Positions 1-64,000 of a stretch of 64,000 bases of DNA are shown in pieces. The position numbers and the translations under genes were made by a program. Location of the stretch: positions 620,001-684,000 of the forward strand of contig JAHLKT010000001.1 in NCBI GenBank assembly GCA_020444545.1. The letters run 5' to 3'. Numbering within the stretch: position 1 is the first letter of the stretch; each line of letters begins with the position of its first letter. This stretch comes from Desulfarculaceae bacterium (GTDB lineage: Bacteria; Desulfobacterota; Desulfarculia; Desulfarculales; Desulfarculaceae). The notes below the pieces were generated by a model that was given only the letters and a program-made list of their open reading frames with translations, was not told the DNA's origin and searched no databases.

Positions 1-1067
1 GTCCGTTCCATGCGGGCCAGGCGCCGCTCCGGGTCCAAGGCGGCCGAGGCCTCGGCCCGCCACTGGAGCAGGCGCAGGCCCCCGGCGGCCAGCTCCTTGA
101 ACAGCTCTTCGCCGGGCGGATCGTCCAGGGAGGCGGCCAGGCCCAAGGGGGTCTGGTTGTCCTTTATGGCTGGGGCCAGCTCGGCCAGATAGGCGGCGGA
201 CATCTCCTGGCGCAGGGAAAGGAAGCCGGCCGCGCCCCGCTCGGCCTGCCGGGACAGGCCCTGGGCCAGGGGGGCGGGGGGCATGAGCCGGGGCACGGCG
301 ATGGACTGTTCTCGCCAGTCGTGCAGCTCCAGGTCCATGCCCAGCACCGGGCGCAGGCTCATCACTTGGGCGGGCAGGAGGTACTGGCCCGGCAGCGGCT
401 CCAGGTCGCGCAGCACGCAGCCCTCGGCGGGCTGGGCCCCGCACAGCTCGGCGGCCAGGGAGCGCAGGGGATCGGGGTACAGCAGAGGCAGGGCGTGGTC
501 CCAGGCCTGGCCGCCGCCGCCGGGAGCGCCGGCCTGCTCCAGGCAGTCGCCCACCAAGGCGATCACGCAATCGGGGCGGTGCTGTTTGAGCCAGGCCCCG
601 GCGCACAGGGCGCCCAGCCATTGCCCCGGGTTCTCCAGGGTGATCAGGGCCAGGGCCGGGGAACCGGCGGGCAGACGCTCACTCAGCCCGGCGGCCAAAA
701 AGGCGGTAAGGGGATTGTCCTCCTCCTTGGCCCAGGCCAGGGAGCTTTCCGAGTCCAGGCTGGCCGGATGCTCCAGGCCCTCCCAGGTGTAGCGCCCCGG
801 AGCCACCTCGGCCGAGAGCACCTCCAGGCGTTCCCGGAGGGCGCGGCGGGCCTGCACGTAGGCGTCGGGATCAAAAAAGGCCTCGCCCCCGAGCAGGGCG
901 GCCGCTTCCTCCCCCGGGCCGGGCAGCAGGCGCTCGCGCCAATAATCCAGGTTGGCGTCCCACAGCCCCAACGGCTCCAGGCCGGTCAGCATGGCCCGCA
1001 CCCGTAAGGGGGCGCAAGGCGCGGCGGCCGGCGAGGCCAGGGGGGGATTGACCACGATTATGCGCAA
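1..1067 (-). CDS. Partial B12-binding / radical-SAM-like protein (C-terminus outside window)
   Basis: This minus-strand frame is open from 1067 to the window edge (355 codons) and has no stop. I chose the TTG at 1065-1067 because a GAGG sits 7 nt upstream and the product opens with RIIVVNPPL, the typical first strand of cobalamin-binding radical SAM proteins. Around residues 285-340 the sequence (LGLAASLDD, then ELFKELAAGGLRLL) resembles the part of a radical SAM barrel that follows the cluster loop. However, the stretch before it (RLMPPAPLAQGLSRQ, about residues 250-270) has no CxxxCxxC, and no DxHxxG cobalamin motif is evident. It may be a degenerate radical SAM homologue or an unrelated protein with a similar N-terminus. 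Function is not assigned. The other frames here are only shadows. Confidence 0.55.
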   Translation of the reverse strand, partial: MRIIVVNPPLASPAAAPCAPLRVRAMLTGLEPLGLWDANLDYWRERLLPGPGEEAAALLGGEAFFDPDAYVQARRALRERLEVLSAEVAPGRYTWEGLEHPASLDSESSLAWAKEEDNPLTAFLAAGLSERLPAGSPALALITLENPGQWLGALCAGAWLKQHRPDCVIALVGDCLEQAGAPGGGGQAWDHALPLLYPDPLRSLAAELCGAQPAEGCVLRDLEPLPGQYLLPAQVMSLRPVLGMDLELHDWREQSIAVPRLMPPAPLAQGLSRQAERGAAGFLSLRQEMSAAYLAELAPAIKDNQTPLGLAASLDDPPGEELFKELAAGGLRLLQWRAEASAALDPERRLARMER

Positions 1068-1311
1068 AGCGTCCCTCGGATCGGGGTGGATATCAGGTTC
1101 GCGCGGGATAATCCGCAGGTTAGGTCACATCTTTGAGCAAGAGCGGGGCCCAGGTCAAGACCCTGGCCCCGGAACTCGTGCCCTATTGTTACACCATGTT
1201 CACTTTTTTGTAGCTAACAATCATCCTCCCACCGGTGAGCACTCCGCCAGGCCGCCGAGGCCGCATATCCGCGGCGAGGCGCGCGCCGCGGAACGGATAG
1301 GCGGCCCCGGC

Positions 1312-2850
1312 CTACACCTTGAACTCGGCGTCCCCCCAGTATTGGTCCCTGAGCTTGCGCTTGAGCACCTTGCCCACCGGGCTGCGGGGCAGCTCGGCCA
1401 CGAAGTCCACCGTGCGCGGCTTCAGGTAGTCGGCCAGCTTGTCGGCGCAGTACTCGGCGATCTCCTCGTAGCTGCTCTGCTGGCCATTTTTCAGCACCAC
1501 CACCGCCTTGAGCGTCTCGCCCCATTTCTCGTCCGGCACCCCGATCACAGCCACCTCGGCGACCTTGGGATGCCTCAGGAGCACCTCCTCCACCTCGCTG
1601 GGGTAGATGTTTTCCCCCCCGCTGATCACCATGTCGGTGCGGCGGTCCACGATGTAGAGGAAGCCCTCTTCGTCCAGGCGGCCCATGTCGCCCAGGGTGA
1701 ACCAGCCGTCCCTGAAGGAGGCGGCGGTCTTTTCCGGGTCGCGGTAATAGCCGCTGAACAGGCTGGGGCAGCGCATGTACACCTCGCCCACCTGGCCCTG
1801 GGGGGTGGGGCGGCCCTTGTCGTCCAGGAGCTTGACGTAAGAGTCCCACACCGGGCGGCCCACCGAGCGGGTCTTGCGGGTCATTTCCCGGGCGTTGATG
1901 CTGGTCACGATGAGCGTTTCGGTGGCCGCGTAGAACTCGTTGAGCACCGGGCCGAAGCGCCTGAGGGCCGCCTCCTTGACCGGGGTGGGCAGGGGCGAGC
2001 CGCCCGAGAGCAGCACCTTGAGGCTGGAGATGTCGTGGTCCTGGTGGTCGCCCAGGCCCAGGATGGCGCTGAACATGGTGGGCACCAGGAAGCTGTAGGT
2101 CACCTTGTGCTTAGCAACCAGGCGCAGGTACTCGGCCGGGTCGAAGCTTTTCATCACCACTGCGGTGCCGCCCATGTACAGGGCCAGGGAGGAGAAGTTG
2201 CGCGGCGCGGTGTGCCAGAAGGGGCCGGGGTTCAGGGTGACCTCGCCCGGCCCCAGGCCGTAGTCCAGCACCTTGTAAAGGTAGCCGGCCACGATGGCCC
2301 GGTTGGAAGTGAGCGCGCCCTTGGAGCGGCCGGTGGTGCCCCCGGTGTATCCGATGAACAGGATGTCCTCGGGCGCCAGGTCCACCTCGGGCTCGGCCTC
2401 CTCGCCCGCGGCCAGCATCTGCTCGTAGGAGGCCATGGCCGGGGGCGTCAACTCGCTGCCCAGCACCATCACCCGGTCCCGCACCGCCCGCTTGCACTCC
2501 GGGTCCAGGCCATCGAACAGCGGCAAATATTCCGGCCCCAGCACCAGGGCCGAAGCCCGGGAGTGCTCCAGGCGGTAGCCCACCTCCGGGGCCTTGAGGC
2601 GGTAGTTGATGGGCACCAGCCACACCCCCAGCTTGGCGCAGGCGTGGTAGATCTCCAGATACTCCGGCCCGTTGAGGGCCAGCACCGCCAGCTTGTCGCC
2701 CTTGGCCAGGCCCCAGGCGCTCAGGGCCCAACACAGGCGGTTCACCCGCCGGTTGAGCTGGTCGTAGGTCCAGGAGCGGTCCTCGTAGATAATCGCGGTC
2801 TTGCCGGGGTTGCGTTCGGCGCTCCGGGCCAAGGCCCTGCCCATCAGCAT
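1312..2850 (-). CDS. Acyl-CoA synthetase / AMP-dependent ligase (class I adenylate-forming)
   Basis: The 512-aa product has the adenylate-forming enzyme motifs in order: the phosphate loop GYTGGTTGRSKGA near residue 170, FYAATET near 305, the GDMGRLDEEGFLYIVDRR hinge near 395-410, SGGENIYPSEVEEVL, and the C-terminal lysine in SPVGKVLKRKL. This family activates a carboxylic acid with ATP and then transfers it to CoA. Length is normal for medium or long-chain acyl-CoA or aryl-CoA ligases; the substrate cannot be read from sequence. The start has AAGGAG about 10 nt upstream. It lies 24 nt downstream of the TRAP permease gene on the same strand, so it probably activates the acid imported by that transporter (inference). 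Confidence 0.9.
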   Translation of the reverse strand: MLMGRALARSAERNPGKTAIIYEDRSWTYDQLNRRVNRLCWALSAWGLAKGDKLAVLALNGPEYLEIYHACAKLGVWLVPINYRLKAPEVGYRLEHSRASALVLGPEYLPLFDGLDPECKRAVRDRVMVLGSELTPPAMASYEQMLAAGEEAEPEVDLAPEDILFIGYTGGTTGRSKGALTSNRAIVAGYLYKVLDYGLGPGEVTLNPGPFWHTAPRNFSSLALYMGGTAVVMKSFDPAEYLRLVAKHKVTYSFLVPTMFSAILGLGDHQDHDISSLKVLLSGGSPLPTPVKEAALRRFGPVLNEFYAATETLIVTSINAREMTRKTRSVGRPVWDSYVKLLDDKGRPTPQGQVGEVYMRCPSLFSGYYRDPEKTAASFRDGWFTLGDMGRLDEEGFLYIVDRRTDMVISGGENIYPSEVEEVLLRHPKVAEVAVIGVPDEKWGETLKAVVVLKNGQQSSYEEIAEYCADKLADYLKPRTVDFVAELPRSPVGKVLKRKLRDQYWGDAEFKV

Positions 2851-2874
2851 GGCGGCGCTTCTCCTTAATTGCGC

Positions 2875-4818
2875 TCAGGCGCGGCGGGAGGCGGCGGCCC
2901 CGGCCGGAGAGGGCGCGGTGGCCTCCTCCGGCGGGCCGGCGGCCCGGCGCTTGCGCAGGTTGTTCATTATGATGACGGCTAAGAGGCCCCCGGCCGGGAT
3001 GAGCAGCCAGGACTGGCCCAGGGCGGCGGCTGCCAAAAGGCCCCCGCCCGCGGCGACCACCAGAACCCGCTCCAGCATGTGGAGGCCGTGGGCCATGTAG
3101 CCCACGAAACCCATCTGCAAGGCGCCCAGGCCCAGCACCACCAGGGCCATCGTGGCCATCAGGGGCCCCACCTCGGTGCCCGGCACCAAGAGCAGGGAGG
3201 GATTGTAGGCAAACACGTAGGGAACCAGGAACCCGGCCGACGCCGCGCCGATGGACAACAGGGCGGTCTTGATGTAGCGCGCCTCGGCGATGCGGCTGGC
3301 CACGATGGCGGCCATGCCCACCGGCGGGGTGAGGCCGGAGAAGGCCCCGAAGTAAAAGGCGAACATGTGGGCCTGGATGGGCTCCAGGCCCAGGCGGATC
3401 AGGGCGGGGATGGCCACCATGGCCCCCACCAGATAGGCGGCCACCGTGGGCACTTCCAGGCCCAGGATGATCACGCAGGCCATGGCCATAAACAGGGCCA
3501 GGAACAGGCTGCCCCCGGCCCAGGACTCCACCGAGTAGCCCACCAAGAGCCCCAAGCCGGTCTTGGTGACCAGGGCGATGATCGGCCCCAGGGTGGCGCA
3601 GGCCACGGCCACCTTGGCCCCGGTGACCGCGCCCTTGACGCAGCCGTCCAGGGTCTGCTTGAGCGAGGGCCGGGTGCGGCGGCGCAGAAGGCTGAGGAAC
3701 AGCAGGCTGAGGATGCCCCAGAAGGCGGCGAACATGGCCGGAAAGCCCAGGAAGAACAGCACCAGGATGGCCCCCACCGGCATGAGGAACAGCGGCCCGG
3801 TGGCCAAGAGCACCCCCCGGTCCGGCTTTTCGGTGAGCGGGGCCACCTTGAGCTTCAGGGCCGCGAAGTGCACGAAAAAGGCCACGGACACGAAGTAGAG
3901 CCCCGCCGGGATGGCCGCGGCGGTGATGATGTCCGCGTAGGGCACGCCCAACAGGTCGGCCATGACGAAAGCGCCCGCCCCCATGATGGGCGGCATGATC
4001 TGGGCCCCGCCCGAGGCCGCCGCCTCCACGCTGGCCGCCACCTCGGGCTTATAGCCCACCCGCTTCATCAGGGGGATGGTGAAGGCCCCGGTGACCGCGA
4101 TGTTGGGAGTGGCCTGGCCGGTGGTGGTGCCCATGAGCGCCGAGGAGATCACCGCGGTCATGGCCGGGCCGGAGCGGGAGTAGCGCCCCACCACCTTGCC
4201 CAGCTCCAGGAAAAAGTCGTTGGCCCCCAGCGCCCCCAGCATGCCCCCGAAGAAGATGAACAGGAAGATGACGTTGGCGCTGATGATCAGGATGGTGCCC
4301 CACAGGTCGTAGGAGCCGAAGGTTAAGTCCACCGTGGTGATCAGCTCGCCCACCCCCAGCTCGGGACCGCCCAGCAGATAGCCGAAAAAGCCGTAGGACA
4401 GAAGCAGGCAGGCCATGGCCGGCAGTATCCACCCGAAGCTCCGCCAGCAGGCCGCGAAGACGATGAAGAGGACCGTGAAGCCCACCACCACGTCCAGGGT
4501 GGTGGGGAAGCCCACGTTGAACAGCAGGCGCTCCAGGTTCACCCAGAGATAGGCCACCACCCCCACCGACGCCGCGATCATCAGCCACCAGAACCAGCGC
4601 CCCTTGCTCTGCTTAGCCGTCTTGGCCGCGCCCAGGAAGATGAGCACCAGGGCGAAGACCAGGTGGATCATGCGGTGCTCTATGGTGCCCACCACGGACC
4701 AATACACGTTGATCAGGTGGTACAGGGCCATGGCCACCGAAACCAGGGCCAGGGCCGCGTCCCACCAGGTGGGGAACAGGCGCGTGGCCGGGGGGGCCGC
4801 TGTGGGTTGCTCGGGCAT
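2875..4818 (-). CDS. TRAP transporter fused permease (DctQM, TAXI type)
   Basis: This 647-aa polytopic membrane protein looks like the fused small and large TRAP subunits that pair with TAXI binding proteins. The N-terminal third (four hydrophobic segments, about residues 15-140) corresponds to the DctQ part. The rest is DctM-like, with GTTTGQATPNIAVTGAFTIP near 230 and GLTPPVGMAA near 505, both typical of the family. The C-terminal tail is short, basic and Ala/Pro-rich. TRAP permeases use an ion gradient to import organic acids delivered by a periplasmic receptor. It follows the TAXI receptor gene after an 82-nt gap holding a strong hairpin, and precedes the acyl-CoA ligase. Confidence 0.93.
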   Translation of the reverse strand: MPEQPTAAPPATRLFPTWWDAALALVSVAMALYHLINVYWSVVGTIEHRMIHLVFALVLIFLGAAKTAKQSKGRWFWWLMIAASVGVVAYLWVNLERLLFNVGFPTTLDVVVGFTVLFIVFAACWRSFGWILPAMACLLLSYGFFGYLLGGPELGVGELITTVDLTFGSYDLWGTILIISANVIFLFIFFGGMLGALGANDFFLELGKVVGRYSRSGPAMTAVISSALMGTTTGQATPNIAVTGAFTIPLMKRVGYKPEVAASVEAAASGGAQIMPPIMGAGAFVMADLLGVPYADIITAAAIPAGLYFVSVAFFVHFAALKLKVAPLTEKPDRGVLLATGPLFLMPVGAILVLFFLGFPAMFAAFWGILSLLFLSLLRRRTRPSLKQTLDGCVKGAVTGAKVAVACATLGPIIALVTKTGLGLLVGYSVESWAGGSLFLALFMAMACVIILGLEVPTVAAYLVGAMVAIPALIRLGLEPIQAHMFAFYFGAFSGLTPPVGMAAIVASRIAEARYIKTALLSIGAASAGFLVPYVFAYNPSLLLVPGTEVGPLMATMALVVLGLGALQMGFVGYMAHGLHMLERVLVVAAGGGLLAAAALGQSWLLIPAGGLLAVIIMNNLRKRRAAGPPEEATAPSPAGAAASRRA

Positions 4819-4849
4819 GGATGCCGTTCCGTGGGGGCCTTTGAGTTGG

Positions 4850-4880
4850 GCGCCCCCCGGCCGCCGGGGCCGGGGGGCGC
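4850..4880. promoter_or_regulatory. Intercistronic hairpin between TAXI receptor and permease genes
   Basis: A perfect 13-bp GC stem (arms 4850-4862 and 4868-4880, 5-nt loop) lies between the receptor stop and the permease start. No U-run follows on the minus strand. It more likely protects the 3' end of the receptor mRNA or causes partial termination, giving excess receptor over permease, than acts as a full terminator (inference). Confidence 0.6.
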
Positions 4881-4901
4881 GTTCATGGCGTCAGGAGGCG
4901 C

Positions 4902-5969
4902 TTACTCCACCGCGTACACCTTGTCGAAGTACTTCTCGCCGTAGGGGAGCTTGTTCTCCTCGAAGTACTTGCGGGCCCCGGGGTGCCACTGGGCCTTGGG
5001 CGCGGGATAGGCGCCCAGGCTTTCGGGGGTCCAGGCCTTGGCCGAGCTGTGGTAGGTCTTCATCTGCTCGCGGTGGGCGAAGGTGGTCTTGAGGATGTTG
5101 TAGACCACGTCGGCCGGGATCTGGGGATACACCGCCCAGGCCAGCACGATGTTGTAGCACAGCACCTTCTGCTGGGGCATCCCGTTACCCAAGATGCCCT
5201 TGGGCATGATGGCCGTGGCGCCGTACACCGGGCCGTAGAGCTTGCCCGAAAGCTTGCGCATGGCCGGGGTGGCGGTGACGAAGAACACCTTACGCTTGCT
5301 CAGGAGCTCCTTGAGCTTGGGCACGGTGGTGTATATGCCATTACCCCGCTGGGGGCAGAAGGACACCGCCGCGTCGCACTTGCCCAGGATCATGTCGTTG
5401 TAGCCCGCGTAGCCGGTGTATTGCCACTTCACCGAGTCCAGGACTTCCTTGCCCGCCCCGCCCAGGAACTTGTAGGCCATGTCGTACTTGGTGGTGCCCC
5501 GGGGCCAGGTGGCCACGCGCTTGCCCTTCAAGTCGGCCAGGGTCTTGATGTTGGGGTCCAGGGTGATGAAGGCCACCGCCAGGGACTGCTGGTAGCACAT
5601 CACCATGATGTCCTTGACCTTGTCCGCCACCTGGGTGAAGGGGGGCTTGCCCGCCCGGGCCGCCTCGAACATCTCGGCCGAGCAGGTGAAGAAGGTGCGT
5701 TTGCGTTTCTTGGGGTCCACGCCCACCACCTTGATGTTCTCCGGAGTGCCGGTGGACTCCAACACCGAGCCGCGCACCATATCCGAATACTTGTTCAGCA
5801 AGTCGCACATGCCGAAGCCCAGGACGTAGCTGGAGCCTCCGAAGGTGGTGGTGCGGGCCTCCACCCGGTAGAACTTGCCGGCCGCGGCCGGTCCGGGCAG
5901 GGCCAGCCAAGCGGCGGTCAGGGCCAACAGGGCGGCCGCCGCGAAGGACAAAAGGGCTTTTTTGGGCAT
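4902..5969 (-). CDS. TAXI family TRAP transporter solute-binding protein
   Basis: The 355-aa product starts with a lysine-led signal peptide (KKALLSFAAAALLAL, cleavage probably after GPAAA). The mature part opens KFYRVEARTTTFGGSSYVLG, the usual TAXI-type first strand, and later has LADLKGKRVATWPRG. It would bind an organic anion in the periplasm and pass it to the fused permease encoded just downstream. GGGGAG lies 6 nt before the ATG. The 209-nt upstream region is AT-rich and likely holds the promoter. The divergence from canonical glutamate-type TAXI proteins does not allow a substrate call. Confidence 0.88.
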   Translation of the reverse strand: MPKKALLSFAAAALLALTAAWLALPGPAAAGKFYRVEARTTTFGGSSYVLGFGMCDLLNKYSDMVRGSVLESTGTPENIKVVGVDPKKRKRTFFTCSAEMFEAARAGKPPFTQVADKVKDIMVMCYQQSLAVAFITLDPNIKTLADLKGKRVATWPRGTTKYDMAYKFLGGAGKEVLDSVKWQYTGYAGYNDMILGKCDAAVSFCPQRGNGIYTTVPKLKELLSKRKVFFVTATPAMRKLSGKLYGPVYGATAIMPKGILGNGMPQQKVLCYNIVLAWAVYPQIPADVVYNILKTTFAHREQMKTYHSSAKAWTPESLGAYPAPKAQWHPGARKYFEENKLPYGEKYFDKVYAVE

Positions 5970-6136
5970 GTCTGACTCCCCTCTCGATAACGATATGAAT
6001 AGGCATTAAATGCGCGGCTCGGCCTCGAAAGGGAAACGGTTGCCCGCCATCCGCCCCTTCGAAGCCGAACCGCTGCCTGGGCCCCATGTTAAGGCCTGGC
6101 CATTGTCATACAAATATAATTTATTGGCAGTATAGC

Positions 6137-6153
6137 AATAGTCGAAAACTATT
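6137..6153. promoter_or_regulatory. Inverted repeat in AT-rich region upstream of the TRAP operon
   Basis: AATAGT-cgaaa-ACTATT lies in the only AT-rich part of the 5970-6178 gap, between the PAS-LuxR gene stop and the TAXI gene start. It could be an operator for the neighbouring regulator or a weak hairpin after that gene. The evidence is only symmetry and position. Confidence 0.35.
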
Positions 6154-6178
6154 ACTTTAACTTGGCGCCTCTGGGGGG

Positions 6179-7075
6179 CTATCCGTCGGTCAGGCTCATC
6201 AAATAGCTGCAAAGATTCATTTTTTGCTTCTTAAGCCCCAGCTTGGAGCGGATGTTTTGGCGGTGGAAAGCCACCGCGTTTTCGCCGATGGCCAGCATGG
6301 AGGCGATTTCGCTGGAGCTTTTGCCGTCGCGCACCAGGCGGGCCACCTCCAGCTCTTTGGGAGTGAGCCCCACCAGGCGGGAGGAGAGCCGCCGGGCAAA
6401 GGGCGAGGTCACCTCCTCCACCCCGCTCTTCACCGCCTCGGCCAGGGCCCGCTGGTCCGGCCCCAGGCCGCTGGCCAACAGGCGCTCCAGAAACGGCCGC
6501 ACCAACGAGCCCACGCTGGCGGCCACCTTTTCCTCCAGCTCCCTTTTCTCCTCGGCCCGGTGGTTGAGCATCACCTTGAGCGCGTTGTTGGCCGCCTCCA
6601 GCTCGGAGGTGCGCTGGGCCACCATGGCCTCCATCTGCTCCTCGGCCGCCTTGGCCAGGGTTATGTCCTCCACGATGACGATGAAGTACTTGGGCTGGCC
6701 CCGGTCGTCGCGGGCCATGGAGCAGCGCACCTTGGCCCACCATTCGGTGCCGTCGCGCCGCAGGTAGCGCTTCTCCACGGTGTAGTCGGAGATTTCCCCG
6801 GTCAACAGCTTCTTGAAGCGCTCGATGGTCCACACGTCGTCGGGGTGGGTGCACTCCCACAGGCGCAGGGTGAGAAAGGACGGGTCGCCGGGGGCATAGC
6901 CGAACAGCTCGCCGATGCGCCGGTTGGCCCGGCGAATGCGCCCGGTCAGGTCGCCCTGCACGATGCCCACCGGCGCCTGCTCGAAGGTGACCCGGAAGCG
7001 GGCCTCGCTCTCGGCCAGGGCGGCCAGGGCCTTCTCCAGCTCGGCCCCCCGCTGTTCCTGCTTGTCCCGCGCCAT
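6179..7075 (-). CDS. PAS domain LuxR-type transcriptional regulator
   Basis: A longer frame exists, but I start at the ATG at 7073-7075, because AAGGA lies 8 nt upstream and the upstream residues look non-coding; this gives 298 aa. Order: short N-terminal helix, PAS domain (about 22-140, EQAPVGIVQGDLTGRIRRAN, then the PAC-like YFIVIVEDITLAKAAEEQ), a coiled-coil linker (about 145-225), and a C-terminal LuxR-type helix-turn-helix (LTPKELEVARLVRDGKSSSE, about 235-298). The PAS domain probably senses a ligand. The gene is divergent from the histidine kinase and next to the TRAP operon, so it may control that operon. A second protein with a similar linker and HTH is encoded at 38152-40545. Confidence 0.85.
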   Translation of the reverse strand: MARDKQEQRGAELEKALAALAESEARFRVTFEQAPVGIVQGDLTGRIRRANRRIGELFGYAPGDPSFLTLRLWECTHPDDVWTIERFKKLLTGEISDYTVEKRYLRRDGTEWWAKVRCSMARDDRGQPKYFIVIVEDITLAKAAEEQMEAMVAQRTSELEAANNALKVMLNHRAEEKRELEEKVAASVGSLVRPFLERLLASGLGPDQRALAEAVKSGVEEVTSPFARRLSSRLVGLTPKELEVARLVRDGKSSSEIASMLAIGENAVAFHRQNIRSKLGLKKQKMNLCSYLMSLTDG

Positions 7076-7270
7076 GTTGCCCGTCCTTTCGCCTCTGGCC
7101 GCTACCAGCGATGCCGCCCGTTTTGCTATCACTTTACTATTAGCACCCCGCCAGCGCCAAGGGCCCCGAGAACCTCCTCCCCCATTGGGCTTAAGGCATT
7201 TTGCCGGAAAACAGCCTCGCAACTGTGTTAGAATTTTACAAATCCTGCCCTCAAACCAAGGATTTGCCAG

Positions 7271-10200
7271 TTGCCCGGCAGCTATCGCCAATCTTCTCTG
7301 CTCAGTGATGTCCTAAAAAACTTGGGCGTGGCGATAATCTATTTCGCCGTATTCAAGCTGAGCATTCTGTTGGCGAGCCAAAAAGGCCTGCTCACCCTGT
7401 TTTGGCCGCCGGCGGGTGTGAGCCTGGGCGCGATGCTAATCCTGGGCTGGCGGGTGGCCCCGGCGATTCTGGTGGGCTCCTTCCTGGCCGGAATTACCTC
7501 TCCCGGTTCTTGCTCCTTTTGCTTGTTGTCCGCCCTGGGCAACACCATCGCCCCCCTGGCGGGCCTAAAGCTTCTCGCCTGGCGCGGCCTGGACAAAAGC
7601 CTGGAGCGGGTGAGCGATGTCGTGAACCTGGCAATATGGGGCGGCCTGGTCAGCGGGCCCATCGCCGCCTCCGCCAGCCTGCTGGGCATTGCCGCCGGAG
7701 GCCTGCCCTACCTGCAACCCTCTTGGCACCTCTGGCTTTCCTGGTGGCTGGGCAACTCCATGGGAGTGATCCTGGTGACCCCGGTGATCCTGACCTGGGC
7801 CACCCGCCCGGTCATGACCTGGCACCCGCCCCGCGTATGGGAAGCCACCCTGTGGCTGGCCATGTACATCGCGGTGGGCGGGCTGATCTTCGGCGGGCGC
7901 ATCAGCCCGGACATGGCCGACGCCCTGGACTTTTTACCCTTCCCCCTGCTGGTCTGGGCAGGGCTCCGCTTCGGCCGCCGCCTGACCAGCAGCGCCTCGC
8001 TGCTTTTTTGCTCTGGCGCGGTGGTGGCAGCCACTCTGGGAATGGGCCCCTTCAACAGCCAGCCCTACCGGGAGGCCCTGTTCCTCATGTGGGCCTACCT
8101 GGGTTTCCTTTCCCTGGGGGCCCTCTGCCTGGCCGCCGCCCTGGGCCGGGCCCACCGGGCCCTCAAGGCCCTCTCGGGCCACCGCGACGACCTGACCGCG
8201 GCGGTGCACCGCCGCACCTCCGAGCTGGTGGGCGCGGCCAAGGCCCTGGCCGAAAGCGAGGAGCGCTACCGCACCCTGGTGGAGGAGTCGCCCCTGGGAG
8301 TGAGCCTCATCGCCGAGGACGGCGGCTACCTCTACCTGAACTCCTCCTTCACCCGCATGACCGGCTATAGCCTGGAGGATCTCTCCCGGGGCTCCGATTG
8401 GTTCCGCAAGGCCTTCCCCGACCTGGAGCTGCGCCGCCAGGTGATAAGCACCTGGGAGGAGGACAAGGCCTTAGCCGAGCCGGGCCAGGCCCGCCCGCGC
8501 ACCTATCCGGTGCGCTGCAAGGACGGCACGGTCAAGGAGATTCTGTTCCGTCCGGTCACCCTGAGCGGCGGCGAACAGCTGGTCACCTACGAGGACGTGA
8601 GCCGCCGGGAGCGGGCCGCCCGTGCCCTGGCCGAGAGCGAAGGCCGCCAGCGGGCCCTTTTGGACAGCCTGCACGAGGGCGTGGTGCTTATAGACCACGA
8701 AGGGGTGATCCTCAGCTGGAACCAGGCCGCCGCCCAGATAACCGGCTTCTCCCCCCGCGAGGTGCTGGGGCACAACACCTTGCAGGCCGGGTGGCCCTTG
8801 TTCTTGCCCGACGGCTCGCCCTGCCCACCGGAGCAGATGCCCTCGCGCCGGGTGTTGGCCAACGGCCAGCCCATCAGCGCCGAGCTTTACATCTTCCGCA
8901 TCGGCGGGCGCGACCGCTGGATTACGGTCAACGCCCGGCCCCTGTTCCAGGAGGACACGGGCCGCGTGGCCATGATCTCGGTGAGCTTTTCCGACATCAC
9001 CGAGCGCATGAAGGCCGACCAGGCCCTGGCCGAAAGCGAGGAGAAGTTCAGCAAAATCTTCCGGCACTCGCCGGTGTGGGTGGTGCTGACCTCGCTGGAG
9101 GAGGGCCGCTACCTGGACGTGAACCAGGCCTTCCTGGACCAGACCGGCTGGTCGCGCGAGGAGGTGATCGGCCGCACCACCGACGAGTTGGGCATCCGCC
9201 CCGATCCCAGCGAGCGCCAGTGGATGATCGAGCGGCTCCGCGAACAGGGCTCTTTGCACGACATGGAGATGAAACGGCACACCAAGGACGGCCGTGAGCT
9301 GGACGTGCTCTTCTCCGGCACCATCGTGGAGATCGCGGGGGTGGAGTACCTGCTCTCCCTGGTGCAGGACATAACCCAGCGCAAGGCCGCCGAACAGGCC
9401 CTGGCCGAGAGCGAGGAGCAGTACCGCCTGCTGGTGAGCACCGCCCAGGACGCCATCTACATCATCCAGGACGCCAAGCTGGTTTTCGCCAACCCCATGG
9501 TGGAGCGCGTCACCGGGCGCAGCGCCGAGGAGCTGGCCGGAATCCCCTTCTCCGAGGTGCTGCACCCCGACGACCGGGCCCTGGCCCGGAAGCGCTACAA
9601 GGACCGGGTGGCGGGCAAGCCCACGCCGGACAACTACCCCATGCGGGTGATCAGCGGGGACGGCAAGGTGCGCTGGATACAGGCCAGCGCGGTGCATCTG
9701 AGCTGGAAGGGGCGCCCGGCCATCCTCTACATAGCCCGCGACATCACCGAGCAGCGGCGCATGGAGACCCAGCTGAGGCAGAGCCAGAAGCTGGAGGCGG
9801 TGGGCACCCTGGCCGGGGGCATCGCCCACGACTTCAACAACATCCTGGCGGCCATCATGGGCTACGCCGAGCTGAGCCTGGGCGAGACCCAGCCCGGCGG
9901 GCAGGTGGCTCTTAACCTGGAACAGATAATCACCGCCTGCCTCCGGGCCCGCGACCTGGTGAGCCAGATACTTTCCTTCAGCCGCCACAGCAAGCACCGG
10001 CTCCAGCCGATGCAGCTTGCCGGGGTGGTGGAGGAGGTGATGCGCCTCATTCGGGCCACCACGCCCTCCAACATCGACCTGCACAGCAACCTGGATCAGG
10101 AAAGCTGGGTGCTGGGCGACCCGGTGCAGATCCACCAGCTGTTGATGAACCTCTGCACCAACGCGACCCAGGCCATGGAGGACCGGGGCGGCGACATCTG

Positions 10201-10972
10201 GGTGACCGTCAGGCGCACCCACCTTTCGCCGGGCGACGAGCTGGCGGGTTCCAACCTGCTGCCCGGACCCTATGTGCGCCTGAGCGTGGCCGACAACGGG
10301 CCGGGCATCTCCCCCTCGGCGAAGGAGCGCGTCTTCGAGCCCTTCTTCACCACCAAGGAGCCGGGGCGCGGCTCCGGCCTGGGCCTGTCGGCGGTGCACG
10401 GCATCGTGCAGGGGCACCACGGGGCCATCACCCTGGAGGACCGCATGGGCGGCGGCGCGGTGTTCCACGTGCTCCTGCCCGAGGCGGAGCAGCAGCAGGC
10501 CGAGGCGCCGCCCCTGTCCGAGCCTCCCCGCAGCCGGGGCAACGAGCGCCTGATGTTCGTGGACGACGAGCCCGCCCTGGTGGAGGTGGCCAGCAACATC
10601 CTGAGCAAGCTGGGCTACCAGGTGGAGGCCTTCACCGCCAGCCCCGAGGCCCTGGACGCCTTCCGCTCCGACCCCATGGCCTACGACCTGGTGATCACCG
10701 ACCAGACCATGCCCCGCCTCACCGGCGCGGCCCTGGTGCGCGAGCTCAAGGCCATTCGCCCCGAGCTGCCGGTGATTATCGCCACCGGCTTCAGCCACCA
10801 GCTCAGCCCCCGCCAGGCCCGCGAAATCGGGGTGGCCGCCTTTGTGATGAAGCCCATCGCCACCTATGAGATCGCCCAGGCGGTGCGCAAGGCGCTGGAC
10901 CAGGCCCAGGGGCAAGCGCCCGAGGACCCGGCCGGCATCGAGGATGACGGGGTGGAGAGCGAAGAGGCCTAG
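7271..10972 (+). CDS. Hybrid sensor histidine kinase: MASE1, four PAS domains, HisKA, HATPase, receiver
   Basis: This 1233-aa protein begins at TTG 7271, preceded by AAGGA with 8-nt spacing; no in-frame ATG lies nearby. Residues about 10-295 form an eight-helix MASE1-like membrane sensor (LFWPPAGVSLGAMLILGWR). Four PAS/PAC units follow at about 325-445, 455-580, 580-705 and 705-830. The kinase core has the phospho-acceptor His853 in GTLAGGIAHDFNN, an N box (LLMNLCTNATQAM), DNGPGIS, and FTTKEPGRGSGLGLS. A C-terminal receiver domain has acidic VDDEP and a phospho-acceptor Asp1144 in VITDQTMP. No output domain is present, so it needs a separate partner. Its 3' end overlaps the convergent AIR-synthase-like gene by 4 bp (CTAG). 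Confidence 0.93.
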   Translation: MPGSYRQSSLLSDVLKNLGVAIIYFAVFKLSILLASQKGLLTLFWPPAGVSLGAMLILGWRVAPAILVGSFLAGITSPGSCSFCLLSALGNTIAPLAGLKLLAWRGLDKSLERVSDVVNLAIWGGLVSGPIAASASLLGIAAGGLPYLQPSWHLWLSWWLGNSMGVILVTPVILTWATRPVMTWHPPRVWEATLWLAMYIAVGGLIFGGRISPDMADALDFLPFPLLVWAGLRFGRRLTSSASLLFCSGAVVAATLGMGPFNSQPYREALFLMWAYLGFLSLGALCLAAALGRAHRALKALSGHRDDLTAAVHRRTSELVGAAKALAESEERYRTLVEESPLGVSLIAEDGGYLYLNSSFTRMTGYSLEDLSRGSDWFRKAFPDLELRRQVISTWEEDKALAEPGQARPRTYPVRCKDGTVKEILFRPVTLSGGEQLVTYEDVSRRERAARALAESEGRQRALLDSLHEGVVLIDHEGVILSWNQAAAQITGFSPREVLGHNTLQAGWPLFLPDGSPCPPEQMPSRRVLANGQPISAELYIFRIGGRDRWITVNARPLFQEDTGRVAMISVSFSDITERMKADQALAESEEKFSKIFRHSPVWVVLTSLEEGRYLDVNQAFLDQTGWSREEVIGRTTDELGIRPDPSERQWMIERLREQGSLHDMEMKRHTKDGRELDVLFSGTIVEIAGVEYLLSLVQDITQRKAAEQALAESEEQYRLLVSTAQDAIYIIQDAKLVFANPMVERVTGRSAEELAGIPFSEVLHPDDRALARKRYKDRVAGKPTPDNYPMRVISGDGKVRWIQASAVHLSWKGRPAILYIARDITEQRRMETQLRQSQKLEAVGTLAGGIAHDFNNILAAIMGYAELSLGETQPGGQVALNLEQIITACLRARDLVSQILSFSRHSKHRLQPMQLAGVVEEVMRLIRATTPSNIDLHSNLDQESWVLGDPVQIHQLLMNLCTNATQAMEDRGGDIWVTVRRTHLSPGDELAGSNLLPGPYVRLSVADNGPGISPSAKERVFEPFFTTKEPGRGSGLGLSAVHGIVQGHHGAITLEDRMGGGAVFHVLLPEAEQQQAEAPPLSEPPRSRGNERLMFVDDEPALVEVASNILSKLGYQVEAFTASPEALDAFRSDPMAYDLVITDQTMPRLTGAALVRELKAIRPELPVIIATGFSHQLSPRQAREIGVAAFVMKPIATYEIAQAVRKALDQAQGQAPEDPAGIEDDGVESEEA

Positions 10973-11955
10973 GCCGCCGGCGCGCTGATGCCGGTGATGA
11001 CCTCGCGCTCGAAATCGAATAGGGTGTGGCGGTCCTGGCCCGAGGCCAGCACCACCTGACGGGCCTGGCTCACCGTGCCCACCCGCTCGGCGCTGACCCC
11101 GCGCTGCCGGAAGCGGGCGCAGACCTCCTCGGCGTGCTCCGGCCTGGCGGCCAAGACGAAGCCGTAGCTCATGAAGGCGGTGAGCCACTTCTCCAGGGGC
11201 AGGCCCTCGGGCCGGGGGATGGCCTTCAGCTCGATCTCTCCGCCGCGCCCCGAGTTCTCCAGCATGATGGCCATGGTGCCCAGGAGGCCGCCGTTGCTCA
11301 CGTCCTTGCAGGCGTGGGCCAGGCCCTGCTCGGCCAAGGCGGGCAGCACCTCCAGCCGGGCCAAGAGCTCGTCGCTGGTCTTGGTGCTGTTGGCGTCCCA
11401 AGAGGTCACCGAAGCGCATCCCGGGCGGCCGCTCAGGTCGCAGGCCACGATGAGCGCGTCGCCGGGCTGGGCCAAATGGCAGCGCAAGAGCTTCTGGGCC
11501 CAGCCCAGGATGGCCACGGAAAGATGGGGGTGGTCCGCCTCGGCGTCGGGGTGCAGATGGCCGCCCACCATGGGCACCCTAAGCTTGGCGCAGCCCTTGG
11601 CGATGCCGCGCACGATCTCGGCCCGCTGGGCCTGGGGCCCGCTGGCCAACACGTTGACCATGGCCAGAGGCCGCCCGCCCATGGAGTAGATGTCTCCCAC
11701 CGCCACCATGACCGAGGCCTTGCCCGCGGCATAGGGCTCGTTGACCAAGAGCCCCTCCATGATGCCGTCGGTGGCCAGGAGCAAAAAGCCGTCGGTAAAG
11801 GGGATGGCCGCCGCGTCGTCGCCCCAGCTCTCCAGCTGCGGCCCCATGGGGCTGCCCTGCACCAGGTGGCGGTAAACCTCGGCGATGGGCTCCTTGCGCT
11901 TGAGGCCCATGTAGCCCTTGATGTGCGCGGCCAAGGCGTTGAGGTCAAGCTCCAT
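10969..11955 (-). CDS. AIR-synthase-related protein, Sll0787/NitF family
   Basis: The 328-aa product belongs to the PurM/ThiL/HypE ATP-binding superfamily: SWGDDAAAI near residue 44, ATDGIMEG, GDIYSMGGRPLAMVNVLA, VGGHLHPD and DVSNGGLLG. The best family match by memory is the Sll0787-type AIR-synthase relative found in the Nit1C (sll0783-0788 / MSMEG_0567-0572) cassette. The preceding gene, a fusion of two other members of that cassette, strongly supports this. The ATG overlaps the end of the fusion gene by 11 nt, suggesting translational coupling. The reaction is unknown; a kinase-like activation of a nitrogen compound is plausible. Confidence 0.8.
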   Translation of the reverse strand: MELDLNALAAHIKGYMGLKRKEPIAEVYRHLVQGSPMGPQLESWGDDAAAIPFTDGFLLLATDGIMEGLLVNEPYAAGKASVMVAVGDIYSMGGRPLAMVNVLASGPQAQRAEIVRGIAKGCAKLRVPMVGGHLHPDAEADHPHLSVAILGWAQKLLRCHLAQPGDALIVACDLSGRPGCASVTSWDANSTKTSDELLARLEVLPALAEQGLAHACKDVSNGGLLGTMAIMLENSGRGGEIELKAIPRPEGLPLEKWLTAFMSYGFVLAARPEHAEEVCARFRQRGVSAERVGTVSQARQVVLASGQDRHTLFDFEREVITGISAPAA

Positions 11956-13501
11956 GGCTCTCTCCTGGCTCCAGGTCCGGGGCCGCGCTCAGGTCGGCCG
12001 TCATGGGCTGGTGCGCCCAGCCGTGAATCTCGTATTGCTCGCCGCTCTTGGCCCAGCCCAGGCGCTGGAAGAAAGCCACGTTGGCCTGCTGAATCTCGGC
12101 GGTGAAGTGGGTGCAGCCCCGGCGGCGCACCGTGCGCATGGCTTCCTTGACCAAGGCGGCCCCGGCCCCGGTGCGGCGCTGGGCCTTTTCCACGGCCAAG
12201 CGGCCGCCCACCCAGGCCTCGGGGCGCTCATCGCTCTGATACACCCGCACCGTGCCCGCTACCTCGCCGTTCACGATGGCCAGCAGGTGGATGGAGCGCT
12301 CGTCGGTCTCGTCGCGGTCGCTCAGCGCCACGATGCCCTGCTCCTCAACGAACACCCGTTGCCGCACCGCCAGGGCGGCCTCGCGCTCGGCCGCGTCGCG
12401 GGCCGGGCGCACCACCAGGCGGGCGGGTTCTAGCTCCCAGGCCCCCAGGGCCGAGCAGGCCCCGCAGCGCACGCAGCCCGCCTTGGATTGGCTTGCGCTC
12501 ATCCCGGTCTGTTGCAGCACCGCCGCCAGCCGCTGGTACAGGCCGCGCATGTACTCCGGGTCCGGGGGCGCGGCCTCGGCCAGCTCGCTGCCCGGGATGG
12601 GCCGGAGCGGCAGGAGATAGGGGTAGACCCCCATCTCGGCCAACATGCGGCAGCCGGCCACCAGCTCGTCCGGGTCCTCGCCCAGCCCGGCGATGATGAA
12701 GCTGCTCACCTGGCCCGGCCCGAACACCTCCACCGCCTCCAGCCAGGCCTCCACGAAACGGCCCAGGCCCAGCCCCGCCTTGGGGATGGCGTGGCGCGAG
12801 AGCACCCCGGGATCGAAGCTCTCGATGTGCAGGCCCACCGTGTCCACCCCGGCCTCGGCCAGGTTGCGGAAGCTGCGGTTGAAGGGCGGGGGCAAAAACT
12901 GGGCGTGGATGGGCAGGCCGCTGGCCTGCTTGATGGCCCGGGCGCAAGCGGCCAGGTGTTTGAGCTCGCTCCCGGCCGGGGCAGCCCCGCCGGTGGTGAG
13001 CACCACGTGGCTGGCGCCGTCCAGCTCCTTGGCCTTGGCTGCCGCCAGGGCCAGCTGCTCCGGGCTCTTCTCTTCCAGGGTGTGGCCGCCTTCCAGGCTA
13101 AGCTCGATGCCGCAGAAGGAGCAGCGGTTGGGACTGTTGTAGAACAGGCAGCGCTGCAAGACCGTGCTGGCCAGGCAGTCACGGCCGTGCAGCAGGGCCA
13201 CTTGCCTGAGCGCCACGCCCTCGGGGGTGGCCTCGTCGTAGAAGCGGGGCGTGGGCACCAGCTCCACCTCGGCCTCCACCACCTCGCCGTTCAGCAGAAG
13301 CTCCGCGCCCTCTGGCCCCAGGCGCAGGGACCAGGGCGAGGCCGCGGCAAAGGGGCTGTCCAGGGGCGCGGTGGCCGCCACCCCGTTGATGATCAGGGTG
13401 CCGCCCTCGGCCGGGCCCGCCCCGCCGATGCGTTTTTCGCCGTCGGCCTCCATGCGGAGGCCCAGGCTTTGTAGTTGGGTGATGATTTCGGCGGTCTGCA
13501 A
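11945..13501 (-). CDS. Radical SAM-GNAT fusion (MSMEG_0568 + MSMEG_0567/Sll0786 families; NitD-NitE)
   Basis: The 518-aa product joins two proteins that are usually separate. Residues about 1-355 match the MSMEG_0568-type radical SAM enzyme: the variant cluster loop RCLFYNSPNRCSFCGIE (Cys at x8 and x2 spacing), SSFIIAGLGEDPDEL, and a late cysteine patch AGCVRCGACSALG. Residues about 365-505 are a GNAT acetyltransferase (ALAVRQRVFVEEQGI, RLAVEKAQRRTGAGAALVKE), ending with the MTADL tail typical of the Sll0786 family. Start is TTG 13501 with GGGAG 8 nt upstream. It is followed by the NitF-like gene. The Nit1C cluster has been linked to nitrogen starvation and cyanide-nitrogen use in aerobes; its role in an anaerobe is unknown. 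Confidence 0.85.
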   Translation of the reverse strand: MQTAEIITQLQSLGLRMEADGEKRIGGAGPAEGGTLIINGVAATAPLDSPFAAASPWSLRLGPEGAELLLNGEVVEAEVELVPTPRFYDEATPEGVALRQVALLHGRDCLASTVLQRCLFYNSPNRCSFCGIELSLEGGHTLEEKSPEQLALAAAKAKELDGASHVVLTTGGAAPAGSELKHLAACARAIKQASGLPIHAQFLPPPFNRSFRNLAEAGVDTVGLHIESFDPGVLSRHAIPKAGLGLGRFVEAWLEAVEVFGPGQVSSFIIAGLGEDPDELVAGCRMLAEMGVYPYLLPLRPIPGSELAEAAPPDPEYMRGLYQRLAAVLQQTGMSASQSKAGCVRCGACSALGAWELEPARLVVRPARDAAEREAALAVRQRVFVEEQGIVALSDRDETDERSIHLLAIVNGEVAGTVRVYQSDERPEAWVGGRLAVEKAQRRTGAGAALVKEAMRTVRRRGCTHFTAEIQQANVAFFQRLGWAKSGEQYEIHGWAHQPMTADLSAAPDLEPGESHGA

Positions 13502-13838
13502 GGCGCAGTCTCCCGGATGTGGTCGCTCGATGGCCTAACCCACGCATTTAATGCAGTTAAGCTGCATCAAACCGCGATCTAGTATGTATCCGATCCACAC
13601 AAAAAAAGCACTAACCCGCCTATATCCCACGGGGCGCGCGGCTGGATTTGCCGGAAGCCGGCATTTTTCACTTCCGGTGTAGGGGCGGGGTTTATCCCCG
13701 CCCTCTTCGATCAAAGCTCTGATGGGCGGGGATAAACCCCGCCCCTACACCCAAAACACTGGGGGGCGGCAGGGTGCGGAGCGGCCCGGACGGCTGCCGG
13801 TAACGCAGCGAATCGGTGGCTGGCGAAGCCGGCGGGCC
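13502..13838. other. Gene-free interval with inverted repeat and palindromic repeat
   Basis: This 337-bp interval holds no convincing gene. It contains ATGCAG-ttaag-CTGCAT at 13551-13567, close to the promoter side of the radical SAM-GNAT gene and a possible operator. An AT-rich patch follows (13568-13620). A large palindromic repeat is listed separately at 13679-13748. The flavoprotein gene ends just beyond it. Confidence 0.6.
13679..13748. repeat. Large palindromic repeat with 25-bp perfect arms
   Basis: Arms 13679-13703 and 13724-13748 are exact reverse complements, 25 bp each, separated by 20 bp. Each arm is itself a small hairpin (GGGCGGGG-tttat-CCCCGCCC). A second copy lies at 63450-63520 with the same left arm and two changes in the right arm. 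This is a dispersed REP/MITE-like element. It lies between two convergent-in-sense minus-strand operons, where it may also help terminate transcription of the flavoprotein operon. Confidence 0.85.
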
Positions 13839-14438
13839 TCAGATGCCCATCATGCAGAGCGCAACTTCCGCCACCCGCTTGCCCACGCCCTGGGCGGTGG
13901 TCAGGCCCACCTTGTCGGCCTCGATGCCGCCCTCCGCGCCGCTCCAGCCGGTGCCGCCGTAGTGGGCCGTGGGCATGCCGTCGCCCACCACCACCATGTC
14001 CTGCACCAGCATGGAGGCCAGAATGCTCTGCACCGCGGTCTCCTGGCCGCCGTTGCGGAAGCCGCCCACCGCGATGGCCCCGCCCACCTTGTTGCGCAAC
14101 ATCCAGCCGTTGCGCCTAAACATCACCAGGCGGTCTAGGAACGCCTTGGCCTGGGCGGTGAGCCCGCTCATGTACACCGGGGTGGCGATGATCAGGCCGC
14201 CCAGGTCCGGGGAGGCCAGGGTCTCGATGAGGGCCGGGAAGTCGTCGTCCTGGGAGCAGGCCAGCTTCTTGGCGCAGGCCCCGCAGGCCACACAGCCGTT
14301 TACCTGGCGGCCGGCCAGCTCGATGAGCTCGGTGGTTATGCTGTCGTTCACCTCGGCCGCCGCGCGCAGGGCGGCGGTGAGCAGGGTAAAGGTGGATTGT
14401 CCTGGCCGGGGGCTGGCGGCCACGCCGATTATCTTCAT
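13839..14438 (-). CDS. Iron-sulfur flavoprotein / NADPH-dependent FMN reductase-like
   Basis: The 199-aa protein has a flavodoxin-like fold: KIIGVAASPRPGQSTFTLL at the N-terminus for FMN phosphate binding, then the compact cysteine motif CVACGACAKKLAC (about residues 49-61), which in iron-sulfur flavoproteins binds a [4Fe-4S] cluster. ATPVYMSGLTAQAKAFLDR is the usual second flavin-binding segment. It would pass electrons between ferredoxin or NAD(P)H and small acceptors. Its start overlaps the stop of the ABC ATPase gene by 4 nt, so it is the last gene of the transporter operon. This suggests reductive processing of the imported compound (inference). Confidence 0.85.
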   Translation of the reverse strand: MKIIGVAASPRPGQSTFTLLTAALRAAAEVNDSITTELIELAGRQVNGCVACGACAKKLACSQDDDFPALIETLASPDLGGLIIATPVYMSGLTAQAKAFLDRLVMFRRNGWMLRNKVGGAIAVGGFRNGGQETAVQSILASMLVQDMVVVGDGMPTAHYGGTGWSGAEGGIEADKVGLTTAQGVGKRVAEVALCMMGI

Positions 14439-15199
14439 GCGTCTGTCTCCTTTTGGCGGCCCAGCACCGTGAGGATCTCGCGGCGGATGGCGTTGGAGGC
14501 CTCGGAGGTGCGGTCGCGGGGGCGGGGCTCCTCTATCGCGAAGCGCTGCAGCACCCGGGCCGGACGGGCCGAGAGCACCAGCACCTCATCGGAGAGGAAC
14601 ACCGCCTCGTCAACGTTGTGGGTAACAAATACTATAGTGTCGCCGCGCCCGGACCACACCTTGACGAGAAACTCCTGCAAGGCGTTGCGGGTCTGGCTGT
14701 CCAGGGAGCCGAAGGGCTCGTCCATGAGCACCAGCTTGGGCTCCAGGATCAGGGTGCGGGCGATGGCCACCCGCTGCTGCATCCCGCCCGAGAGCTGGTG
14801 GGGGTAGTGCTGGGCGAACTCGGCCAGGCCCAGAGCCTCCAGATAGGCCCGGGCCCGCGAGCGGCGCACCCCCGCGCCCTCACCCGCGATCTCCAGGCCC
14901 AGCTCCACGTTGCCCAGGCAGGTGCGCCAGGGCAACAGGGCGTACTGCTGAAAGACCATGCCCACTTGGGCGCTGGGGCCGGTGATGGGCCCGCCGTCCA
15001 GCAGCACCCTGCCCTGGTCCGTGGCCTCCAGACCCGCGATGATACGCAGCAGGGTGGTCTTGCCGCAGCCGCTGGGGCCGATGAGGCTGACCAGGCGGCC
15101 CCGGGGCACCGAGGCGTCCAGGCGATCCAACACCGGCATGGCCGCGCCGTGGTTAGCGGCGGGGTAGCTTTTGACCAGGCCCTGAAGCTCCAGGCTCAT
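14435..15199 (-). CDS. ABC transporter ATPase, nitrate/sulfonate/taurine family (SsuB/TauB-like)
   Basis: An upstream extension exists in frame, but the real start is the ATG at 15197-15199, which overlaps the permease stop (ATGA); this gives 254 aa. Motifs: Walker A GPSGCGKTT near residue 41, Q-loop VFQQYALLPW, signature LSGGMQQRVAIART, Walker B LVLMDEPFGSLD, and H-loop FVTHNVDEA. The protein drives uptake by the SsuC-like permease. It is third in the order binding protein, permease, ATPase, flavoprotein. Confidence 0.93.
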   Translation of the reverse strand: MSLELQGLVKSYPAANHGAAMPVLDRLDASVPRGRLVSLIGPSGCGKTTLLRIIAGLEATDQGRVLLDGGPITGPSAQVGMVFQQYALLPWRTCLGNVELGLEIAGEGAGVRRSRARAYLEALGLAEFAQHYPHQLSGGMQQRVAIARTLILEPKLVLMDEPFGSLDSQTRNALQEFLVKVWSGRGDTIVFVTHNVDEAVFLSDEVLVLSARPARVLQRFAIEEPRPRDRTSEASNAIRREILTVLGRQKETDA

Positions 15200-15963
15200 G
15201 AGCGCGCCTCCCGCCAGGGCACCAGGCGGCGTTGGGCCAGGCGCAGGAGGATGTCGATGCCCAGGCCCACCAGGCCGATCACCGCCATGCCCGCGATGAT
15301 CTCGTCGGGCCGCTGGATATCGCGCGCGGTCATGATCATGTAGCCCAGGCCGTAGCCGGTGCGCACTCCGGTGAACTCGGCGGCCACCAGGGTCATCCAG
15401 CCGATGCCCAGCCCGATGCGCAGGCCCACGAAGATGCTGGGCAGGGCCCCGGGCAAGAGCACCTTTTTGATCACGTCGCCCCGCTTGGCCCCCAGGGTGC
15501 GCACCGCTTCCACCAGCACCGGGTTGACCTCCAGCACCCCGGCGATGGTGTTCAAGACGATGGGGAAGAAGGCGCCCAGGAAGATGATGAAGCCCGCCGA
15601 GGGCAGGCCGATGCCGAACCAGAGGATGGCGATGGGTATCCAGGCCAGGGGCGGCACCGGCCGGAGCACCTCGATGATGGGGCTCACCGAATCGCGCAAG
15701 CGGGGGAAGGCCCCCAAGGCCAGGCCCAGGGGCACCCCGATGAGCGCGGCGCTGATGAAGCCGATGGCCACGCGCAAAAGGCTGTAGAGCAGATGCCATT
15801 GCAGCAGGTGGCCCGGGGGCATGCCCTTGGTGGCCAGCTCGCCGAAGCCCTGAATGACCGCCCAGGGCGAGGGCAGCTTGTAGGCGGGCAAGACCCCGGC
15901 CATGCTCAGCCCCTGCCAGATGATCAGCAGGGCCAGGGCCAGCCACCAGCGGGCGGGTTTCAC
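15196..15963 (-). CDS. ABC transporter permease, SsuC/TauC/NrtB-like
   Basis: This 255-aa inner-membrane protein has about six hydrophobic segments and the EAA-type loop EAVRTLGAKRGDVIKKVLLPG followed by ALPSIFVGLRIGLGIGW, typical of the nitrate/sulfonate/bicarbonate permease family. The start overlaps the end of the binding-protein gene by 4 nt, and its stop overlaps the ATPase start by 4 nt. It forms the homodimeric channel of the importer. Confidence 0.93.
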   Translation of the reverse strand: MKPARWWLALALLIIWQGLSMAGVLPAYKLPSPWAVIQGFGELATKGMPPGHLLQWHLLYSLLRVAIGFISAALIGVPLGLALGAFPRLRDSVSPIIEVLRPVPPLAWIPIAILWFGIGLPSAGFIIFLGAFFPIVLNTIAGVLEVNPVLVEAVRTLGAKRGDVIKKVLLPGALPSIFVGLRIGLGIGWMTLVAAEFTGVRTGYGLGYMIMTARDIQRPDEIIAGMAVIGLVGLGIDILLRLAQRRLVPWREARS

Positions 15964-16928
15964 CTGGCCAACGCCCGCTCTAGGATAGTCGGGTCCATGA
16001 ATTCCTTGAGGAAGGCGTCCAGGTCGGGCACCTTGATGTAACCCAAACGGGCCAGGAACTCCACGTACTCCACCTCGCCGGTCACGCTGAGCTTGTAGGT
16101 GTAGTTAACGTTGGACATGGCCCGCTTGACCGTGGCCCGGTCCATGCCGGTGTAGCGCTCGGCGATCTTCAGGGCCTCGGCGGGGTGCGCCTTGATGAAG
16201 TCGGTGGCCTTGACGTGCGCGGCGGTGAGGGCCACCACCCGCTCGGGGTGCTTGGCGTAGAACTCGCGCGAGGCCACCAGCACGCAGCAGGGATGCTGCG
16301 GCCAGATCTGGCCCGAGTTGACCAGCACCCGGCCCACGCCCATGGTCACCGCCTTGGCGGGATAGGGCTCCCAGGCCACGAAGGCGTTGATCTGCTTTTC
16401 GCGGAGCGCCCCGATCATCTCCGGCGGCTTGAGCACCATGGAGCGCACCTTGTCCAGGGGCAGGCCCGCCTGGTCCAGGGCTTTCTTGAGCAAAAAGTCC
16501 TGCACCGTGGAGTGGCCGGGCACGGCCACGGTCTTGCCCTCCAGGCCGGGCAGCCCGTTTATGGGGCTGTCCTTGCGCACCACGATGGCCGAGCCCTCGG
16601 TGTTCACCTGGGCGGCCACCACCACCTTGGCCGCGTGGTTGGCCACGGCCACCGTGGCCGGGGCCTCGCCCACGTAGCCCATGTCCAGGGCCCCGGCGGC
16701 AAAGGCGCTCATCTCCTCGGGCCCGGCCCGGAAGATGCCCGCCACCTCCACCTCCAAGCCCTGCTGCTTGTAGAAGCCCTTTTCCAGGGCCACCCAGCAG
16801 GCCAGCTGGTGGATGTCCGCCTGTAAATAGCCGATGCGCACCTTGCCCGCCGCCGAGGCGGGAACGCCCCCGGCCGCGACCAAGAGCGCGCCCAGCAAGA
16901 GGATCAGGCCCAGCTTGCTTTTACCCAT
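15960..16928 (-). CDS. ABC transporter substrate-binding protein, NrtA/SsuA/TauA-like
   Basis: The 322-aa product has a signal peptide (hydrophobic stretch LGLILLLGALLVAAGG, cleavage likely after ASA) and a mature start KVRIGYLQADIHQLACWVALEKG, the usual opening for this family (IGY..., then 'ALEKGFY'). Later, KDSPINGLPGLEGKTVAVPG and AFVAWEPYPAKA match the ligand-binding lobes. It delivers an organic anion such as a sulfonate, nitrate or related compound; which one is not clear. First gene of the operon. A promoter is proposed at 16993-17021. Confidence 0.9.
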   Translation of the reverse strand: MGKSKLGLILLLGALLVAAGGVPASAAGKVRIGYLQADIHQLACWVALEKGFYKQQGLEVEVAGIFRAGPEEMSAFAAGALDMGYVGEAPATVAVANHAAKVVVAAQVNTEGSAIVVRKDSPINGLPGLEGKTVAVPGHSTVQDFLLKKALDQAGLPLDKVRSMVLKPPEMIGALREKQINAFVAWEPYPAKAVTMGVGRVLVNSGQIWPQHPCCVLVASREFYAKHPERVVALTAAHVKATDFIKAHPAEALKIAERYTGMDRATVKRAMSNVNYTYKLSVTGEVEYVEFLARLGYIKVPDLDAFLKEFMDPTILERALAR

Positions 16929-16992
16929 GTTGCTCCCTCCCCTCGGATCCCCCTCTGGTTAGCCCGCCGCCCTCCCGGCACGGGCCATATCA

Positions 16993-17021
16993 CTATAATC
17001 ACACTACGCCCCCACCGTAAA
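16993..17021 (-). promoter_or_regulatory. Candidate sigma-70 promoter of the SsuABC-like operon
   Basis: Read on the minus strand: TTTACG (17016-17021), 17 bp, TTATAG (16993-16998), about 65 nt before the binding-protein start. It is a moderate match by eye and lies in an AT-rich patch between two GC-rich genes. Confidence 0.4.
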
Positions 17022-17025
17022 GCAG

Positions 17026-17058
17026 CGCCGCCGCCGGGGCCCGGCCCCCGCGGCGGCG
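17026..17058 (-). terminator. Hairpin downstream of the cytochrome/HdrD-like operon
   Basis: Arms 17026-17034 and 17050-17058 pair over 9 bp, with a nested GGGG/CCCC pairing inside. It sits 20-50 nt after the stop of the HdrD-like gene. The U-run on the minus strand is poor (TGCTTTACGG), so it is a weak or processing-type terminator candidate. Confidence 0.45.
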
Positions 17059-17078
17059 TGCGCCCGGTCCGCGGGGTG

Positions 17079-18599
17079 TTATTCCTCGGCCGGAGGCTTT
17101 AACCCCATGGCCATCTCCACCAGGGCGGTGAGGTCGCGGGCCACCAGGTCCGAGTCCACCGCGTTGATGCCCACCTGGAGCCCCTGGTAGCAGAAGGGGC
17201 AGCAGGAGACCAGCTCGCTGGCCCCGGTGCCCTCGGCCTCGCGCACCCGGGCCTGGGCCATCTTGTTCTGGATGTCGGGATAGCCAGCCTTGAGCCCGCC
17301 GCCCGCGCCGCAGCAGCGGGAATACTCCCGGTTGCGCGGCATCTCGTTGAGGGTGAGCCCCGGTATGTGCTCCATGATGAAGCGGGGGTCGTCGTATACC
17401 CGGCTGGCCCGGCCCAGATGGCAGGGGTCGTGATAGGTCACGGTCTGGTTGACCGGGGTATTGAACTTCAGCTCGCCGCTCTCGATGAGCCCGCGCAGGA
17501 ACTGGGCCGAGTGCATCACCTTGAGGTTCAGCTCGCCGACCCGCTCGTAGTCCTCGCGGATGGTCTTGTAGCAGCCCGAGCAGGAGGTGACCAACAGCTC
17601 GGCCCCCAAAGAATTGAACTGGTCGATGTTGTCGCGGGCCACCCGGTCGAACTCGCGGTCGCCCATCCTGAGCATCACGCTGCCGCAGCAGCGCTCCTTG
17701 TTGCCCAGAATGCCGTAGTCGATGCCCAGGGCGTCGAAGATGTTCACCGTGCTAACCGCCACCTGGCGCACGTTGGTGTCGTAGCTGGCGGTGCAGCCCA
17801 GGTACAACAGCACCTTGGCCGGCTTTTTACTGATGTCCTGGGGCACCTCGGCGATGAGCTTTTCTTTTTTGGCCCGGCGGGCCCACTTGGCCCGGGCGGT
17901 GCGCGGCTGCTGCCAGGGGTTGTCGTAGCTCTTTACGCTCTTGACCAGGCCCTGCTGGCTCTCCAGGGGGCCGTAGCCGGCGGCCACGATGGCCGCGCGG
18001 ATCTCCTCCCACAGATTCACCGTGTCCAGCCCTGCCGGGCACACGATCTGGCACTGGCCGCAGGTGGAGCACTCGTAGAGATCGGCCGCGAACTTTTCGA
18101 TCTCTTCGCGGGTCACTTCCTTATAGCCGAACACCTTGCCGATGGCCTTGCGCAGGGGGCCGGGATCGCCGCCGCCGTGGGCGATCTTGGCCAAGAGGCC
18201 GTGCTGCCCCTTGATGATGCGCAAAAACTCCGCCGCCTTGGCCCGGGGCAGGATGTCCTGGCGGCCGTCCTGGTCGTAGACCGGGCACCAGGAGAGGCAC
18301 TCGCCGCAGCGGGTGCAGGCCTCCAGCTGCAACAGGCGCTTGGATTCCAGCAGATGAATGGGGATCAGCGGGGCGCTCTCGGGCTCCGGCTCCGGCTCCG
18401 GGGCGGGCGGGGCCTCGGGGGCCGGGGTTTCCGGCGGGGCGGCGGCCGCGGGCGGCTCCGGCGGCGCAGCCGGCGCTTCCGGCGCGGGCGCGGCGGCCTG
18501 CCCGGCCGGGGCCTCGGGGGCCGGGGCCTCGGTCGCGGGCGCCTCGGGCGCCTGCTGGCTGGTGTTCTCCTCGGGAGGCTTGTTTTCCTGATCAGCCAT
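17079..18599 (-). CDS. HdrD/GlcF-like Fe-S protein with two CCG domains and a Pro/Ala/Glu-rich N-terminus
   Basis: Residues about 1-78 are a low-complexity Pro/Ala/Glu stretch unusual for the family. Then come two ferredoxin-type [4Fe-4S] motifs (CTRCGECLSWCPV and CSTCGQCQIVCPA) and two cysteine-rich CCG domains: YLGCTASYD, ERCCGSVM, SCSGCYKT, and HDPCHLGR, RCCGAGGGLK, CCPFCYQG. CCG domains hold the non-cubane clusters of heterodisulfide reductase HdrB/HdrD; relatives include DsrK, TmcB and GlcF. The 506-aa protein is likely cytoplasmic and attached to the cytochrome b subunits encoded just upstream. It could reduce a disulfide or pass electrons to or from one. Last gene of the seven-gene operon. 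Confidence 0.88.
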   Translation of the reverse strand: MADQENKPPEENTSQQAPEAPATEAPAPEAPAGQAAAPAPEAPAAPPEPPAAAAPPETPAPEAPPAPEPEPEPESAPLIPIHLLESKRLLQLEACTRCGECLSWCPVYDQDGRQDILPRAKAAEFLRIIKGQHGLLAKIAHGGGDPGPLRKAIGKVFGYKEVTREEIEKFAADLYECSTCGQCQIVCPAGLDTVNLWEEIRAAIVAAGYGPLESQQGLVKSVKSYDNPWQQPRTARAKWARRAKKEKLIAEVPQDISKKPAKVLLYLGCTASYDTNVRQVAVSTVNIFDALGIDYGILGNKERCCGSVMLRMGDREFDRVARDNIDQFNSLGAELLVTSCSGCYKTIREDYERVGELNLKVMHSAQFLRGLIESGELKFNTPVNQTVTYHDPCHLGRASRVYDDPRFIMEHIPGLTLNEMPRNREYSRCCGAGGGLKAGYPDIQNKMAQARVREAEGTGASELVSCCPFCYQGLQVGINAVDSDLVARDLTALVEMAMGLKPPAEE

Positions 18600-18627
18600 G
18601 GCTCGACTCTTCCCGACGCCGCCTAAA

Positions 18628-20061
18628 TCATTGCAGGCGGCGGTTGATAATCAGGCTCAGGGGCGCGGTGAACATGTGGCGCATCTTGCCGAAGGGCAGG
18701 TAGGCCACGAACAGGGCGGCCACCAGGCCGTGGGCGTACCACAGCCAGCCGTAGACCGCCGGCCAGTTGACTCCGGTGGCGGCCAAGAGCCGCGCCAGGG
18801 GATAGGCCACGAAGGAGTACACCGCGATGCCGTGCGGGGTCTGGCTCACCACCAGGCGGGCCGCCTCGGCCACAAAGCCCAGCACGATCATAAGGCCCAG
18901 GATGATCAGGGCCAGGTTGTCCTGCCACTCGGCCACCACCTGCTCGCCCTTGAACACCCAGCGCTGCAAGGCGGCCAGGATGACCCCGATGAGGATCAGC
19001 AGGCCCAGCAGGTCATTGACCACGGCCACGAAGCCGAAGTTCTTGTTCATCAGGGCCATGGCCAGGTCGCTGGAGGGCCAGAGCTCGTAGACCACCCAGG
19101 TGAACAGGGCCAGGCCGAAGCGGGCCATGATGGACAGGTAGATCAGACTATGGAAGAACCAGCGGCGCACGCTCTGCTTGAGCACCCGGCGCTGCCAGAG
19201 CACGTCGAACCACAGCACCTTGACGAACTCCCAGCTACGGCGCGAGAAGATCGCCTTGTACAGGCTGTCGCTGCCCCGGGAGAGCTTGTCGTGCAGGCCG
19301 CTCTCCACCCCGGCCACCCGGCCGCGCATGTAGAACAGGCCGCCGCCCACGATGCCCACCAGGAAAACAAGCAAGGCCAGGCCGAACCACCAGGAGCCGA
19401 GAGAGAAGCTGGCCGTGTGGCAGGGGAAGCAGATCAGGCCCTTGGCCGGGAGCACCATGTTGGGCGCGCCCACCTTGTTGCCCGCCACGTGGCAGCGCAC
19501 GCAGTGCTTGTCCTGGGTCAGGTCCGTGGGCCCGTGTTCGGTGAGCGGGATGGGCTTGCCCTCGAGATCCTTATGAGCCAGCTTCACCACGCCGGTTTTT
19601 TTGTCCAGCTTTACGTAGGGGCTCTTGTGGTGGCAGGCCGCGCAGTCCACCGAGAGGTGGGGGCTGTTTATCTCGCCCTCGCCGTGGATGGGGTGGCAGC
19701 TCAGGCACTGCGCCCCGGCCCTACTCTTGTGGGGCGAGGCGGCCACGTCGGTGTGGCACTGCAAGCAGGCCACCCAGCGGTGGCGGCTGGTGGCGAACAG
19801 GTCCATGGTCACCACCAGGGGCACCTTGGTCCCGTCCACCTGGCGGGAGCAGCTCTCCTTGGCGTGGCACTCCAGGCAGAGCTGCTGGTTGGCGATCACA
19901 CCCTCGTTGGAGGCCAGGTTGGGCAGATGGTGGCAGTCCAGGCACTGGCGGGCGCCCTGCCCTTCCGGGGCCGGGTCCATGGCCACCGGGGGCATGGCCA
20001 GGGCTGCGGCGGCCCAGAGCACCAGGGCCGCCAGCACGGCGATGAGGCTGAGCCTTCTCAT
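18628..20061 (-). CDS. Heptahaem cytochrome c fused to NarI-like cytochrome b
   Basis: I start at the ATG at 20059-20061, which overlaps the upstream stop by 4 nt (ATGA); the longer open frame is not used. The 477-aa product has a signal peptide (LSLIAVLAALVLWAAAALA), then seven CXXCH haem-binding motifs between about residues 38 and 235 (CLDCH, CLECH, CLQCH, CLSCH, CAACH, CVRCH, CFPCH). A membrane anchor (WWFGLALLVFLVGIVGG) follows, then four more helices like the NarI/DsrM/TmcC cytochrome b domain, ending WYAHGLVAALFVAYLPFGKM. Seven periplasmic haems and the quinone-reactive b-type domain are thus on one chain, a wire from periplasm to membrane. The HdrD-like gene follows by 28 nt. Confidence 0.9.
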   Translation of the reverse strand: MRRLSLIAVLAALVLWAAAALAMPPVAMDPAPEGQGARQCLDCHHLPNLASNEGVIANQQLCLECHAKESCSRQVDGTKVPLVVTMDLFATSRHRWVACLQCHTDVAASPHKSRAGAQCLSCHPIHGEGEINSPHLSVDCAACHHKSPYVKLDKKTGVVKLAHKDLEGKPIPLTEHGPTDLTQDKHCVRCHVAGNKVGAPNMVLPAKGLICFPCHTASFSLGSWWFGLALLVFLVGIVGGGLFYMRGRVAGVESGLHDKLSRGSDSLYKAIFSRRSWEFVKVLWFDVLWQRRVLKQSVRRWFFHSLIYLSIMARFGLALFTWVVYELWPSSDLAMALMNKNFGFVAVVNDLLGLLILIGVILAALQRWVFKGEQVVAEWQDNLALIILGLMIVLGFVAEAARLVVSQTPHGIAVYSFVAYPLARLLAATGVNWPAVYGWLWYAHGLVAALFVAYLPFGKMRHMFTAPLSLIINRRLQ

Positions 20062-20771
20062 GAGCCCGCCTCCCCGCTGCCGGAGTTCATGCGCTCCCAA
20101 AGGGCGGGATGCTCGTGCCGGATGCGCTCGGCGCTCATGCGGCCGGTGAAGATGCTGGTGTCCGCGGGCCACACCTCGGGCCTCAGATGGGCCAGGATGG
20201 GGTGCACCACGAACTTGATGGCCACCGCGATGATCGCCTCGAACAGGTGCAGCAACAGGGCGATATTGATGAAGTAGCCGGGCAGCCACTGGCTGAACCA
20301 CTCCGGGAACCACAGCACCAGGCCGGTGAGCCCCATGGTGTTCATGCCCAGAAGCACCGCCCAGTAGTCCATCTTCTCCCACCAGGCGAAGCGGTCGAAG
20401 CGAGGCTGGGGGCCGCGCCCCAAGGCCCAGCCCAAGTGGCGGAACACGTCCTTCACGTCCTGGGGGCGGGGGAACATGGTGCCCGGACCGGTGAGGCGGC
20501 CTTTCAGCACCAGCTTGTAGTAGACCAGCCAGATCAGGTGGGCCATCACCGCCGCGTAGGTCATCACCGCCAGGAAGCGGTGGGTCCAGGCCAGGCCCGC
20601 GGCCCCGCCCAAACACCAGGCGATGGCCCGGGCCCACCAGGCCCCGCCGAAGAACAGCGAGAAGCCGGTGATCCCCAGGCCCAGGAAGCCCACCATGACC
20701 AGCACGTGCAACAGGCGGTTGAGCACGCTGAAGCGCTCCACCTGTCCCTTGCCTAAATCGCGTTCCATCAT
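20058..20771 (-). CDS. Cytochrome b561/FdnI-like membrane subunit
   Basis: This 237-aa protein has about four transmembrane helices. It starts at 20771 or 20768 (tandem ATG codons), with GAGGAAG 8 nt upstream. Conserved-type histidines sit in NRLLHVLVMVGF, WTHRFLAVMTYAAVMAH and FINIALLLHLFEAIIAVAI, and the tail KFVVHPILAHLRP with IFTGRMSAE resembles the formate dehydrogenase gamma subunit. It likely carries haem b and exchanges electrons between periplasmic cytochromes and quinone. It lies between the hexahaem and heptahaem cytochrome genes. Confidence 0.88.
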   Translation of the reverse strand: MMERDLGKGQVERFSVLNRLLHVLVMVGFLGLGITGFSLFFGGAWWARAIAWCLGGAAGLAWTHRFLAVMTYAAVMAHLIWLVYYKLVLKGRLTGPGTMFPRPQDVKDVFRHLGWALGRGPQPRFDRFAWWEKMDYWAVLLGMNTMGLTGLVLWFPEWFSQWLPGYFINIALLLHLFEAIIAVAIKFVVHPILAHLRPEVWPADTSIFTGRMSAERIRHEHPALWERMNSGSGEAGS

Positions 20772-20773
20772 GG

Positions 20774-21637
20774 TTAGTGCTTCCTCAGCTTGTTTTGAAT
20801 CTCGCGGAGCAGCCACAGGAAGGTGTGGCCGTAGAAGAAGCCCACCACGCACACCGCCAGCACCCCCAGCACCGCGCTGATGGTGAACAGCAGGTAGAGC
20901 GTCTTGCGCTTGGCCTGGTCGTCCTGGGCCAGGTCCACCAGGGTGGGGTGCACCAAATAGGCCGCGAAGCGGGGGTTGGAGCCGGGATGGCAGCGCCAGC
21001 AGACCCCGGCGGTCACCTCCGCGGTCTTGAGGCTCTTCACGTCATGGGCCCCGTGGCAGTCGGTGCAGAAGGCCGCCTTGTCCCAGCCCAGCTTGTCGCC
21101 CGCCTGCCCGTGGTAGTCGTTCAAATAGGTCGCCGCCTGGGCGGGATGGCAGGAGCCGCAGACCAGGGTTTGCCGCCGGCCCAGCTCCACCCGGTCCAGG
21201 CGCGCCTTGTCGTAGTGCACCTGGTGGCAGTCGCCGCACACCGGCGAGAGATTCTGGGTCTGCTTGGTCTTGGTGCCCTTTTTTAGAGCCTCGGCGTGCT
21301 TGCCCAGGTGGTAGCGGGCAAAGGCGCTCTTGTGGCAGCGGGCGCACTGGGCGTAGTCATAACCCCGAAGGGCCGGGGTCATGAGATAGCTGGGGTCCTG
21401 GGTGTCCGGGTGGGGCGTCTTGCTGCCCGGCCGGAGGGCCAGCTCCTGTTTGGCGTGGCACTCGGCGCACTCCAGCTTGCCGTGGGCCCCGGCCTGATAG
21501 CGGCCCAGGTCCACGTACCACGACGACTCCATGCCCGGCGGGACCGCGGCCCAGGCCGCCGTGGCCAGGGCCAGGGCAGCCAGCAGGGCCAAGATGAGCC
21601 CCGCCGCCCGGCAACGATGTTTGCTCTTTAGGGCCAT
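20774..21637 (-). CDS. Hexahaem cytochrome c with C-terminal membrane anchor
   Basis: The 287-aa product has a signal peptide (AAGLILALLAALALATAAWA), six CXXCH motifs (CAECH, CARCH, CGDCH, CGSCH, CTDCH, CWRCH) and a C-terminal transmembrane segment (LYLLFTISAVLGVLAVCVVGFFYG). It would sit on the periplasmic face of the membrane. The pattern resembles cytochromes of the c554/NapC-type respiratory modules in sulfate reducers, without a clear named match. It is separated by 2 nt from the cytochrome b gene and follows the BPL_N-like gene by 14 nt. Confidence 0.9.
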   Translation of the reverse strand: MALKSKHRCRAAGLILALLAALALATAAWAAVPPGMESSWYVDLGRYQAGAHGKLECAECHAKQELALRPGSKTPHPDTQDPSYLMTPALRGYDYAQCARCHKSAFARYHLGKHAEALKKGTKTKQTQNLSPVCGDCHQVHYDKARLDRVELGRRQTLVCGSCHPAQAATYLNDYHGQAGDKLGWDKAAFCTDCHGAHDVKSLKTAEVTAGVCWRCHPGSNPRFAAYLVHPTLVDLAQDDQAKRKTLYLLFTISAVLGVLAVCVVGFFYGHTFLWLLREIQNKLRKH

Positions 21638-21651
21638 ACGCGCCTCGAACC

Positions 21652-22959
21652 TCAGTGCAGCCGCCGCTTGGCCGGGCCCTCTCCCAGGCCGGCCAGCGCG
21701 GTGGCGAAGTAAATTTTCATGAAGCAGGAAGCCGCCGCCACCAGGGCGGGGAACAGCTCCTCGGCCAGGGCCTGGGTGTCGGCTCCCGCGTCCAGGCCCT
21801 GCTTGAGGGCCCGCGCCTGGGCGGTTATGCCGGGCAATAACCCGGGCAGGGCCGCCAGGTCGTCCGGGGAACCGCGCAGGGCCGGGGCCTTACCCAAGGC
21901 CCGCAGGCGGTTCCACATGGCCTCCAGGAAGACCCTGAGCTTGGCCGGCTCGTATACCTTGCTGCCGATTAGCCAGCGGGCGGGGTGGTCCTCCAGGCCC
22001 AGGGCCACGATGCGGCTGTTGGACAGCTCGCGCTTTACGGCCAGGAGCCAGTCCTTGGCCGCGCGGCCGCTGAGTGCGTCAGCGGGCTCCGGGGCCGCCT
22101 CGGCCCTTTGCTCCGGCAGGTCGGCGTAGATGGCCGAGGCCAGCAGGCGGTTGGCCGCCGGGAAGCCGGGATGCTCGAAATGGGGGCCGAAGAGATAGAG
22201 CGCGCCTTGGCCGTGGGGCGCGCGCAAGACCGCCGCCTTGCCCAGCAGGGACTCGGCCGCGACCTCGGGCGGGGCCAAAAAGCGGGTGCGCTTTTCAAAG
22301 GCGGCATAGGTGGCCAACACCCGCACCTCCTCCGAGGCCGGGATCATGGCCGGTCCGCCGTACAGGGGCGCGGCCAGCTCCACCCCGCCCAGGGGGCCGG
22401 GGGCGCAGGCCAGGCTGATCGCCTCGCGCACCGGGTGGAACACGTAGTCGCACCCGTAGGCGGTCTTGTACTTCTCGGGCAGGACCAGAGGTTGGGGAAG
22501 GTCTCGGCTGAGATTGGCGATGGTGGCTTGAACGAAGTTGAACCAGCAGAGAGGCTCCTTGGAGGAGCGCAGCATGAGATAGGCCCCGGCGCAGGCTCCC
22601 AGATACAGCCCTCCGGCCGCCAGGAAGCCCTCCAGGGCCTTGGCTCCGGGCGGCCCCAGAGCGCGGGCCATGGCAAAGGTGTCGCCTCCGCTCACCGCCA
22701 GCACATCCAGACCGGCCAGCCCTCCGGCCGCGATCTCGCCGTGGTCCAGGAACCTGAGGTCATAAAAACCCAGGCGCTCCAGGGACTCGGCGAACCACAG
22801 CCAGGAGTGGGAGCTGCCCGCCCCGGTGTAGACCCCCAGGCGGGGGTAGCGCGGGGTGCGCTCCCGCCCCGCCCCGGCCAGGGCCGGCGGCGGCGGGGGG
22901 GCGCCTCCCCGGGCCAGACCCCGGTTGAAGGCGCTCACGTCCGAGAGTGGGTTGCGCAT
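21652..22959 (-). CDS. BPL_N-type glutamine-amidotransferase-like protein
   Basis: The 435-aa product has no signal peptide. Residues about 35-270 resemble the class I amidotransferase-like N-terminal domain of biotin protein ligases: LGVYTGAGSSHSWLWF, LDVLAVSGGDTFAMARAL, and a nucleophile elbow GGLYLGACAGAYL with a candidate Cys in GACAG. Residues 285-435 are alpha-helical with no recognised domain. Such proteins are widespread but poorly characterised; some may act as peptidases or in stress. Being placed inside a redox operon, between an AOR-like and a cytochrome gene, is unusual. The gaps are 9 nt upstream and 14 nt downstream. Confidence 0.7.
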   Translation of the reverse strand: MRNPLSDVSAFNRGLARGGAPPPPPALAGAGRERTPRYPRLGVYTGAGSSHSWLWFAESLERLGFYDLRFLDHGEIAAGGLAGLDVLAVSGGDTFAMARALGPPGAKALEGFLAAGGLYLGACAGAYLMLRSSKEPLCWFNFVQATIANLSRDLPQPLVLPEKYKTAYGCDYVFHPVREAISLACAPGPLGGVELAAPLYGGPAMIPASEEVRVLATYAAFEKRTRFLAPPEVAAESLLGKAAVLRAPHGQGALYLFGPHFEHPGFPAANRLLASAIYADLPEQRAEAAPEPADALSGRAAKDWLLAVKRELSNSRIVALGLEDHPARWLIGSKVYEPAKLRVFLEAMWNRLRALGKAPALRGSPDDLAALPGLLPGITAQARALKQGLDAGADTQALAEELFPALVAAASCFMKIYFATALAGLGEGPAKRRLH

Positions 22960-22968
22960 CAGCTACCC

Positions 22969-24264
22969 CTAGCCGCAAACCTCCGCTATCACCGCCTCCA
23001 GGCTGTCCAGGCCGAACTCCAGCTCGGTGCCGATGCCCGCCAGCTCCAGGAGCTTGTCTTCGCTCAGCTCCGGGGACAACAGCGCGAACAGGGGGTCCAG
23101 GCCGAAGAGGTAGGCCACGGCCTGGCGGCGGGTCCAGTAGGCGTCGTCGCCCGCCTGGTCCACCCCGAATATGGCCGTCTTGGGCACCGAGGGGCTGAAA
23201 GGCCCGGCCAGACCGGCCACCGGGCCGCTCAGGCCCGCCAGCGCGCCGCTGATCGCCGCCGCGTCGGTCTTGCCGGTGTCTTGGCAAACCTTGGCCACCA
23301 GGCCAGGGTCCAGGCCCAGCTTGCAGCACTGCTGGATGATCGCCCCGGCCTCGGCCAGGGACAGGCCCATCTGCTGGAACAGAGCCGCCGCGCCCAGGTC
23401 GCTGAGCAGCACGCCCATCTCCGCCTCGGCGGGCTCGGGCAGATCGGCGGGGTCGCCTTGCAGGAACAGGAAGCTGTTGGCCGCGAAGGGGGTGTTGAAG
23501 TTGGCCCGGTGGCGGTGCACCAGGGGAGCCAGCCAGTCGGCCAGGGCGTCATTGCCCATGCCCTTGGCCAGGTCCACCAGGCCCTTTTTGCCGGCCCAGG
23601 CCCCGCCCTTGACCGCGGCCTGCAAGGCCACGCACTCGTCCACAAAGGCCTCGTCGTCGGCGATCTCCAACAGGCCCAGGCCCCGGATGGCCACCGCGCG
23701 CAGGTTCTTGGCGGCCAGGGCCTTGCCAAGGCCGAAGCAGTCGCCCGCGGGCCAGTAGTTGATCATCAGGGCGGAGAGCTCCGTGGCCGCCGCGCCGGTG
23801 CCCAGCACCTGGATCAGGTCGTCGCCCTTTTCGGCGCGCACCTTGTCCACCGCGGCCCACACGTCCAGGCCCGCCAGGGCTCCGGCGTCCTCCACGTCCA
23901 GGATGCCGTCGTGCACCCAGAGCATGCTGGGGGCGGCGGCCGCGTTTTTTATCACGATGTAGTCGAAGCCCGAGTACTTGAGCTCCATGCCCAAATACTG
24001 GGTCAGCGGCGCGTGCACCACCGTGCCGGTGAGGGGGCTCTTGGCGGTGAACACCCCCAGGCCCGAGCCGGGCACCAGGCTGCCGGTGAACAGGCCCGCG
24101 CCCAACACGATGGGATCGCCGTCCAGGTGCTGGTTGTACAGGGCCAGGTTGACACCCGCCCCGCCTATCTTCTCCTGGCACAGCTCGTCGGAGAACTCTT
24201 CGATCTCCACCTCGCCGCTGGCCAGGTCAACGATGGCTATTTGGTCAGAGGCCAAAAACTCCAT
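22969..24264 (-). CDS. Truncated, cluster-less aldehyde:ferredoxin oxidoreductase-like protein
   Basis: Residues about 8-210 align by eye with domain 1 of AOR, the tungstopterin-binding part: IVDLASGEVEIEEF, IGGAGVNLAL, LTGTVVHAP, KYSGFDYIVIKN, ELSALMINYW and AAKNLRAVAI. Beyond this it is short: 431 aa against roughly 600 for typical AORs. The usual CxxCxxxC cluster motif is missing; its place is HRHRANFNTPFAA. QQCCKLGLDP corresponds to the later cysteine-containing helix region. It may still bind a pterin cofactor or may be non-catalytic. It lies 46 nt after a ferredoxin gene and in front of the cytochrome genes. Confidence 0.75.
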   Translation of the reverse strand: MEFLASDQIAIVDLASGEVEIEEFSDELCQEKIGGAGVNLALYNQHLDGDPIVLGAGLFTGSLVPGSGLGVFTAKSPLTGTVVHAPLTQYLGMELKYSGFDYIVIKNAAAAPSMLWVHDGILDVEDAGALAGLDVWAAVDKVRAEKGDDLIQVLGTGAAATELSALMINYWPAGDCFGLGKALAAKNLRAVAIRGLGLLEIADDEAFVDECVALQAAVKGGAWAGKKGLVDLAKGMGNDALADWLAPLVHRHRANFNTPFAANSFLFLQGDPADLPEPAEAEMGVLLSDLGAAALFQQMGLSLAEAGAIIQQCCKLGLDPGLVAKVCQDTGKTDAAAISGALAGLSGPVAGLAGPFSPSVPKTAIFGVDQAGDDAYWTRRQAVAYLFGLDPLFALLSPELSEDKLLELAGIGTELEFGLDSLEAVIAEVCG

Positions 24265-24310
24265 GACTGGTCACCTCTATATAAGAAGGTAGGTAAATCT
24301 CGCTCCGGCC

Positions 24311-24664
24311 TCAGTCCAGGTAGATGGCGTCCACCGGACATATCTGCTTGCACAGGGGGCCGTCGTCGCGGTCCTCGCAGAGGTCGCAGGCCTCGCGCAG
24401 GAGCATGGGCTTGGCCGAGGCGTCGCCGCCTCCTCCGCCCTCTTCCACCGCGCCGATGCGCTTCACTTCCAGGCCCTCGGGCCGCGCGATTACCAGATCC
24501 TCCTCTTCCTTGAGGATGACTCCGAAGTAGTCCTTCTTATCACGGGTGCGGTAAACAACGATGCAGGAGGACAACAGAGCGAAGGCGTCGTCGCGGTGAT
24601 ATCCGCAGGCCAGCTCGCACGCCATGCAGGCCGTGCACTTGAGCGGATCAATCTTGACTCCCAT
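24311..24664 (-). CDS. Dicluster ferredoxin-like protein
   Basis: The 117-aa protein has an N-terminal CTACMACELACGYHRDD and a C-terminal CDLCEDRDDGPLCKQICPV with VDAIYLD, a split arrangement seen in ferredoxin-like partners of AORs and in electron-transfer Fe-S subunits. A glycine-rich loop (EEGGGGGDA) separates the halves. It would bind up to two [4Fe-4S] clusters and serve as the electron partner of the AOR-like protein. First gene of the seven-gene minus-strand operon. Confidence 0.85.
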   Translation of the reverse strand: MGVKIDPLKCTACMACELACGYHRDDAFALLSSCIVVYRTRDKKDYFGVILKEEEDLVIARPEGLEVKRIGAVEEGGGGGDASAKPMLLREACDLCEDRDDGPLCKQICPVDAIYLD

Positions 24665-25184
24665 CTGTTCAATTCCTCGCTAAGGGTTGGCAGGTGCGCG
24701 GCGCGGCGTCCCGTGAGGGGGCCGCGGCCGTGTCCTGGATCGGATACCCGTCTTAGGGGGTCGTTCGACGCCAGCATCATATCAAGAACCAAGAGGCCCA
24801 AGTCAACCGAAAAAACATAATTAATATAATAGTTCGCATCTATCCCCTTCCGGCCCCCGGCCGGCACCGCTTCGCGGCAGGCGATAATGGCATAACCATC
24901 TAATTAATATTGTCTTTTTTGCTTTTATGAAATATTATGCCTATAAAGGCATTTGAGAACAATTAGCTATTCCACGGCGCGGCAGCCTGCGGCGAGGGGG
25001 CCGGAATATGGCAAAATGCAGCGGATAAGGTATAAAGGTTATAATATTTCGCTTGACAAGCGAGCCCGCGAATTTTTATAAAGTCTAAGACCATCACTCA
25101 TGGCCGTTTAGACCACTCTCAGGCGCGGCGGCGAGGCCGCCAAGGCTCACCAGTCGCGCCCGCCTCCCCAGGCGAAAGGGGCCC
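24665..25184. other. 520-bp divergent regulatory interval
   Basis: No gene is seen. The interval is markedly AT-rich from about 24775 to 25085, in contrast to its neighbours. It must hold the promoters of the minus-strand redox operon and of the plus-strand FadR gene. A small hairpin ATGCC-tataaa-GGCAT lies at 24937-24952. AAGTCTA and TTTAGACC near 25080-25115 flank the FadR start side and may belong to an autoregulatory operator (low support). Confidence 0.55.
25053..25082 (+). promoter_or_regulatory. Strong sigma-70-like promoter of the FadR gene
   Basis: TTGACA (25053-25058), 18-bp spacer, TATAAA (25077-25082). Both hexamers are near consensus and lie about 100 nt before the FadR-type ATG. 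No other plus-strand gene could be its target. Confidence 0.65.
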
Positions 25185-26081
25185 ATGTTCGAGGCCGCCA
25201 ACAAAACCGAGAAGGTCTCCGACCGCATCATCGAGCAGATCCGCGACGCGGTGCTTTCGGGCCAGATCAAGCCCGGTGACCGGCTGGCCTCGGAAAAGGA
25301 GCTCATCGCCCAGTTCGGGGTGAGCAAGGCCACCATGCGCGAGGCCCTGCGCGTGCTGGAGGCCATGGGTTTGGTGGAGATACGCAAGGGCACCACCGGC
25401 GGAGTCTTCGTGGCCGAAGTGGACATGAAGACCACCATCCACTCCATAATGAACTTCCTGCACTTTCGCTCGATCTCCATCAGCGATATCACCATGTTGC
25501 GCTTCACGGTGGAGCCGTCGGTGGCCCATCTGGCCGCCATGAACGCCACCGAGAAGGACCTGGAGCGCCTGCGTGAACTGGCGGAGATAACCGAAGCCGA
25601 CGAAAACGGCGACGCGGCCAGGGACATCAGCTTCCACCGCTACCTGGCCCGCATGAGCAAGAACCCGCTCCTGATCCTCATCCTGGACTTCGTGGACAAC
25701 CTTCTGCGGGACGCCAAGTACGAACTGCAACTCAGTCCCGAATTTTATCGCCACGTGCGCGAGTCTCACCGCCGCATCGTGGACTTTCTGGAGGCCCGCG
25801 ACACCGTGGGGGCCCGGGCCGAGATCGCCCGCGACCTCCTGGAGGTGGACCGCTACATGGCCGAGGCGGCGGGCAGCGAGCCCTTCGAGCCCGCCACCCT
25901 GGGACTGAACCTGGACGCCCGCTACGTGGCCGGCCCCGACAAGGACACGGCGGACGATCCCCTGGCCCAACTTTTGGACGCCTCCCTGCCCCGGCAGGCT
26001 CTGGGGCGGGCCATGGTCTTGAAGCACTTGGGCTCGGGCGGCCTCTATGTGGTGGTCCCCGAGGAGGAAGAGGAAAAATAG
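25185..26081 (+). CDS. GntR/FadR-family transcriptional regulator
   Basis: The 298-aa product has an N-terminal winged helix (about 8-75, DRIIEQIRDAVLSGQIKPGD, then SKATMREALRVLEAMGLVE) and a C-terminal helical FCD ligand-binding domain (about 95-235), with candidate metal-binding histidines around FHRYLARMS and HRRIVDFLEARD. FadR-type proteins repress or activate genes for organic-acid use and respond to an acidic ligand. The last 60 residues lie outside the usual FCD domain. It precedes the aldehyde dehydrogenase gene by 168 nt and likely regulates it and perhaps the divergent redox operon. Confidence 0.9.
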   Translation: MFEAANKTEKVSDRIIEQIRDAVLSGQIKPGDRLASEKELIAQFGVSKATMREALRVLEAMGLVEIRKGTTGGVFVAEVDMKTTIHSIMNFLHFRSISISDITMLRFTVEPSVAHLAAMNATEKDLERLRELAEITEADENGDAARDISFHRYLARMSKNPLLILILDFVDNLLRDAKYELQLSPEFYRHVRESHRRIVDFLEARDTVGARAEIARDLLEVDRYMAEAAGSEPFEPATLGLNLDARYVAGPDKDTADDPLAQLLDASLPRQALGRAMVLKHLGSGGLYVVVPEEEEEK

Positions 26082-26249
26082 GCGCGCACCGCCCGCGAAC
26101 CGGACGGATGCCCCGGCCATAAGAGATCAGTTAAACCGCCATGCGGCCCGGCGAGGGCGACCCTGGCATGGCTCACCGTGACAACACAACATGAACAGGC
26201 CGGAGCCCAAGGCCCCGGCCGCGCAAGCACCGACTAAGGAGTTCAACAG

Positions 26250-27845
26250 ATGAGCGAAAACCAACGTTACTTCTTCGTGGACGATTCGGTCGCCGTCGAT
26301 CCCATCAGCGGCGAAAGGCCCATCAAGCTGAAGTATTGCGCCGGCGGCCAGTGGAAGGTTTCCGCCACCGACGTGTATATGCCTTGCTACAACCCCTCCA
26401 CCGGCGCGGTCATCGCCCTGGCCCCCCAGTGCCTCACCGAAGAGGTGGAAGAGGCGGTGCAGGCGGCCAAGGTGGCCTTTGAAAAGTGGTCCATCACCCC
26501 GGTGAGCAAGCGGGTGCAGGTCCTTTATAAGATGAAGGCCCTGTTGGACGAGAACCTGGAAGAGCTCACCGTCCTGTTGGCCAAGGAGATGAGCAAGAAG
26601 TACCAGGAGGCCATGGGCGACATCCTCAAGGTCACCGAGGTGGTCGAGTTCGCCTGCGGCGCGCCCCACATCATGAAGGGCGAGGCCCTGATGCAGGTGT
26701 CCACCAACTACGACACCTCGCTCTACCGCGAGCCCATGGGCGTGTTCGCCGGCATTCCGCCCTGGAACTTCCCGGCCATGATCCCCCACGGCTGGATGAC
26801 CCCCATCTGCATCGCCACCGGCAACTGCATGGTCTTGAAGGCCGCCAGCTTCGTGCCCCAGAGCGCCATGCGGGTCATGGAGCTGTGGCAGGAGGCGGGC
26901 ATCCCCGACGGCGTGATCAACGTGATTACCGCGGGCCGCGACCAGGCCGAGCTCTTGCTGCGCCACCCGGACATCAAGGGCATCAGCTTCGTGGGCTCCA
27001 CCAAGGTGGGCCTGCACATCTACTCCACCGCCGCGGCCAACGGCAAGCGGGTCCAGGCCCTGTGCGAGGCCAAGAACCACGCCCTGGTGCTGCGCGACTG
27101 CAAGCTGGAGCGCACCGCCGGCGGCATCATGAACGCCTTCACCGGCTGCGCCGGCCAGCGCTGCATGGCCCTGCCGGTGATCGTGGTGGAAAACGCCATC
27201 GCCGACGAGTTGGTGGAGCGCCTGGTGGCGCTGTCCAAGGAAGTTACCCTGGGCAAGGCCTGGCTGCCCGAGACCGGCATGGGCCCGGTGGTGAACCAGG
27301 GCCACAAGGAGTTCGTCACCAACTGGATCAACAAGGCCGAGGAAGAGGGCGCCACCATCGTGCTGGACGGCCGCGACCCCGAGCTGCCCGAGGGCTGCGA
27401 GAACGGCTTCTTCGTGGGCCCCACCATCATCGACCACGTGACCGAGGACATGTCCTGCGGCCGCGAGGAGATCTTCGGACCGGTCTTGTGCATCAAGCGG
27501 GTGGAGAACTTCGAGGAAGGCCTCGAGTTGATGAACAACAGCCGCTTCGGCAACGGCTCGGTGATCTACACCCAGAACGGCTACTACGCCCGGCAGTTCG
27601 CCTTCCGCACCGGCGCGGGCATGGTGGGCGTGAACGTGGGCATCCCGGTGCCCCTGGGCATCTTCGGCTTCACCGGCCACAAGCAGTCCTTCTTCGGCGA
27701 CCTGCACGTCATGGGCCGCGACGGCTTCAACTTCTTCACCGAGTCGAAGTGCGTCACCCAGACCTGGTTCCCCGAGGAAGGCGAAATCGACAATAAGGTG
27801 GACACCTGGGACGGGACCATCACCTCCCTGCCCACCGACAAGTAG
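26250..27845 (+). CDS. mmsA: CoA-acylating aldehyde dehydrogenase, methylmalonate-semialdehyde dehydrogenase type
   Basis: The 531-aa protein is a standard aldehyde dehydrogenase: PWNFPAMIP for NAD binding (about 170), FVGSTKVG (about 250), and the catalytic cysteine in NAFTGCAGQRCMA (about 295-308), the pattern of the MmsA branch. Members convert malonate or methylmalonate semialdehyde to acetyl- or propionyl-CoA without an ATP step. Here the N-terminus carries about 25 extra residues. AAGGAG lies upstream of the ATG at 26250. The gene follows FadR and precedes the FAD oxidase genes, suggesting catabolism of an amino-acid or sugar-acid-like substrate; exact specificity is uncertain. Confidence 0.85.
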   Translation: MSENQRYFFVDDSVAVDPISGERPIKLKYCAGGQWKVSATDVYMPCYNPSTGAVIALAPQCLTEEVEEAVQAAKVAFEKWSITPVSKRVQVLYKMKALLDENLEELTVLLAKEMSKKYQEAMGDILKVTEVVEFACGAPHIMKGEALMQVSTNYDTSLYREPMGVFAGIPPWNFPAMIPHGWMTPICIATGNCMVLKAASFVPQSAMRVMELWQEAGIPDGVINVITAGRDQAELLLRHPDIKGISFVGSTKVGLHIYSTAAANGKRVQALCEAKNHALVLRDCKLERTAGGIMNAFTGCAGQRCMALPVIVVENAIADELVERLVALSKEVTLGKAWLPETGMGPVVNQGHKEFVTNWINKAEEEGATIVLDGRDPELPEGCENGFFVGPTIIDHVTEDMSCGREEIFGPVLCIKRVENFEEGLELMNNSRFGNGSVIYTQNGYYARQFAFRTGAGMVGVNVGIPVPLGIFGFTGHKQSFFGDLHVMGRDGFNFFTESKCVTQTWFPEEGEIDNKVDTWDGTITSLPTDK

Positions 27846-28165
27846 TTGATCCGAGAGCAATACATAACCCCCCGCCGGGGCGGGCCCACGCGGCCCCGCC
27901 CCGGCCCGGGGCCGCAAAAAGCGCGTTAGTGAGAGCCTAACGATCCGTTTCCATGGTTTGAGGAGGGCATGGAAAAACATCGGAGACACAAGCTGGGCGC
28001 CTCGGGGCGGCCGCCGGAAACGGCCCGCCACCCCCAGAGCCCAGCCGCCCAGCCCAGCCTAGATTATTCCCACCTGGTTAAATCATCCCGCCTATACACG
28101 TCGCCCGGCCCCGCCCCGGGTTCCGGCGCTCTGGCGCGCGCCTGCGCGCAAGGAGGATAGACCTC
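27846..28165. other. 320-bp interval between mmsA and the FAD oxidase gene
   Basis: It contains the hairpin terminator at 27876-27905, very GC-rich spacer sequence and, at the end, a clear AAGGAGG ribosome-binding site ahead of the ATG at 28166. Short open frames here lack coding character. No promoter stands out. Confidence 0.5.
27876..27905 (+). terminator. GC-rich hairpin after mmsA
   Basis: Arms 27876-27885 and 27896-27905 form a perfect 10-bp stem, 30 nt after the mmsA stop. It is followed by further GC and then CAAAAAG, so there is no U-run; termination is likely partial or Rho-assisted. Confidence 0.5.
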
Positions 28166-29605
28166 ATGGATACCGCCACCGCCAAGAAAATTGACCCCGT
28201 CCTGGAAGAACTCCAGGGCATCGTGGGCGAAAAGAACGCCTCCGGTGCCAAGCACATCCGCTACGCCTATTCCTATGACCTCTCATTCGTGGAGCCCAAG
28301 CTCCCGGATTACGTGGTCATGGTTCAGAACGTGGAGCAGGTGCAGGAAGTCCTCAGGTTCGCCAACCGGGAGAAAATCCCGGTGGTGCCCTACACCGCGG
28401 GCACCAACATCGGCGGCCTGTGCATCCCCGAGCGGGGCGGCATCCTTATGGACCTCAAGCAGATGAACAAGATCATCGACATCGACGTGGCCGACGGCGT
28501 GGCGGTGATCGAGCCGGGCGTGAGCCACGCCCAGCTGGCCGCCGCCCTGACCCCCCTGGGGCTCCGCTTCGGTTGGCCGGTGGGGCCGCCCTCGGCCTCG
28601 GTGAGCTCCTGCGCCATCAGCCACGGCATCGGCGGGCTCAACGCGCGCTACGGCCTGCAGAGCCAGGAGATCACCTCCATGGAGGTGGTGTTGCCCACCG
28701 GCGAGCTGGTGCGGGTGGGCTCCTGCGCCATCCAGAAAAACGCCTGGCACAGCACCCTGCCCCTGCCCAAGCTCGACGGCCTGTTCAAGGGCTGGCTGGG
28801 CAGCTCCGGGGTGGTGACCAAGATGGGCGTGAACGTGCACCCGGCCCCGCCGCTTTTGAAAATCTTCACGGTGAGCTGCGACACGGTTCAGGACATGTAC
28901 TCCTACATGTTCAACCTGAGCAACTACGAGATCTGCGACGATATCACCGCGGTCTCCTGGTGGCTCAGCCAGGTGCCCATTCCCTATCCCTACAAGGAAA
29001 AGCCCGACGACGCGGCGGAGTGGAACTCCTACGCCACCACCTTCTCCTGGACCGAGGCCGAGCGCGACGCCCGGGCCGAGATTTGGGACAAGGTAGTGGC
29101 CGAGGAAAAGGCCAAGGGCACCTCCATCCAGGTGACCCACTACCCCGAGGAGGCCCTGAAGGGCCGCACCCAGCTGCCCAGCCAGGTGGTGGGCTCCACC
29201 AAGAACTACTGCAAGCAGGGCGGGGCCGGCATCTCCTGGCCCGGCACCTTCACCCCGGCCAAGAAGTGGGCCCCGGTCTACACCCGCTGGAAGGACATCC
29301 TCATCGGGCACAACCTCTCGCCCAGCGTGCGCATGAGCATGTACCGCGGGGTGCACTACGGAATGCTCCGGGCCATGATCCCCTTCAACAAGCAGTCCAA
29401 GGAGGAGACCGAGAACGCCCGCCAGGCCATCGTGGAATGCCTGCGCGTGGACCTGGACGAGGGAGGCATCCCCTACAAGCCTCCGGTGGACTTCGCCAAG
29501 GAGATCAACCTCCGGGCCGATCCGGGCTATCTCATGCTGCTCAAGCGGGTCAAGGAAATGCTTGATCCCAACGACATCATGAATCCCGGCAAATTGGGCA
29601 TCTAA
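28166..29605 (+). CDS. FAD-binding oxidase, GlcD/VAO (PCMH-type) family
   Basis: The 479-aa product has a PCMH-type FAD domain: PDYVVMVQNVEQVQEVLRFA, VVPYTAGTNIGGLCIPERGG, and later GPPSASVSSCAISHGIGGLN. The C-terminus ends in the usual LLKRVKEMLDPNDIMNPGKL. Such enzymes oxidise 2-hydroxy acids or similar substrates. The 240-400 segment (WWLSQVPIPYPYKEKPDDA) is not typical of glycolate or lactate oxidases, so the substrate is unknown. The next gene, 17 nt downstream, encodes the Fe-S partner, as in GlcD-GlcF or D-lactate dehydrogenase pairs. Confidence 0.85.
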   Translation: MDTATAKKIDPVLEELQGIVGEKNASGAKHIRYAYSYDLSFVEPKLPDYVVMVQNVEQVQEVLRFANREKIPVVPYTAGTNIGGLCIPERGGILMDLKQMNKIIDIDVADGVAVIEPGVSHAQLAAALTPLGLRFGWPVGPPSASVSSCAISHGIGGLNARYGLQSQEITSMEVVLPTGELVRVGSCAIQKNAWHSTLPLPKLDGLFKGWLGSSGVVTKMGVNVHPAPPLLKIFTVSCDTVQDMYSYMFNLSNYEICDDITAVSWWLSQVPIPYPYKEKPDDAAEWNSYATTFSWTEAERDARAEIWDKVVAEEKAKGTSIQVTHYPEEALKGRTQLPSQVVGSTKNYCKQGGAGISWPGTFTPAKKWAPVYTRWKDILIGHNLSPSVRMSMYRGVHYGMLRAMIPFNKQSKEETENARQAIVECLRVDLDEGGIPYKPPVDFAKEINLRADPGYLMLLKRVKEMLDPNDIMNPGKLGI

Positions 29606-29622
29606 GGGAGGGGAGCAAGATC

Positions 29623-30945
29623 ATGGAATGGGATATCGCCAGCCTGGAAGACCTGGAACATTACATTTGGCGCTGCACCGCTTGCGGAACCTGCAAGGTC
29701 GCCTATGACTTCGGCCCCCCGGCCACCTGCGCCCCCATCTGCCCGGCGGGCACCGAGTTCGGCTTCGAGGGCAACATGTCCTCCAAGGGCAAGATCGCCT
29801 TTGCCCGGGGCATCCTGGACGGAACCCTGGAGTTCGACGAGGACCTCTTAAACGACATCTACCGCTGCACCATCTGCGCCGGCTGCCAGAACCAGTGCCA
29901 ACTGGACCACAAGCCCTTCATCCCCGAGATCATGGAGGCCATGCGGCGCAAGGCGGTGGAGCAGGGCGTGGGGCCCCTGCCCCTGCACAAGAACCTGACC
30001 AGGTCGCTGAAGAACTACAACAACCCCTATCAGGGCCCGCGCCGCCTGCGCACCGACTGGACCCGGCCTTTCAAGAAGGCCAAGAAGCCCATCAAGAACA
30101 TTATGAAGGAGCCCGCGCCCACCCTGTTCTACGTGGGCTGCACCGGGGCCTTCAACCAGGGCGCCCGGCCCATCCCCACCGCCACGGCCAGCCTGTTCCA
30201 GAAGCTGGGCCTGGACTTCGGCATCCTGGGCGAGAACGAGGTCTGCTGCGGCTCCACGGCCATGCGCGTGGGCGACGCCGAGGAGTTCAAGCGCCTGGCC
30301 ACCCACAACCTGGAGCTGTTCAAGAAGCTGCACGACGAGCAGGGAGTGGAGACCATCATCACCTCCTGCGCCGGCTGCTACCGGGCCATCAAGAAGGACT
30401 ACATCCTCTCCAGCGACTACGACAAGATGATGGACGGCATCCGGGTGGTGCACACCGCCCAGTATTTGCACGAGCTGTTGCAAAAGGGCGAGCTGCCCAT
30501 CGAGGGCGAGCTGGCCATGAAGGTGACCTACCACGACCCCTGCCACATCGGCCGCCACCTGAACAAGTTCGAGGTGGACGACGACGGCAGCCAGCTCTGG
30601 CCCGGCGCCTACCTGGGCATGAGCGAGGAGGACTGCGTCTACGAGGAGCCGCGTGAGCTCCTCAAGGCCATCCCCGGGGTGGAGTTCATGGAGATGGAGC
30701 GCAACCGCTCCAACAGCTTCTGCTGCGGCGGCGGCGGCGGGGTGATGACCGGCTTCGGCGACTGGGCCGCCAAGAACGCGGGCCTGCGGGTGGAAGAAGG
30801 CATGGGCACCGGGGCCGAGGTAATGGCCTCCACCTGCCCCTTCTGTCACTTCAATCTGAATAGCGGCGCCCAGCGCATCCAGAGCTCCATGAAGATCCAA
30901 GACGTGGTGGAGCTTTTGGACCAGGTGATTCCCGCCAAGGACTAG
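29623..30945 (+). CDS. GlcF/HdrD-like Fe-S subunit (two 4Fe-4S motifs, two CCG domains)
   Basis: The 440-aa protein has RCTACGTCKVAYDF and CAPICPAG near the N-terminus, then RCTICAGCQNQCQLD (about 85-100), and CCG domains: FYVGCTGAFN, EVCCGSTAMR, SCAGCYRA, HDPCHIGR, FCCGGGGGVM and STCPFCHFN. The first cluster motif has irregular cysteine spacing. It resembles the protein at 17079-18599 but lacks that protein's Pro/Ala/Glu extension. It should accept electrons from the FAD subunit and pass them to quinone or a disulfide. Confidence 0.88.
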   Translation: MEWDIASLEDLEHYIWRCTACGTCKVAYDFGPPATCAPICPAGTEFGFEGNMSSKGKIAFARGILDGTLEFDEDLLNDIYRCTICAGCQNQCQLDHKPFIPEIMEAMRRKAVEQGVGPLPLHKNLTRSLKNYNNPYQGPRRLRTDWTRPFKKAKKPIKNIMKEPAPTLFYVGCTGAFNQGARPIPTATASLFQKLGLDFGILGENEVCCGSTAMRVGDAEEFKRLATHNLELFKKLHDEQGVETIITSCAGCYRAIKKDYILSSDYDKMMDGIRVVHTAQYLHELLQKGELPIEGELAMKVTYHDPCHIGRHLNKFEVDDDGSQLWPGAYLGMSEEDCVYEEPRELLKAIPGVEFMEMERNRSNSFCCGGGGGVMTGFGDWAAKNAGLRVEEGMGTGAEVMASTCPFCHFNLNSGAQRIQSSMKIQDVVELLDQVIPAKD

Positions 30946-31198
30946 AACAACCGGCGGGCCGGGTCTACTTGGGAGGGTGCCCGGCCCCCTGAAGCAACAT
31001 CAAAGGGCGACAAGGAGGTTTCTGAAGCAAAGCGAGCCTTAAAATCTACGTCCGCCGGCCGGGAGCACACCATAGTGACTCTCAGCCAGTCTCCTCCGGC
31101 GGCCCAATATAGGGCAACGCGATAAGCGGCGTTCCGGGTCCGGGCCAAGGTGGCCCCGCCCGAAGCCGCCGCCTGGGTTCTCTTAAAGGAGGGGAGTT

Positions 31199-32401
31199 AT
31201 GAAACGGATGTTGATTATTGGGGCCAGCCTGTTGCTGGCTCTGGCCCTGGCCGTGCCGGCCGTGGCCGCCGATCCGGTCAAGATCGGCGTGTTGGTGCCG
31301 CTGACCGGCATCGTGGCCAACGGCGGCAAGGAGATGGCCAACGGCATCGACATGGCGGCCAAGGACAAGAAGACCTTGTTGGGCCGTCCCATCAAGCTCA
31401 TCGTGGAGGACACCCGGGTCAAACCGGCCGTGGCGGTATCCAAGGCCGAAAAGCTGGTCTACCAGGACAAGTCCGTGGCCCTGATCGGCGTGTTCAGCTC
31501 CGGCGTGGGCCTGGCCCTGGCCAAGAACATCGACAAGCTCAACGTGCCCTTTGTCTCCACCCACGTGATGACCACCAAGTTCTACGGCCTCAACCCCCTG
31601 GTGTTCCGCTCCGGGCAGCTGGCCAACGACCAGACCGCGGTGGGCAACGTGGAGGGCATCCTGGCCACCCCGGACCTCAAGAATCGCAAGTACTACGTGC
31701 TGGTGCATGATTATTCCTGGGGCCACGACGCGGCCAAGCGCTTTATCGCCCTGGCCAAGGCCAAGGGCGTGCAGGTGGTTAACCCGGACTTCGACAAGGC
31801 CCCCATCAAGACCAAGAACTGGTCCACCTACATCTCCAAGATCAAGGCCAGTGGCGCCAACGGCATCTACATCGCCCTGATCACCGACGTCATCCCCCGG
31901 TTCATGAAGCAGGCCACCGAGTTCGGCCTGATGAAGACCTGCCGCCTGGTTTCCGGCGCCGCTCCCGGCGCGGTGGACCTGGAGAACGCGGGCCTGGCCG
32001 GCGTGGGCATCTTCGGCGCCAGCGACTACGCCTGGGACCTGGAGAACTTCCCCGGCTACCAAGCCAAGGCCAAGGACTGGAACACCCGCTACTACAAGAT
32101 GTACAAGGCCATCCCCTGCGACGCGGCCGCGCACAGCTATGTCGGGGCCATGAACCTGTTCAAGGCCATCGAGAAGGCCGGCAGCACCGATCCGCAGAAG
32201 ATCGCCGCCGCCATCCGGGGCATCAGCTACGACGGCCCCTACGGCAAGGTCTACATCTGCCCCGGCGACAACTGCATGCGCAACGACGCCGTGCTGACCG
32301 AGACCGTCAAGGCCCCCAAGAATCCCTACGGGGCCACCATCTACATGAAGGTCTTGAAGGTCTTCCCGGCCAAGGAACTGGGCCCGCCCTGCAAGCAGTA
32401 G
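31199..32401 (+). CDS. livK: Branched-chain amino acid-type ABC transporter substrate-binding protein
   Basis: The 400-aa product has a signal peptide (KRMLIIGASLLLALALAVPAVA) and a type I periplasmic-binding fold: DPVKIGVLVPLTGIVANGGK, GRPIKLIVEDTRVKPAVAVS, LIGVFSSGVGLALAKN and later FGASDYAWDLEN. Livk-like proteins bind branched-chain amino acids, amides, urea or aromatic acids, so the ligand is open. GGAGGGGAG lies just before the ATG. A 253-nt gap separates it from the Fe-S gene and likely carries a promoter. Confidence 0.88.
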   Translation: MKRMLIIGASLLLALALAVPAVAADPVKIGVLVPLTGIVANGGKEMANGIDMAAKDKKTLLGRPIKLIVEDTRVKPAVAVSKAEKLVYQDKSVALIGVFSSGVGLALAKNIDKLNVPFVSTHVMTTKFYGLNPLVFRSGQLANDQTAVGNVEGILATPDLKNRKYYVLVHDYSWGHDAAKRFIALAKAKGVQVVNPDFDKAPIKTKNWSTYISKIKASGANGIYIALITDVIPRFMKQATEFGLMKTCRLVSGAAPGAVDLENAGLAGVGIFGASDYAWDLENFPGYQAKAKDWNTRYYKMYKAIPCDAAAHSYVGAMNLFKAIEKAGSTDPQKIAAAIRGISYDGPYGKVYICPGDNCMRNDAVLTETVKAPKNPYGATIYMKVLKVFPAKELGPPCKQ

Positions 32402-32433
32402 GCGAGGCGGTTTCCTGAAGGCTTAAACCGAAC

Positions 32434-32475
32434 GGGAGGATGGGCGGGGGCCCCCGGGCCCCTTCCCCTCCTCCC
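32434..32475 (+). promoter_or_regulatory. Hairpin between binding-protein and permease genes
   Basis: Outer arms GGGAGGA (32434-32440) and TCCTCCC (32469-32475) enclose a GC core with GGGGCCCC. It is likely to attenuate or to stabilise the upstream mRNA, so that the binding protein exceeds the membrane subunits (inference). Confidence 0.5.
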
Positions 32476-32514
32476 TCACCACGGCCACCCCGGGGTAGGC
32501 AAGGTAATTAAGGC

Positions 32515-33384
32515 ATGTTCGCAATCACGGTAGACATCATCCTCAACAGCCTGGTCCTGGGCGGCATCTTCGTCATCATGGGCGTCGGGCTAAACATCAT
32601 CTACGGCCTGAACCGGGTGATGAACCTGGCCCACGGCGCGCTCTACGCCCTGGGGGCCTATTTCGGCTACACCGTGGTGTCCGCGGGAGGCAACTACTTC
32701 CTGGCTTTCATCGCCGCCCCCATCCTGGTGGGCGTGCTGGGCCTGATCATCGAGCGGGTGCTTATCACCCCCATGCGCAAGCGCTCCATGATCTACACCC
32801 TGATCCTCACCTACGGCCTGATGTTCGTCATCGACGGCCTGATCAAATTTTTCTGGGGGGTGGAGACCCGCTTCATCCACCTGCCCGAGTTCATGCAGGG
32901 GTCGGTGAGCCTGGGTTCGGCCTCCTATCCGGTGTTCAGACTAGTGATCCTCATCGGCATCGCGGCGGTGGTGGCCGCCCTGATGCTTTTGCTGGGGCGC
33001 ACCAGGCTGGGCATCAACATGCGCGCCGCCTCCGAGATCCCCGAGATGGTCTCCGCCTGCGGCGTGAACGTGCGCGGGGTGCAGATCTCGGGCTTCGTGC
33101 TGGGCTGCATGATGGCCGGCACCGCCGGGGTCCTGGCCGGCCCGCTGTTCACCGTCTTCCCCATCATGGGCCACGACATGCTCATCAGCTCTTTCGTGGT
33201 GGTGGTCATCGGCGGTCTGGGCAGCCTGCGGGGGGCGGTGATCGCCGCCCTCATGATCGGGTTCGTGCAAACCCTGGCCGAGTTCTTCATCACCGAGATG
33301 GCCATGGTCATCGTGTACATGCTCATGGCGCTCATTCTGGTCATCAAACCGCTGGGAATCTTGGGAGAGGGTAAGTTTGAGTAA
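32515..33384 (+). CDS. livH: Branched-chain amino acid-type ABC permease LivH
   Basis: The 289-aa protein has about eight hydrophobic helices and LivH hallmarks: GGIFVIMGVGLNIIYGLNRVMNLAHGAL at the start of the protein and VVVIGGLGSLRGAVIAALMIG near the end. One of two membrane subunits of the importer. It ends within the TTG start region of the livM gene. Confidence 0.93.
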   Translation: MFAITVDIILNSLVLGGIFVIMGVGLNIIYGLNRVMNLAHGALYALGAYFGYTVVSAGGNYFLAFIAAPILVGVLGLIIERVLITPMRKRSMIYTLILTYGLMFVIDGLIKFFWGVETRFIHLPEFMQGSVSLGSASYPVFRLVILIGIAAVVAALMLLLGRTRLGINMRAASEIPEMVSACGVNVRGVQISGFVLGCMMAGTAGVLAGPLFTVFPIMGHDMLISSFVVVVIGGLGSLRGAVIAALMIGFVQTLAEFFITEMAMVIVYMLMALILVIKPLGILGEGKFE

Positions 33385-34393
33385 CATGGAGCAAGCAGCG
33401 CCCCGCTCACTGATGATGCAGCGCCTGGGCGGCGGCAAGGCCATGTGGATCACCACCGCGGCGGCGGTGGTGATACTGGCCGTGCTGCCCTTTGTCCTGC
33501 CCAACCGTTTTTACATCCGCCTGGTCAACGAGATCATGATCTACGGTCTGTTGGCCATGAGCCTGGACGTTCTGTTGGGCTACACCGGTCTGCTGTCGTT
33601 CATGCACAACGCCTATCTGGGCCTGGGGGCCTATGCCACCGGCCTGTTCATGATCCACATCTGGCCCGAAAGCATCTGGATTTCCATGCTGGTGGGCACC
33701 GTGTTCACCATGGCCGTGGCCCTGCCCGTGGGCTGGGTGCAGGTGCGCACCGGAGGCCTGGCCTTCGCCCTGCTCACCTTGTCCTTCGGCATGATGTTCT
33801 ACACCGTGGCCTGGAAGTGGTACGACCTCACCGGCGGGGACGACGGCCTCATGGGCCTGCCCCAGCCGATGATCAGCCTGTTCGGCATCGACCTGGCATC
33901 CAGCGGCAACTCCACGGCGATCTATCTGTTCACCCTGGGGGTGCTGCTCATGTGCTTCCTGTTCACCTGGCGGGTGATCCACTCCCCCCTGGGGGCGGTG
34001 TTGGAGGCCATCCGCGAGAACGAGGAGCGGGCCAGCTTCGTGGGCATCAACGTGCGGCGCTACAAGCTCATCGGCTGGATGTTGGCCTGCGGCCTGGCCG
34101 GGGTGGCCGGCAGCATCTACATCCTCTACCGGGGCTACACCGGCCCGGGGGTCATGGGCGCCTTCGAGGGGGCCGGGGTGCTGATGATGGTCCTGTTGGG
34201 CGGCATGGGCACCCTGTGGGGGCCCTTCATCGGGGCGGCCCTGTTCATCGTCTTGAAGGACCAGCTCAGCTCCTGGACCCAGGACTGGGAGATATTCATC
34301 GGGGCCATCGTGATCCTCCTGGTGCTCTTCTTGCCCAAGGGGGTGGCCGGGCTGCCCGCCTTGTTCCAGAAAAGCCCGGGCGGGGAGGGCTAG
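33377..34393 (+). CDS. livM: Branched-chain amino acid-type ABC permease LivM
   Basis: The 338-aa subunit has the LivM motifs GYTGLLSFMHNAYLGLGAY and AIRENEERASFVGINVRRYK, and ends with GTLWGPFIGAALFIVLKDQL. I take the TTG at 33377, which overlaps livH by 8 nt, because GAGAGG lies 6 nt upstream; the ATG at 33386 has no well-placed ribosome-binding site. Confidence 0.92.
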   Translation: MSNMEQAAPRSLMMQRLGGGKAMWITTAAAVVILAVLPFVLPNRFYIRLVNEIMIYGLLAMSLDVLLGYTGLLSFMHNAYLGLGAYATGLFMIHIWPESIWISMLVGTVFTMAVALPVGWVQVRTGGLAFALLTLSFGMMFYTVAWKWYDLTGGDDGLMGLPQPMISLFGIDLASSGNSTAIYLFTLGVLLMCFLFTWRVIHSPLGAVLEAIRENEERASFVGINVRRYKLIGWMLACGLAGVAGSIYILYRGYTGPGVMGAFEGAGVLMMVLLGGMGTLWGPFIGAALFIVLKDQLSSWTQDWEIFIGAIVILLVLFLPKGVAGLPALFQKSPGGEG

Positions 34394-34396
34394 GAC

Positions 34397-35170
34397 ATGA
34401 GCCACGAAGTAGTCCTAACCACCCAAGACCTATCGCGCGCCTTTGGCGGCGTGTTGGCCGTGAACCTGGTGAACCTCGAGGTCAAGGACAAGCTGGTGCA
34501 GTCGGTGATCGGCCCCAACGGCGCGGGCAAGACCACCCTGATCAACACCATCACCGGCCGCCTGGCCGCCAGCAGCGGCAAGGTGCTCTACGGCGACAAG
34601 GACATCACCCGGCGGCCCATCCACCACCGCGTGAAGATGGGCATCAGCCGCACCTTCCAGATCACCAGCATCTTCATGGGCCTGAGCGTGTGGGAGAACG
34701 TGCGCATCGCGGTGCAGAGCCATCTGGGCGGCTCGCTGCGCATCCTGTCCTCCCGCCCCGGCCTCACCTCGGTCAACGACAAGACCGAGGCCATCCTCAA
34801 GCGGGTGGGCCTGTACAAACTGGCCAAGCGGCCGGCCAACCTCTTGGCCCACGGCGACCAGCGGGTCTTGGAAGTGGCCATCTCCCTGGCCAGCGACCCC
34901 AGGGTGCTCTTTTTGGACGAGCCCGCCGCGGGCATGAGCCCGGCGGAGACCGACCAGGTGAGCGACCTCATCGCCGACCTGGGAACCGAGATGGCCGTGG
35001 TCTTGGTGGAGCACGACATGGAGGTGGTGATGAAGATCAGCCACCACATCATCGTGTTGCACCAGGGCGGGGTGATCGCGCGGGGCACCCCCCGGGAGAT
35101 CGCCTCCAACCAGGAGGTCAAGGACGCCTATCTGGGCGGCGACGACTGGGCGCCGCTGAGCAGCGTGTGA
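34397..35170 (+). CDS. livG: Branched-chain amino acid-type ABC ATPase LivG
   Basis: The 257-aa ATPase has Walker A GPNGAGKTT, the LivG-typical insertion with ISRTFQITSIFMGLSVWENV, a signature in the degenerate form LAHGDQRVLEVAIS, and Walker B VLFLDEPAAGMSP. It starts 3 nt after livM. Confidence 0.93.
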   Translation: MSHEVVLTTQDLSRAFGGVLAVNLVNLEVKDKLVQSVIGPNGAGKTTLINTITGRLAASSGKVLYGDKDITRRPIHHRVKMGISRTFQITSIFMGLSVWENVRIAVQSHLGGSLRILSSRPGLTSVNDKTEAILKRVGLYKLAKRPANLLAHGDQRVLEVAISLASDPRVLFLDEPAAGMSPAETDQVSDLIADLGTEMAVVLVEHDMEVVMKISHHIIVLHQGGVIARGTPREIASNQEVKDAYLGGDDWAPLSSV

Positions 35171-35192
35171 GCAGCCAAGGCAGGAACAAGAG

Positions 35193-35897
<705 letters not shown>

Positions 35898-35978
35898 ACC
35901 CGAGTTTCTCCCGGCCGCCGGGCCCTGGGCGAGAGTCCGGCCGCCGGTCATGCCAATCGTCAAGCTCCGGAGGTGAGC

Positions 35979-36995
35979 ATGAATCTAAAAGAACGCGTCA
36001 TGAACAAGCTGATGGGCAAGGAAGTGGACATGACCCCGGTGGGCTGCACCACCACCTACGCGGTGGTGGGCCTGGGCGAAACCATCGGCAAGGCCCGGCC
36101 CGAGGCCGACCTGGACCCCAAGACCATGGCCCAGTGGGCCCTGGCCGCGCCCAAGGAGCTGGGCTGGGAGTGGGTCAAGGCCATGGGCTGGGACATCATC
36201 CCCCTGTCCGAGGCCCTGGGGGTGGAGCTGGGCATGCCCACCCCCGACACCCAGTATTACGTCAAGGGCCACCCCTACGCCGAGAGCCTGGACGGCCTGG
36301 AGTTCCCCAGCGACTTCCTGAGCCGGGGCCGCTTCCCGGTGTACAAGGAGCAGTTCCGCATCATCAAGGACGCCATCGGCGACGACATGGCCGTGTTCGG
36401 CGAGTCCGAGGGGGCCTTCACCGCGGCGGCCAACCTGGTGGGCACCGAGAGCTTTATGAGGTGGTGCTTCAAGGCCAAGGACAAGGTGGAGCAGGTGTTG
36501 GAGGTGACCAAGGAGGCGGCTATCGCGGCGGCCAACTTCGCCTTCGACCAGGGCGCGGACTACTATGTCTTTGCCGAGCCCACCTCGGGCCCGGCTCTCC
36601 TTAGCCCCCGCATGTACAAGCAGATCGTGCTGCCCCTGGAGCAGGAGATCATAAGCAAGGTGAAGGGGCCGGTGGTGCTGCACATCTGCGCCAACACCGA
36701 CGCCATCATCGAGATGATGTGCGACACCGGCGCGGTGGGCCTGTCCATCGAGGAAAAGGCCGACATGAAGCGCGCCGCCGAGATCGCGCACGAAAAAGGC
36801 AAGGTGGTCTTCGGCAACGTGGCCAGCGCCACCACCCTGTTCAACGGCACGCCGGAGGCCTGCTACCAGGAGTGCACCCAGGCCCTGGAAAACGGCACCG
36901 ACTTCCTTTGCCCGGGCTGTGGGGTGGCCCCGCTCTCGCCCATGGAAAACCTCATGCAACTGCGCAAGGCCCGGGACGATTACTTCTCCCGTTAA
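35979..36995 (+). CDS. UroD-family methyltransferase (MtaA/MtbA/CmuA-like)
   Basis: I start at ATG 35979, with GGAGG 5 nt upstream; an in-frame GTG lies 6 nt earlier but overlaps that site. The 338-aa TIM barrel has the pattern of corrinoid:thiol or substrate methyltransferases: LKERVMNKLMGKEVDM start, a zinc-type LHICANTDAI (about 230) and a late FLCPGCGVAPLSP (about 310), giving His and Cys ligands. Uroporphyrinogen decarboxylase itself lacks these. It follows livF by 81 nt and so may process what the importer brings in. A second UroD-type gene is at 41790. Confidence 0.85.
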   Translation: MNLKERVMNKLMGKEVDMTPVGCTTTYAVVGLGETIGKARPEADLDPKTMAQWALAAPKELGWEWVKAMGWDIIPLSEALGVELGMPTPDTQYYVKGHPYAESLDGLEFPSDFLSRGRFPVYKEQFRIIKDAIGDDMAVFGESEGAFTAAANLVGTESFMRWCFKAKDKVEQVLEVTKEAAIAAANFAFDQGADYYVFAEPTSGPALLSPRMYKQIVLPLEQEIISKVKGPVVLHICANTDAIIEMMCDTGAVGLSIEEKADMKRAAEIAHEKGKVVFGNVASATTLFNGTPEACYQECTQALENGTDFLCPGCGVAPLSPMENLMQLRKARDDYFSR

Positions 36996-37020
36996 ACGGG
37001 GCCATCCCATTCACCATTGC

Positions 37021-37057
37021 CGCCCCCGTCCGCCGGAGCCCCGGCGCGGCGGGGGCG
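37021..37057 (+). terminator. Hairpin terminator after the liv/UroD operon
   Basis: CGCCCCCG (37021-37028) pairs with CGGGGGCG (37050-37057), with additional internal CCG/CGG pairing, followed by TTGTCTT. It sits about 25 nt after the UroD-type stop. A plausible intrinsic terminator with a poor U-run. Confidence 0.5.
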
Positions 37058-37093
37058 TTGTCTTGCCCCCCACCCGGGGGTTATAAAGCAGTG

Positions 37094-38155
37094 ATGAGTT
37101 CTGAAACCAAGATAGCCTTCCTGGGCTCGGCCCTGGACCCGGACGAGCGCGAGCCCGCCCTGGCCGAGAAGCTGGCCAGCCTGGGGGCCACCCCGCCCAG
37201 CCCCTACCAGGCGGTGATGGCCCACATCCGCCGCGAGGTGGGCCCCGAGCGCTTCCGCGAGCTGGGCGAGGCCCCGTCCCCGGCCTGGCTTTTGCCCAGC
37301 CCCGATCCGGCCTCGGCCGGGGAGCTGAGCCTGGAGGCCATGGTGGGCTTCATCGACTCCGACGGCTGCCGCCGGGCGGCGGGCGAGGTGGCCGCCCTGG
37401 CCGAGACGGCCGGGGAGGACGCGCCCTGCCTCATCGCCACGGACCACAGCCAGGCCGGGGGGATCATCGCGGAGCTCAGCCGCCGCCTGGGGCCGGAGAA
37501 CCTCTCCGTGGTGGTCTTGGACGCGCACACCGACGCTATACCCATGAGCGCGGTGGCCGGGGCTGTGGCTTATGACCTGGGCCACAACCCCGACAGCCTC
37601 TACGACCCCCACGACCCCTTTTTGCGCGGGCGGCCCGACTCCTACAACGCCTCCAGCTTTTTGGGCTGCCTGCTGGACGAGGGCGCGGTGTTGGCCAAGA
37701 ACCTGTATCTCCTGGGCGTGGCCGACTGGCCGCCCAAGAAGGCCCTGCGCATCAAGGACCCGGGCATGAAGGCCTACACCGGGGCCTACGCCCGTTTGCC
37801 CCGCCTGGGGGTGGGGGTGGCCACCCGGAGCGACCTGGCCGGAGGCGGGGACAAGCTGGCCGCGCTCTTGAAACGCATCAAGACGCCCTATGTGTACGTG
37901 TCCCTGGACCTGGACGTGGGCGCGGGCGAGGCCACCGAGGCGGTGCGCTTCAACGACCGCCGGGGCTTAGGAACCGCGAGCCTGATCCGGCTGGCCAAAA
38001 GCCTGCGGGGGCTCATCGAGAGCGGCCCGGCCCTGGCGGGCATGGACCTGAGCGAGCTGAACCCCCGCCACCCCGGCCGGGAGGAGGCCGCCCGCCTGGG
38101 GGCGGACCTCATCGAGATCATCGCGCTGGGCCTGGAGCCGGGAGGCAAGCCATGA
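37094..38155 (+). CDS. Arginase/agmatinase-like ureohydrolase
   Basis: The 353-aa product begins at ATG 37094 (an in-frame GTG precedes it directly); the longer open frame upstream is not coding. Metal-binding motifs of the ureohydrolase family can be read: ATDHSQAGG (for GGDHS), VVLDAHTD (for DAHxD) and SLDLDVG (for SxDxD), and then GMDLSELNPRHP. All six metal-ligand positions appear present, but the first motif has lost its glycine pair and the region between is divergent. Ureohydrolases split guanidino compounds to urea and an amine; the substrate here cannot be named. The stop overlaps the next start by 4 nt (ATGA). Confidence 0.75.
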   Translation: MSSETKIAFLGSALDPDEREPALAEKLASLGATPPSPYQAVMAHIRREVGPERFRELGEAPSPAWLLPSPDPASAGELSLEAMVGFIDSDGCRRAAGEVAALAETAGEDAPCLIATDHSQAGGIIAELSRRLGPENLSVVVLDAHTDAIPMSAVAGAVAYDLGHNPDSLYDPHDPFLRGRPDSYNASSFLGCLLDEGAVLAKNLYLLGVADWPPKKALRIKDPGMKAYTGAYARLPRLGVGVATRSDLAGGGDKLAALLKRIKTPYVYVSLDLDVGAGEATEAVRFNDRRGLGTASLIRLAKSLRGLIESGPALAGMDLSELNPRHPGREEAARLGADLIEIIALGLEPGGKP

Positions 38156-40545
38156 CCCGCCTGATGTGGCTGGGCCCGGCGCAGCCGGGGCGCGAAGAGC
38201 TGCTGGAGGCGCTCAGCGGTTCCCTGCCCGGCCTGGAGCCGTCCCTGGAGCCCGAGCTGGAGGCCGGGCTGGAGCGCCTGGGCAGCGAGCCCACTGCCTG
38301 GCCGGTGGTGGTGGCCGACCTTCGGGGCGCGGGCTGGGGGGCCGGGGGCGTGCTGCCCCGCATCCGGCAGATCAGCCCGGATATCGAGGTGCTGCTTTTG
38401 CTCCGGGCCTCGCCCGCCTGGAGCGGCGAGGAGCTGGCCGGCCAGGGCGAGCCCATGATGCTCTGCGACCCCATCAGCCCGGCCGGGCTGGTCAGCGCGG
38501 TGGGCAAGCTTCTTGAGCTGGCCCGCTTGCGCCGCCGCTTGGGCCAGCTCAAGCAGAGCCAGGCGGGCCGCCTGGGCCTGGCCCGGCACAACGCGGAGAC
38601 CGCCCTGAATCTGCTCTACCGCATGGGCGGGGTGGGCATCGTGGCCCTGAGGCGCGACGGCCTGGTGGCCCTGTACGACAGCGAGGTGCGCCGCCTCACC
38701 GGCTCGGTGCCCGGCGAGCGCACCCAGGTGGGCGACTGGCTGGCGGGCATCCTGGCCGACTCGTCCCAGGTGGACAAGGTGTTGGCCGCCTTGGAGCAGG
38801 CCTGGGCCCGGGGCGCGGCGCGGGGCGAGATCAGCCTCAGCCTGGCCACCCCGGCCGGGGCGGGCCGCCGCCTGGCCATGCGCATTCTGGTGATGGTGGG
38901 CGACCAGGGCGACCCCCGCCAGCTGGTCATGTTGCTCTACGATCCCTCGGAGCGCAGCGCCATTTTGGAGTACGAGCGCCTCCTGGCCTCCCCCGAGCTG
39001 GGGGCCTATGCCTACTACCCGGAGCTTGGCTTCGCCCGCTTCAACCTGGCCGCCCTGGCCCTGCTCAACCAATCCTTCGGCCTGGAGCTGGGGCCGGGCG
39101 AGGTGCTGGGCCGTCACCCGGCCGAGCTGCCCCTGCCCCCGGAGGCGGCCAAGGCCTGGCAGGGCCTGCTGGACCTGGCCGCCGCGGGCCGCAACCTGAG
39201 CGACCCGCCTCCCCTGGGCCTGGCGGGGCAGCGTTTGTTTGGCCATGCCCTCTTGGCCCCGGTGGAGCGCGAGGCCGAGGGGCCCGGCGTGACCGCCTGG
39301 GTGCGCCCTCCCCGGCCCGAGCCCCAGGAAGGCCCCACCGCGCGGGGCGGCAGCCTGGCGGGCTACGCCCTGGACGCCCTGCCCAACGCCCTGATGCTCC
39401 TGGAGGCGGTGCGGGGCGAGGACGGGGCGGTCCTGGACTTCCAGGCCCCCTGGGTGAACCCGGCGGCCTGGCGGCTGCTGGGGCGGGTGGACTTCTTCTC
39501 CCCCGGCCTGGGCCTGGCCGAGCTGTTCGTGGACGGCGCGGCCCGGGAGCGCATCTTCCGCGAGGCGGCCTCGGTGGCCGAGCTGGGCGGCCCGGCCGAG
39601 ATCGAGATCGGGGTGCGCCTGCCCCGGGCCAGCTCGGAGAGCCGATTGGTGAACTTCTGGATCGGCCGGGTGGGCCGGGGGGTGGCGCTGCGCATGGCGG
39701 ACGTGACCGTGCAGCGCGAGGCCGAGCGGCGCCAGCGGCAATACGCCCATATCTTCCACCACATGGAAGAGGCGATCATCGTCACCGACCTGGCAGGGAT
39801 CATCATCGACTGGAACCCGGCGTCCGAGAAGATGTTCGGCTACCGCAAGGACGAGGTGCTGGGCAAGGACACCCGGATGCTCATGCCCGAAGCCCGCTCC
39901 CGGGAGCTGGCCCGCCACGGGGCCAAGGTGGTGCGCGACGGCGACGTGTGGAAGGGCGAGTACGAGTTCCAGCGGCGGGACGGCTCGCGGGGCATGGGCT
40001 CGTCGGTGATGGCACTCTTGAAGGACGACGGGGGGCGCGCCTACGGCACCGTGGGCCTGGCCCGCGACGTTACCCAGCGCCGCCGCTTGCAGGACAACCT
40101 GACCGTGAAAAGCCGGGAGCTGCAAGAGAAGAACACCGCCCTGAACACCCTGCTACGCCACGCCGAGGAGGAGCGCCTCCGGGCCTGCCAGGCGGTGGCC
40201 TCGGACGTGGGCAAGCGTATAACCCAGCGTATTCACCAGCTTTTGGACCACGCCGACTCGGCGGAGCTGGTGCGGGAGATGGCCGGGCTCCTGCTCACCG
40301 ACCTGGGCCAGCGCCCGGCCAGCGATAAGGTGGACCCATCCGACCCCATCCTGCGCCTCACCGAAAAGGAGATGGAGGTGGCCCGCCTGATCCGGGCGGG
40401 CAAGACCAGCGAGCAGATCGCCGCCATGCTGGGCAAGAGCCCGGACACGGTGCGTTTGCAACGCATTTCCATCCGAAAAAAGTTGGGCCTCAAGGGCCGC
40501 GACAAAAATCTGGTCAACTACCTGAATAGAGTGGACTTAATCTAG
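38152..40545 (+). CDS. Multi-PAS LuxR-type regulator with pseudo-receiver N-terminus
   Basis: The 797-aa protein has an N-terminal receiver-like segment (about 1-125, VVVADLRGAGWGAGGVLPRI) without clear phosphorylation signature, two or three divergent PAS-like regions (150-520), one canonical PAS (about 530-645, IIVTDLAGIIIDWNPASEKM, then VGLARDVTQRR), a coiled linker (650-725) and a LuxR HTH (LTEKEMEVARLIRAGKTSEQ, about 735-797). The linker and HTH resemble the 6179-7075 regulator. Its ATG overlaps the ureohydrolase stop. The methyl-transfer operon lies 235 nt downstream and is its obvious candidate target. Confidence 0.85.
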   Translation: MTRLMWLGPAQPGREELLEALSGSLPGLEPSLEPELEAGLERLGSEPTAWPVVVADLRGAGWGAGGVLPRIRQISPDIEVLLLLRASPAWSGEELAGQGEPMMLCDPISPAGLVSAVGKLLELARLRRRLGQLKQSQAGRLGLARHNAETALNLLYRMGGVGIVALRRDGLVALYDSEVRRLTGSVPGERTQVGDWLAGILADSSQVDKVLAALEQAWARGAARGEISLSLATPAGAGRRLAMRILVMVGDQGDPRQLVMLLYDPSERSAILEYERLLASPELGAYAYYPELGFARFNLAALALLNQSFGLELGPGEVLGRHPAELPLPPEAAKAWQGLLDLAAAGRNLSDPPPLGLAGQRLFGHALLAPVEREAEGPGVTAWVRPPRPEPQEGPTARGGSLAGYALDALPNALMLLEAVRGEDGAVLDFQAPWVNPAAWRLLGRVDFFSPGLGLAELFVDGAARERIFREAASVAELGGPAEIEIGVRLPRASSESRLVNFWIGRVGRGVALRMADVTVQREAERRQRQYAHIFHHMEEAIIVTDLAGIIIDWNPASEKMFGYRKDEVLGKDTRMLMPEARSRELARHGAKVVRDGDVWKGEYEFQRRDGSRGMGSSVMALLKDDGGRAYGTVGLARDVTQRRRLQDNLTVKSRELQEKNTALNTLLRHAEEERLRACQAVASDVGKRITQRIHQLLDHADSAELVREMAGLLLTDLGQRPASDKVDPSDPILRLTEKEMEVARLIRAGKTSEQIAAMLGKSPDTVRLQRISIRKKLGLKGRDKNLVNYLNRVDLI

Positions 40546-40573
40546 CAATCCCCTCCCAACCGCCTCCCAATCA

Positions 40574-40601
40574 TAGACTTATATAGACTTTATGTAGACT
40601 T
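40574..40601 (+). promoter_or_regulatory. Three phased TAGACTT direct repeats upstream of the methyl-transfer operon
   Basis: TAGACTT occurs at 40574-40580, 40584-40590 and 40595-40601, that is, at 10- and 11-bp steps, about one helical turn. The repeats lie in the 235-nt gap between the LuxR-type regulator gene and the MtrH-like gene. Such phased direct repeats are typical activator sites; the regulator identity is inferred from position. Confidence 0.55.
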
Positions 40602-40603
40602 GA

Positions 40604-40623
40604 CGGCCGTAGGCGGCTTTTTT
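40604..40623 (+). terminator. Short hairpin with T-run after the PAS-LuxR gene
   Basis: GCCG-tagg-CGGC followed by TTTTTT. The stem is only 4 bp but the T-run is clean, about 60 nt after the regulator stop and directly after the phased repeats. Weak terminator or part of the regulatory site. Confidence 0.4.
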
Positions 40624-40780
40624 CATTATTACTTCGCACAATAAATTTTTTAGACCGGGACCGGGTTCTCGGCACGCTGCGCACCTGCCCCACACCCTGC
40701 GCGACACATCAAAGCACCGAGGGCGGCGCCCCCCAAGGGCACCCCGATTCCGGCAACTCCACCAGAGGGAGGGAGGGTCG

Positions 40781-41734
40781 ATGTTTCGTTTTGAAACCGA
40801 GCAAAAAGTAGTCGAGGTGGGGGGTGTCAAGTTCGGCGGCCAGCCGGGACAATTCCCCACCGTGGTCGTGCCCTCCATCTTCCAAAAGGGCGACAAGGTT
40901 TTCGAGGGGGCCAAGCGCAAGGACGGCTTCAACGAGGCCAAGGCCACCGAGATCATCAAGCAGGCCGAGAAGATCTCCGCCGAGGCCGGGGTGCCGGTGA
41001 TGGCCGACATCGTGGCCAACACCGGCAAGGAGTTCCAGACCTTCATCGACTTCTTCACCAGCGTCACGGACATGCCTTTCTGCATCGACGCCTGGGTGAT
41101 GAAGCCCAAGCTGGAGGGCGTGGCCTACTGCGCCGAAAAGGGCCTGTTGGACCGCATGTTCTACAACAGCCTCACCGTGTGGGAGGAGGATCTGGAGACC
41201 GAGATCAAGGAGATCAGCGACATGGGCGTGAAGCACGTGTTGCTGGTGGCCTTTGACATGGCCGACCAGATGCCCACCGGCCGCATCTCCGGCACCCAGA
41301 AGCTCCTGGACGCCATCGACAAGGTGGGGGCCAAGTTCGAGTCCATGTTCGTGGACACCTCGGTGATGAACGGCCCGGCCACCGGCCTGTGCTCCCTGGC
41401 CAACAAGCTGGTCAAGGAGAAGTGGGGCCTGCCCGCGGGCAGCGCGCCCAGTAACGGCTCCTACATGTGGAAGGCCGCCCGCGAGATGTGGGGCTTCAAG
41501 GGCTGGGCGGGCAGCGACGCCGCCCTGGAGGGCCTGAGCGCCTGTCTGTACCACGACATCATCTTCAGCGGCCCCATGGCCGGCTCGGACCGGGTGATCC
41601 CGGCGGTGGCCATGGCCAACGCCTACGAGGCCACCATGGTCTTCGGCGAGCACAAGGAGCTGCCGGTGGACCCCAACCATCCCCTGTACAAGTGCTTCCC
41701 CGAGTTCGTGGAGCAGCTCAAGGGCATGATCTAA
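40781..41734 (+). CDS. MtrH-like methyl-tetrahydropterin:corrinoid methyltransferase
   Basis: The 317-aa product starts FRFETEQKVVEVGGVKFGGQ, the N-terminus typical of MtrH and its bacterial relatives (MtvA, MtgA, MtoA), followed by TIM-barrel segments (PVMADIVANTGKEFQTFIDF, FCIDAWVMKP, GSAPSNGSYMWK). These enzymes transfer a methyl group between a corrinoid protein and tetrahydrofolate or tetrahydromethanopterin. First gene of an operon with a UroD-type methyltransferase, corrinoid protein and RACE activator, which fits the methyl acceptor step. Confidence 0.88.
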   Translation: MFRFETEQKVVEVGGVKFGGQPGQFPTVVVPSIFQKGDKVFEGAKRKDGFNEAKATEIIKQAEKISAEAGVPVMADIVANTGKEFQTFIDFFTSVTDMPFCIDAWVMKPKLEGVAYCAEKGLLDRMFYNSLTVWEEDLETEIKEISDMGVKHVLLVAFDMADQMPTGRISGTQKLLDAIDKVGAKFESMFVDTSVMNGPATGLCSLANKLVKEKWGLPAGSAPSNGSYMWKAAREMWGFKGWAGSDAALEGLSACLYHDIIFSGPMAGSDRVIPAVAMANAYEATMVFGEHKELPVDPNHPLYKCFPEFVEQLKGMI

Positions 41735-41789
41735 ATCCCGCGCCCCCAGGCGGGCCGGCCAATCTTTTTCGGAGAGAGGACAAAGCTCT

Positions 41790-42836
41790 ATGACCCCCAA
41801 GGAACGGGTACAGAAATTTTTCAAGAAGGAGCCCATCGACACCATGCCGGTGTTCTCGGGCATGGGCACCGTGACCATCCAGGCCATCGAGAAGATGGGG
41901 GTGCGCTTCGCCGAGATCCACACCGACGCCGAGCTCATGGGCAAATCGGCCATGACCAGCGCCGAGATGTGGGGCTTCGACGGCGTGGTGGTGCCCTATG
42001 ACATGTGCATCCCGGCCGAGGCCATGGGCCGCGGGGCCACCCTCTACGCCGACGTGGAGGGCATCCTCTACCCCACCGTGCCCACCAAGTGGGCCACCCT
42101 GGACGATGTGGAGCTGCCCGACGACTACCAAAGCCTTTTCGGTGAGGCGCGCATGCCGGTGGTGGACGGAGCGCTCAAGTACTGCCTGGACTATGACGGC
42201 GGCAAGTACGCGGTGGGCGGCTGGACCCTGGGGCCCTTCACCCTGGGCGGCCAGATAATGGAGCTGGACGTGCTGCTGAAGGGCTTGGCCAAGGACAAGA
42301 AGCGGGTCACCGCCTTTTTGGAGTCCATGACCGAGTACGTCATCGCCATGGCCAAGCACTACCAGGACCTGGGCGTGGACTACATCAGCATCCGCGAGAT
42401 GGGCTCGGGCACCGACCTGCTCTCCCCCCGCATGTGGAAGACCCTGATCAAGCCCAACCTGGAAAAGGTCTTCGCGGCGCTGGACGTGCCCACGGTGAAC
42501 CACATCTGCGGCGGCACCGACCTGATCATCGAGATGATGGGCGACTGCGGGGCCGACGCGGTGAGCGTGGACCAGAAGAACAACGTGGTGGCCAGCCGCG
42601 AGAAACTGGGTCCCGACGCCCTTATCCTGGGCAACTTCGACCCCTACAAGACCCTGGTCACCATGGACGCGGCCGACGTGGACGCGGTGATCAAGGGCTG
42701 CGTGGACGCCGGAGTAGACGCGGTGTGGCCCGGCTGCGACATCTGGCCCGATGTTAAGGCCGAGAACATGAAGGCCTACGTGGAAGCAGTTCACAAGTAC
42801 GGCGATGCCCCCACCTCGGCGGTGGGCCGCCTGTAA
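41790..42836 (+). CDS. UroD-family substrate:corrinoid methyltransferase (MtvB/MtoB-like candidate)
   Basis: The 348-aa protein is a UroD-type barrel (TPKERVQKFFKKEPIDTMPV start; NHICGGTDLIIEMM about 230; VWPGCDIWPDV about 310, with His and Cys in the zinc-type positions). In acetogen O-demethylases and their archaeal Mto counterparts, the substrate-specific subunit belongs to this family. As the only such gene between the MtrH-like and corrinoid protein genes, it is the likely methyl-donor enzyme; the substrate (methoxy-aromatic or other methyl compound) is unknown. It could also be a MtaA-type thiol methyltransferase. Confidence 0.82.
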   Translation: MTPKERVQKFFKKEPIDTMPVFSGMGTVTIQAIEKMGVRFAEIHTDAELMGKSAMTSAEMWGFDGVVVPYDMCIPAEAMGRGATLYADVEGILYPTVPTKWATLDDVELPDDYQSLFGEARMPVVDGALKYCLDYDGGKYAVGGWTLGPFTLGGQIMELDVLLKGLAKDKKRVTAFLESMTEYVIAMAKHYQDLGVDYISIREMGSGTDLLSPRMWKTLIKPNLEKVFAALDVPTVNHICGGTDLIIEMMGDCGADAVSVDQKNNVVASREKLGPDALILGNFDPYKTLVTMDAADVDAVIKGCVDAGVDAVWPGCDIWPDVKAENMKAYVEAVHKYGDAPTSAVGRL

Positions 42837-42847
42837 ACCAACTTACG

Positions 42848-42873
42848 CCCGGCCCCCGGACGCGGGGGCCGGG
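42848..42873 (+). promoter_or_regulatory. Intercistronic hairpin before the corrinoid protein gene
   Basis: A perfect 11-bp GC stem with 4-nt loop (arms 42848-42858 and 42863-42873) starts 12 nt after the UroD-type stop. No U-run follows, so it more likely marks a processing or stabilising element inside the operon, allowing a different level of the corrinoid protein. Confidence 0.5.
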
Positions 42874-42917
42874 AGCCGCGAGGCACAAACCTTTTCTGCA
42901 GGGAAGGATTCGGAATC

Positions 42918-43595
42918 ATGAGCGAGGAAAGAGTCAACGAGCTTCTGAAGGAGCTGCACGAGGGCGTGGTGGAGTACGACGAGGAGCGCGTGGTGGAAGC
43001 ATCCAACGCCGTCCTGGCCGAGGGCCACAACGTGTACAACGCGGTGATGAACGGCCTGGCCTCGGGCATGGAAGAGGTGGGCGAGCTTTATGACCAGCAG
43101 GAGTACTTCGTGCCCGAGCTTCTGATGTGCGCCGATGCCCTCTACGCGGGCCTGGACATCTTGAAGCCCCACATCGACCCGGCCGACGTGGGCAGCAGCG
43201 GGGCCAAGGGCCAGGTGGTCTTGGGCTCCATCCAGGGCGACGTGCACGACATCGGCAAGAACATCATCAAGATGATGTTCGAGGTGGCCGGCTTCACGGT
43301 GTACGACCTGGGCCGCGACGTGCCCCTGGAGAACTTCGTGGAGGAGCAGCTCAAGACCGACAGCGAGATCGTGGCCATGAGCGCCATGATGACCACCACC
43401 ATGATGGGCATGAAAAAGGTGGTGGAGATGATCAAGGAAAAGAACCCCAACGTGCAGATCATGCTGGGCGGGGCTCCGGTGACCGGCGACATAGCCGACC
43501 TGTTCGGCGCCGACGGCTATGCCGAGAGCGCGGGCAACGCGGTGCAGGAAGCGGTCAAGATGGTGGCCAGCCTGCGCAAGCTGCAAAGCGAGTAA
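42918..43595 (+). CDS. Corrinoid (B12-binding) methyltransferase protein, MtaC/MtbC/MtvC family
   Basis: The 225-aa product has an N-terminal four-helix cap (about 1-90) and a Rossmann-like cobalamin domain (95-220). The lower axial ligand is His110 in GDVHDIGKN. Further family segments are MMFEVAGFTVYDLGRDVP, MSAMMTTTMMGMKKVVEMI and IMLGGAPVTGDIADLFGADG. It carries the methyl group between the UroD-type enzyme and the MtrH-like enzyme. Confidence 0.95.
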   Translation: MSEERVNELLKELHEGVVEYDEERVVEASNAVLAEGHNVYNAVMNGLASGMEEVGELYDQQEYFVPELLMCADALYAGLDILKPHIDPADVGSSGAKGQVVLGSIQGDVHDIGKNIIKMMFEVAGFTVYDLGRDVPLENFVEEQLKTDSEIVAMSAMMTTTMMGMKKVVEMIKEKNPNVQIMLGGAPVTGDIADLFGADGYAESAGNAVQEAVKMVASLRKLQSE

Positions 43596-43697
43596 CCATT
43601 CCGGCCGGGGGGGCCACTGCCCCGCCCCTCCGGCCTGGTCCGACCAATCGCGTCTGGGTGGCACCAGGCCGGCACAGGCCAACTCGGGAGACAGTTC

Positions 43698-45773
43698 ATG
43701 GAAAAAACTACCGCCAAGGTGATCTTTCAGCCCTCGGGCCGCCGGGGCGAGGTGGAGACCGGCATCAACCTCATCGAGGCCTCGCGCCAGCTGGGCGTGG
43801 ACATCGAGGCGCTCTGCGGCGAGAAGAAGGTCTGTGGCAAGTGCAGGGTGCGCATCGAGACCGGCACCTTTCAGAAGTACGGCGTCACCTCCGGCCTGGA
43901 GCACGTGAGCGACTGGCAAAAAGAGGAGGACAAGTTCATCACCCCGGCCGAGCGGGAGCTGGGCTTCCGCCTGGCCTGCGCGGCCAAGGTGACCGGCGAC
44001 CTGTTGGTCTTCGTGCCCGAGGAGTCGCGGGCCGGCAAGCAGGTGGTCTCCAAGGCGGCGCGGGACATCCCCATCGACTGGAACCCCGCCGTGCGCCTCT
44101 ACACCGTGACCTGTGAACCCCCCACCTTCGAGGAGCCCACCGCGGACTTCGAGCGGGTCTGCGCCGAGCTGGAGAAGAACTTCGACCTGAAGGGCCTCAG
44201 GGGCGACCTGTTCGCTCTGCGCAAGCTGCCGAACGCCATCCGCAAGGGCAAATGGACCGTCACCGTGGCGGTGTGGCAGGGCTCGGAGATCATCAACTTC
44301 TGGCCCGGCGAGGTGACCGACTACTACGGCATCGCGGTGGACATCGGCACCACCACCATCGCGGCCTACATGTGCAACCTGGCCGACATGAAGGTGATCG
44401 ACACCGTTTCCATGATGAACCCGCAGTGTAAGTACGGCGAGGACGTCATGGCCCGCATCACCTATCATCAGATGACCCCCGGTGGCCTCAAGCGCATGAG
44501 CGACGATCTCATCGAGGGGCTCAACACCCTGATCAAGCAGGCCTGCACCAACACCCACCCGCCGCTGAAGAAAAAGAAAGACGAGAACGGCAAGGTGGTC
44601 AAGGACGCCGAGGGCAACCCCGAGCTGGTGGAGGCCCCCGAGGAAGGCGTGGAGTATCTGCGCCTGGAGCCCGGCGACATCATGGACATGACCTTCGGCT
44701 GCAACACGGCCATGCACCACATCTTCCTGCAACTGGACCCCGAACCGGTGGGGCTGGCCCCCTTCCCGCCGGTGATCCACCACAGCCTGGACCTGAAGGC
44801 CCGCGACCTGGGCCTGGGCATCAACCCCGGCTCCTACGTGTTTGTCCTGCCCAACGAGGCCGGCTTCGTGGGGGCGGACAACGTGTGCGTGCTGGTGGCC
44901 GAGGAGCCCCAGAAGAGCGAGCAGATGGCCCTGATCATCGACATCGGGACCAACGGCGAGCTGGTCCTGGGCAACAAGAAGAAACTCATCTCCAGCTCCT
45001 GCGCCACGGGCCCGGCCCTGGAAGGGGCCCAGCTCTCCTGCGGCATGCGGGCGGCCCCCGGGGCCATCGAGCGCATCACCATCGACCCCGACACCCACGA
45101 GGTGGACTACAAGGTGATCGGGCGTGAAGCCTGGAGAAGCTTCAGCGAAGCCAAGGATATGCAGACCAAGGGCATCTGCGGCTCGGGCATCCTGGACGTG
45201 CTGGCCGAGCTCTACTCCAGCGGGGTGGTGGCCAAGAGCGGGCGCTTCGCCAAGGAGCAGAAGTCCAACCGTTTCCGCTCCAACCCGGAAAACCCGCGCC
45301 AGAAGGAATTCGTCATCGCCTGGGCCGAGGACACCTCCATCGGCAAGGACGTGGTGATCACCCAGAAGGACATCCGCCAGATCCAGCTGGGCAAGGGCGC
45401 GCTCTACACCGGCTGCAAGCTGATGATGCGCCGCATGGGTATCGAAAAGGTAGACACGGTCAAGATCGCCGGGGCCTTCGGCACCCACGTGGACAAGGCC
45501 AAGGCCCTGGCCATGGGCCTGTTCCCGGACTGCGACCTGGAGATGGTGATGAGCGTGGGCAACGCGGCCGGCGACGGGGCCCGCGCCGCCCTGCTGGACA
45601 TGGGCCGCCGCGACGAGGCAGACTGGATCGCCAGGAACGTGGAGTACATCGAGCTGACCGTGGAAAAGGACTTTGAGCAGCAATTCATGGAGTCCATGCA
45701 GCTGCCCCACATGACCGACGAGTTCCCCCATCTGGAAGGCGTGGTGCGGCCAGAGATTTTGCACCAGAAATAA
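43698..45773 (+). CDS. Reductive activator of corrinoid proteins (RACE; RamA/MtvD-like, ASKHA type)
   Basis: The 691-aa protein begins with a 2Fe-2S ferredoxin domain (cysteines in IEALCGEKKVCGKCRV and RLACAAKV), followed by a linker and an actin-like ATPase core: VDIGTTTIAAYMCNL (about 215), ALIIDIGTNGELVLG (about 415), GICGSGILDVLAEL (about 495), VKIAGAFGTHVDKAKALAMG. RACE proteins use ATP to reduce accidentally oxidised Co(II) corrinoid proteins back to Co(I). Its place directly after the corrinoid gene agrees. A 40-residue lysine-rich insert with a KKKKDENGKVVKDAEGNPEL tract lies around 290-330. Confidence 0.93.
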   Translation: MEKTTAKVIFQPSGRRGEVETGINLIEASRQLGVDIEALCGEKKVCGKCRVRIETGTFQKYGVTSGLEHVSDWQKEEDKFITPAERELGFRLACAAKVTGDLLVFVPEESRAGKQVVSKAARDIPIDWNPAVRLYTVTCEPPTFEEPTADFERVCAELEKNFDLKGLRGDLFALRKLPNAIRKGKWTVTVAVWQGSEIINFWPGEVTDYYGIAVDIGTTTIAAYMCNLADMKVIDTVSMMNPQCKYGEDVMARITYHQMTPGGLKRMSDDLIEGLNTLIKQACTNTHPPLKKKKDENGKVVKDAEGNPELVEAPEEGVEYLRLEPGDIMDMTFGCNTAMHHIFLQLDPEPVGLAPFPPVIHHSLDLKARDLGLGINPGSYVFVLPNEAGFVGADNVCVLVAEEPQKSEQMALIIDIGTNGELVLGNKKKLISSSCATGPALEGAQLSCGMRAAPGAIERITIDPDTHEVDYKVIGREAWRSFSEAKDMQTKGICGSGILDVLAELYSSGVVAKSGRFAKEQKSNRFRSNPENPRQKEFVIAWAEDTSIGKDVVITQKDIRQIQLGKGALYTGCKLMMRRMGIEKVDTVKIAGAFGTHVDKAKALAMGLFPDCDLEMVMSVGNAAGDGARAALLDMGRRDEADWIARNVEYIELTVEKDFEQQFMESMQLPHMTDEFPHLEGVVRPEILHQK

Positions 45774-45851
45774 GATCGTCCGGCATCAAGGCAAGCCTCC
45801 GGGGCGCCCCCCGGCCTCCGGAGGCGACACATCATGGCTGGGAGGGCAACC

Positions 45852-46163
45852 ATGACCGAGGTCGAGATCAACGCCGGAGCCTGTGGCTTCATAACCAAGG
45901 TGACCGCCGAGAAGAAGGGGGCTCGCGCGGTGGCCGTCAAGATCAGTTCGGACTGCGAGGCGGTGGAAAAGCTGGCCGCCGAGTTGACCGAGTTGGGCTG
46001 CGACGAGCTGCTGCGTCATCGTTTCGCGGAAGGGCCTTTGGCCGAGCTGGCCGCCCGGACGCTGAGGCACAACGCCTGCCCCGTGATCAGCGGGGTGCTC
46101 AAGGCGGCCGAGGTGGAGCTGGGGCTAAACGTGCCCCGGACCGCCAGCATCAAGTTCCTGTAG
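45852..46163 (+). CDS. Small conserved Cys protein, DUF6951-like
   Basis: This 103-aa protein starts at ATG 45852, with GGAGG 6 nt upstream; an in-frame ATG at 45834 also has a GGAGG, so an 18-nt longer form is possible. It has cysteines in GACGFITKV, SSDCEAVEKL and HNACPVISGV, and ends GLNVPRTASIKFL. I recognise this as the DUF6951 type, often next to corrinoid methyltransferase genes in anaerobes; no function is known. The three conserved-type cysteines suggest metal or cofactor binding. It closes the operon. Confidence 0.75.
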   Translation: MTEVEINAGACGFITKVTAEKKGARAVAVKISSDCEAVEKLAAELTELGCDELLRHRFAEGPLAELAARTLRHNACPVISGVLKAAEVELGLNVPRTASIKFL

Positions 46164-46186
46164 CCAAGCCAACCGTCTGAATCATC

Positions 46187-46230
46187 GCGGCCCCGGCGCC
46201 ATGAGCGCGCCGGGGCCGCTTTGCGCTTTT
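46187..46230 (+). terminator. Strong intrinsic terminator of the methyl-transfer operon
   Basis: A perfect 13-bp stem (46187-46199 with 46207-46219, 7-nt loop) is followed by TTTGCGCTTTT, 24 nt after the last stop. Confidence 0.8.
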
Positions 46231-46316
46231 AGGGGGGCAAGAAAAAAAGAAAAGCTCGCGGGCGGCTGGGAGCGAAAGGAGCACCCGCCAGCGGCCACCG
46301 CCCCGCCAAACCTCCT

Positions 46317-46454
46317 GTGCCTGCGGCACCCAGACAGCAAGCTGTCTGGGCCACCCAACAACCATGTTTTCCCAACCTATTTGCCGGTTCCGGGTCGTCT
46401 GCTGCCGGGCAGAGATTGCCGCGTCGCGGCCGGAGGCCGCTCCTCGCAATGACA
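46317..46454. repeat. Dispersed structured repeat, copy A
   Basis: It contains three consecutive hairpins: GTGCC-tgc-GGCAC (46317-46329), CCCAGACAGC-aa-GCTGTCTGGG (46329-46350) and GCGGCC-gga-GGCCGC (46426-46440), then GCAATGACA. A second copy at 63643-63784 keeps the same layout. Where the copies differ within the first stem (GTCGC-ttc-GCGAC), both arms change together. Confidence 0.8.
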
Positions 46455-46485
46455 AGGCTAGTTTTATTCTGGGAGGCACGGCCCA

Positions 46486-46544
46486 GCCAGAGGGCCGTTG
46501 AGGCGCGGCGAAACGCGATGCTGCAGCGGTTTGGCGACTGAGGC
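46486..46544. repeat. 59-bp direct repeat, first copy
   Basis: GCCAGAGGGCCGTTGAGGCG starts a 59-bp unit that recurs at 46633-46691 with only three or four differences; the start-to-start step is 147 bp. Confidence 0.85.
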
Positions 46545-46632
46545 TATCAGTCAGGCGTATCACCAGCGGCGGTCGAGTGCGTCGGCGAGGCGTAGCTTTG
46601 GAGCGGTTCCGGAACTATCACCAAAATGCCCC

Positions 46633-46691
46633 GCCAGCGGGCCGCTGAGGCGCGGCGAAACCCGATGCTGCAGCGGTTTGGCGACTGAGGC
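46633..46691. repeat. 59-bp direct repeat, second copy
   Basis: Second copy of the unit at 46486-46544. Its right end runs into the hairpin GGCGTATT-gcta-AATACGCC. Confidence 0.85.
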
Positions 46692-46761
46692 GTATTGCTA
46701 AATACGCCGAAGGAGACAAAGCGCGAAGCGCGGGTTGCAGCCCGGCTCAGTGGGCCGCCCG

Positions 46762-47343
46762 CTAAAACTCGATGCCTTTGCGGGCCATATGCCCCTTGTA
46801 ATAGGGATGCTTGACCTGGCGGAACTCGGTGACGTAGTCGGCCGCCTCCTGGATCACCGGCGAGGCGTCGATGCCGGTGAGCACCAGCTCCACGCTCCCC
46901 CTACAGCGCAGGATCAGGTTCAGAGCGCGCTCCACGCTGAGCACCTTGAACACCAGGGCCGAGAGAAGCTCGTCGCAGATGATCACCTCGGCCCCCTCCT
47001 TGGCCGCCCGCTGGGCGTACCACAGGGCCTCCTCGGCGTGCTCGTAGTGCTCCGCCTGGGGGCCCTTGGAGAGAATGAAGGGATGCTTGCCCGGGCAGCG
47101 GTAGATGATGTTCTCGGTGTTGGCCAGGATCTTCACCTCGGAAGAATCGCCGGACTTCATGAACTGCACGAAAAACACCCGGAGTCCCGCGGAGGCCGCC
47201 CGGATGGCCAGGCCCACGCTGCGGGTGGACTTGCCCACCCCCTGGCCGTAGCAGATATGGACCAGCCCCAGGCCGGGCCGTTGCACCAGGCCGTGGCGCT
47301 CGTCGGGGTAGTAGATGTGCTGCATGGTCGTGCGTTGGTTCAA
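46762..47343 (-). CDS. cobO: Cob(I)alamin / cob(I)yrinic acid a,c-diamide adenosyltransferase (CobA/BtuR type)
   Basis: The 193-aa enzyme has a P-loop of the CobA type (HICYGQGVGKSTRSVGLAIR, about 29-48), FVQFMKSGD, and EVIICDELLSALVFKVLS. It transfers the adenosyl group of ATP to the corrinoid. I take TTG 47343 as start, since GGGGAG lies 8 nt upstream; the ATG at 47325 has no ribosome-binding site. Its presence fits the corrinoid-dependent systems around it. It lies 109 nt downstream of the acr3 gene on the same strand. Confidence 0.9.
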   Translation of the reverse strand: MNQRTTMQHIYYPDERHGLVQRPGLGLVHICYGQGVGKSTRSVGLAIRAASAGLRVFFVQFMKSGDSSEVKILANTENIIYRCPGKHPFILSKGPQAEHYEHAEEALWYAQRAAKEGAEVIICDELLSALVFKVLSVERALNLILRCRGSVELVLTGIDASPVIQEAADYVTEFRQVKHPYYKGHMARKGIEF

Positions 47344-47452
47344 GCTCGCGGCTCCCCGCCTAGGAGACAGATAGTCTACTTTGTATAGTCGAACTGCCGC
47401 CCCAGGGCAAGGGCTGCTTGCCGAGCGCGGCGGCCGGTGCGGGCGCTTTAGT

Positions 47453-48547
47453 TCAGGAGGGCTTGCAGCTCACGTGGCAGACCCCGGTGGGTGTGGCCAG
47501 CCGGTGGGGGAACCAGCGCCGCTGGATGTAGAGCGCCACGTTGACCAGCCCGATGAGCACCGGCACCTCCACCAGGGGGCCGATGACCGCGGCAAAGGCC
47601 TGGCCGCTGTCCAGGCCGAACACGGCCACGGCCACGGCGATGGCCAGCTCGAAGTTGTTGGAGGCGGCGGTGAAGCTCAGGGTGGCGGCCTGCTCATAGG
47701 TGGCCCTGGCCTTTAGCGACAGCCAGAAGCTCACCAGGAACATCACCACGAAGTAGATGCACAAGGGGATGGCCACCCGCACCACGTCCAGGGGCAAGGC
47801 CACGATGTACTCCCCCTTGAGGGAGAACATCACCAGGATGGTGAACAACAGGGCGATGAGGGTTATGGGGCTGATCTTGGGGATGAAGACTTCCTCATAC
47901 CACTGGCGGCCCTTGAGCTTGAGGCCGACCACCCGGCTGATGATGCCGGCGATGAAGGGTATGCCCAGGTAAATGAACACGCTCTGGGCGATCTGGCCCA
48001 TGGAGACCTCCACCGCCATGCCCTTTAGGCCCAGCCACTCGGGCAGCACGGTGATGAAGAACCAGGCGTAGAGCGAGAAGAAGAGCACCTGGAAGATGCT
48101 GTTGAAGGCCACCAGCCCGGCACAGTATTCGGTGTCGCCCCGGGCCAGGTCGTTCCACACGATAACCATGGCGATGCAGCGGGCCAGGCCGATGAGGATC
48201 AGGCCCACCATGTATTCCTGCTGCCCGGAGAGGAAGGCCACGGCCAGGGCGAACATCAGCACCGGGCCGATGACCCAGTTCTGCACCAGGGACAAAGCCA
48301 GCACCTTGGTGTTTTTGAACACCTTGCCCAGTTGCTCGTACTTCACCTTGGCCAGGGGCGGGTACATCATCAGGATCAGGCCGATGGCGATGGGCAGGTT
48401 GGTGGTGCCCACCGAGAAATGGTCTATGACCTGGCGGACCCCCGGAAACCCGTATCCCCAGGCCACGCCCACGGCCATGGCCAGGAATATCCACAGGGTA
48501 AGGAACCGGTCCAAAAAGGAAAGGCGCTTGGGAGGTGCCTGGGCCAT
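47453..48547 (-). CDS. acr3: Arsenite efflux permease, ACR3 family
   Basis: The 364-aa membrane protein has about ten helices and ACR3 signatures: [15 protein letters not shown] with the functional cysteine, [13 protein letters not shown], and [20 protein letters not shown]. It expels arsenite using the proton gradient. Its start lies 28 nt after the arsC stop, so both are in one operon. No ArsR gene is seen beside it. Confidence 0.94.
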
Positions 48548-48575
48548 GGGTTCTCTCCAGCTGGGGCGCCGGGCT

Positions 48576-49004
48576 TCAGCCCAGCTCGTCGATCAATTCG
48601 GCCACCGCGCCCTTGATCTGGTCGCGGATCCGGCGGGCGGCGGCCAGCTTTTCCTCGTGGCTGCCGCTTAGCCCGGCCGGGTCGGGGAAGGGCATGTGCA
48701 GCCGCTTGGTTATGCCCGGAAACAGGGGGCACTCGCTCTCGCGGGAATTTTCGCACACAGTGATCACCACCTCGAACACCCTGCCCTGGCGGAACAGCTC
48801 GAACACGCTGCGCGCCTGGTTCCCACTGATATCGATGCCCTCCTCGGCCATCACCTCCACGGCCAGAGGGTTGAGGGGGCCGGGCTCGAAACCGGCGCTC
48901 TCCACCGCGAAGCGCTCCCCGGCCATCTGCTTCATGTAGGCCTCCGCGATCTGGGAGCGCGCGCTGTTGTGGGTGCAGACGAACAAGACTTTTTTGCCGG
49001 GCAT
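48576..49004 (-). CDS. arsC: Arsenate reductase, low-molecular-weight phosphatase (thioredoxin-coupled) type
   Basis: The 142-aa enzyme starts [20 protein letters not shown], with the Cys10-x5-Arg phosphate loop, and has [16 protein letters not shown] for the second and third redox cysteines. It reduces arsenate to arsenite, which Acr3 exports. GGGAGGG precedes the ATG. Upstream is an inverted repeat (49070-49086). Confidence 0.93.
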
Positions 49005-49049
49005 GGGGCTCCCTCCCTTATAAGGTTTGCCCCTATATTCTTACCGCCG

Positions 49050-49086
49050 GGGTCGGTTATGACCCGTGACAATTGAGCGTCAATTG
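49050..49086 (-). promoter_or_regulatory. Inverted repeats in the arsC promoter region
   Basis: Two symmetrical elements lie in the 93-nt gap between the G3E GTPase stop and arsC: CAATTGA-gcg-TCAATTG (49070-49086, perfect 7-bp arms) and GGGTC-ggttat-GACCC (49050-49065). The first is AT-rich and of operator length, a candidate ArsR-type site; the second may be a hairpin. Confidence 0.5.
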
Positions 49087-49097
49087 CCTGGCCGGGT

Positions 49098-50048
49098 TCA
49101 GGCCTGGCAGTCCTCCAGGGGGCCCAGCACCGCCGCCTGGTCCAACCGCCAGCCCACCAGGGCCAGGCGGGTGGGGCCTTCGGCCTCCACGGGCTCGATC
49201 TGGGGCCGCCGGTAGGTGTAGTTGACCAAAAGCGGACCCTGGTCGCTGTTGACGAAACCCTTGACCCGGAACACCTCCCAGGGCAGGGAGGCCAGGTATT
49301 TCTCCAGGCAGGCCCGCGACAGGGGGGCGGGGTCTTCGTAGGAAAAGGCCACGAAGCCGTCCTCGATGCCGGGCAGGTGGCCCGGCCCCTGGGCCAGGGA
49401 GGTGATCTCCATGAGGTTGATGAGCCCGCCGAGCGTGCCCTGGCGCAGGCCCTTGCCCCCCGGCTCCAAGATCAGGCGCCGCTCCACCGCCGCGTGCACC
49501 ACGGGCAGCACCACCGCCCCAGGGTTGAGCGCGGCCAGCTCGGCGGCCAGGGGCTCCACCTCCTCGGGGGGAATGGTGTCGGTCTTGTTCAAGAGCACCA
49601 GGTCGCCGGCCTTGATCTGGTTGTTGTAAAAGGGGCCGAACACCTCGCGCCGGGCGAACATCTCCGGCTCCACCAGACTGACCACCGAGCCCAGGGTCAG
49701 GGGCAGCTCCTTGGCCGCCTCCTCGATGGCCTTGATCATCTCGTTGGGGTCGGCCACGCCGGTGGCTTCCACCACGATGCGCTGGGGCGCGAAGTTGTTC
49801 ACCACCTCGGCCAGGGTGCGCAAAAAGTCCACCCGCAGCTCGCAGCATATGCAGCCGGCCCTGAGCTCGCGCACCAGGGAGGAGAAGCCCTCCAGCAGCT
49901 CGCCGTCCAAGCCCATCTTGCCGAACTCGTTGACCAGGACGGCCAGGGATTCATCGGCGGGCTGCTGGGCCAACACCCTTTGCAGCAGGGTAGTCTTGCC
50001 CGCGCCCAAGAAGCCGCAGATCAGATGTATGGGAATGTCCTGGCTCAT
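49098..50048 (-). CDS. G3E family GTPase (CobW/YjiA-like metallochaperone)
   Basis: The 316-aa protein has Walker A GFLGAGKTTLLQ (about 12), the metal motif CICCEL (about 65), VEATGVADPNE for switch II and LLNKTDTI for base recognition. The C-terminal domain (FVAFSYEDPAPLSRACLEKY) is of the CobW_C type. G3E GTPases load metals into targets or handle cobalt, zinc or nickel. It sits between hgcB and arsC, all on the same strand. A role with HgcA corrinoid or with metal stress is possible (inference). Confidence 0.88.
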   Translation of the reverse strand: MSQDIPIHLICGFLGAGKTTLLQRVLAQQPADESLAVLVNEFGKMGLDGELLEGFSSLVRELRAGCICCELRVDFLRTLAEVVNNFAPQRIVVEATGVADPNEMIKAIEEAAKELPLTLGSVVSLVEPEMFARREVFGPFYNNQIKAGDLVLLNKTDTIPPEEVEPLAAELAALNPGAVVLPVVHAAVERRLILEPGGKGLRQGTLGGLINLMEITSLAQGPGHLPGIEDGFVAFSYEDPAPLSRACLEKYLASLPWEVFRVKGFVNSDQGPLLVNYTYRRPQIEPVEAEGPTRLALVGWRLDQAAVLGPLEDCQA

Positions 50049-50071
50049 GTGTCGCCTCCGGGATGGGTGGG

Positions 50072-50095
50072 GTGACCCCGCCGGGGCGGTGTCAC
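50072..50095 (-). terminator. Hairpin after hgcAB
   Basis: GTGAC at 50072-50076 and GTCAC at 50091-50095 close a long stem (11 bp, one mismatch) of GC-rich sequence in the 96-nt gap between hgcB and the G3E GTPase. It lacks a U-run on the minus strand, so it may be a partial terminator. Confidence 0.5.
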
Positions 50096-50144
50096 TTAAT
50101 TATCTACCCGGAGAGAAGCCGGGGGGCAAAGGAATTCGGGCGAA

Positions 50145-50507
50145 TCAGCAGCAGCCCGAGCTTTTGCGCGGGGGCGGGGCGTGGCCGATGCCGTCCAGGG
50201 GCAGGGGCTGGGCGGTGCGCGGCTCGGCCACGCAGCAGCATCCCCCGCCGGTGCGGCCCAGGGCGCTGTTGATCACCGCCTGGGCGCAGCCCACCCCGGC
50301 CTGCACGAACAGCGCTTCGGCGGGGCAGTTGATCATGCAGGCGCCGCATTCCATGCAGTCGTCGCGCCGGGCCACCACCACCCGCTTGTCCTTCAGCTCC
50401 AGCACGCCATGGGGGCAGACCTCCAGGCACAGACCGCAGCCCACGCACAGTTCGGGGTTGGCCCGAAGGGTGGCCACGCCTTTCAGATATTGCAGGGGCA
50501 TCGCCAA
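50145..50507 (-). CDS. hgcB: HgcB, ferredoxin partner of mercury methylation protein HgcA
   Basis: The 120-aa protein has two 4Fe-4S motifs, LCVGCGLCLEVCPHGV and CMECGACMINCPAEAL, and a cysteine-rich C-terminal half with GCAQAV, GGGCCCVAEP and a terminal GCC. Vicinal cysteines at the C-terminus are a mark of HgcB, where they probably bind Hg(II). It would reduce the HgcA corrinoid. Its ribosome-binding site AGGAGG starts inside the hgcA stop (TAGGAGG), with an 8-nt spacer to the ATG. The region 75-110 is longer than in many HgcB proteins. Confidence 0.93.
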   Translation of the reverse strand: MAMPLQYLKGVATLRANPELCVGCGLCLEVCPHGVLELKDKRVVVARRDDCMECGACMINCPAEALFVQAGVGCAQAVINSALGRTGGGCCCVAEPRTAQPLPLDGIGHAPPPRKSSGCC

Positions 50508-50513
50508 AACCTC

Positions 50514-51563
50514 CTATGCGAAGAACAGGGCATAGAGCCACAGGCCCAGGCCCAGGGCCGCGGACGCGATCTGGATCGGCACCGCGCGGCGCATCTCCTT
50601 TTTCACCCCCGAAAGCGAGGTGTAGGTGGAGGCGCCGGTGAAGTTCATGGCCATGAAGGAGCTGAGCGCGGGCACGGCCAGGAACCAGGCCCAGAGCTCG
50701 GCCCCCGGCGGCCAGGCGGGCGCGGGCCAAACGGCCCAGAGCAGCAGGCAGACGGCCAGGCCGGGCCACAGGCCCTTGAGGGCAAAGGCCCGCCCGGGCA
50801 GCCAGGGCAAGAGCAGAGGCGGCAGCACCACCCCGGCCAGCAGAGCCAGGAGCATGGCGCCCACGGCGCGCAGCCCGGCCCCTCCCGCCCCGGCCCAGAA
50901 GCCAATGCCGCCGATCCAGCCGCCCAGCGCGGCCAGCAAGACCAGGGCGGGCAGCAGCCAGGCGTATATCTGGAGCGCGGCCGTCAGCTCCACCGGGATG
51001 AGCACCACCCGCTGATAGGTGGTGAAGCTCACCCGGCGCATGGCGGGCTGAGCCCGGTTGCCGGCGGCCAAAAAGGCGGGCAGGTCGGCGGCGAGCACCG
51101 GGCCGTAGACCACCCGGAAGCCGGTGTGGCGCTTGATCTCGTGGGCGGCCACCCCGGGCGCGGCCAGCTGGGGCAGGATGATCTTGCGGTGGCTCACCAC
51201 CTGGTCCAAGTGGGCGGCCTCGACGCGCTTGATCAGCTCGGCGGTGCCCATGGTGCCCTTGCCCGCCGCGCACCACACGTTGATGCCATTGGTGTCGAGC
51301 ACCAGAATCCAGGCGTCCAGGCCGGGGCAGGCGGCGCGCAGATGATCGAAGCTCAGCTTGTAGTTGGCCGAGGCCAACACCGGCGAATCCGGCCCGGGCG
51401 AGCCCAGGGCGTAGAGGCCGGGGGCCACGGTGTAGTCATGCCGCCCGATGCCCCAACGCACCTTTAAGGTGCCCAGGTGGTCGGCGGTGGTGAGGCGGCT
51501 ATTTATCTGGGGAGCCGGACCGGAGGGGGTGTCCACCCGGCCGCGCACAAAGGGCTGGGCCAT
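50514..51563 (-). CDS. hgcA: HgcA, corrinoid protein of mercury methylation
   Basis: The 349-aa product has the HgcA hallmark NVWCAAGK at residues 95-102, in which Cys98 is the lower axial ligand to cobalt. Other family segments: RWGIGRHDYTVAPGLYALG, PVLASANYKLSFDHLR, GLDAWILVLDTNGI, KIILPQLAAPGVAAHEIKRH and VYGPVLAADLPAFL. A C-terminal domain of about five helices (about 205-349) anchors it in the membrane, which separates it from the CdhD relatives of the acetyl-CoA pathway. Only the ATG at 51563 is available, because a stop lies 10 codons upstream; its ribosome-binding site is weak. hgcB follows after 6 nt. Confidence 0.95.
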   Translation of the reverse strand: MAQPFVRGRVDTPSGPAPQINSRLTTADHLGTLKVRWGIGRHDYTVAPGLYALGSPGPDSPVLASANYKLSFDHLRAACPGLDAWILVLDTNGINVWCAAGKGTMGTAELIKRVEAAHLDQVVSHRKIILPQLAAPGVAAHEIKRHTGFRVVYGPVLAADLPAFLAAGNRAQPAMRRVSFTTYQRVVLIPVELTAALQIYAWLLPALVLLAALGGWIGGIGFWAGAGGAGLRAVGAMLLALLAGVVLPPLLLPWLPGRAFALKGLWPGLAVCLLLWAVWPAPAWPPGAELWAWFLAVPALSSFMAMNFTGASTYTSLSGVKKEMRRAVPIQIASAALGLGLWLYALFFA

Positions 51564-51667
51564 GGGGTCCCCGCCCGGGGACCCGCCGGAGCATCAGGTG
51601 GAGCCGCCGGCCGGGGCGGGCGCGGGGGTCAAAGGAGACAGGGCTTGGGGCTGACTGGTCATGCATC

Positions 51668-51702
51668 CTCCCGGGATGAGGGTAATTGTAATCACCCGGG
51701 AG
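51668..51702. promoter_or_regulatory. Inverted repeat upstream of hgcA
   Basis: CTCCCGGG (51668-51675) and CCCGGGAG (51695-51702) flank an AT-rich 19-nt centre. It lies between the SGNH gene stop and hgcA, about 100 nt before the hgcA start. It may terminate the SGNH transcript or act as an operator for hgcAB. Confidence 0.4.
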
Positions 51703-51727
51703 ATAATTTCCAGTAGCTGAATGGGAT

Positions 51728-52597
51728 TTAAAGAGGCGAGCCGCCCACCCAGCGGTCGGCCACCGGGTCGGGCCGGGGGTCGCGGTGGATGAGCAGGCGG
51801 TACATGGCCTCGGCCATGCGGCGTCCCAGGAAGATCTGGCCAGAGGTGCTCAGGTGGATGCCGTCGGGCTTGAGCGCCAGGTCGTCGGAGCGCACCATGG
51901 CCACGTAGGGCAGACGCAGCTTGGCCTGCTTGGCCTTGAGCAGGTTCCAGTAGCGGTAGTCAGGGTCGCTCTTCAGGTTGCCGCCCAGGCGGCCCAGCTG
52001 GGCGAAGACCACCGGCAGCGTGGGGTCGCCCAGGTCGCGCCGCCAGGCGGCCACCAGGGCCGCGAAGCGCCGGGGCCAGGCCACCACCGCCGCCCGCGAG
52101 GCGGTGTCGCTCTCGCCCTGAAAAAACAGCACCCCGCGCACCCGGCCCCGCTTGGCCGCCTCCCCGGCCCGCCGGATGCTGGAGCCGTAGAGCGTCTTGG
52201 GGTTGGTGGAAGGGGCCCACATGGCGATGCCCGCGCCCCCCAGGGCGCAGGGGATGAGCCCCACGTGCACCGTGGGCATCAGCTCGCTGATGCGCTGGCC
52301 AAAGGAGGCGCCCGGCCCCACCCCGGGGGTCAGGTCCAGGGAGCAGAGGTCCTTCTGGCCCTGGGGGCTGTCCAGGGGCTCCTGGGGGCCGCTCCACTGG
52401 TAGGCGTTGTTGAAGTTGGCGATGCGCTCCCGGTTGGCCGGGAAGTTGTCGGGCAGTTGGTTCAGCTCGCCCCGGCCGGACATGTTGGACTGGCCGGCCA
52501 GGATGAAGATGAGCAGCTCGGGCGGCGTTTCATCGCGCCCGCAGGCCACAACCCCCAGGCACAGGCACAGCAAAAAAATGAGGCATAGTCGGGGCAT
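51728..52597 (-). CDS. SGNH-family lipoprotein esterase (sialate O-acetylesterase-like)
   Basis: I start at ATG 52597, giving a lipoprotein signal (PRLCLIFLLCLCLGVVAC, lipid at the last Cys) and 289 aa; the longer frame adds 16 residues without a clear site. It has the SGNH blocks: ILAGQSNMSGRGEL with the Ser nucleophile, PCALGGAGI, FFQGESDTAS and DGIHLSTSG with the Asp-His pair. Such enzymes remove acetyl or similar esters from carbohydrates. It is upstream of hgcA on the same strand, but a functional link is not evident. Confidence 0.85.
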   Translation of the reverse strand: MPRLCLIFLLCLCLGVVACGRDETPPELLIFILAGQSNMSGRGELNQLPDNFPANRERIANFNNAYQWSGPQEPLDSPQGQKDLCSLDLTPGVGPGASFGQRISELMPTVHVGLIPCALGGAGIAMWAPSTNPKTLYGSSIRRAGEAAKRGRVRGVLFFQGESDTASRAAVVAWPRRFAALVAAWRRDLGDPTLPVVFAQLGRLGGNLKSDPDYRYWNLLKAKQAKLRLPYVAMVRSDDLALKPDGIHLSTSGQIFLGRRMAEAMYRLLIHRDPRPDPVADRWVGGSPL

Positions 52598-52619
52598 GGC
52601 TACTCTCGGGTGCTTTTTC

Positions 52620-52649
52620 TTGACAAGCGCGGGATGATGTACCAATTAT
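52620..52649 (+). promoter_or_regulatory. Sigma-70-like promoter of the TonB2-like operon
   Basis: TTGACA (52620-52625), 18-bp spacer, AATTAT (52644-52649). It points toward the DUF3450 gene and would give a leader of roughly 185 nt before the first start codon. Confidence 0.6.
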
Positions 52650-52805
52650 GACATGGCTGCGACGGCCAAACACCGCACCCGCCGCCCGGCCCGGCGCAAG
52701 CTGGGGCGACTGGGCGAAAAAAGGTATATATTATCAGCCAGAAGGCTGCTATTGGCGGCGGGCGGGCCGGGAAGCGAAACAAACCAGAATCAACCGTGGG
52801 ATGAA

Positions 52806-52845
52806 CCCCCAGCCCTGCCTCAGGGTGGGGGTTTGGCGTTTTTAT
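52806..52845 (+). terminator. Leader terminator/attenuator before the TonB2-like operon
   Basis: ACCCCC-ag-CCCTG pairs with CAGGG-t-GGGGGT around a 3-nt loop, then TTGGCGTTTTT runs into the first ATG. The position, at the end of a leader and right at the start of the operon, suggests premature termination control rather than end of a gene. Confidence 0.5.
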
Positions 52846-53638
52846 GACCATGAGAAGACACATGAGCGATAATTGCCGCTTCCGCTGGCTGGGAGCCCTG
52901 CTCCTATGCTTCGCCTTGGCCTGCCTGGGGGCCGCGCCCCCGGCGTCACAGGTGCAACAACAGTCCCGCCAGGCGGTCGACGCGCGCCGTCAGGCCCAGA
53001 AGGCCGCCGATGCCTGGGCCGGGCCCAGGGCCAAGCTGGCCGACTCCATCGAGGCCACCGAAAAAGAGCTGAAATTGGTGAGCGCCCAGCGGGTCAAGGC
53101 CGAGACCTACCTGGCCGGGCAGCGGGCCAAGGTGGCCGAGCTGAAGCGCCGCCTGGCCGAGATGGCCCGCATCCGGGCCGAGCTGGAGCCCCTGTTGGAC
53201 GCCAGCCTGGCCAAGCTGGACGCCTTCGTGGCCGCTGACCTGCCCTTCCTGGCCACCGAGCGCGCCTCGCGCCTCAAGGCCCTGGGCCAGACCCTGGGCG
53301 ACTACGACGCCTCCCTGGCGGGCAAGGCGCGCCGCCTCTTGGAGGCCCTGGAGATCGAGGCCCGCTTCGGCTCCACCGTGTCGGTGGAGGAGGCCGAAAT
53401 GGACCTTGGCGGAGCCCGGCGGCGGGTGCGCCTGCTGCGCCTGGGCCGCCTGGCCCTGTTCGCCCTGGAGCAGGGCGGGGGCGCGGCCTGGCGCTGGGAC
53501 CGCGAGGCGCTGGCCTGGCAGCCCCAGGGCGAATACGCCCGCGAGCTGGAGCTGGCCGCCGAGATCGCCCAGCGCCGCCGGGTGGTGAGCCTGGTGGAGC
53601 TGCCGGTGGGCCTGGCCCCGGTTTTGGAGGCCAAGTAA
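52844..53638 (+). CDS. DUF3450 family periplasmic protein, TonB2-cluster first gene
   Basis: The 264-aa product contains a signal peptide (WLGALLLCFALACLGAAPPAS) and long coiled-coil helices (about 35-130, rich in Ala, Lys and Glu). Three in-frame ATGs (52844, 52850, 52862) exist; 52862 with GAGAAG upstream is also likely. DUF3450 proteins precede TtpC-type ExbB fusions in TonB2 systems of Vibrio and relatives. Stop and next start overlap by 1 nt. Confidence 0.85.
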   Translation: MTMRRHMSDNCRFRWLGALLLCFALACLGAAPPASQVQQQSRQAVDARRQAQKAADAWAGPRAKLADSIEATEKELKLVSAQRVKAETYLAGQRAKVAELKRRLAEMARIRAELEPLLDASLAKLDAFVAADLPFLATERASRLKALGQTLGDYDASLAGKARRLLEALEIEARFGSTVSVEEAEMDLGGARRRVRLLRLGRLALFALEQGGGAAWRWDREALAWQPQGEYARELELAAEIAQRRRVVSLVELPVGLAPVLEAK

Positions 53639-55026
53639 TGCGGCGGTTGCTATTCATCCTGAGCGCCGCGCTGCTTTTGGCCGCCGCCCCGGCCCTGGCC
53701 GCCGACTTCGACCAAGCGGCCAAGGACACCGCCGCTGACCTGGCCACGGCCAAGCAGGAGGCCGCCACCGCCCAGCAGAGCATCGCCCAGGAGAAGGCGG
53801 CCATGACCGCCAGGCTCAAGGAGCTGAGCGCCCGGCTGGCCGCCGAGAAAAAGGCCCTGGCCGCGGCCCGCGAGGGCCTGGCCCAAGCCAGCCGGGAAAA
53901 GGCCGAGCTGGGCCGCAAGCTGGCCGAGACCAGCGGCGACCTGAAGGAGCTGGCCGGCCACGTGCGGGCCGGGGCGCGGGAGCTCTTGGCCCTGGCCGAG
54001 CGCTCGCCCTCCACCGCTCAGAGCCCCGGCCGCCTGGAGGAGCTACGAGGCTATCTGAACAAGAGCCGCTTCCCGGGCCTCAGCGACATCTCGAAATTGC
54101 TGGACCTGTACTTCGCGGAGATGGCCGCCTCCGGCCAGATCGCGCGCTGGCGCGGGCCCCTGGTGGACCGCCAGGGACGTGAGGTCTCGGCGGACATCGT
54201 GCGCCTGGGCTCCTTCACCACCCTGTACAAGAGCGGCGACGAGCTGGGCTTCGCCACCCTGGGGCCGGCCTCGGGGCGTCTGCTGGCCGCCGGCGGCGAT
54301 CCCTCCTGGCTCTTGGGCCGGGACATCACGGCCTATTTGGACCGCCAGAGCCCGGCCGCGCCCATGGACATCAGCGGCGGCGCGGCCCTCAGGCAGCTTA
54401 GCCGCTCCGAGACCGCCTGGGAGCGCCTGCAGGCCGGCGGGCCCCTGGTGTGGCCCATCCTGGCCGTGGCCCTGGCCGCGCTTATCCTGATCATCGAGCG
54501 GCTGTTTTTCCTGCGCCGGGTGCGGGCCAACACCGACCAGATGATGGCCTCGGTGGCCGAGGAGGTGGCCAAGGGCGACTTCGCCGCCGCCCTGGAGGAG
54601 GTGGAGAAGCAGCCCGGCCGCCCCACCAGCAACGTGCTCGCCGCCGGTCTGGCCCACCGGGGCCAGGCCGCCGATGTGATCGACGCGGGGCTTTCCGAGG
54701 CCATGCTGCGGGAGCTGCCCCGTTTGGAGCGCTTCCTTACGACCCTCAAGGTGCTGGCCGCCGTGGCCCCCTTGCTGGGCCTGTTGGGCACGGTCACCGG
54801 CATGATCAACACCTTCCAGGTGATCACCGTGTTCGGGGCGGGCGATCCGCGCCTCATGGCCGGGGGCATCTCCGAGGCGCTGATCACCACTCAGCTGGGC
54901 CTGGCCGTGGCCATCCCCATCCTCATCGCCTCGGCCCTGTTGGGCCGCCGGGTCAGCCGCCTGGCCGGGGACATGGAAGAGAAGGCGGTGGCCCTGGCCG
55001 CGGCCCTGATCAAGGCGGAGCACTAG
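53638..55026 (+). CDS. TtpC-like protein: coiled-coil N-terminus fused to MotA/TolQ/ExbB proton channel
   Basis: The 462-aa product has a signal peptide (RRLLFILSAALLLAAAPALA), a periplasmic coiled coil (25-120), a mixed region (120-265) and a TolQ/ExbB-type domain at 265-460 with a TM helix VWPILAVALAALILIIERLF, and LAAVAPLLGLLGTVTGMINTFQ then SEALITTQLGLAVAIPILIA, the conserved channel motifs. In TonB2-type systems such a protein complements ExbB for iron-chelate uptake. Confidence 0.9.
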   Translation: MRRLLFILSAALLLAAAPALAADFDQAAKDTAADLATAKQEAATAQQSIAQEKAAMTARLKELSARLAAEKKALAAAREGLAQASREKAELGRKLAETSGDLKELAGHVRAGARELLALAERSPSTAQSPGRLEELRGYLNKSRFPGLSDISKLLDLYFAEMAASGQIARWRGPLVDRQGREVSADIVRLGSFTTLYKSGDELGFATLGPASGRLLAAGGDPSWLLGRDITAYLDRQSPAAPMDISGGAALRQLSRSETAWERLQAGGPLVWPILAVALAALILIIERLFFLRRVRANTDQMMASVAEEVAKGDFAAALEEVEKQPGRPTSNVLAAGLAHRGQAADVIDAGLSEAMLRELPRLERFLTTLKVLAAVAPLLGLLGTVTGMINTFQVITVFGAGDPRLMAGGISEALITTQLGLAVAIPILIASALLGRRVSRLAGDMEEKAVALAAALIKAEH

Positions 55027-55027
55027 G

Positions 55028-55645
55028 ATGCACCTGCTGGACACGGCGTGGCAGTTCTTCCTGGCCGGGGGGCCGGTGATGTGGCCCCTGCTGGTCTTGT
55101 CCCTGTGGCTGTGGGCCCTGATGCTCTACAAGTTCCTGTGGGTGGCCCGGGTGCGCCGCGAGGGCCTGGAGCTGGACGACGCGGTGGAGGACCTGCTGCG
55201 CGGCCACGCGCCCCCCGTGGCCGGGCCCAAGAGCGCGGCCCTGGCCCACTTCATGTCCCTGCCCGGCCGCGAGCCCCGGGTGGACACCCGCCTCTGGGAG
55301 GCCTCGGTGCGCCGCCAGGAGCCGGGCCTGTGGCGTCACGTGGAGTCCATCCTGGTGTTGGCCTCGGTGGCCCCGCTGCTGGGCCTGCTGGGCACGGTTA
55401 GCGGCATGATCGAGACCTTCGCGGTGATCGGCCAGTACGGCACGGGCAACGCTCAGGCCATGGCCGGGGGCATCCGCGAGGCGCTGGTGACCACCGAGAC
55501 CGGCCTACTTATTGCCATCCCCGGCATCTTCGCGGGCTGGGTGCTCAAGCGCCAGGTGCGTAAATTGCAGCAAGGCTTGCTCAGTTTCTCCGGGGCGCTG
55601 CACAACTGGCTTAAATCGCGGGAGGAGGCGGCATGGTCCATCTGA
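55028..55645 (+). CDS. exbB: ExbB-like biopolymer transport protein
   Basis: The 205-aa protein has three TM helices and the ExbB channel motifs (VASVAPLLGLLGTVSGMIET, REALVTTETGLLIAIPGIFA). It is the second channel subunit of the operon. Its end overlaps exbD by 13 nt. Confidence 0.92.
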   Translation: MHLLDTAWQFFLAGGPVMWPLLVLSLWLWALMLYKFLWVARVRREGLELDDAVEDLLRGHAPPVAGPKSAALAHFMSLPGREPRVDTRLWEASVRRQEPGLWRHVESILVLASVAPLLGLLGTVSGMIETFAVIGQYGTGNAQAMAGGIREALVTTETGLLIAIPGIFAGWVLKRQVRKLQQGLLSFSGALHNWLKSREEAAWSI

Positions 55646-56058
55646 GGAGCCGCCTGGGCGGCTTGGAGAGCGGGGCTTCCGAGCCCGAGATCAACATGGC
55701 CCCGCTCATCGACATGGTATTCATCCTGCTCATCTTCTTTTTGGTGACCACCACCTTTGTGCGCGAGTCAGGGGTGGAGGTGCAGCGGCCCACCGCGGCC
55801 ACCGCCGCGGCCAAGGAAAAGGGCGCCCTCATCGTGGGCGTGGCCGCCGACGGGCGCATCTACGTGGAGCGCCGCCAGGTGGACCTGCGCAGCGTGCGCG
55901 GCCTGGTGGAGCGCTTTTTGGCCGAAGACCCGGCCGGCGCGGTGATCATCGCGGCGGACAAGGCCACCCCCACTGGCGCCACGGTGGCCGTGTTGGACCA
56001 GGCCCGCCTGGCCGGAGCCAAGGACGTGGCCGTGGCCGCCCGGAGGCCGGGGAATTGA
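55633..56058 (+). CDS. exbD: ExbD-like biopolymer transport protein
   Basis: The 141-aa protein has an N-terminal TM helix with the essential aspartate (NMAPLIDMVFILLIFFLVTT) and a periplasmic domain. ExbD couples proton flow to TonB. Its stop overlaps the TonB start by 3 nt (TTGA). Confidence 0.92.
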   Translation: MVHLRSRLGGLESGASEPEINMAPLIDMVFILLIFFLVTTTFVRESGVEVQRPTAATAAAKEKGALIVGVAADGRIYVERRQVDLRSVRGLVERFLAEDPAGAVIIAADKATPTGATVAVLDQARLAGAKDVAVAARRPGN

Positions 56059-56714
56059 GCGCCGCTTCCCTGGAACACCGCCCGCCGCGCCTGGGATGGC
56101 TTTTGTCCCTGGTGGGCGCGCTCATGATCAACGGGGTCATCTTCGGGGCCGCCTCCTGGTTGCTCTCGGACCAGCCCCAACGCCCCAGCCTGGATGCGAT
56201 ACAGATCAGCGCCTTCTTGCCCCTGCCCCCGCCCCCGCCCCCCGAGGTGGAGCAAGAGCCGCCCCCTCCGCCGCCTCCGCCCAAGATAACCAAGCTAAAG
56301 CCCCTGCAAGCCAGCCACGTGGCCACCCTCCAGCCCCAGATGGAGACGCCGCGCCTGGACCTGGAGCTGAACCCGCGCCTGGCCCTGGGCCCGGCCATCG
56401 CCGCGCCCGGCCCGGCCCGCTACACCCTGGGCCAGGTGGACCGCGCACCCCTGGCCCAAGGGCAGGCCCCCCCGCCCTATCCCTATCTGGCCCGGCGGCG
56501 GGGCATCAGCGGCGCGGTGACGGTGCGCTTTTTGGTTGATAAGCATGGCGGGGTGAGCCATCTGGAGGTGCTGAAGGCCGAGCCTCCCGGCGTGTTCGAG
56601 GAGACGGTGCTCAGGACCGTGGGCCGCTGGCGTTTCGCGCCCGGGGTCAAGGACGGCGAGGCGGTGGAGACCTGGGTGGAGACCACCATCCGTTTCAAGC
56701 TGGAGGGACGATGA
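56055..56714 (+). CDS. tonB: TonB energy transducer
   Basis: A longer open frame begins in exbD, but the gene likely starts at TTG 56055, overlapping the exbD stop (TTGA) and preceded by GGAGG 8 nt upstream; this gives 219 aa. It has an N-terminal TM helix (LLSLVGALMINGVIFGAASW), a Pro-rich spacer (PLPPPPPPEVEQEPPPPPPP, about 55-75) and a C-terminal TonB domain (PYPYLARRRGISGAVTVRFL, then RFAPGVKDG). No receptor gene is seen in the window. Confidence 0.9.
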   Translation: MSAASLEHRPPRLGWLLSLVGALMINGVIFGAASWLLSDQPQRPSLDAIQISAFLPLPPPPPPEVEQEPPPPPPPPKITKLKPLQASHVATLQPQMETPRLDLELNPRLALGPAIAAPGPARYTLGQVDRAPLAQGQAPPPYPYLARRRGISGAVTVRFLVDKHGGVSHLEVLKAEPPGVFEETVLRTVGRWRFAPGVKDGEAVETWVETTIRFKLEGR

Positions 56715-57910
56715 GGCGCGCTCTGGTCATAGCCTCGCTGCTCGTCTGCCTGGCCGCCGGGGTGGCCGGGGCGGCGGACAAGTGCCCGCCCCAGCCGCGC
56801 ATGATCCGCTCCTTGCAGGCGGCCCTGCACCAGGCCCAGCAGCTCATTGAAAAAAAGAAGCCCTCCGAGGCCGCCGCCCGCCTGGCCGATTATGCCAAGG
56901 GCCGGGACGAGGTCCATCCCCAGCTAAGCTTCCTGCAAGGGGTGCTGGCCTATCAGGCCAAGCAGCGCGACCAGGCGGGGCGCTTCTTCGCGGCGGCGGT
57001 CAAGGCCGATCCCTGCTTTCAGGCGGCGCTGAGAAACCTGGCCGTGGTGCGCTTCGAGCAGGAGCGCCCGGCCGAGGCGGCCGCTCTGGCCCTTCGGGCC
57101 TTCGAGCTGAGCAAACCGCCGCAGTACGAGTTGCTCTACGAGGCGGCGGTGTTCCACTTGAGCGCCAAGCAGCCGGCCCAGGCCCGGCCCCTGCTGGAGC
57201 GCCTGGCCGCGCGGCCCAAGCCCAAGAAGGCCTGGCTCACCGCCCTGACCCACGCCTATCTTGAGCTGAAAAAGCCCCGCAAGGCCGAGGTGGTGGTGAA
57301 GCGCCTGCTGGCCGGGTGGCCGGGGGACGCCTCCCTTTGGCGCCTGGCCGCCAGCCTGGCCACCCAGCGCCAGGACTATGCCACCGCCGCCGCCGACCTG
57401 GCCGTGGCCTATCGCCTGGAGCCGCCCGCGCCCGAGGGCTGGCACCGCCTGAGCGAGCTCTACCGCGCTGCCGGGGCGCCCTTGACGGCGGCCCGCTATT
57501 ATCAAAAGTTCCTGGGCGACAAGAAACCCAGCGCCAAGGAGCTGGACCGCCTGGCCCAGCTATGTCAGCATGGCCACGACCTGGCCGGGGCCCGCGCCTG
57601 GGCCGAGAAGGCGGCGCAGGCCCGGCCCACGGCCAAGCGCTGGACTCGGGTGGGGCGCATCGCCATGGCGCAGAAGGACTATGCCGCCGCGCGGGCGGCC
57701 TATGCCGCCGCCGCCAAGCTGAAGAGCCGGGGCGGGCGCAACTGGCTCATGGCCGGGTATGCCGCCTGGCAGGGCGAGAAGCTAAAGCAGGCGGCCAACG
57801 ATTTCGCCAAGGCCCTGGACGCGGCCAAGGCCAAGAGCAGCACCGCCAAGGAGGCCGCCAAGGGCCTGAAGGCGGTGCGCCAGATGATTCAGCAAAGGGA
57901 GCAGGGCTAG
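56711..57910 (+). CDS. Periplasmic TPR protein of the TonB2-like cluster
   Basis: The 399-aa product has a signal peptide (ALVIASLLVCLAAGVAGA) and many TPR-like helical pairs (FLQGVLAYQAKQRDQAGRFF; RIAMAQKDYAAARAAYAAAA). TonB2 operons usually end in such a TPR gene. It overlaps tonB by 4 nt. It likely helps link TonB to the outer membrane. Confidence 0.85.
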   Translation: MRRALVIASLLVCLAAGVAGAADKCPPQPRMIRSLQAALHQAQQLIEKKKPSEAAARLADYAKGRDEVHPQLSFLQGVLAYQAKQRDQAGRFFAAAVKADPCFQAALRNLAVVRFEQERPAEAAALALRAFELSKPPQYELLYEAAVFHLSAKQPAQARPLLERLAARPKPKKAWLTALTHAYLELKKPRKAEVVVKRLLAGWPGDASLWRLAASLATQRQDYATAAADLAVAYRLEPPAPEGWHRLSELYRAAGAPLTAARYYQKFLGDKKPSAKELDRLAQLCQHGHDLAGARAWAEKAAQARPTAKRWTRVGRIAMAQKDYAAARAAYAAAAKLKSRGGRNWLMAGYAAWQGEKLKQAANDFAKALDAAKAKSSTAKEAAKGLKAVRQMIQQREQG

Positions 57911-57922
57911 GAGGAAAGCAGC

Positions 57923-58837
57923 ATGAGCCACCAACCCCAAGGCCCCGTGCGCCTGGCCGAGAACTTCTACCGCCTGGGCCACGAAGCCACCCCGGTATTT
58001 CTCTGGGACGGTCCGGAGCCGGTGCTGTTCGATGCGGGCTTCACCTGCCTGACCCCCTACTACCTGGCCGACGCCAAGGCGGTGCTGGGCGGCCGCGCCC
58101 CGGCCTGGCTCCTGATGAGCCACGTGCACTTCGACCACTGCGGCGCGGCGGGCTACTTCCAGGAGGAGTGGCCGGAGATAAAGATCGCGGCCGCGCCCAA
58201 GGCGGCCAAGATCATCGAGCGGCCCAACGCCATCAAGCTGATCACCAGCCTGAACCAGTCCACCACCACGGCCCTGAGAAAGCTGCGCCACCAACAGGTG
58301 AGCGACGAGCCCTTCAAGCCCTTCACCATGGCCCGCACCCTGGACGAGGGCGACGCCCTGGAGCTGGCCGGCGGCCACCGGGTGGAGGTGTTGGCCACGC
58401 CGGGGCACACCTGGGACTCGCTGAGCTTCTACCTTCCCGCGATCAAGACCCTGATCGCCTCCGAGGCGGTGAGCACCCAAGCGCCGGAAGGCTACATTGT
58501 CAGCGAGTTTCTGGTGAGCTACGCGGCCTACGTGGAGAGTATGCGCCGCCTGGCCAGGCTGGAGGTGGAGCTGCTCTGTCAGGGGCACCACATGGTGCAC
58601 CACGGCGAGGCGGCCCGCCAATACGCCCTGCGCTGCATCGCGGCGGCCGAGCAGTTCAAGGACTGGGTGCTGCGCCTGCTGGAGCAGGAGAACGGCGACC
58701 AGGCCAAGGTGGTTGAGCTGGTCAAACAGGGCGAATACGACCACCGGCCCGAGCCCAAGCAGCCCTTGCCTGCCTACATGCTCAATTTGGAAGCCAGGGT
58801 GGCTTGCCTGGCGGCTGAGTTCAATCAGCCTAGTTGA
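57923..58837 (+). CDS. Metallo-beta-lactamase fold hydrolase
   Basis: The 304-aa product has the zinc motif HVHFDHCGA (about 72-80), TPGHTWDSLSFYLP and GHHMVHHGEA, a dinuclear metal site. Substrate is not recognisable; such enzymes include thioesterase and glyoxalase types. It follows the TPR gene by 12 nt, so it may be cotranscribed, and overlaps the convergent ATPase gene by 8 nt. Confidence 0.85.
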   Translation: MSHQPQGPVRLAENFYRLGHEATPVFLWDGPEPVLFDAGFTCLTPYYLADAKAVLGGRAPAWLLMSHVHFDHCGAAGYFQEEWPEIKIAAAPKAAKIIERPNAIKLITSLNQSTTTALRKLRHQQVSDEPFKPFTMARTLDEGDALELAGGHRVEVLATPGHTWDSLSFYLPAIKTLIASEAVSTQAPEGYIVSEFLVSYAAYVESMRRLARLEVELLCQGHHMVHHGEAARQYALRCIAAAEQFKDWVLRLLEQENGDQAKVVELVKQGEYDHRPEPKQPLPAYMLNLEARVACLAAEFNQPS

Positions 58838-59876
58838 TGCGCTGATCTTCCCTGAATAGATGGGGCCTGGCCGAGGCCGGGTCCAGGGTGACGGCCTCTC
58901 CCGGCTCGGCCGCGAAGTCCGCCGGGGCGGTGGCCGTGAAGCGGGCCTCGCCCGAGGCCAGGTGCAGCACGCTCTGGCCGCCCACCCGCTCGATGAGCTC
59001 CAGGGAGCCGGTGAGAGCGCCGCCTTCCACCGGGCTCAGCTCCTCTGGCCGTAGGCCCAGCAGCGCCGGGCCGGGCTGCAAGCCGCCCTCCAAGGGCAAA
59101 TGAAACTCCGGAGCCGCACAGACGAACTCGCGCCCCGCGATCTCCCCCGCGAAGAAGTTCATGGGCGGGAAGCCCAGGAAGCCGGCCACGAAGCGGTTGG
59201 CCGGGCGCTGGTATATCTCGGTGGGCCCGCCGATCTGCCGCACCCGGCCCGCCTCCAGCACCACGATCACATCGCCCAAGGTGAGGGCCTCGGTCTGGTC
59301 GTGGGTCACGTAGAGCATGGTGGTGCCCAGGCGGCGGTGCAAACGGGCCAGCTCCAGGCGCATCTCGCCGCGCAGTTGGGCGTCGAGGTTGGACAGGGGC
59401 TCGTCGAAAAGAAACAGGGCGGGCTCGCGCACGATGGCCCGGCCGATGGCCACCCGCTGGCGCTGGCCGCCGGAGAGCTGGCCCGGCTTCTTGCCCAAAA
59501 AGCGCTCGATGCCCAATAGGCGCGCCGCCTGGCGCACCTTGTTGGCGATCTCGGCCTTGGGCTCGCCGCGCATACGCAAAGGGAAGGCCAGGTTGCCGAA
59601 CACGTCGAGGTGGGGGTACAGGGCGTAGCTCTGGAAGACCATGGCCACGTCGCGCTCCTTGGGGGCCAGCCCGGCCAGGGGGCGTCCCTCCAGGGTGATG
59701 GCGCCGTGGTCCGGCTCCTCCAGCCCGGCCACCAGGCGCAGGATGGTGCTCTTGCCGCAGCCCGAGGGGCCCAAGAGCACGGCCAGCTCGCCCCGCTCCA
59801 CCGCGAAGGACACCTGACTCAGCACCTGCTCGCTGCCGAAGGACTTGCTTAAGGCTTCTATTTGCAGGCCGGACAT
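58830..59876 (-). CDS. ABC transporter ATPase, UgpC/MalK-like
   Basis: The 348-aa ATPase has Walker A GPSGCGKST, VFQSYALYPHLDVFGNLAFP, signature LSGGQRQRVAIGRA, Walker B LFLFDEPLSNLD, and a C-terminal OB-like regulatory domain (LGLRPEELSP). It is the last gene of a four-gene operon with two permeases and a binding protein. Confidence 0.93.
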   Translation of the reverse strand: MSGLQIEALSKSFGSEQVLSQVSFAVERGELAVLLGPSGCGKSTILRLVAGLEEPDHGAITLEGRPLAGLAPKERDVAMVFQSYALYPHLDVFGNLAFPLRMRGEPKAEIANKVRQAARLLGIERFLGKKPGQLSGGQRQRVAIGRAIVREPALFLFDEPLSNLDAQLRGEMRLELARLHRRLGTTMLYVTHDQTEALTLGDVIVVLEAGRVRQIGGPTEIYQRPANRFVAGFLGFPPMNFFAGEIAGREFVCAAPEFHLPLEGGLQPGPALLGLRPEELSPVEGGALTGSLELIERVGGQSVLHLASGEARFTATAPADFAAEPGEAVTLDPASARPHLFREDQRIN

Positions 59877-59880
59877 GGCT

Positions 59881-60699
59881 TCATCCCTTGATGGCCCCGG
59901 CGCTCAGGCCGCTGACAATGCGCCGCTGAAAGAGGAAGACCAGCAGCACCAGGGGCACCGTGGCCACGGTGGAGGCGGCGGCTATCTCGCCCCAGGGCAT
60001 GGTGAACTGCCCCTGGAACAGGGCGATGCCCACGGGCAGGGTCTGCACCGAGCGTCGGGTCATGATGAGTAGCGCGAAGAAAAACTCGTTCCAGGCGTAG
60101 ATGAACACCAGGATGGCCGCGGTGAACATCCCCGGCCCGGCCAGGGGCAGCACCACCCTGACCAGCGCGCCCAAACGGCCGCAGCCGTCCAGGAGCGCCG
60201 CTTCTTCCAGCTCGCGGGGCAGCTCGGAGAAGTAGGAGGTGAGTATCCACACCGCCAGGGGCAGGGTCAGGGTGACGTAGGGGATGATCAGGCCCAAATG
60301 GCTGTTCAAAAGCCCGGCGGCCTGGAGCATGCGCCAGATGGGCCCGGCCAGGGAGATCTGGGGAAACATGGAGACCAGGAGCAGCGCGCCCATGAGCCAG
60401 GGCCGCCCGGGCAGGCGCAGCCGGGCCAGGGCGTAGGCCGCGCCGGTGCCCAGGGCCAGGCTGATGATGGTGGTGCCGCCGGCCACCACCAGGCTATTGA
60501 GCACGAAATGCAGCAGCCCGAAGCGGCTCAGGGCCGAGCGGTAGAACTCCAGGCCGCCGGAGGGCCAGAGCACCGGCGGGATGGCGGTGACCTGGGCGGC
60601 GCTCTTGAAGCTGGTGAGCACCAGCCAGGCAAAGGGCGCCAGGGACAGGGCGCAGATCACCCCGGCGGCCAGGGCCCAGGGCCAGGCGCGCCGCTTCAT
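59881..60699 (-). CDS. ABC transporter permease, UgpE/MalG-like
   Basis: I start at ATG 60699, which overlaps the stop of the preceding permease by 4 nt; this gives 272 aa. It has about six helices and the EAA loop ELEEAALLDGCGRLGALVRV followed by VLPLAGPGMFTAAILVFIYA, and WNEFFFALLIM at the start of the next helix. The extension of the open frame upstream is an overlap with the other permease. Confidence 0.92.
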   Translation of the reverse strand: MKRRAWPWALAAGVICALSLAPFAWLVLTSFKSAAQVTAIPPVLWPSGGLEFYRSALSRFGLLHFVLNSLVVAGGTTIISLALGTGAAYALARLRLPGRPWLMGALLLVSMFPQISLAGPIWRMLQAAGLLNSHLGLIIPYVTLTLPLAVWILTSYFSELPRELEEAALLDGCGRLGALVRVVLPLAGPGMFTAAILVFIYAWNEFFFALLIMTRRSVQTLPVGIALFQGQFTMPWGEIAAASTVATVPLVLLVFLFQRRIVSGLSAGAIKG

Positions 60700-61601
60700 G
60701 CCGCCTCTCCCTTGAGGAGCCGCCGCCCCACCAGGCGCAGATAGACCAACGACACGGCCAACACGATGATGAAGACCATCACGCTCACCGCCGAGCCGTA
60801 GCCCAGGAAGCCCTCGGCGAACATGGCCTTGTAGCCGTAGTACTGCAACACGTTGGTGGCATTGGCCGGGCCGCCCTGGGTCATCACGAACACCAGGTCG
60901 AAGACCCGGAAGGCGTCCATGGTGCGGAAGACCAGGGCCACGGCCAGGGCGGGCAGCACCAGGGGCAGGGTGAGGTGGCGGAAACGCTGCCAGGGCCCGG
61001 CCCCGTCCAGGGCGGCAGCCTCGTGGAGCTCGCGGGGGATGGTCTGCAAGCCGGCCAGCACGATGAGCGTGGCAAAGGCGCTGGTCTTCCACACGTCGGC
61101 CAGGATGATCGCCGCCAGGGCCCAGCCCGGCGAGGCCAGCCAGGCCTGGTAGGCGCTCACGTCATTGCCGAAAACCAGCCAGTTCAAAAGGCCGTAGCGG
61201 TCGTTCAATATGAAGCGCCACATCTGCGAAGCCACTACCGTGGGGATTGCCCAGGGCACCAGCACCGCCGCCCGCACCAGGCCGCGCCCCCGAAAGCTCT
61301 TGTCCAGGGCCAGGGCCATGAGGGTGCCCAGGCCCACCTCCAACAGGGTGCTGACCGCCACGAAGATGAGAGTGATGCCCGCCGAGTGGCGCGCGGCCGG
61401 CTCGCCCAGCAGCCGGGCGTAGTTCTCCAGGCCCACGAAGGGCGCGCCCAGGCCGGGCAGGCTTAGGATGATGCGGTGCAGGCTGAGCACCATGGAGTAG
61501 ACGATGGGCCAGAAGGCAAAAGCGCAGACCACGGCCAGGCAAGGCAGCAGCAGGCCCCAGGCCAGGAGCCTTTCGCCGCGGGGCCGGGCCAGGGCGGCCA
61601 T
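60696..61601 (-). CDS. ABC transporter permease, UgpA/MalF-like
   Basis: The 301-aa permease has the EAA loop ELHEAAALDGAGPWQRFRHL and six helices. First membrane subunit of the operon; starts 3 nt after the binding-protein stop. Confidence 0.92.
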   Translation of the reverse strand: MAALARPRGERLLAWGLLLPCLAVVCAFAFWPIVYSMVLSLHRIILSLPGLGAPFVGLENYARLLGEPAARHSAGITLIFVAVSTLLEVGLGTLMALALDKSFRGRGLVRAAVLVPWAIPTVVASQMWRFILNDRYGLLNWLVFGNDVSAYQAWLASPGWALAAIILADVWKTSAFATLIVLAGLQTIPRELHEAAALDGAGPWQRFRHLTLPLVLPALAVALVFRTMDAFRVFDLVFVMTQGGPANATNVLQYYGYKAMFAEGFLGYGSAVSVMVFIIVLAVSLVYLRLVGRRLLKGEAA

Positions 61602-61604
61602 GGG

Positions 61605-62894
61605 CTAATCCTCCTTGGCCAGCCCCAGCAGGCGGTTTATCTCGGCGTCCCCGGCCTCGGCTAGCAGGGGCAGGTCGGAATCCTCGTCGCTGATGGCCCG
61701 GTGGAAAAACACCTGCAAGGCCTGGCTTAGCGCCGGGTAGAGCGGGGAGCGGGGGCGGGAGCGGGCGTTGGCCAGCATGGGGGCGAATTGCTTGAACTGG
61801 GGATGAGCCTTGAGCACCCAGGGGTCGTCGTAGAGGGCGCGCCGGGCCGGGGCCAGGCCTTCCTCCAGCACCAGGCGGCGCTGCACCTGCTCACTGCAAA
61901 GGAACTTGATCAGCTTGAAGGCCTTTTCCGGCTTGGTGGAAAAGGCGCTGAGCCCCACCAGCCAGCCTCCCAGGCAGGATGCGGCCTTGCCGTCGCTGAA
62001 GCGGGGCAGCGGGGCCAGGCCCACCTTGCCCGCCACCTGGGAGCGGGCCGGGTCGTTGAGGATGGGCCAGGCGTAGAACCAGTCGCGCATGAACACCGCC
62101 CCTCCCTGGGCGAAGACCTCCAGGCTCTCGGGCTCCTGGTAGGCCAGCACCCCGCGCGGGGCCGCCTTGCCGATGAGCGCGTCGCGCACGAAACGCACCG
62201 CGCGCATATCCCGCGGCTGGCTGAGCCCTCCGCCCGCGCCGCCGGGCAACAGGGCGCGGCCCCCGGCGGCCCAGATAAACTCCATCATGTTGCAGACCAG
62301 GCCCTCGTACTGCTTGAACTGGCCCACGTAGCCGGCCAGCTCCTGGTCGCGTTGGTGGGCCTTGATCAGCTTGGCCTGACTGACCAGCTGGGGCCAGGTC
62401 CGGGGCGGCTTGAAGCGCAGGTGGTCCAGGAGGTCCTTGCGATAGTAGAGCGCGCCCGCGCTGACGTAGAGCGGCGCGGCGTAGAGACGGCCCCGCCAGG
62501 AAGCGGCCTCCAAAGCGGCGGGTAAAAAACGCTCCCGCTCGGAGCGGGGCAGCATTTGGTCCAGGGGCAGGGCCCAGCCGGCCGAGGCGAACTCCGGCGG
62601 CCAGATCACGTCCATGAGGAACACGTCCACCCCGGTGGAGCGGTTCTTCAGCTTCTGGGTGAGCAGGTCATGATAGGCGGTGGAGGAGTGAGGGCCGATC
62701 TCCAGGGCCACCTTGAGGGGCGGGTGCAGCTGTTCGAACTTCTCGGCCAGGCGCCTCCACAGGCCGGGGTTGTTGAACTTCCAGGCCACCAGGTGGATGG
62801 TGTTGGGGTCTTCGGGCGCGCCGCCGCACCCGGCCGCCAGACCGAGCATGAGCAGGGCAGCGCTCAGGGCCCATATGGTAAGCCATCTCCGCAC
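61605..62894 (-). CDS. ABC transporter sugar/glycerol-phosphate-type solute-binding lipoprotein
   Basis: I start at GTG 62894, which gives a lipoprotein signal (RRWLTIWALSAALLMLGLAAGC) and 429 aa; the open frame upstream has no family-like sequence. Mature: IHLVAWKFNNPGLWRRLAEK, GVDVFLMDVIWPPEFASAGW, and a C-terminal EKAFKLIKFLCSEQVQRRLV. These are typical of the extracellular binding-protein family for sugars and glycerol-3-phosphate. The start has no clear ribosome-binding site, and a TATGAT sits right upstream, so the transcript may begin near the start codon. Confidence 0.87.
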   Translation of the reverse strand: MRRWLTIWALSAALLMLGLAAGCGGAPEDPNTIHLVAWKFNNPGLWRRLAEKFEQLHPPLKVALEIGPHSSTAYHDLLTQKLKNRSTGVDVFLMDVIWPPEFASAGWALPLDQMLPRSERERFLPAALEAASWRGRLYAAPLYVSAGALYYRKDLLDHLRFKPPRTWPQLVSQAKLIKAHQRDQELAGYVGQFKQYEGLVCNMMEFIWAAGGRALLPGGAGGGLSQPRDMRAVRFVRDALIGKAAPRGVLAYQEPESLEVFAQGGAVFMRDWFYAWPILNDPARSQVAGKVGLAPLPRFSDGKAASCLGGWLVGLSAFSTKPEKAFKLIKFLCSEQVQRRLVLEEGLAPARRALYDDPWVLKAHPQFKQFAPMLANARSRPRSPLYPALSQALQVFFHRAISDEDSDLPLLAEAGDAEINRLLGLAKED

Positions 62895-62963
62895 GGCCTC
62901 ATCATAGCAAGGCCTCGTCCCGGGCACAAACTTACTCTGGACGGGACCGGGCGGCGCGTTTAA

Positions 62964-62981
62964 AATGAACCATGATTCATT
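62964..62981. promoter_or_regulatory. Inverted repeat in divergent promoter region
   Basis: AATGAA-ccatga-TTCATT lies in the 126-nt gap between the divergent binding-protein gene and the SCP2 gene. Possible operator; support is symmetry and place only. Confidence 0.35.
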
Positions 62982-63020
62982 AGTCGCCGCCGCGCGACCA
63001 TTTTTGGCAAGGAGCCGAGC

Positions 63021-63350
63021 ATGATGCCCACCACGGTGCAGCAAGTTTTCGACATGATGCCGGGCGCCTTCCGGGCCGACAAGGCCCAGGGCCTGGATTT
63101 GGTGTTCCAGTTCCACATCACCGGCGACGAGTCCGGCGACTGGGTGGTGCGGGTAAAGGACGGGACCTGCGCGGTGGATACGGGCACGGTGGAGGAGTAC
63201 ACCGCCAGCATGACCCTCAAGGACAAGAACTGGCTCAAGCTGGTGACCGGCAAGCTGAACCCGGCCATGGCCCTGATGACCGGCAAGCTGAAGATCGGCG
63301 GGGATATGATGGCGGCGCAGAAGTTCGGGAGTTTGTTCAAGCTGGGATAA
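63021..63350 (+). CDS. SCP2 sterol-carrier-like domain protein
   Basis: The 109-aa protein is a single SCP2-like domain: LVFQFHITGDESGDWVVRVK, ASMTLKDKNWLKLVTGKLNP, MTGKLKIGGDMMAAQKFGSL. It would bind a lipid or acyl compound. AAGGAG lies 8 nt before the ATG. Confidence 0.9.
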   Translation: MMPTTVQQVFDMMPGAFRADKAQGLDLVFQFHITGDESGDWVVRVKDGTCAVDTGTVEEYTASMTLKDKNWLKLVTGKLNPAMALMTGKLKIGGDMMAAQKFGSLFKLG

Positions 63351-63449
63351 GGGGCGGCTTCGTCGGGCCGTTTCTTGCCGCCGCGCGGCAGCGCGGCGGC
63401 CCCGATAGCAGAGCTATCGGGGGCAACAGAACAGGTAAAATCTCTTGGT

Positions 63450-63520
63450 GTAGGGGCGGGGTTTATCCCCGCCCTTTTGTATAGCCGGCGGCTCTGGGCG
63501 GGGATGAATCCCGCCCCTAC
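63450..63520. repeat. Large palindromic repeat, second copy
   Basis: Same left arm as at 13679-13703, here 63450-63474; right arm 63496-63520 with two changes. The 21-nt middle differs from the other copy. Confidence 0.85.
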
Positions 63521-63544
63521 ATTGGCCGCGTCGAAAACAAAATT

Positions 63545-63784
63545 TGTCATTGCGGGCGAAGCGAAGCAATCTCTGCTTGCAAGAGGCGACGCCGCCCCCA
63601 CGATGCCGCCAGTCAATGGCGTGGCCGTCCGCCGGACCTCTTGTCGCTTCGCGACCCAGACAGCAAGCTGTCTGGGCCACCCAGGCATTCCCTTTTTCCC
63701 AACCTCTTTTCAGATTCCGAGGCCGCCTGCTAGCGAACAGAGATTGCCGGGGCTGCGGCCAAGAGGCCGCTCCTGGCAATGACA
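63545..63784. repeat. MITE-like element with terminal inverted repeats; contains structured repeat copy B
   Basis: The left end TGTCATTGC followed by GCAATCTCTG (63545-63575) is matched in inverted form at the right end, CAGAGATTGC ... GCAATGACA (63738-63784). The interior, from 63643, carries hairpins GTCGC-ttc-GCGAC, CCCAGACAGC-aa-GCTGTCTGGG (63655-63676) and GCGGCC-aaga-GGCCGC (63755-63770), the same as copy A at 46317-46454. About 240 bp, no coding capacity. Confidence 0.75.
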
Positions 63785-64000
63785 CCCTTGTTAAATCAGC
63801 TGATGCCTTGTTGGCCCCGATAGCTTTGCTATCGGGGCCGCCGACCGTAGGGAGGCGGCAAGAAATCCGGGGGAGATTTCTTGTTGCCTCGCCGGAGCGA
63901 GGCAACCCCGACAGCGAGCTGTCGGGGTCAACAGAGGGAGAAGCGAAACCAGCGAAGCAGCCGCCGCCCGGCGAAGCCGCCTAAACAGGTTCGGCCTTGG

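Follow-up and report, generated by a model that had tools for sequence, protein, structure and literature searches.

What kind of system is encoded where an aldehyde ferredoxin oxidoreductase (AOR)-like protein, multihaem cytochromes and an HdrD-like protein share one cluster is the question raised by this locus. In the window (the whole 64,000-nucleotide stretch that was analysed), a seven-gene operon had been predicted. Its seven minus-strand open reading frames are present at exactly 17079-24664 without internal stops, the gaps between them are the predicted 46, 9, 14, 2, -4 and 28 nt, and six and seven CXXCH motifs were counted in the cytochromes described as hexahaem and heptahaem. The extent was underestimated, as the same-strand run goes on past 17079 to 10969, with gaps of 150 nt and 337 nt along this extension, and conservation reaches beyond the seven predicted genes. 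No description of this gene combination was found in literature searches, including work on sulfate reducers (HdrD/AOR terms). On balance, the locus appears to encode a modular, EtfD/HdrDE-like, quinone-linked membrane complex, which would take electrons from a GlcD-type dehydrogenase and have a periplasmic haem branch in sulfate reducers.

Features of the redox cluster and its neighbours, with window coordinates, strand and the basis of each assignment.
Feature	Coordinates	Strand	Basis or remark
AIR-synthase-like protein (sll0787 / methanogenesis-marker-2 type), 328 aa	10969..11955	-	AIRS + AIRS_C; TIGR04049 309.4 bits (cut-off 321.3)
Radical SAM (MSMEG_0568)-GNAT (MSMEG_0567) fusion, 518 aa	11945..13501	-	TIGR04043 348 bits (cut-off 304); TIGR04045 120 bits (cut-off 68)
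NADPH-dependent FMN reductase family protein, 199 aa	13839..14438	-	FMN_red 6e-27
ABC ATPase (SsuB-like)	14435..15199	-	ORF, position, conserved neighbourhood
ABC permease (SsuC-like)	15196..15963	-	ORF, position, conserved neighbourhood
SsuA-family ABC substrate-binding protein	15960..16928	-	TIGR01728 199 bits (cut-off 163.5); conserved in relatives
HdrD-like protein, 506 aa	17079..18599	-	Pfam CCG x2 + Fer4_8
Heptahaem c cytochrome-NarI-like cytochrome b fusion (cyt7b), 477 aa	18628..20061	-	Nitrate_red_gam; seven CXXCH
FdnI-like cytochrome b (cytb), 237 aa	20058..20771	-	Pfam Ni_hydr_CYTB
Hexahaem c-type cytochrome (cyt6)	20774..21637	-	Pfam Cytochrome_C7; six CXXCH
BPL_N / class I glutamine-amidotransferase-like protein (BPLN), 435 aa	21652..22959	-	Pfam BPL_N
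Degenerate AOR-like protein (AORt), 431 aa	22969..24264	-	AFOR_N 128 bits (Pfam, cut-off 29.8); hhalign; site-by-site comparison
Ferredoxin-like protein, 117 aa	24311..24664	-	Eight Cys, two [4Fe-4S]-type sets
GntR/FCD regulator, divergent	25185..26081	+	Beside the operon in haem-type loci of f1, f11, f50, f57
CoA-acylating aldehyde dehydrogenase family protein (MMSDH-like)	26250..27845	+	TIGR01722 522 bits (cut-off 448.5)
GlcD-like FAD dehydrogenase	28166..29605	+	FAD_binding_4
GlcF/TfrB-like CCG Fe-S subunit	29623..30945	+	Family match; neighbourhood in relatives

Nine loci (L003, L090, L091, L094, L096, L097, L098, L104 and L105) of families f1, f11, f50 and f57 have all seven genes in this order, which is therefore not due to chance. 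The objection that the operon might not be conserved fails, because relatives in no fewer than four Desulfobacterota families keep its order; a genome-contig search with the AOR-like protein returned one close relative only, a Desulfarculaceae MAG (L003). In L105, cytb and cyt7b form a single 694-aa frame. The predicted joining of AOR-like and cytochrome genes in one putative operon holds in the order-conserving families, but the linkage is not obligatory, as in f35, f76 and f32 the ferredoxin/AOR-like pair is on a separate contig or distant from the BPLN, NarI and HdrD genes. Scans for promoters and terminators gave signals near background.

Beyond the seven genes, inheritance of the AOR-like, BPL_N-like and radical SAM proteins together is near-perfect (33 of about 35, p ~1e-43, 395 genomes). 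The downstream radical SAM, GNAT and AIRS-like proteins recall the Nit1C cluster (nitrilase, radical SAM, GNAT, AIRS), the first two scoring above their family cut-offs and the AIRS-like protein slightly under. The set differs from Nit1C in that 0 of 34 genomes have a Nit1-type nitrilase (TIGR04048) above cut-off, and in its association with an SsuABC transporter and genes for a membrane redox complex. In other contexts these proteins belong to nitrile and cyanide metabolism, not to that of thiols, and their tie to the HdrD core provides a handle on their function outside cyanide-using bacteria.

By sequence comparison, the best match of both the HdrD-like protein and the NarI-like half of cyt7b is mycobacterial EtfD, the ETF:menaquinone oxidoreductase (PDB 9ojn). 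The HdrD-like protein matches chain 9ojn_A with an E-value of 8.7e-61 and the cyt7b profile matches its NarI-like half (E 0.007). In EtfD, the Fe-S clusters are chained to haem b and menaquinone (PMC13083937). The NarI-like domain and Fer4/CCG part are common to both systems; however, EtfD is one polypeptide, whereas HdrD and cyt7b are separate genes here, the NarI half is fused to seven c haems, and no ETF (EtfAB) genes were noticed among the neighbours. The HdrD-like protein has two [4Fe-4S] motifs and two CCG domains, and all ten HdrB-type CCG cysteines (C269, 304, 305, 340, 343, 393, 429, 430, 467 and 470) are invariant in 20 HdrD sequences. These include the bridging C343 and C470, in contrast to EtfD, which has Thr539 and His583 at these positions (PMC13083937).

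The HdrD-like protein also matches HdrB, at ~1e-16, and shares with the HdrDE/HdrB heterodisulfide reductases the CCG domains and every cysteine of the two noncubane clusters, although the multihaem c fusion and additional cytochromes set the present cluster apart. Its bridging cysteines would suit an enzyme acting on disulfides no less than a simple electron carrier. A membrane-bound disulfide reductase might therefore be considered, in which HdrD, drawing on menaquinol or periplasmic cytochromes for electrons, would reduce (or oxidise) a small-thiol disulfide, the thiol being made, imported or modified by the radical SAM, GNAT, AIRS-like, BPL_N-like and SsuABC proteins. Both the invariance of the ten cysteines, including the two replaced in EtfD, and the co-inheritance with the radical SAM set favour such an enzyme. 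It is nevertheless unlikely, since no candidate thiol is at hand, no heterodisulfide is known in these bacteria, CCG cysteines are retained outside the disulfide reductases too, and the radical SAM/GNAT/AIRS set is elsewhere linked to nitriles and cyanide.

The original prediction also pointed to a likeness to Tmc, Hmc and Dsr modules. This stands for the overall plan, in that Tmc, Hmc and DsrMKJOP likewise combine a CCG protein, a NarI-type cytochrome b and a multihaem c cytochrome, but the likeness is weaker than that to EtfD. All of the NCBIfam subunit cut-offs are missed widely, both by the HdrD-like protein (TmcB, 93 bits against 735; DsrK, 87 against 400; HmcF, 68 against 750) and by cyt7b (TmcC, 17.5 against 240), and these complexes are without the AOR-like, BPL_N-like and FdnI-like parts. 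A sulfate-respiration module of this type, delivering electrons to cytoplasmic DsrC, would agree with the shared plan and with the presence of the haem-type variant in 10 of the 11 genomes with dsrA. However, of the 22 carriers from families other than the haem-type ones, 19 have genomes without dsrA above cut-off and, given also the low subunit scores, there is little likelihood of such a role.

The hexahaem cytochrome has an N-terminal signal/anchor and a C-terminal hydrophobic helix, and its six CXXCH motifs are invariant in 12 orthologues. In the cytb alignment H22, H64, H175 and H190 are invariant; the closest solved relative is 1kqf_C (E 2e-10), and the four histidines lie at corresponding places in FdnI. 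The pairing of an FdnI-like cytochrome b with an adjacent hexahaem cytochrome, and the presence of a multihaem-b fusion, are reminiscent of the Geobacter Cbc modules. The similarity to CbcL/CbcBA, an FdnI-like cytochrome b with a multihaem c partner, is one of architecture only, and here cytb and the hexahaem cytochrome are separate genes, accompanied by the NarI-type fusion and HdrD. It is improbable that the cluster forms an outward conduit of this kind, through which cytoplasmic electrons would exit via 13 c haems to extracellular or partner-cell transfer, as no porin-cytochrome or outer-membrane cytochrome genes were seen nearby and the haem branch is missing in many relatives.

The membrane part differs by lineage, being multihaem c/b, Rieske/cytochrome b6, NrfD/molybdopterin-like, or NarI alone. 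For example, L100 has Rieske, cytochrome b6 and PetD-like proteins, and its HdrD is fused to a membrane-anchored di-haem c domain (Cytochrome_CBB3 at 111-211, followed by the Fe-S/CCG part); L115 has NrfD, a molybdopterin-like protein and a pentahaem cytochrome; and L122 has NarI alone. A quinone-linked HdrD core thus seems to have had its membrane partners exchanged between lineages like modules. In trees of BPLN and HdrD the haem-type HdrD sequences cluster, the deeper nodes being too weak for module exchanges to be counted.

The remaining component of the original prediction, a cytoplasmic Fe-S/AOR-like module, is not supported as a catalytic unit. Within the cluster AFOR_N is matched by AORt only, and AFOR_C is not matched (Pfam). 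The hhalign alignment with AOR covers 429 columns (prob 100) with large internal deletions; domain 1 is homologous to that of AOR (1aor_A, E 1.4e-46) and is followed by a compressed remainder, leaving AORt ~200 residues shorter. The SNxGG pterin/Mg motif is absent, with an invariant Pro in the substituted sequence of 32 out of 32 members, and the four [4Fe-4S] cysteines of AOR (CxxCxxxC and a distal Cys) are replaced by N, T, A and D in the window protein. Seven relatives (L110, L114 and L117-L121) retain these cysteines, which have been lost in the window's clade. Since neither the tungstopterin motif nor any of the four Fe-S cysteines is present, AORt is predicted to be no working tungsten enzyme and no catalytic module in this organism; 'AOR-like' is correct as homology but not as function. 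An active tungsten AOR complex, with aldehyde oxidation feeding the membrane chain, is suggested by the AFOR_N score and by a small adjoining ferredoxin gene as in AorAB and BamB, but these losses already largely exclude it and leave it barely credible. Domain-based annotation would name AORt an aldehyde ferredoxin oxidoreductase, which would be misleading; it appears instead to be an AOR lineage that lost its tungsten and Fe-S sites and was retained for another use. The cysteine sets of its ferredoxin are C10,13,16,20 and C93,96,105,109, and ferredoxin identity is 57-98% in haem-type loci, bc-type f9 loci and f63, and 41-46% elsewhere.

Neighbourhood suggests what this use may be. The GlcD-like gene adjoins the ferredoxin/AORt pair in 20 of 34 AORt loci and the GlcF-like gene in 19 of 34, many of the others ending at a contig edge, and in f35 all four form one same-strand run. 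In haem-type relatives, the GlcD-like orthologues adjoining the pair are 74-95% identical and the GlcF-like orthologues adjoining GlcD 69-91%. In the favoured quinone-linked complex, the cytoplasmic GlcD-type FAD dehydrogenase and GlcF-type CCG subunit would oxidise what is probably a 2-hydroxy acid or a comparable compound, to judge from family and neighbourhood. The ferredoxin and metal-free AORt may then serve as a docking or relay part between this dehydrogenase and the membrane, a role suggested by gene neighbourhood. Electrons leaving the HdrD Fe-S clusters would reach menaquinone by way of the NarI-like haem b domain in cyt7b, as suggested by the homology to EtfD. In sulfate reducers, cytb, cyt6 and the seven cyt7b haems would link the quinone pool to c cytochromes of the periplasm by electron exchange; elsewhere this branch is replaced (Rieske/cytochrome b6, or NrfD with the molybdopterin-like protein and pentahaem cytochrome) or absent. 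The predicted membrane-spanning redox complex is retained as regards conserved parts suited to join cytoplasmic Fe-S, quinone and periplasmic haems, without a catalytic AOR module.

The co-inherited BPL_N-like, SsuABC, radical SAM, GNAT and AIRS-like proteins probably provide or consume a substrate or cofactor that they share with the complex. As a tentative and rather doubtful extension, the whole set could represent one undescribed anaerobic pathway for a small molecule, perhaps a thiol or a nitrogenous compound, that the cell takes up or synthesises. An HdrD-type enzyme would couple the oxidation or reduction of this molecule to the quinone pool, and the AOR fold would have been reused as a subunit for docking or electron transfer that carries no cofactor.

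Structures of AORt and BPLN predicted with AlphaFold from two input sequences were unusable (mean pLDDT 37-39). A selenocysteine reading of TGA in two BPLN matches was dropped because the matched stretch starts ahead of the BPLN start, by the AORt end. The C-terminal domain of BPLN is without a family match, and C123-A-G-A and H260/E262 are invariant in this protein.

The original prediction was of a seven-gene operon joining an AOR-like protein to multihaem cytochromes and an HdrD-like protein, and the seven minus-strand genes and the gaps between them were found exactly as described. Domain searches matched every gene label, with the qualification that the AOR-like protein has AFOR_N alone (Pfam). 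This protein was queried against 20 genomes of the family and 395 of the phylum, the BPL_N-like protein (BPLN) against the same 395, and 40 neighbourhoods were fetched and mapped. The host genome is 4.38 Mb; its closest named relative among those found is a Desulfarculaceae MAG (L003), with an AOR-like protein 85% identical. Conservation of gene order is borne out: genes for the ferredoxin-like protein (Fd), degenerate AOR-like protein (AORt), BPLN, hexahaem cytochrome, FdnI-like cytochrome b, heptahaem c-NarI-like fusion and HdrD-like protein (HdrD) are complete in this order in nine loci, from families f1, f11, f50, and f57, and several more loci agree, truncated at contig ends. In L105, a single 694-aa frame encodes both cytochrome b and the heptahaem protein; this naturally occurring fusion favours a physical association between them. 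No paper describing this gene combination was found in the searchable literature (subscription papers and preprints lie outside its coverage), and on that literature the combination is provisionally judged to be novel.

The conserved unit exceeds seven genes, the same-strand run reaching 10969.

Genes downstream of the seven-gene operon in the window.
Feature	Position	Strand
SsuA	150 nt downstream of HdrD	-
SsuC, SsuB, FMN reductase	after SsuA, 4-nt overlaps	-
Radical SAM-GNAT fusion, then AIRS-like gene	after 337-nt gap, down to 10969	-

The radical SAM and GNAT parts exceed the NCBIfam cut-offs for MSMEG_0568 and MSMEG_0567, respectively, and the AIRS-like protein scores slightly below its own. 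In family f35 (L122), BPLN, NarI-like, HdrD, permease, ATPase, radical SAM, GNAT, and AIRS genes form one tight run. Strong matches among the 395 genomes number 34 for AORt, 35 for BPLN, and 35 for radical SAM; AORt and BPLN occur together in 33 genomes (p 1.4e-44), as do BPLN and radical SAM (p 2.5e-43; Fisher tests across the 395 genomes, ignoring genome kinship). BPLN and radical SAM lie within 5-10 kb in 19 of the 20 genomes having both on one contig; genomes whose fragmented assemblies split the pair between contigs do not enter this count. In the single-contig genome G049 (C1), hundreds of kilobases to megabases separate AORt, BPLN, and radical SAM, therefore genetic linkage is not obligatory.

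Radical SAM, GNAT, and AIRS genes accompany a nitrilase in Nit1C clusters (PMC1199592, PMC10138600), and the window set resembles such clusters. It is not a Nit1C cluster, because Nit1 nitrilase was over cut-off in none of 34 carrier genomes. Between HdrD and the transporter genes, some loci encode a conserved protein of ~240-270 aa (L104:15956-16780; homologues in L098, L101, L103, and L106), with no family match for the L106 copy in Pfam and NCBIfam or for the L104 copy in NCBIfam only.

The electron-transfer core is provisionally a new variation on the EtfD/HdrDE theme. The HdrD profile matches EtfD (9ojn_A) at 8.7e-61, far ahead of HdrB (~1e-16), and the heptahaem fusion profile matches NarI at 1.7e-5, as well as giving a weak match to the NarI-like half of that EtfD chain. 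In EtfD, Fe-S clusters lead to haem b and menaquinone, and Thr539 and His583 stand where HdrB has bridging cysteines (PMC13083937). HdrD, in contrast, keeps the bridging cysteines; all ten CCG cysteines are invariant in 20/20 sequences, so it may be capable of disulfide chemistry. The FdnI-like cytochrome b retains four histidines, at what are presumably haem-ligand positions by comparison with FdnI. In the NarI-like domain H444 and H462 are kept throughout, and H304 in the window's clade; this domain may bind either one haem or two.

Against 13 full-length AORs, the AORt profile aligned over 429 columns (probability 100) with large internal deletions. Domain 1 of the AORs has an SNxGG-type sequence, or a variant retaining GG; in 32/32 AORt members an invariant proline replaces it and GG is absent. 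All four Fe-S cysteines are present in seven members (L110, L114, and L117-L121), half in L115 and L116, and they are largely or wholly gone in the remainder, including the window protein (0/4). The proximal Fe-S motif and the distal cysteine disappear together, as expected if both held one cluster. It is likely that this lineage lost its catalytic site first and its cluster later. With the pterin-motif GG lost in all members and no Fe-S cysteines in the window protein, aldehyde oxidoreductase is an unsuitable name.

The membrane module is exchanged between loci. Rieske, cytochrome b6, and PetD-like genes take the place of the haem module in L100, L101, and L103; an NrfC-type Fe-S protein, NrfD, a molybdopterin-family protein, and a pentahaem cytochrome replace it in L115, and a lone NarI-like protein in L106 and L122-L127. 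HdrD in L100 (4122-6158) is fused to N-terminal membrane helices and a cbb3-type di-haem c domain, an arrangement predicted to join periplasmic c haem to the cytoplasmic CCG protein in one chain. HdrD fusions with an N-terminal membrane-anchored di-haem c domain also occur in L101, L103, L120, and L128. In the window's genome, dsrA scores above the family cut-off. It does so in 10/11 genomes with the haem module versus 3/22 others (counts not phylogenetically independent); the haem branch therefore goes with sulfate reducers, whereas the core is independent of sulfate reduction.

Loci with the haem module carry, beside the operon, a divergent gene for a GntR regulator together with GlcD and GlcF, and most also have an aldehyde dehydrogenase gene; GlcD in these loci is 74-95% identical to that of the window. 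In family f35 (L109 and L111-L113), Fd-AORt belongs to a run of same-strand genes that also encodes two FAD_binding_4 proteins and CCG proteins. GlcD is present in 20/34 AORt loci and GlcF in 19/34, many others being truncated at contig ends. These neighbourhoods lead us to infer that Fd-AORt acts as an electron relay linking a GlcD-type dehydrogenase to the HdrD/membrane part. Gene content, gene order, homologies, residue conservation, and co-occurrence are directly established, and the gene products may form one complex. Electrons would pass from GlcD to GlcF, Fd/AORt, HdrD, haem b, menaquinone, and then cytochrome b and the c haems, the direction being a proposal, with AORt as a putative relay or dock.

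A conserved small protein (~145 aa; L098:14134-14571, L105:6056-6517, L100:11645-12088) adjoins the aldehyde dehydrogenase; it is possibly ferritin-like by eye, and the L098 copy had no NCBIfam match. In plus-strand positions 28166-46163 of the window, the GlcD/GlcF pair is followed by a branched-chain amino-acid type ABC transporter and, by eye, corrinoid methyltransferase-like genes (UroD-like, corrinoid protein, and RamA-like), which suggests use of a methylated compound. On the minus strand (46762-49004) are genes resembling, by eye, an ACR3-type arsenite transporter and an ArsC-like phosphatase, adjoined by a cobalamin adenosyltransferase-like gene.
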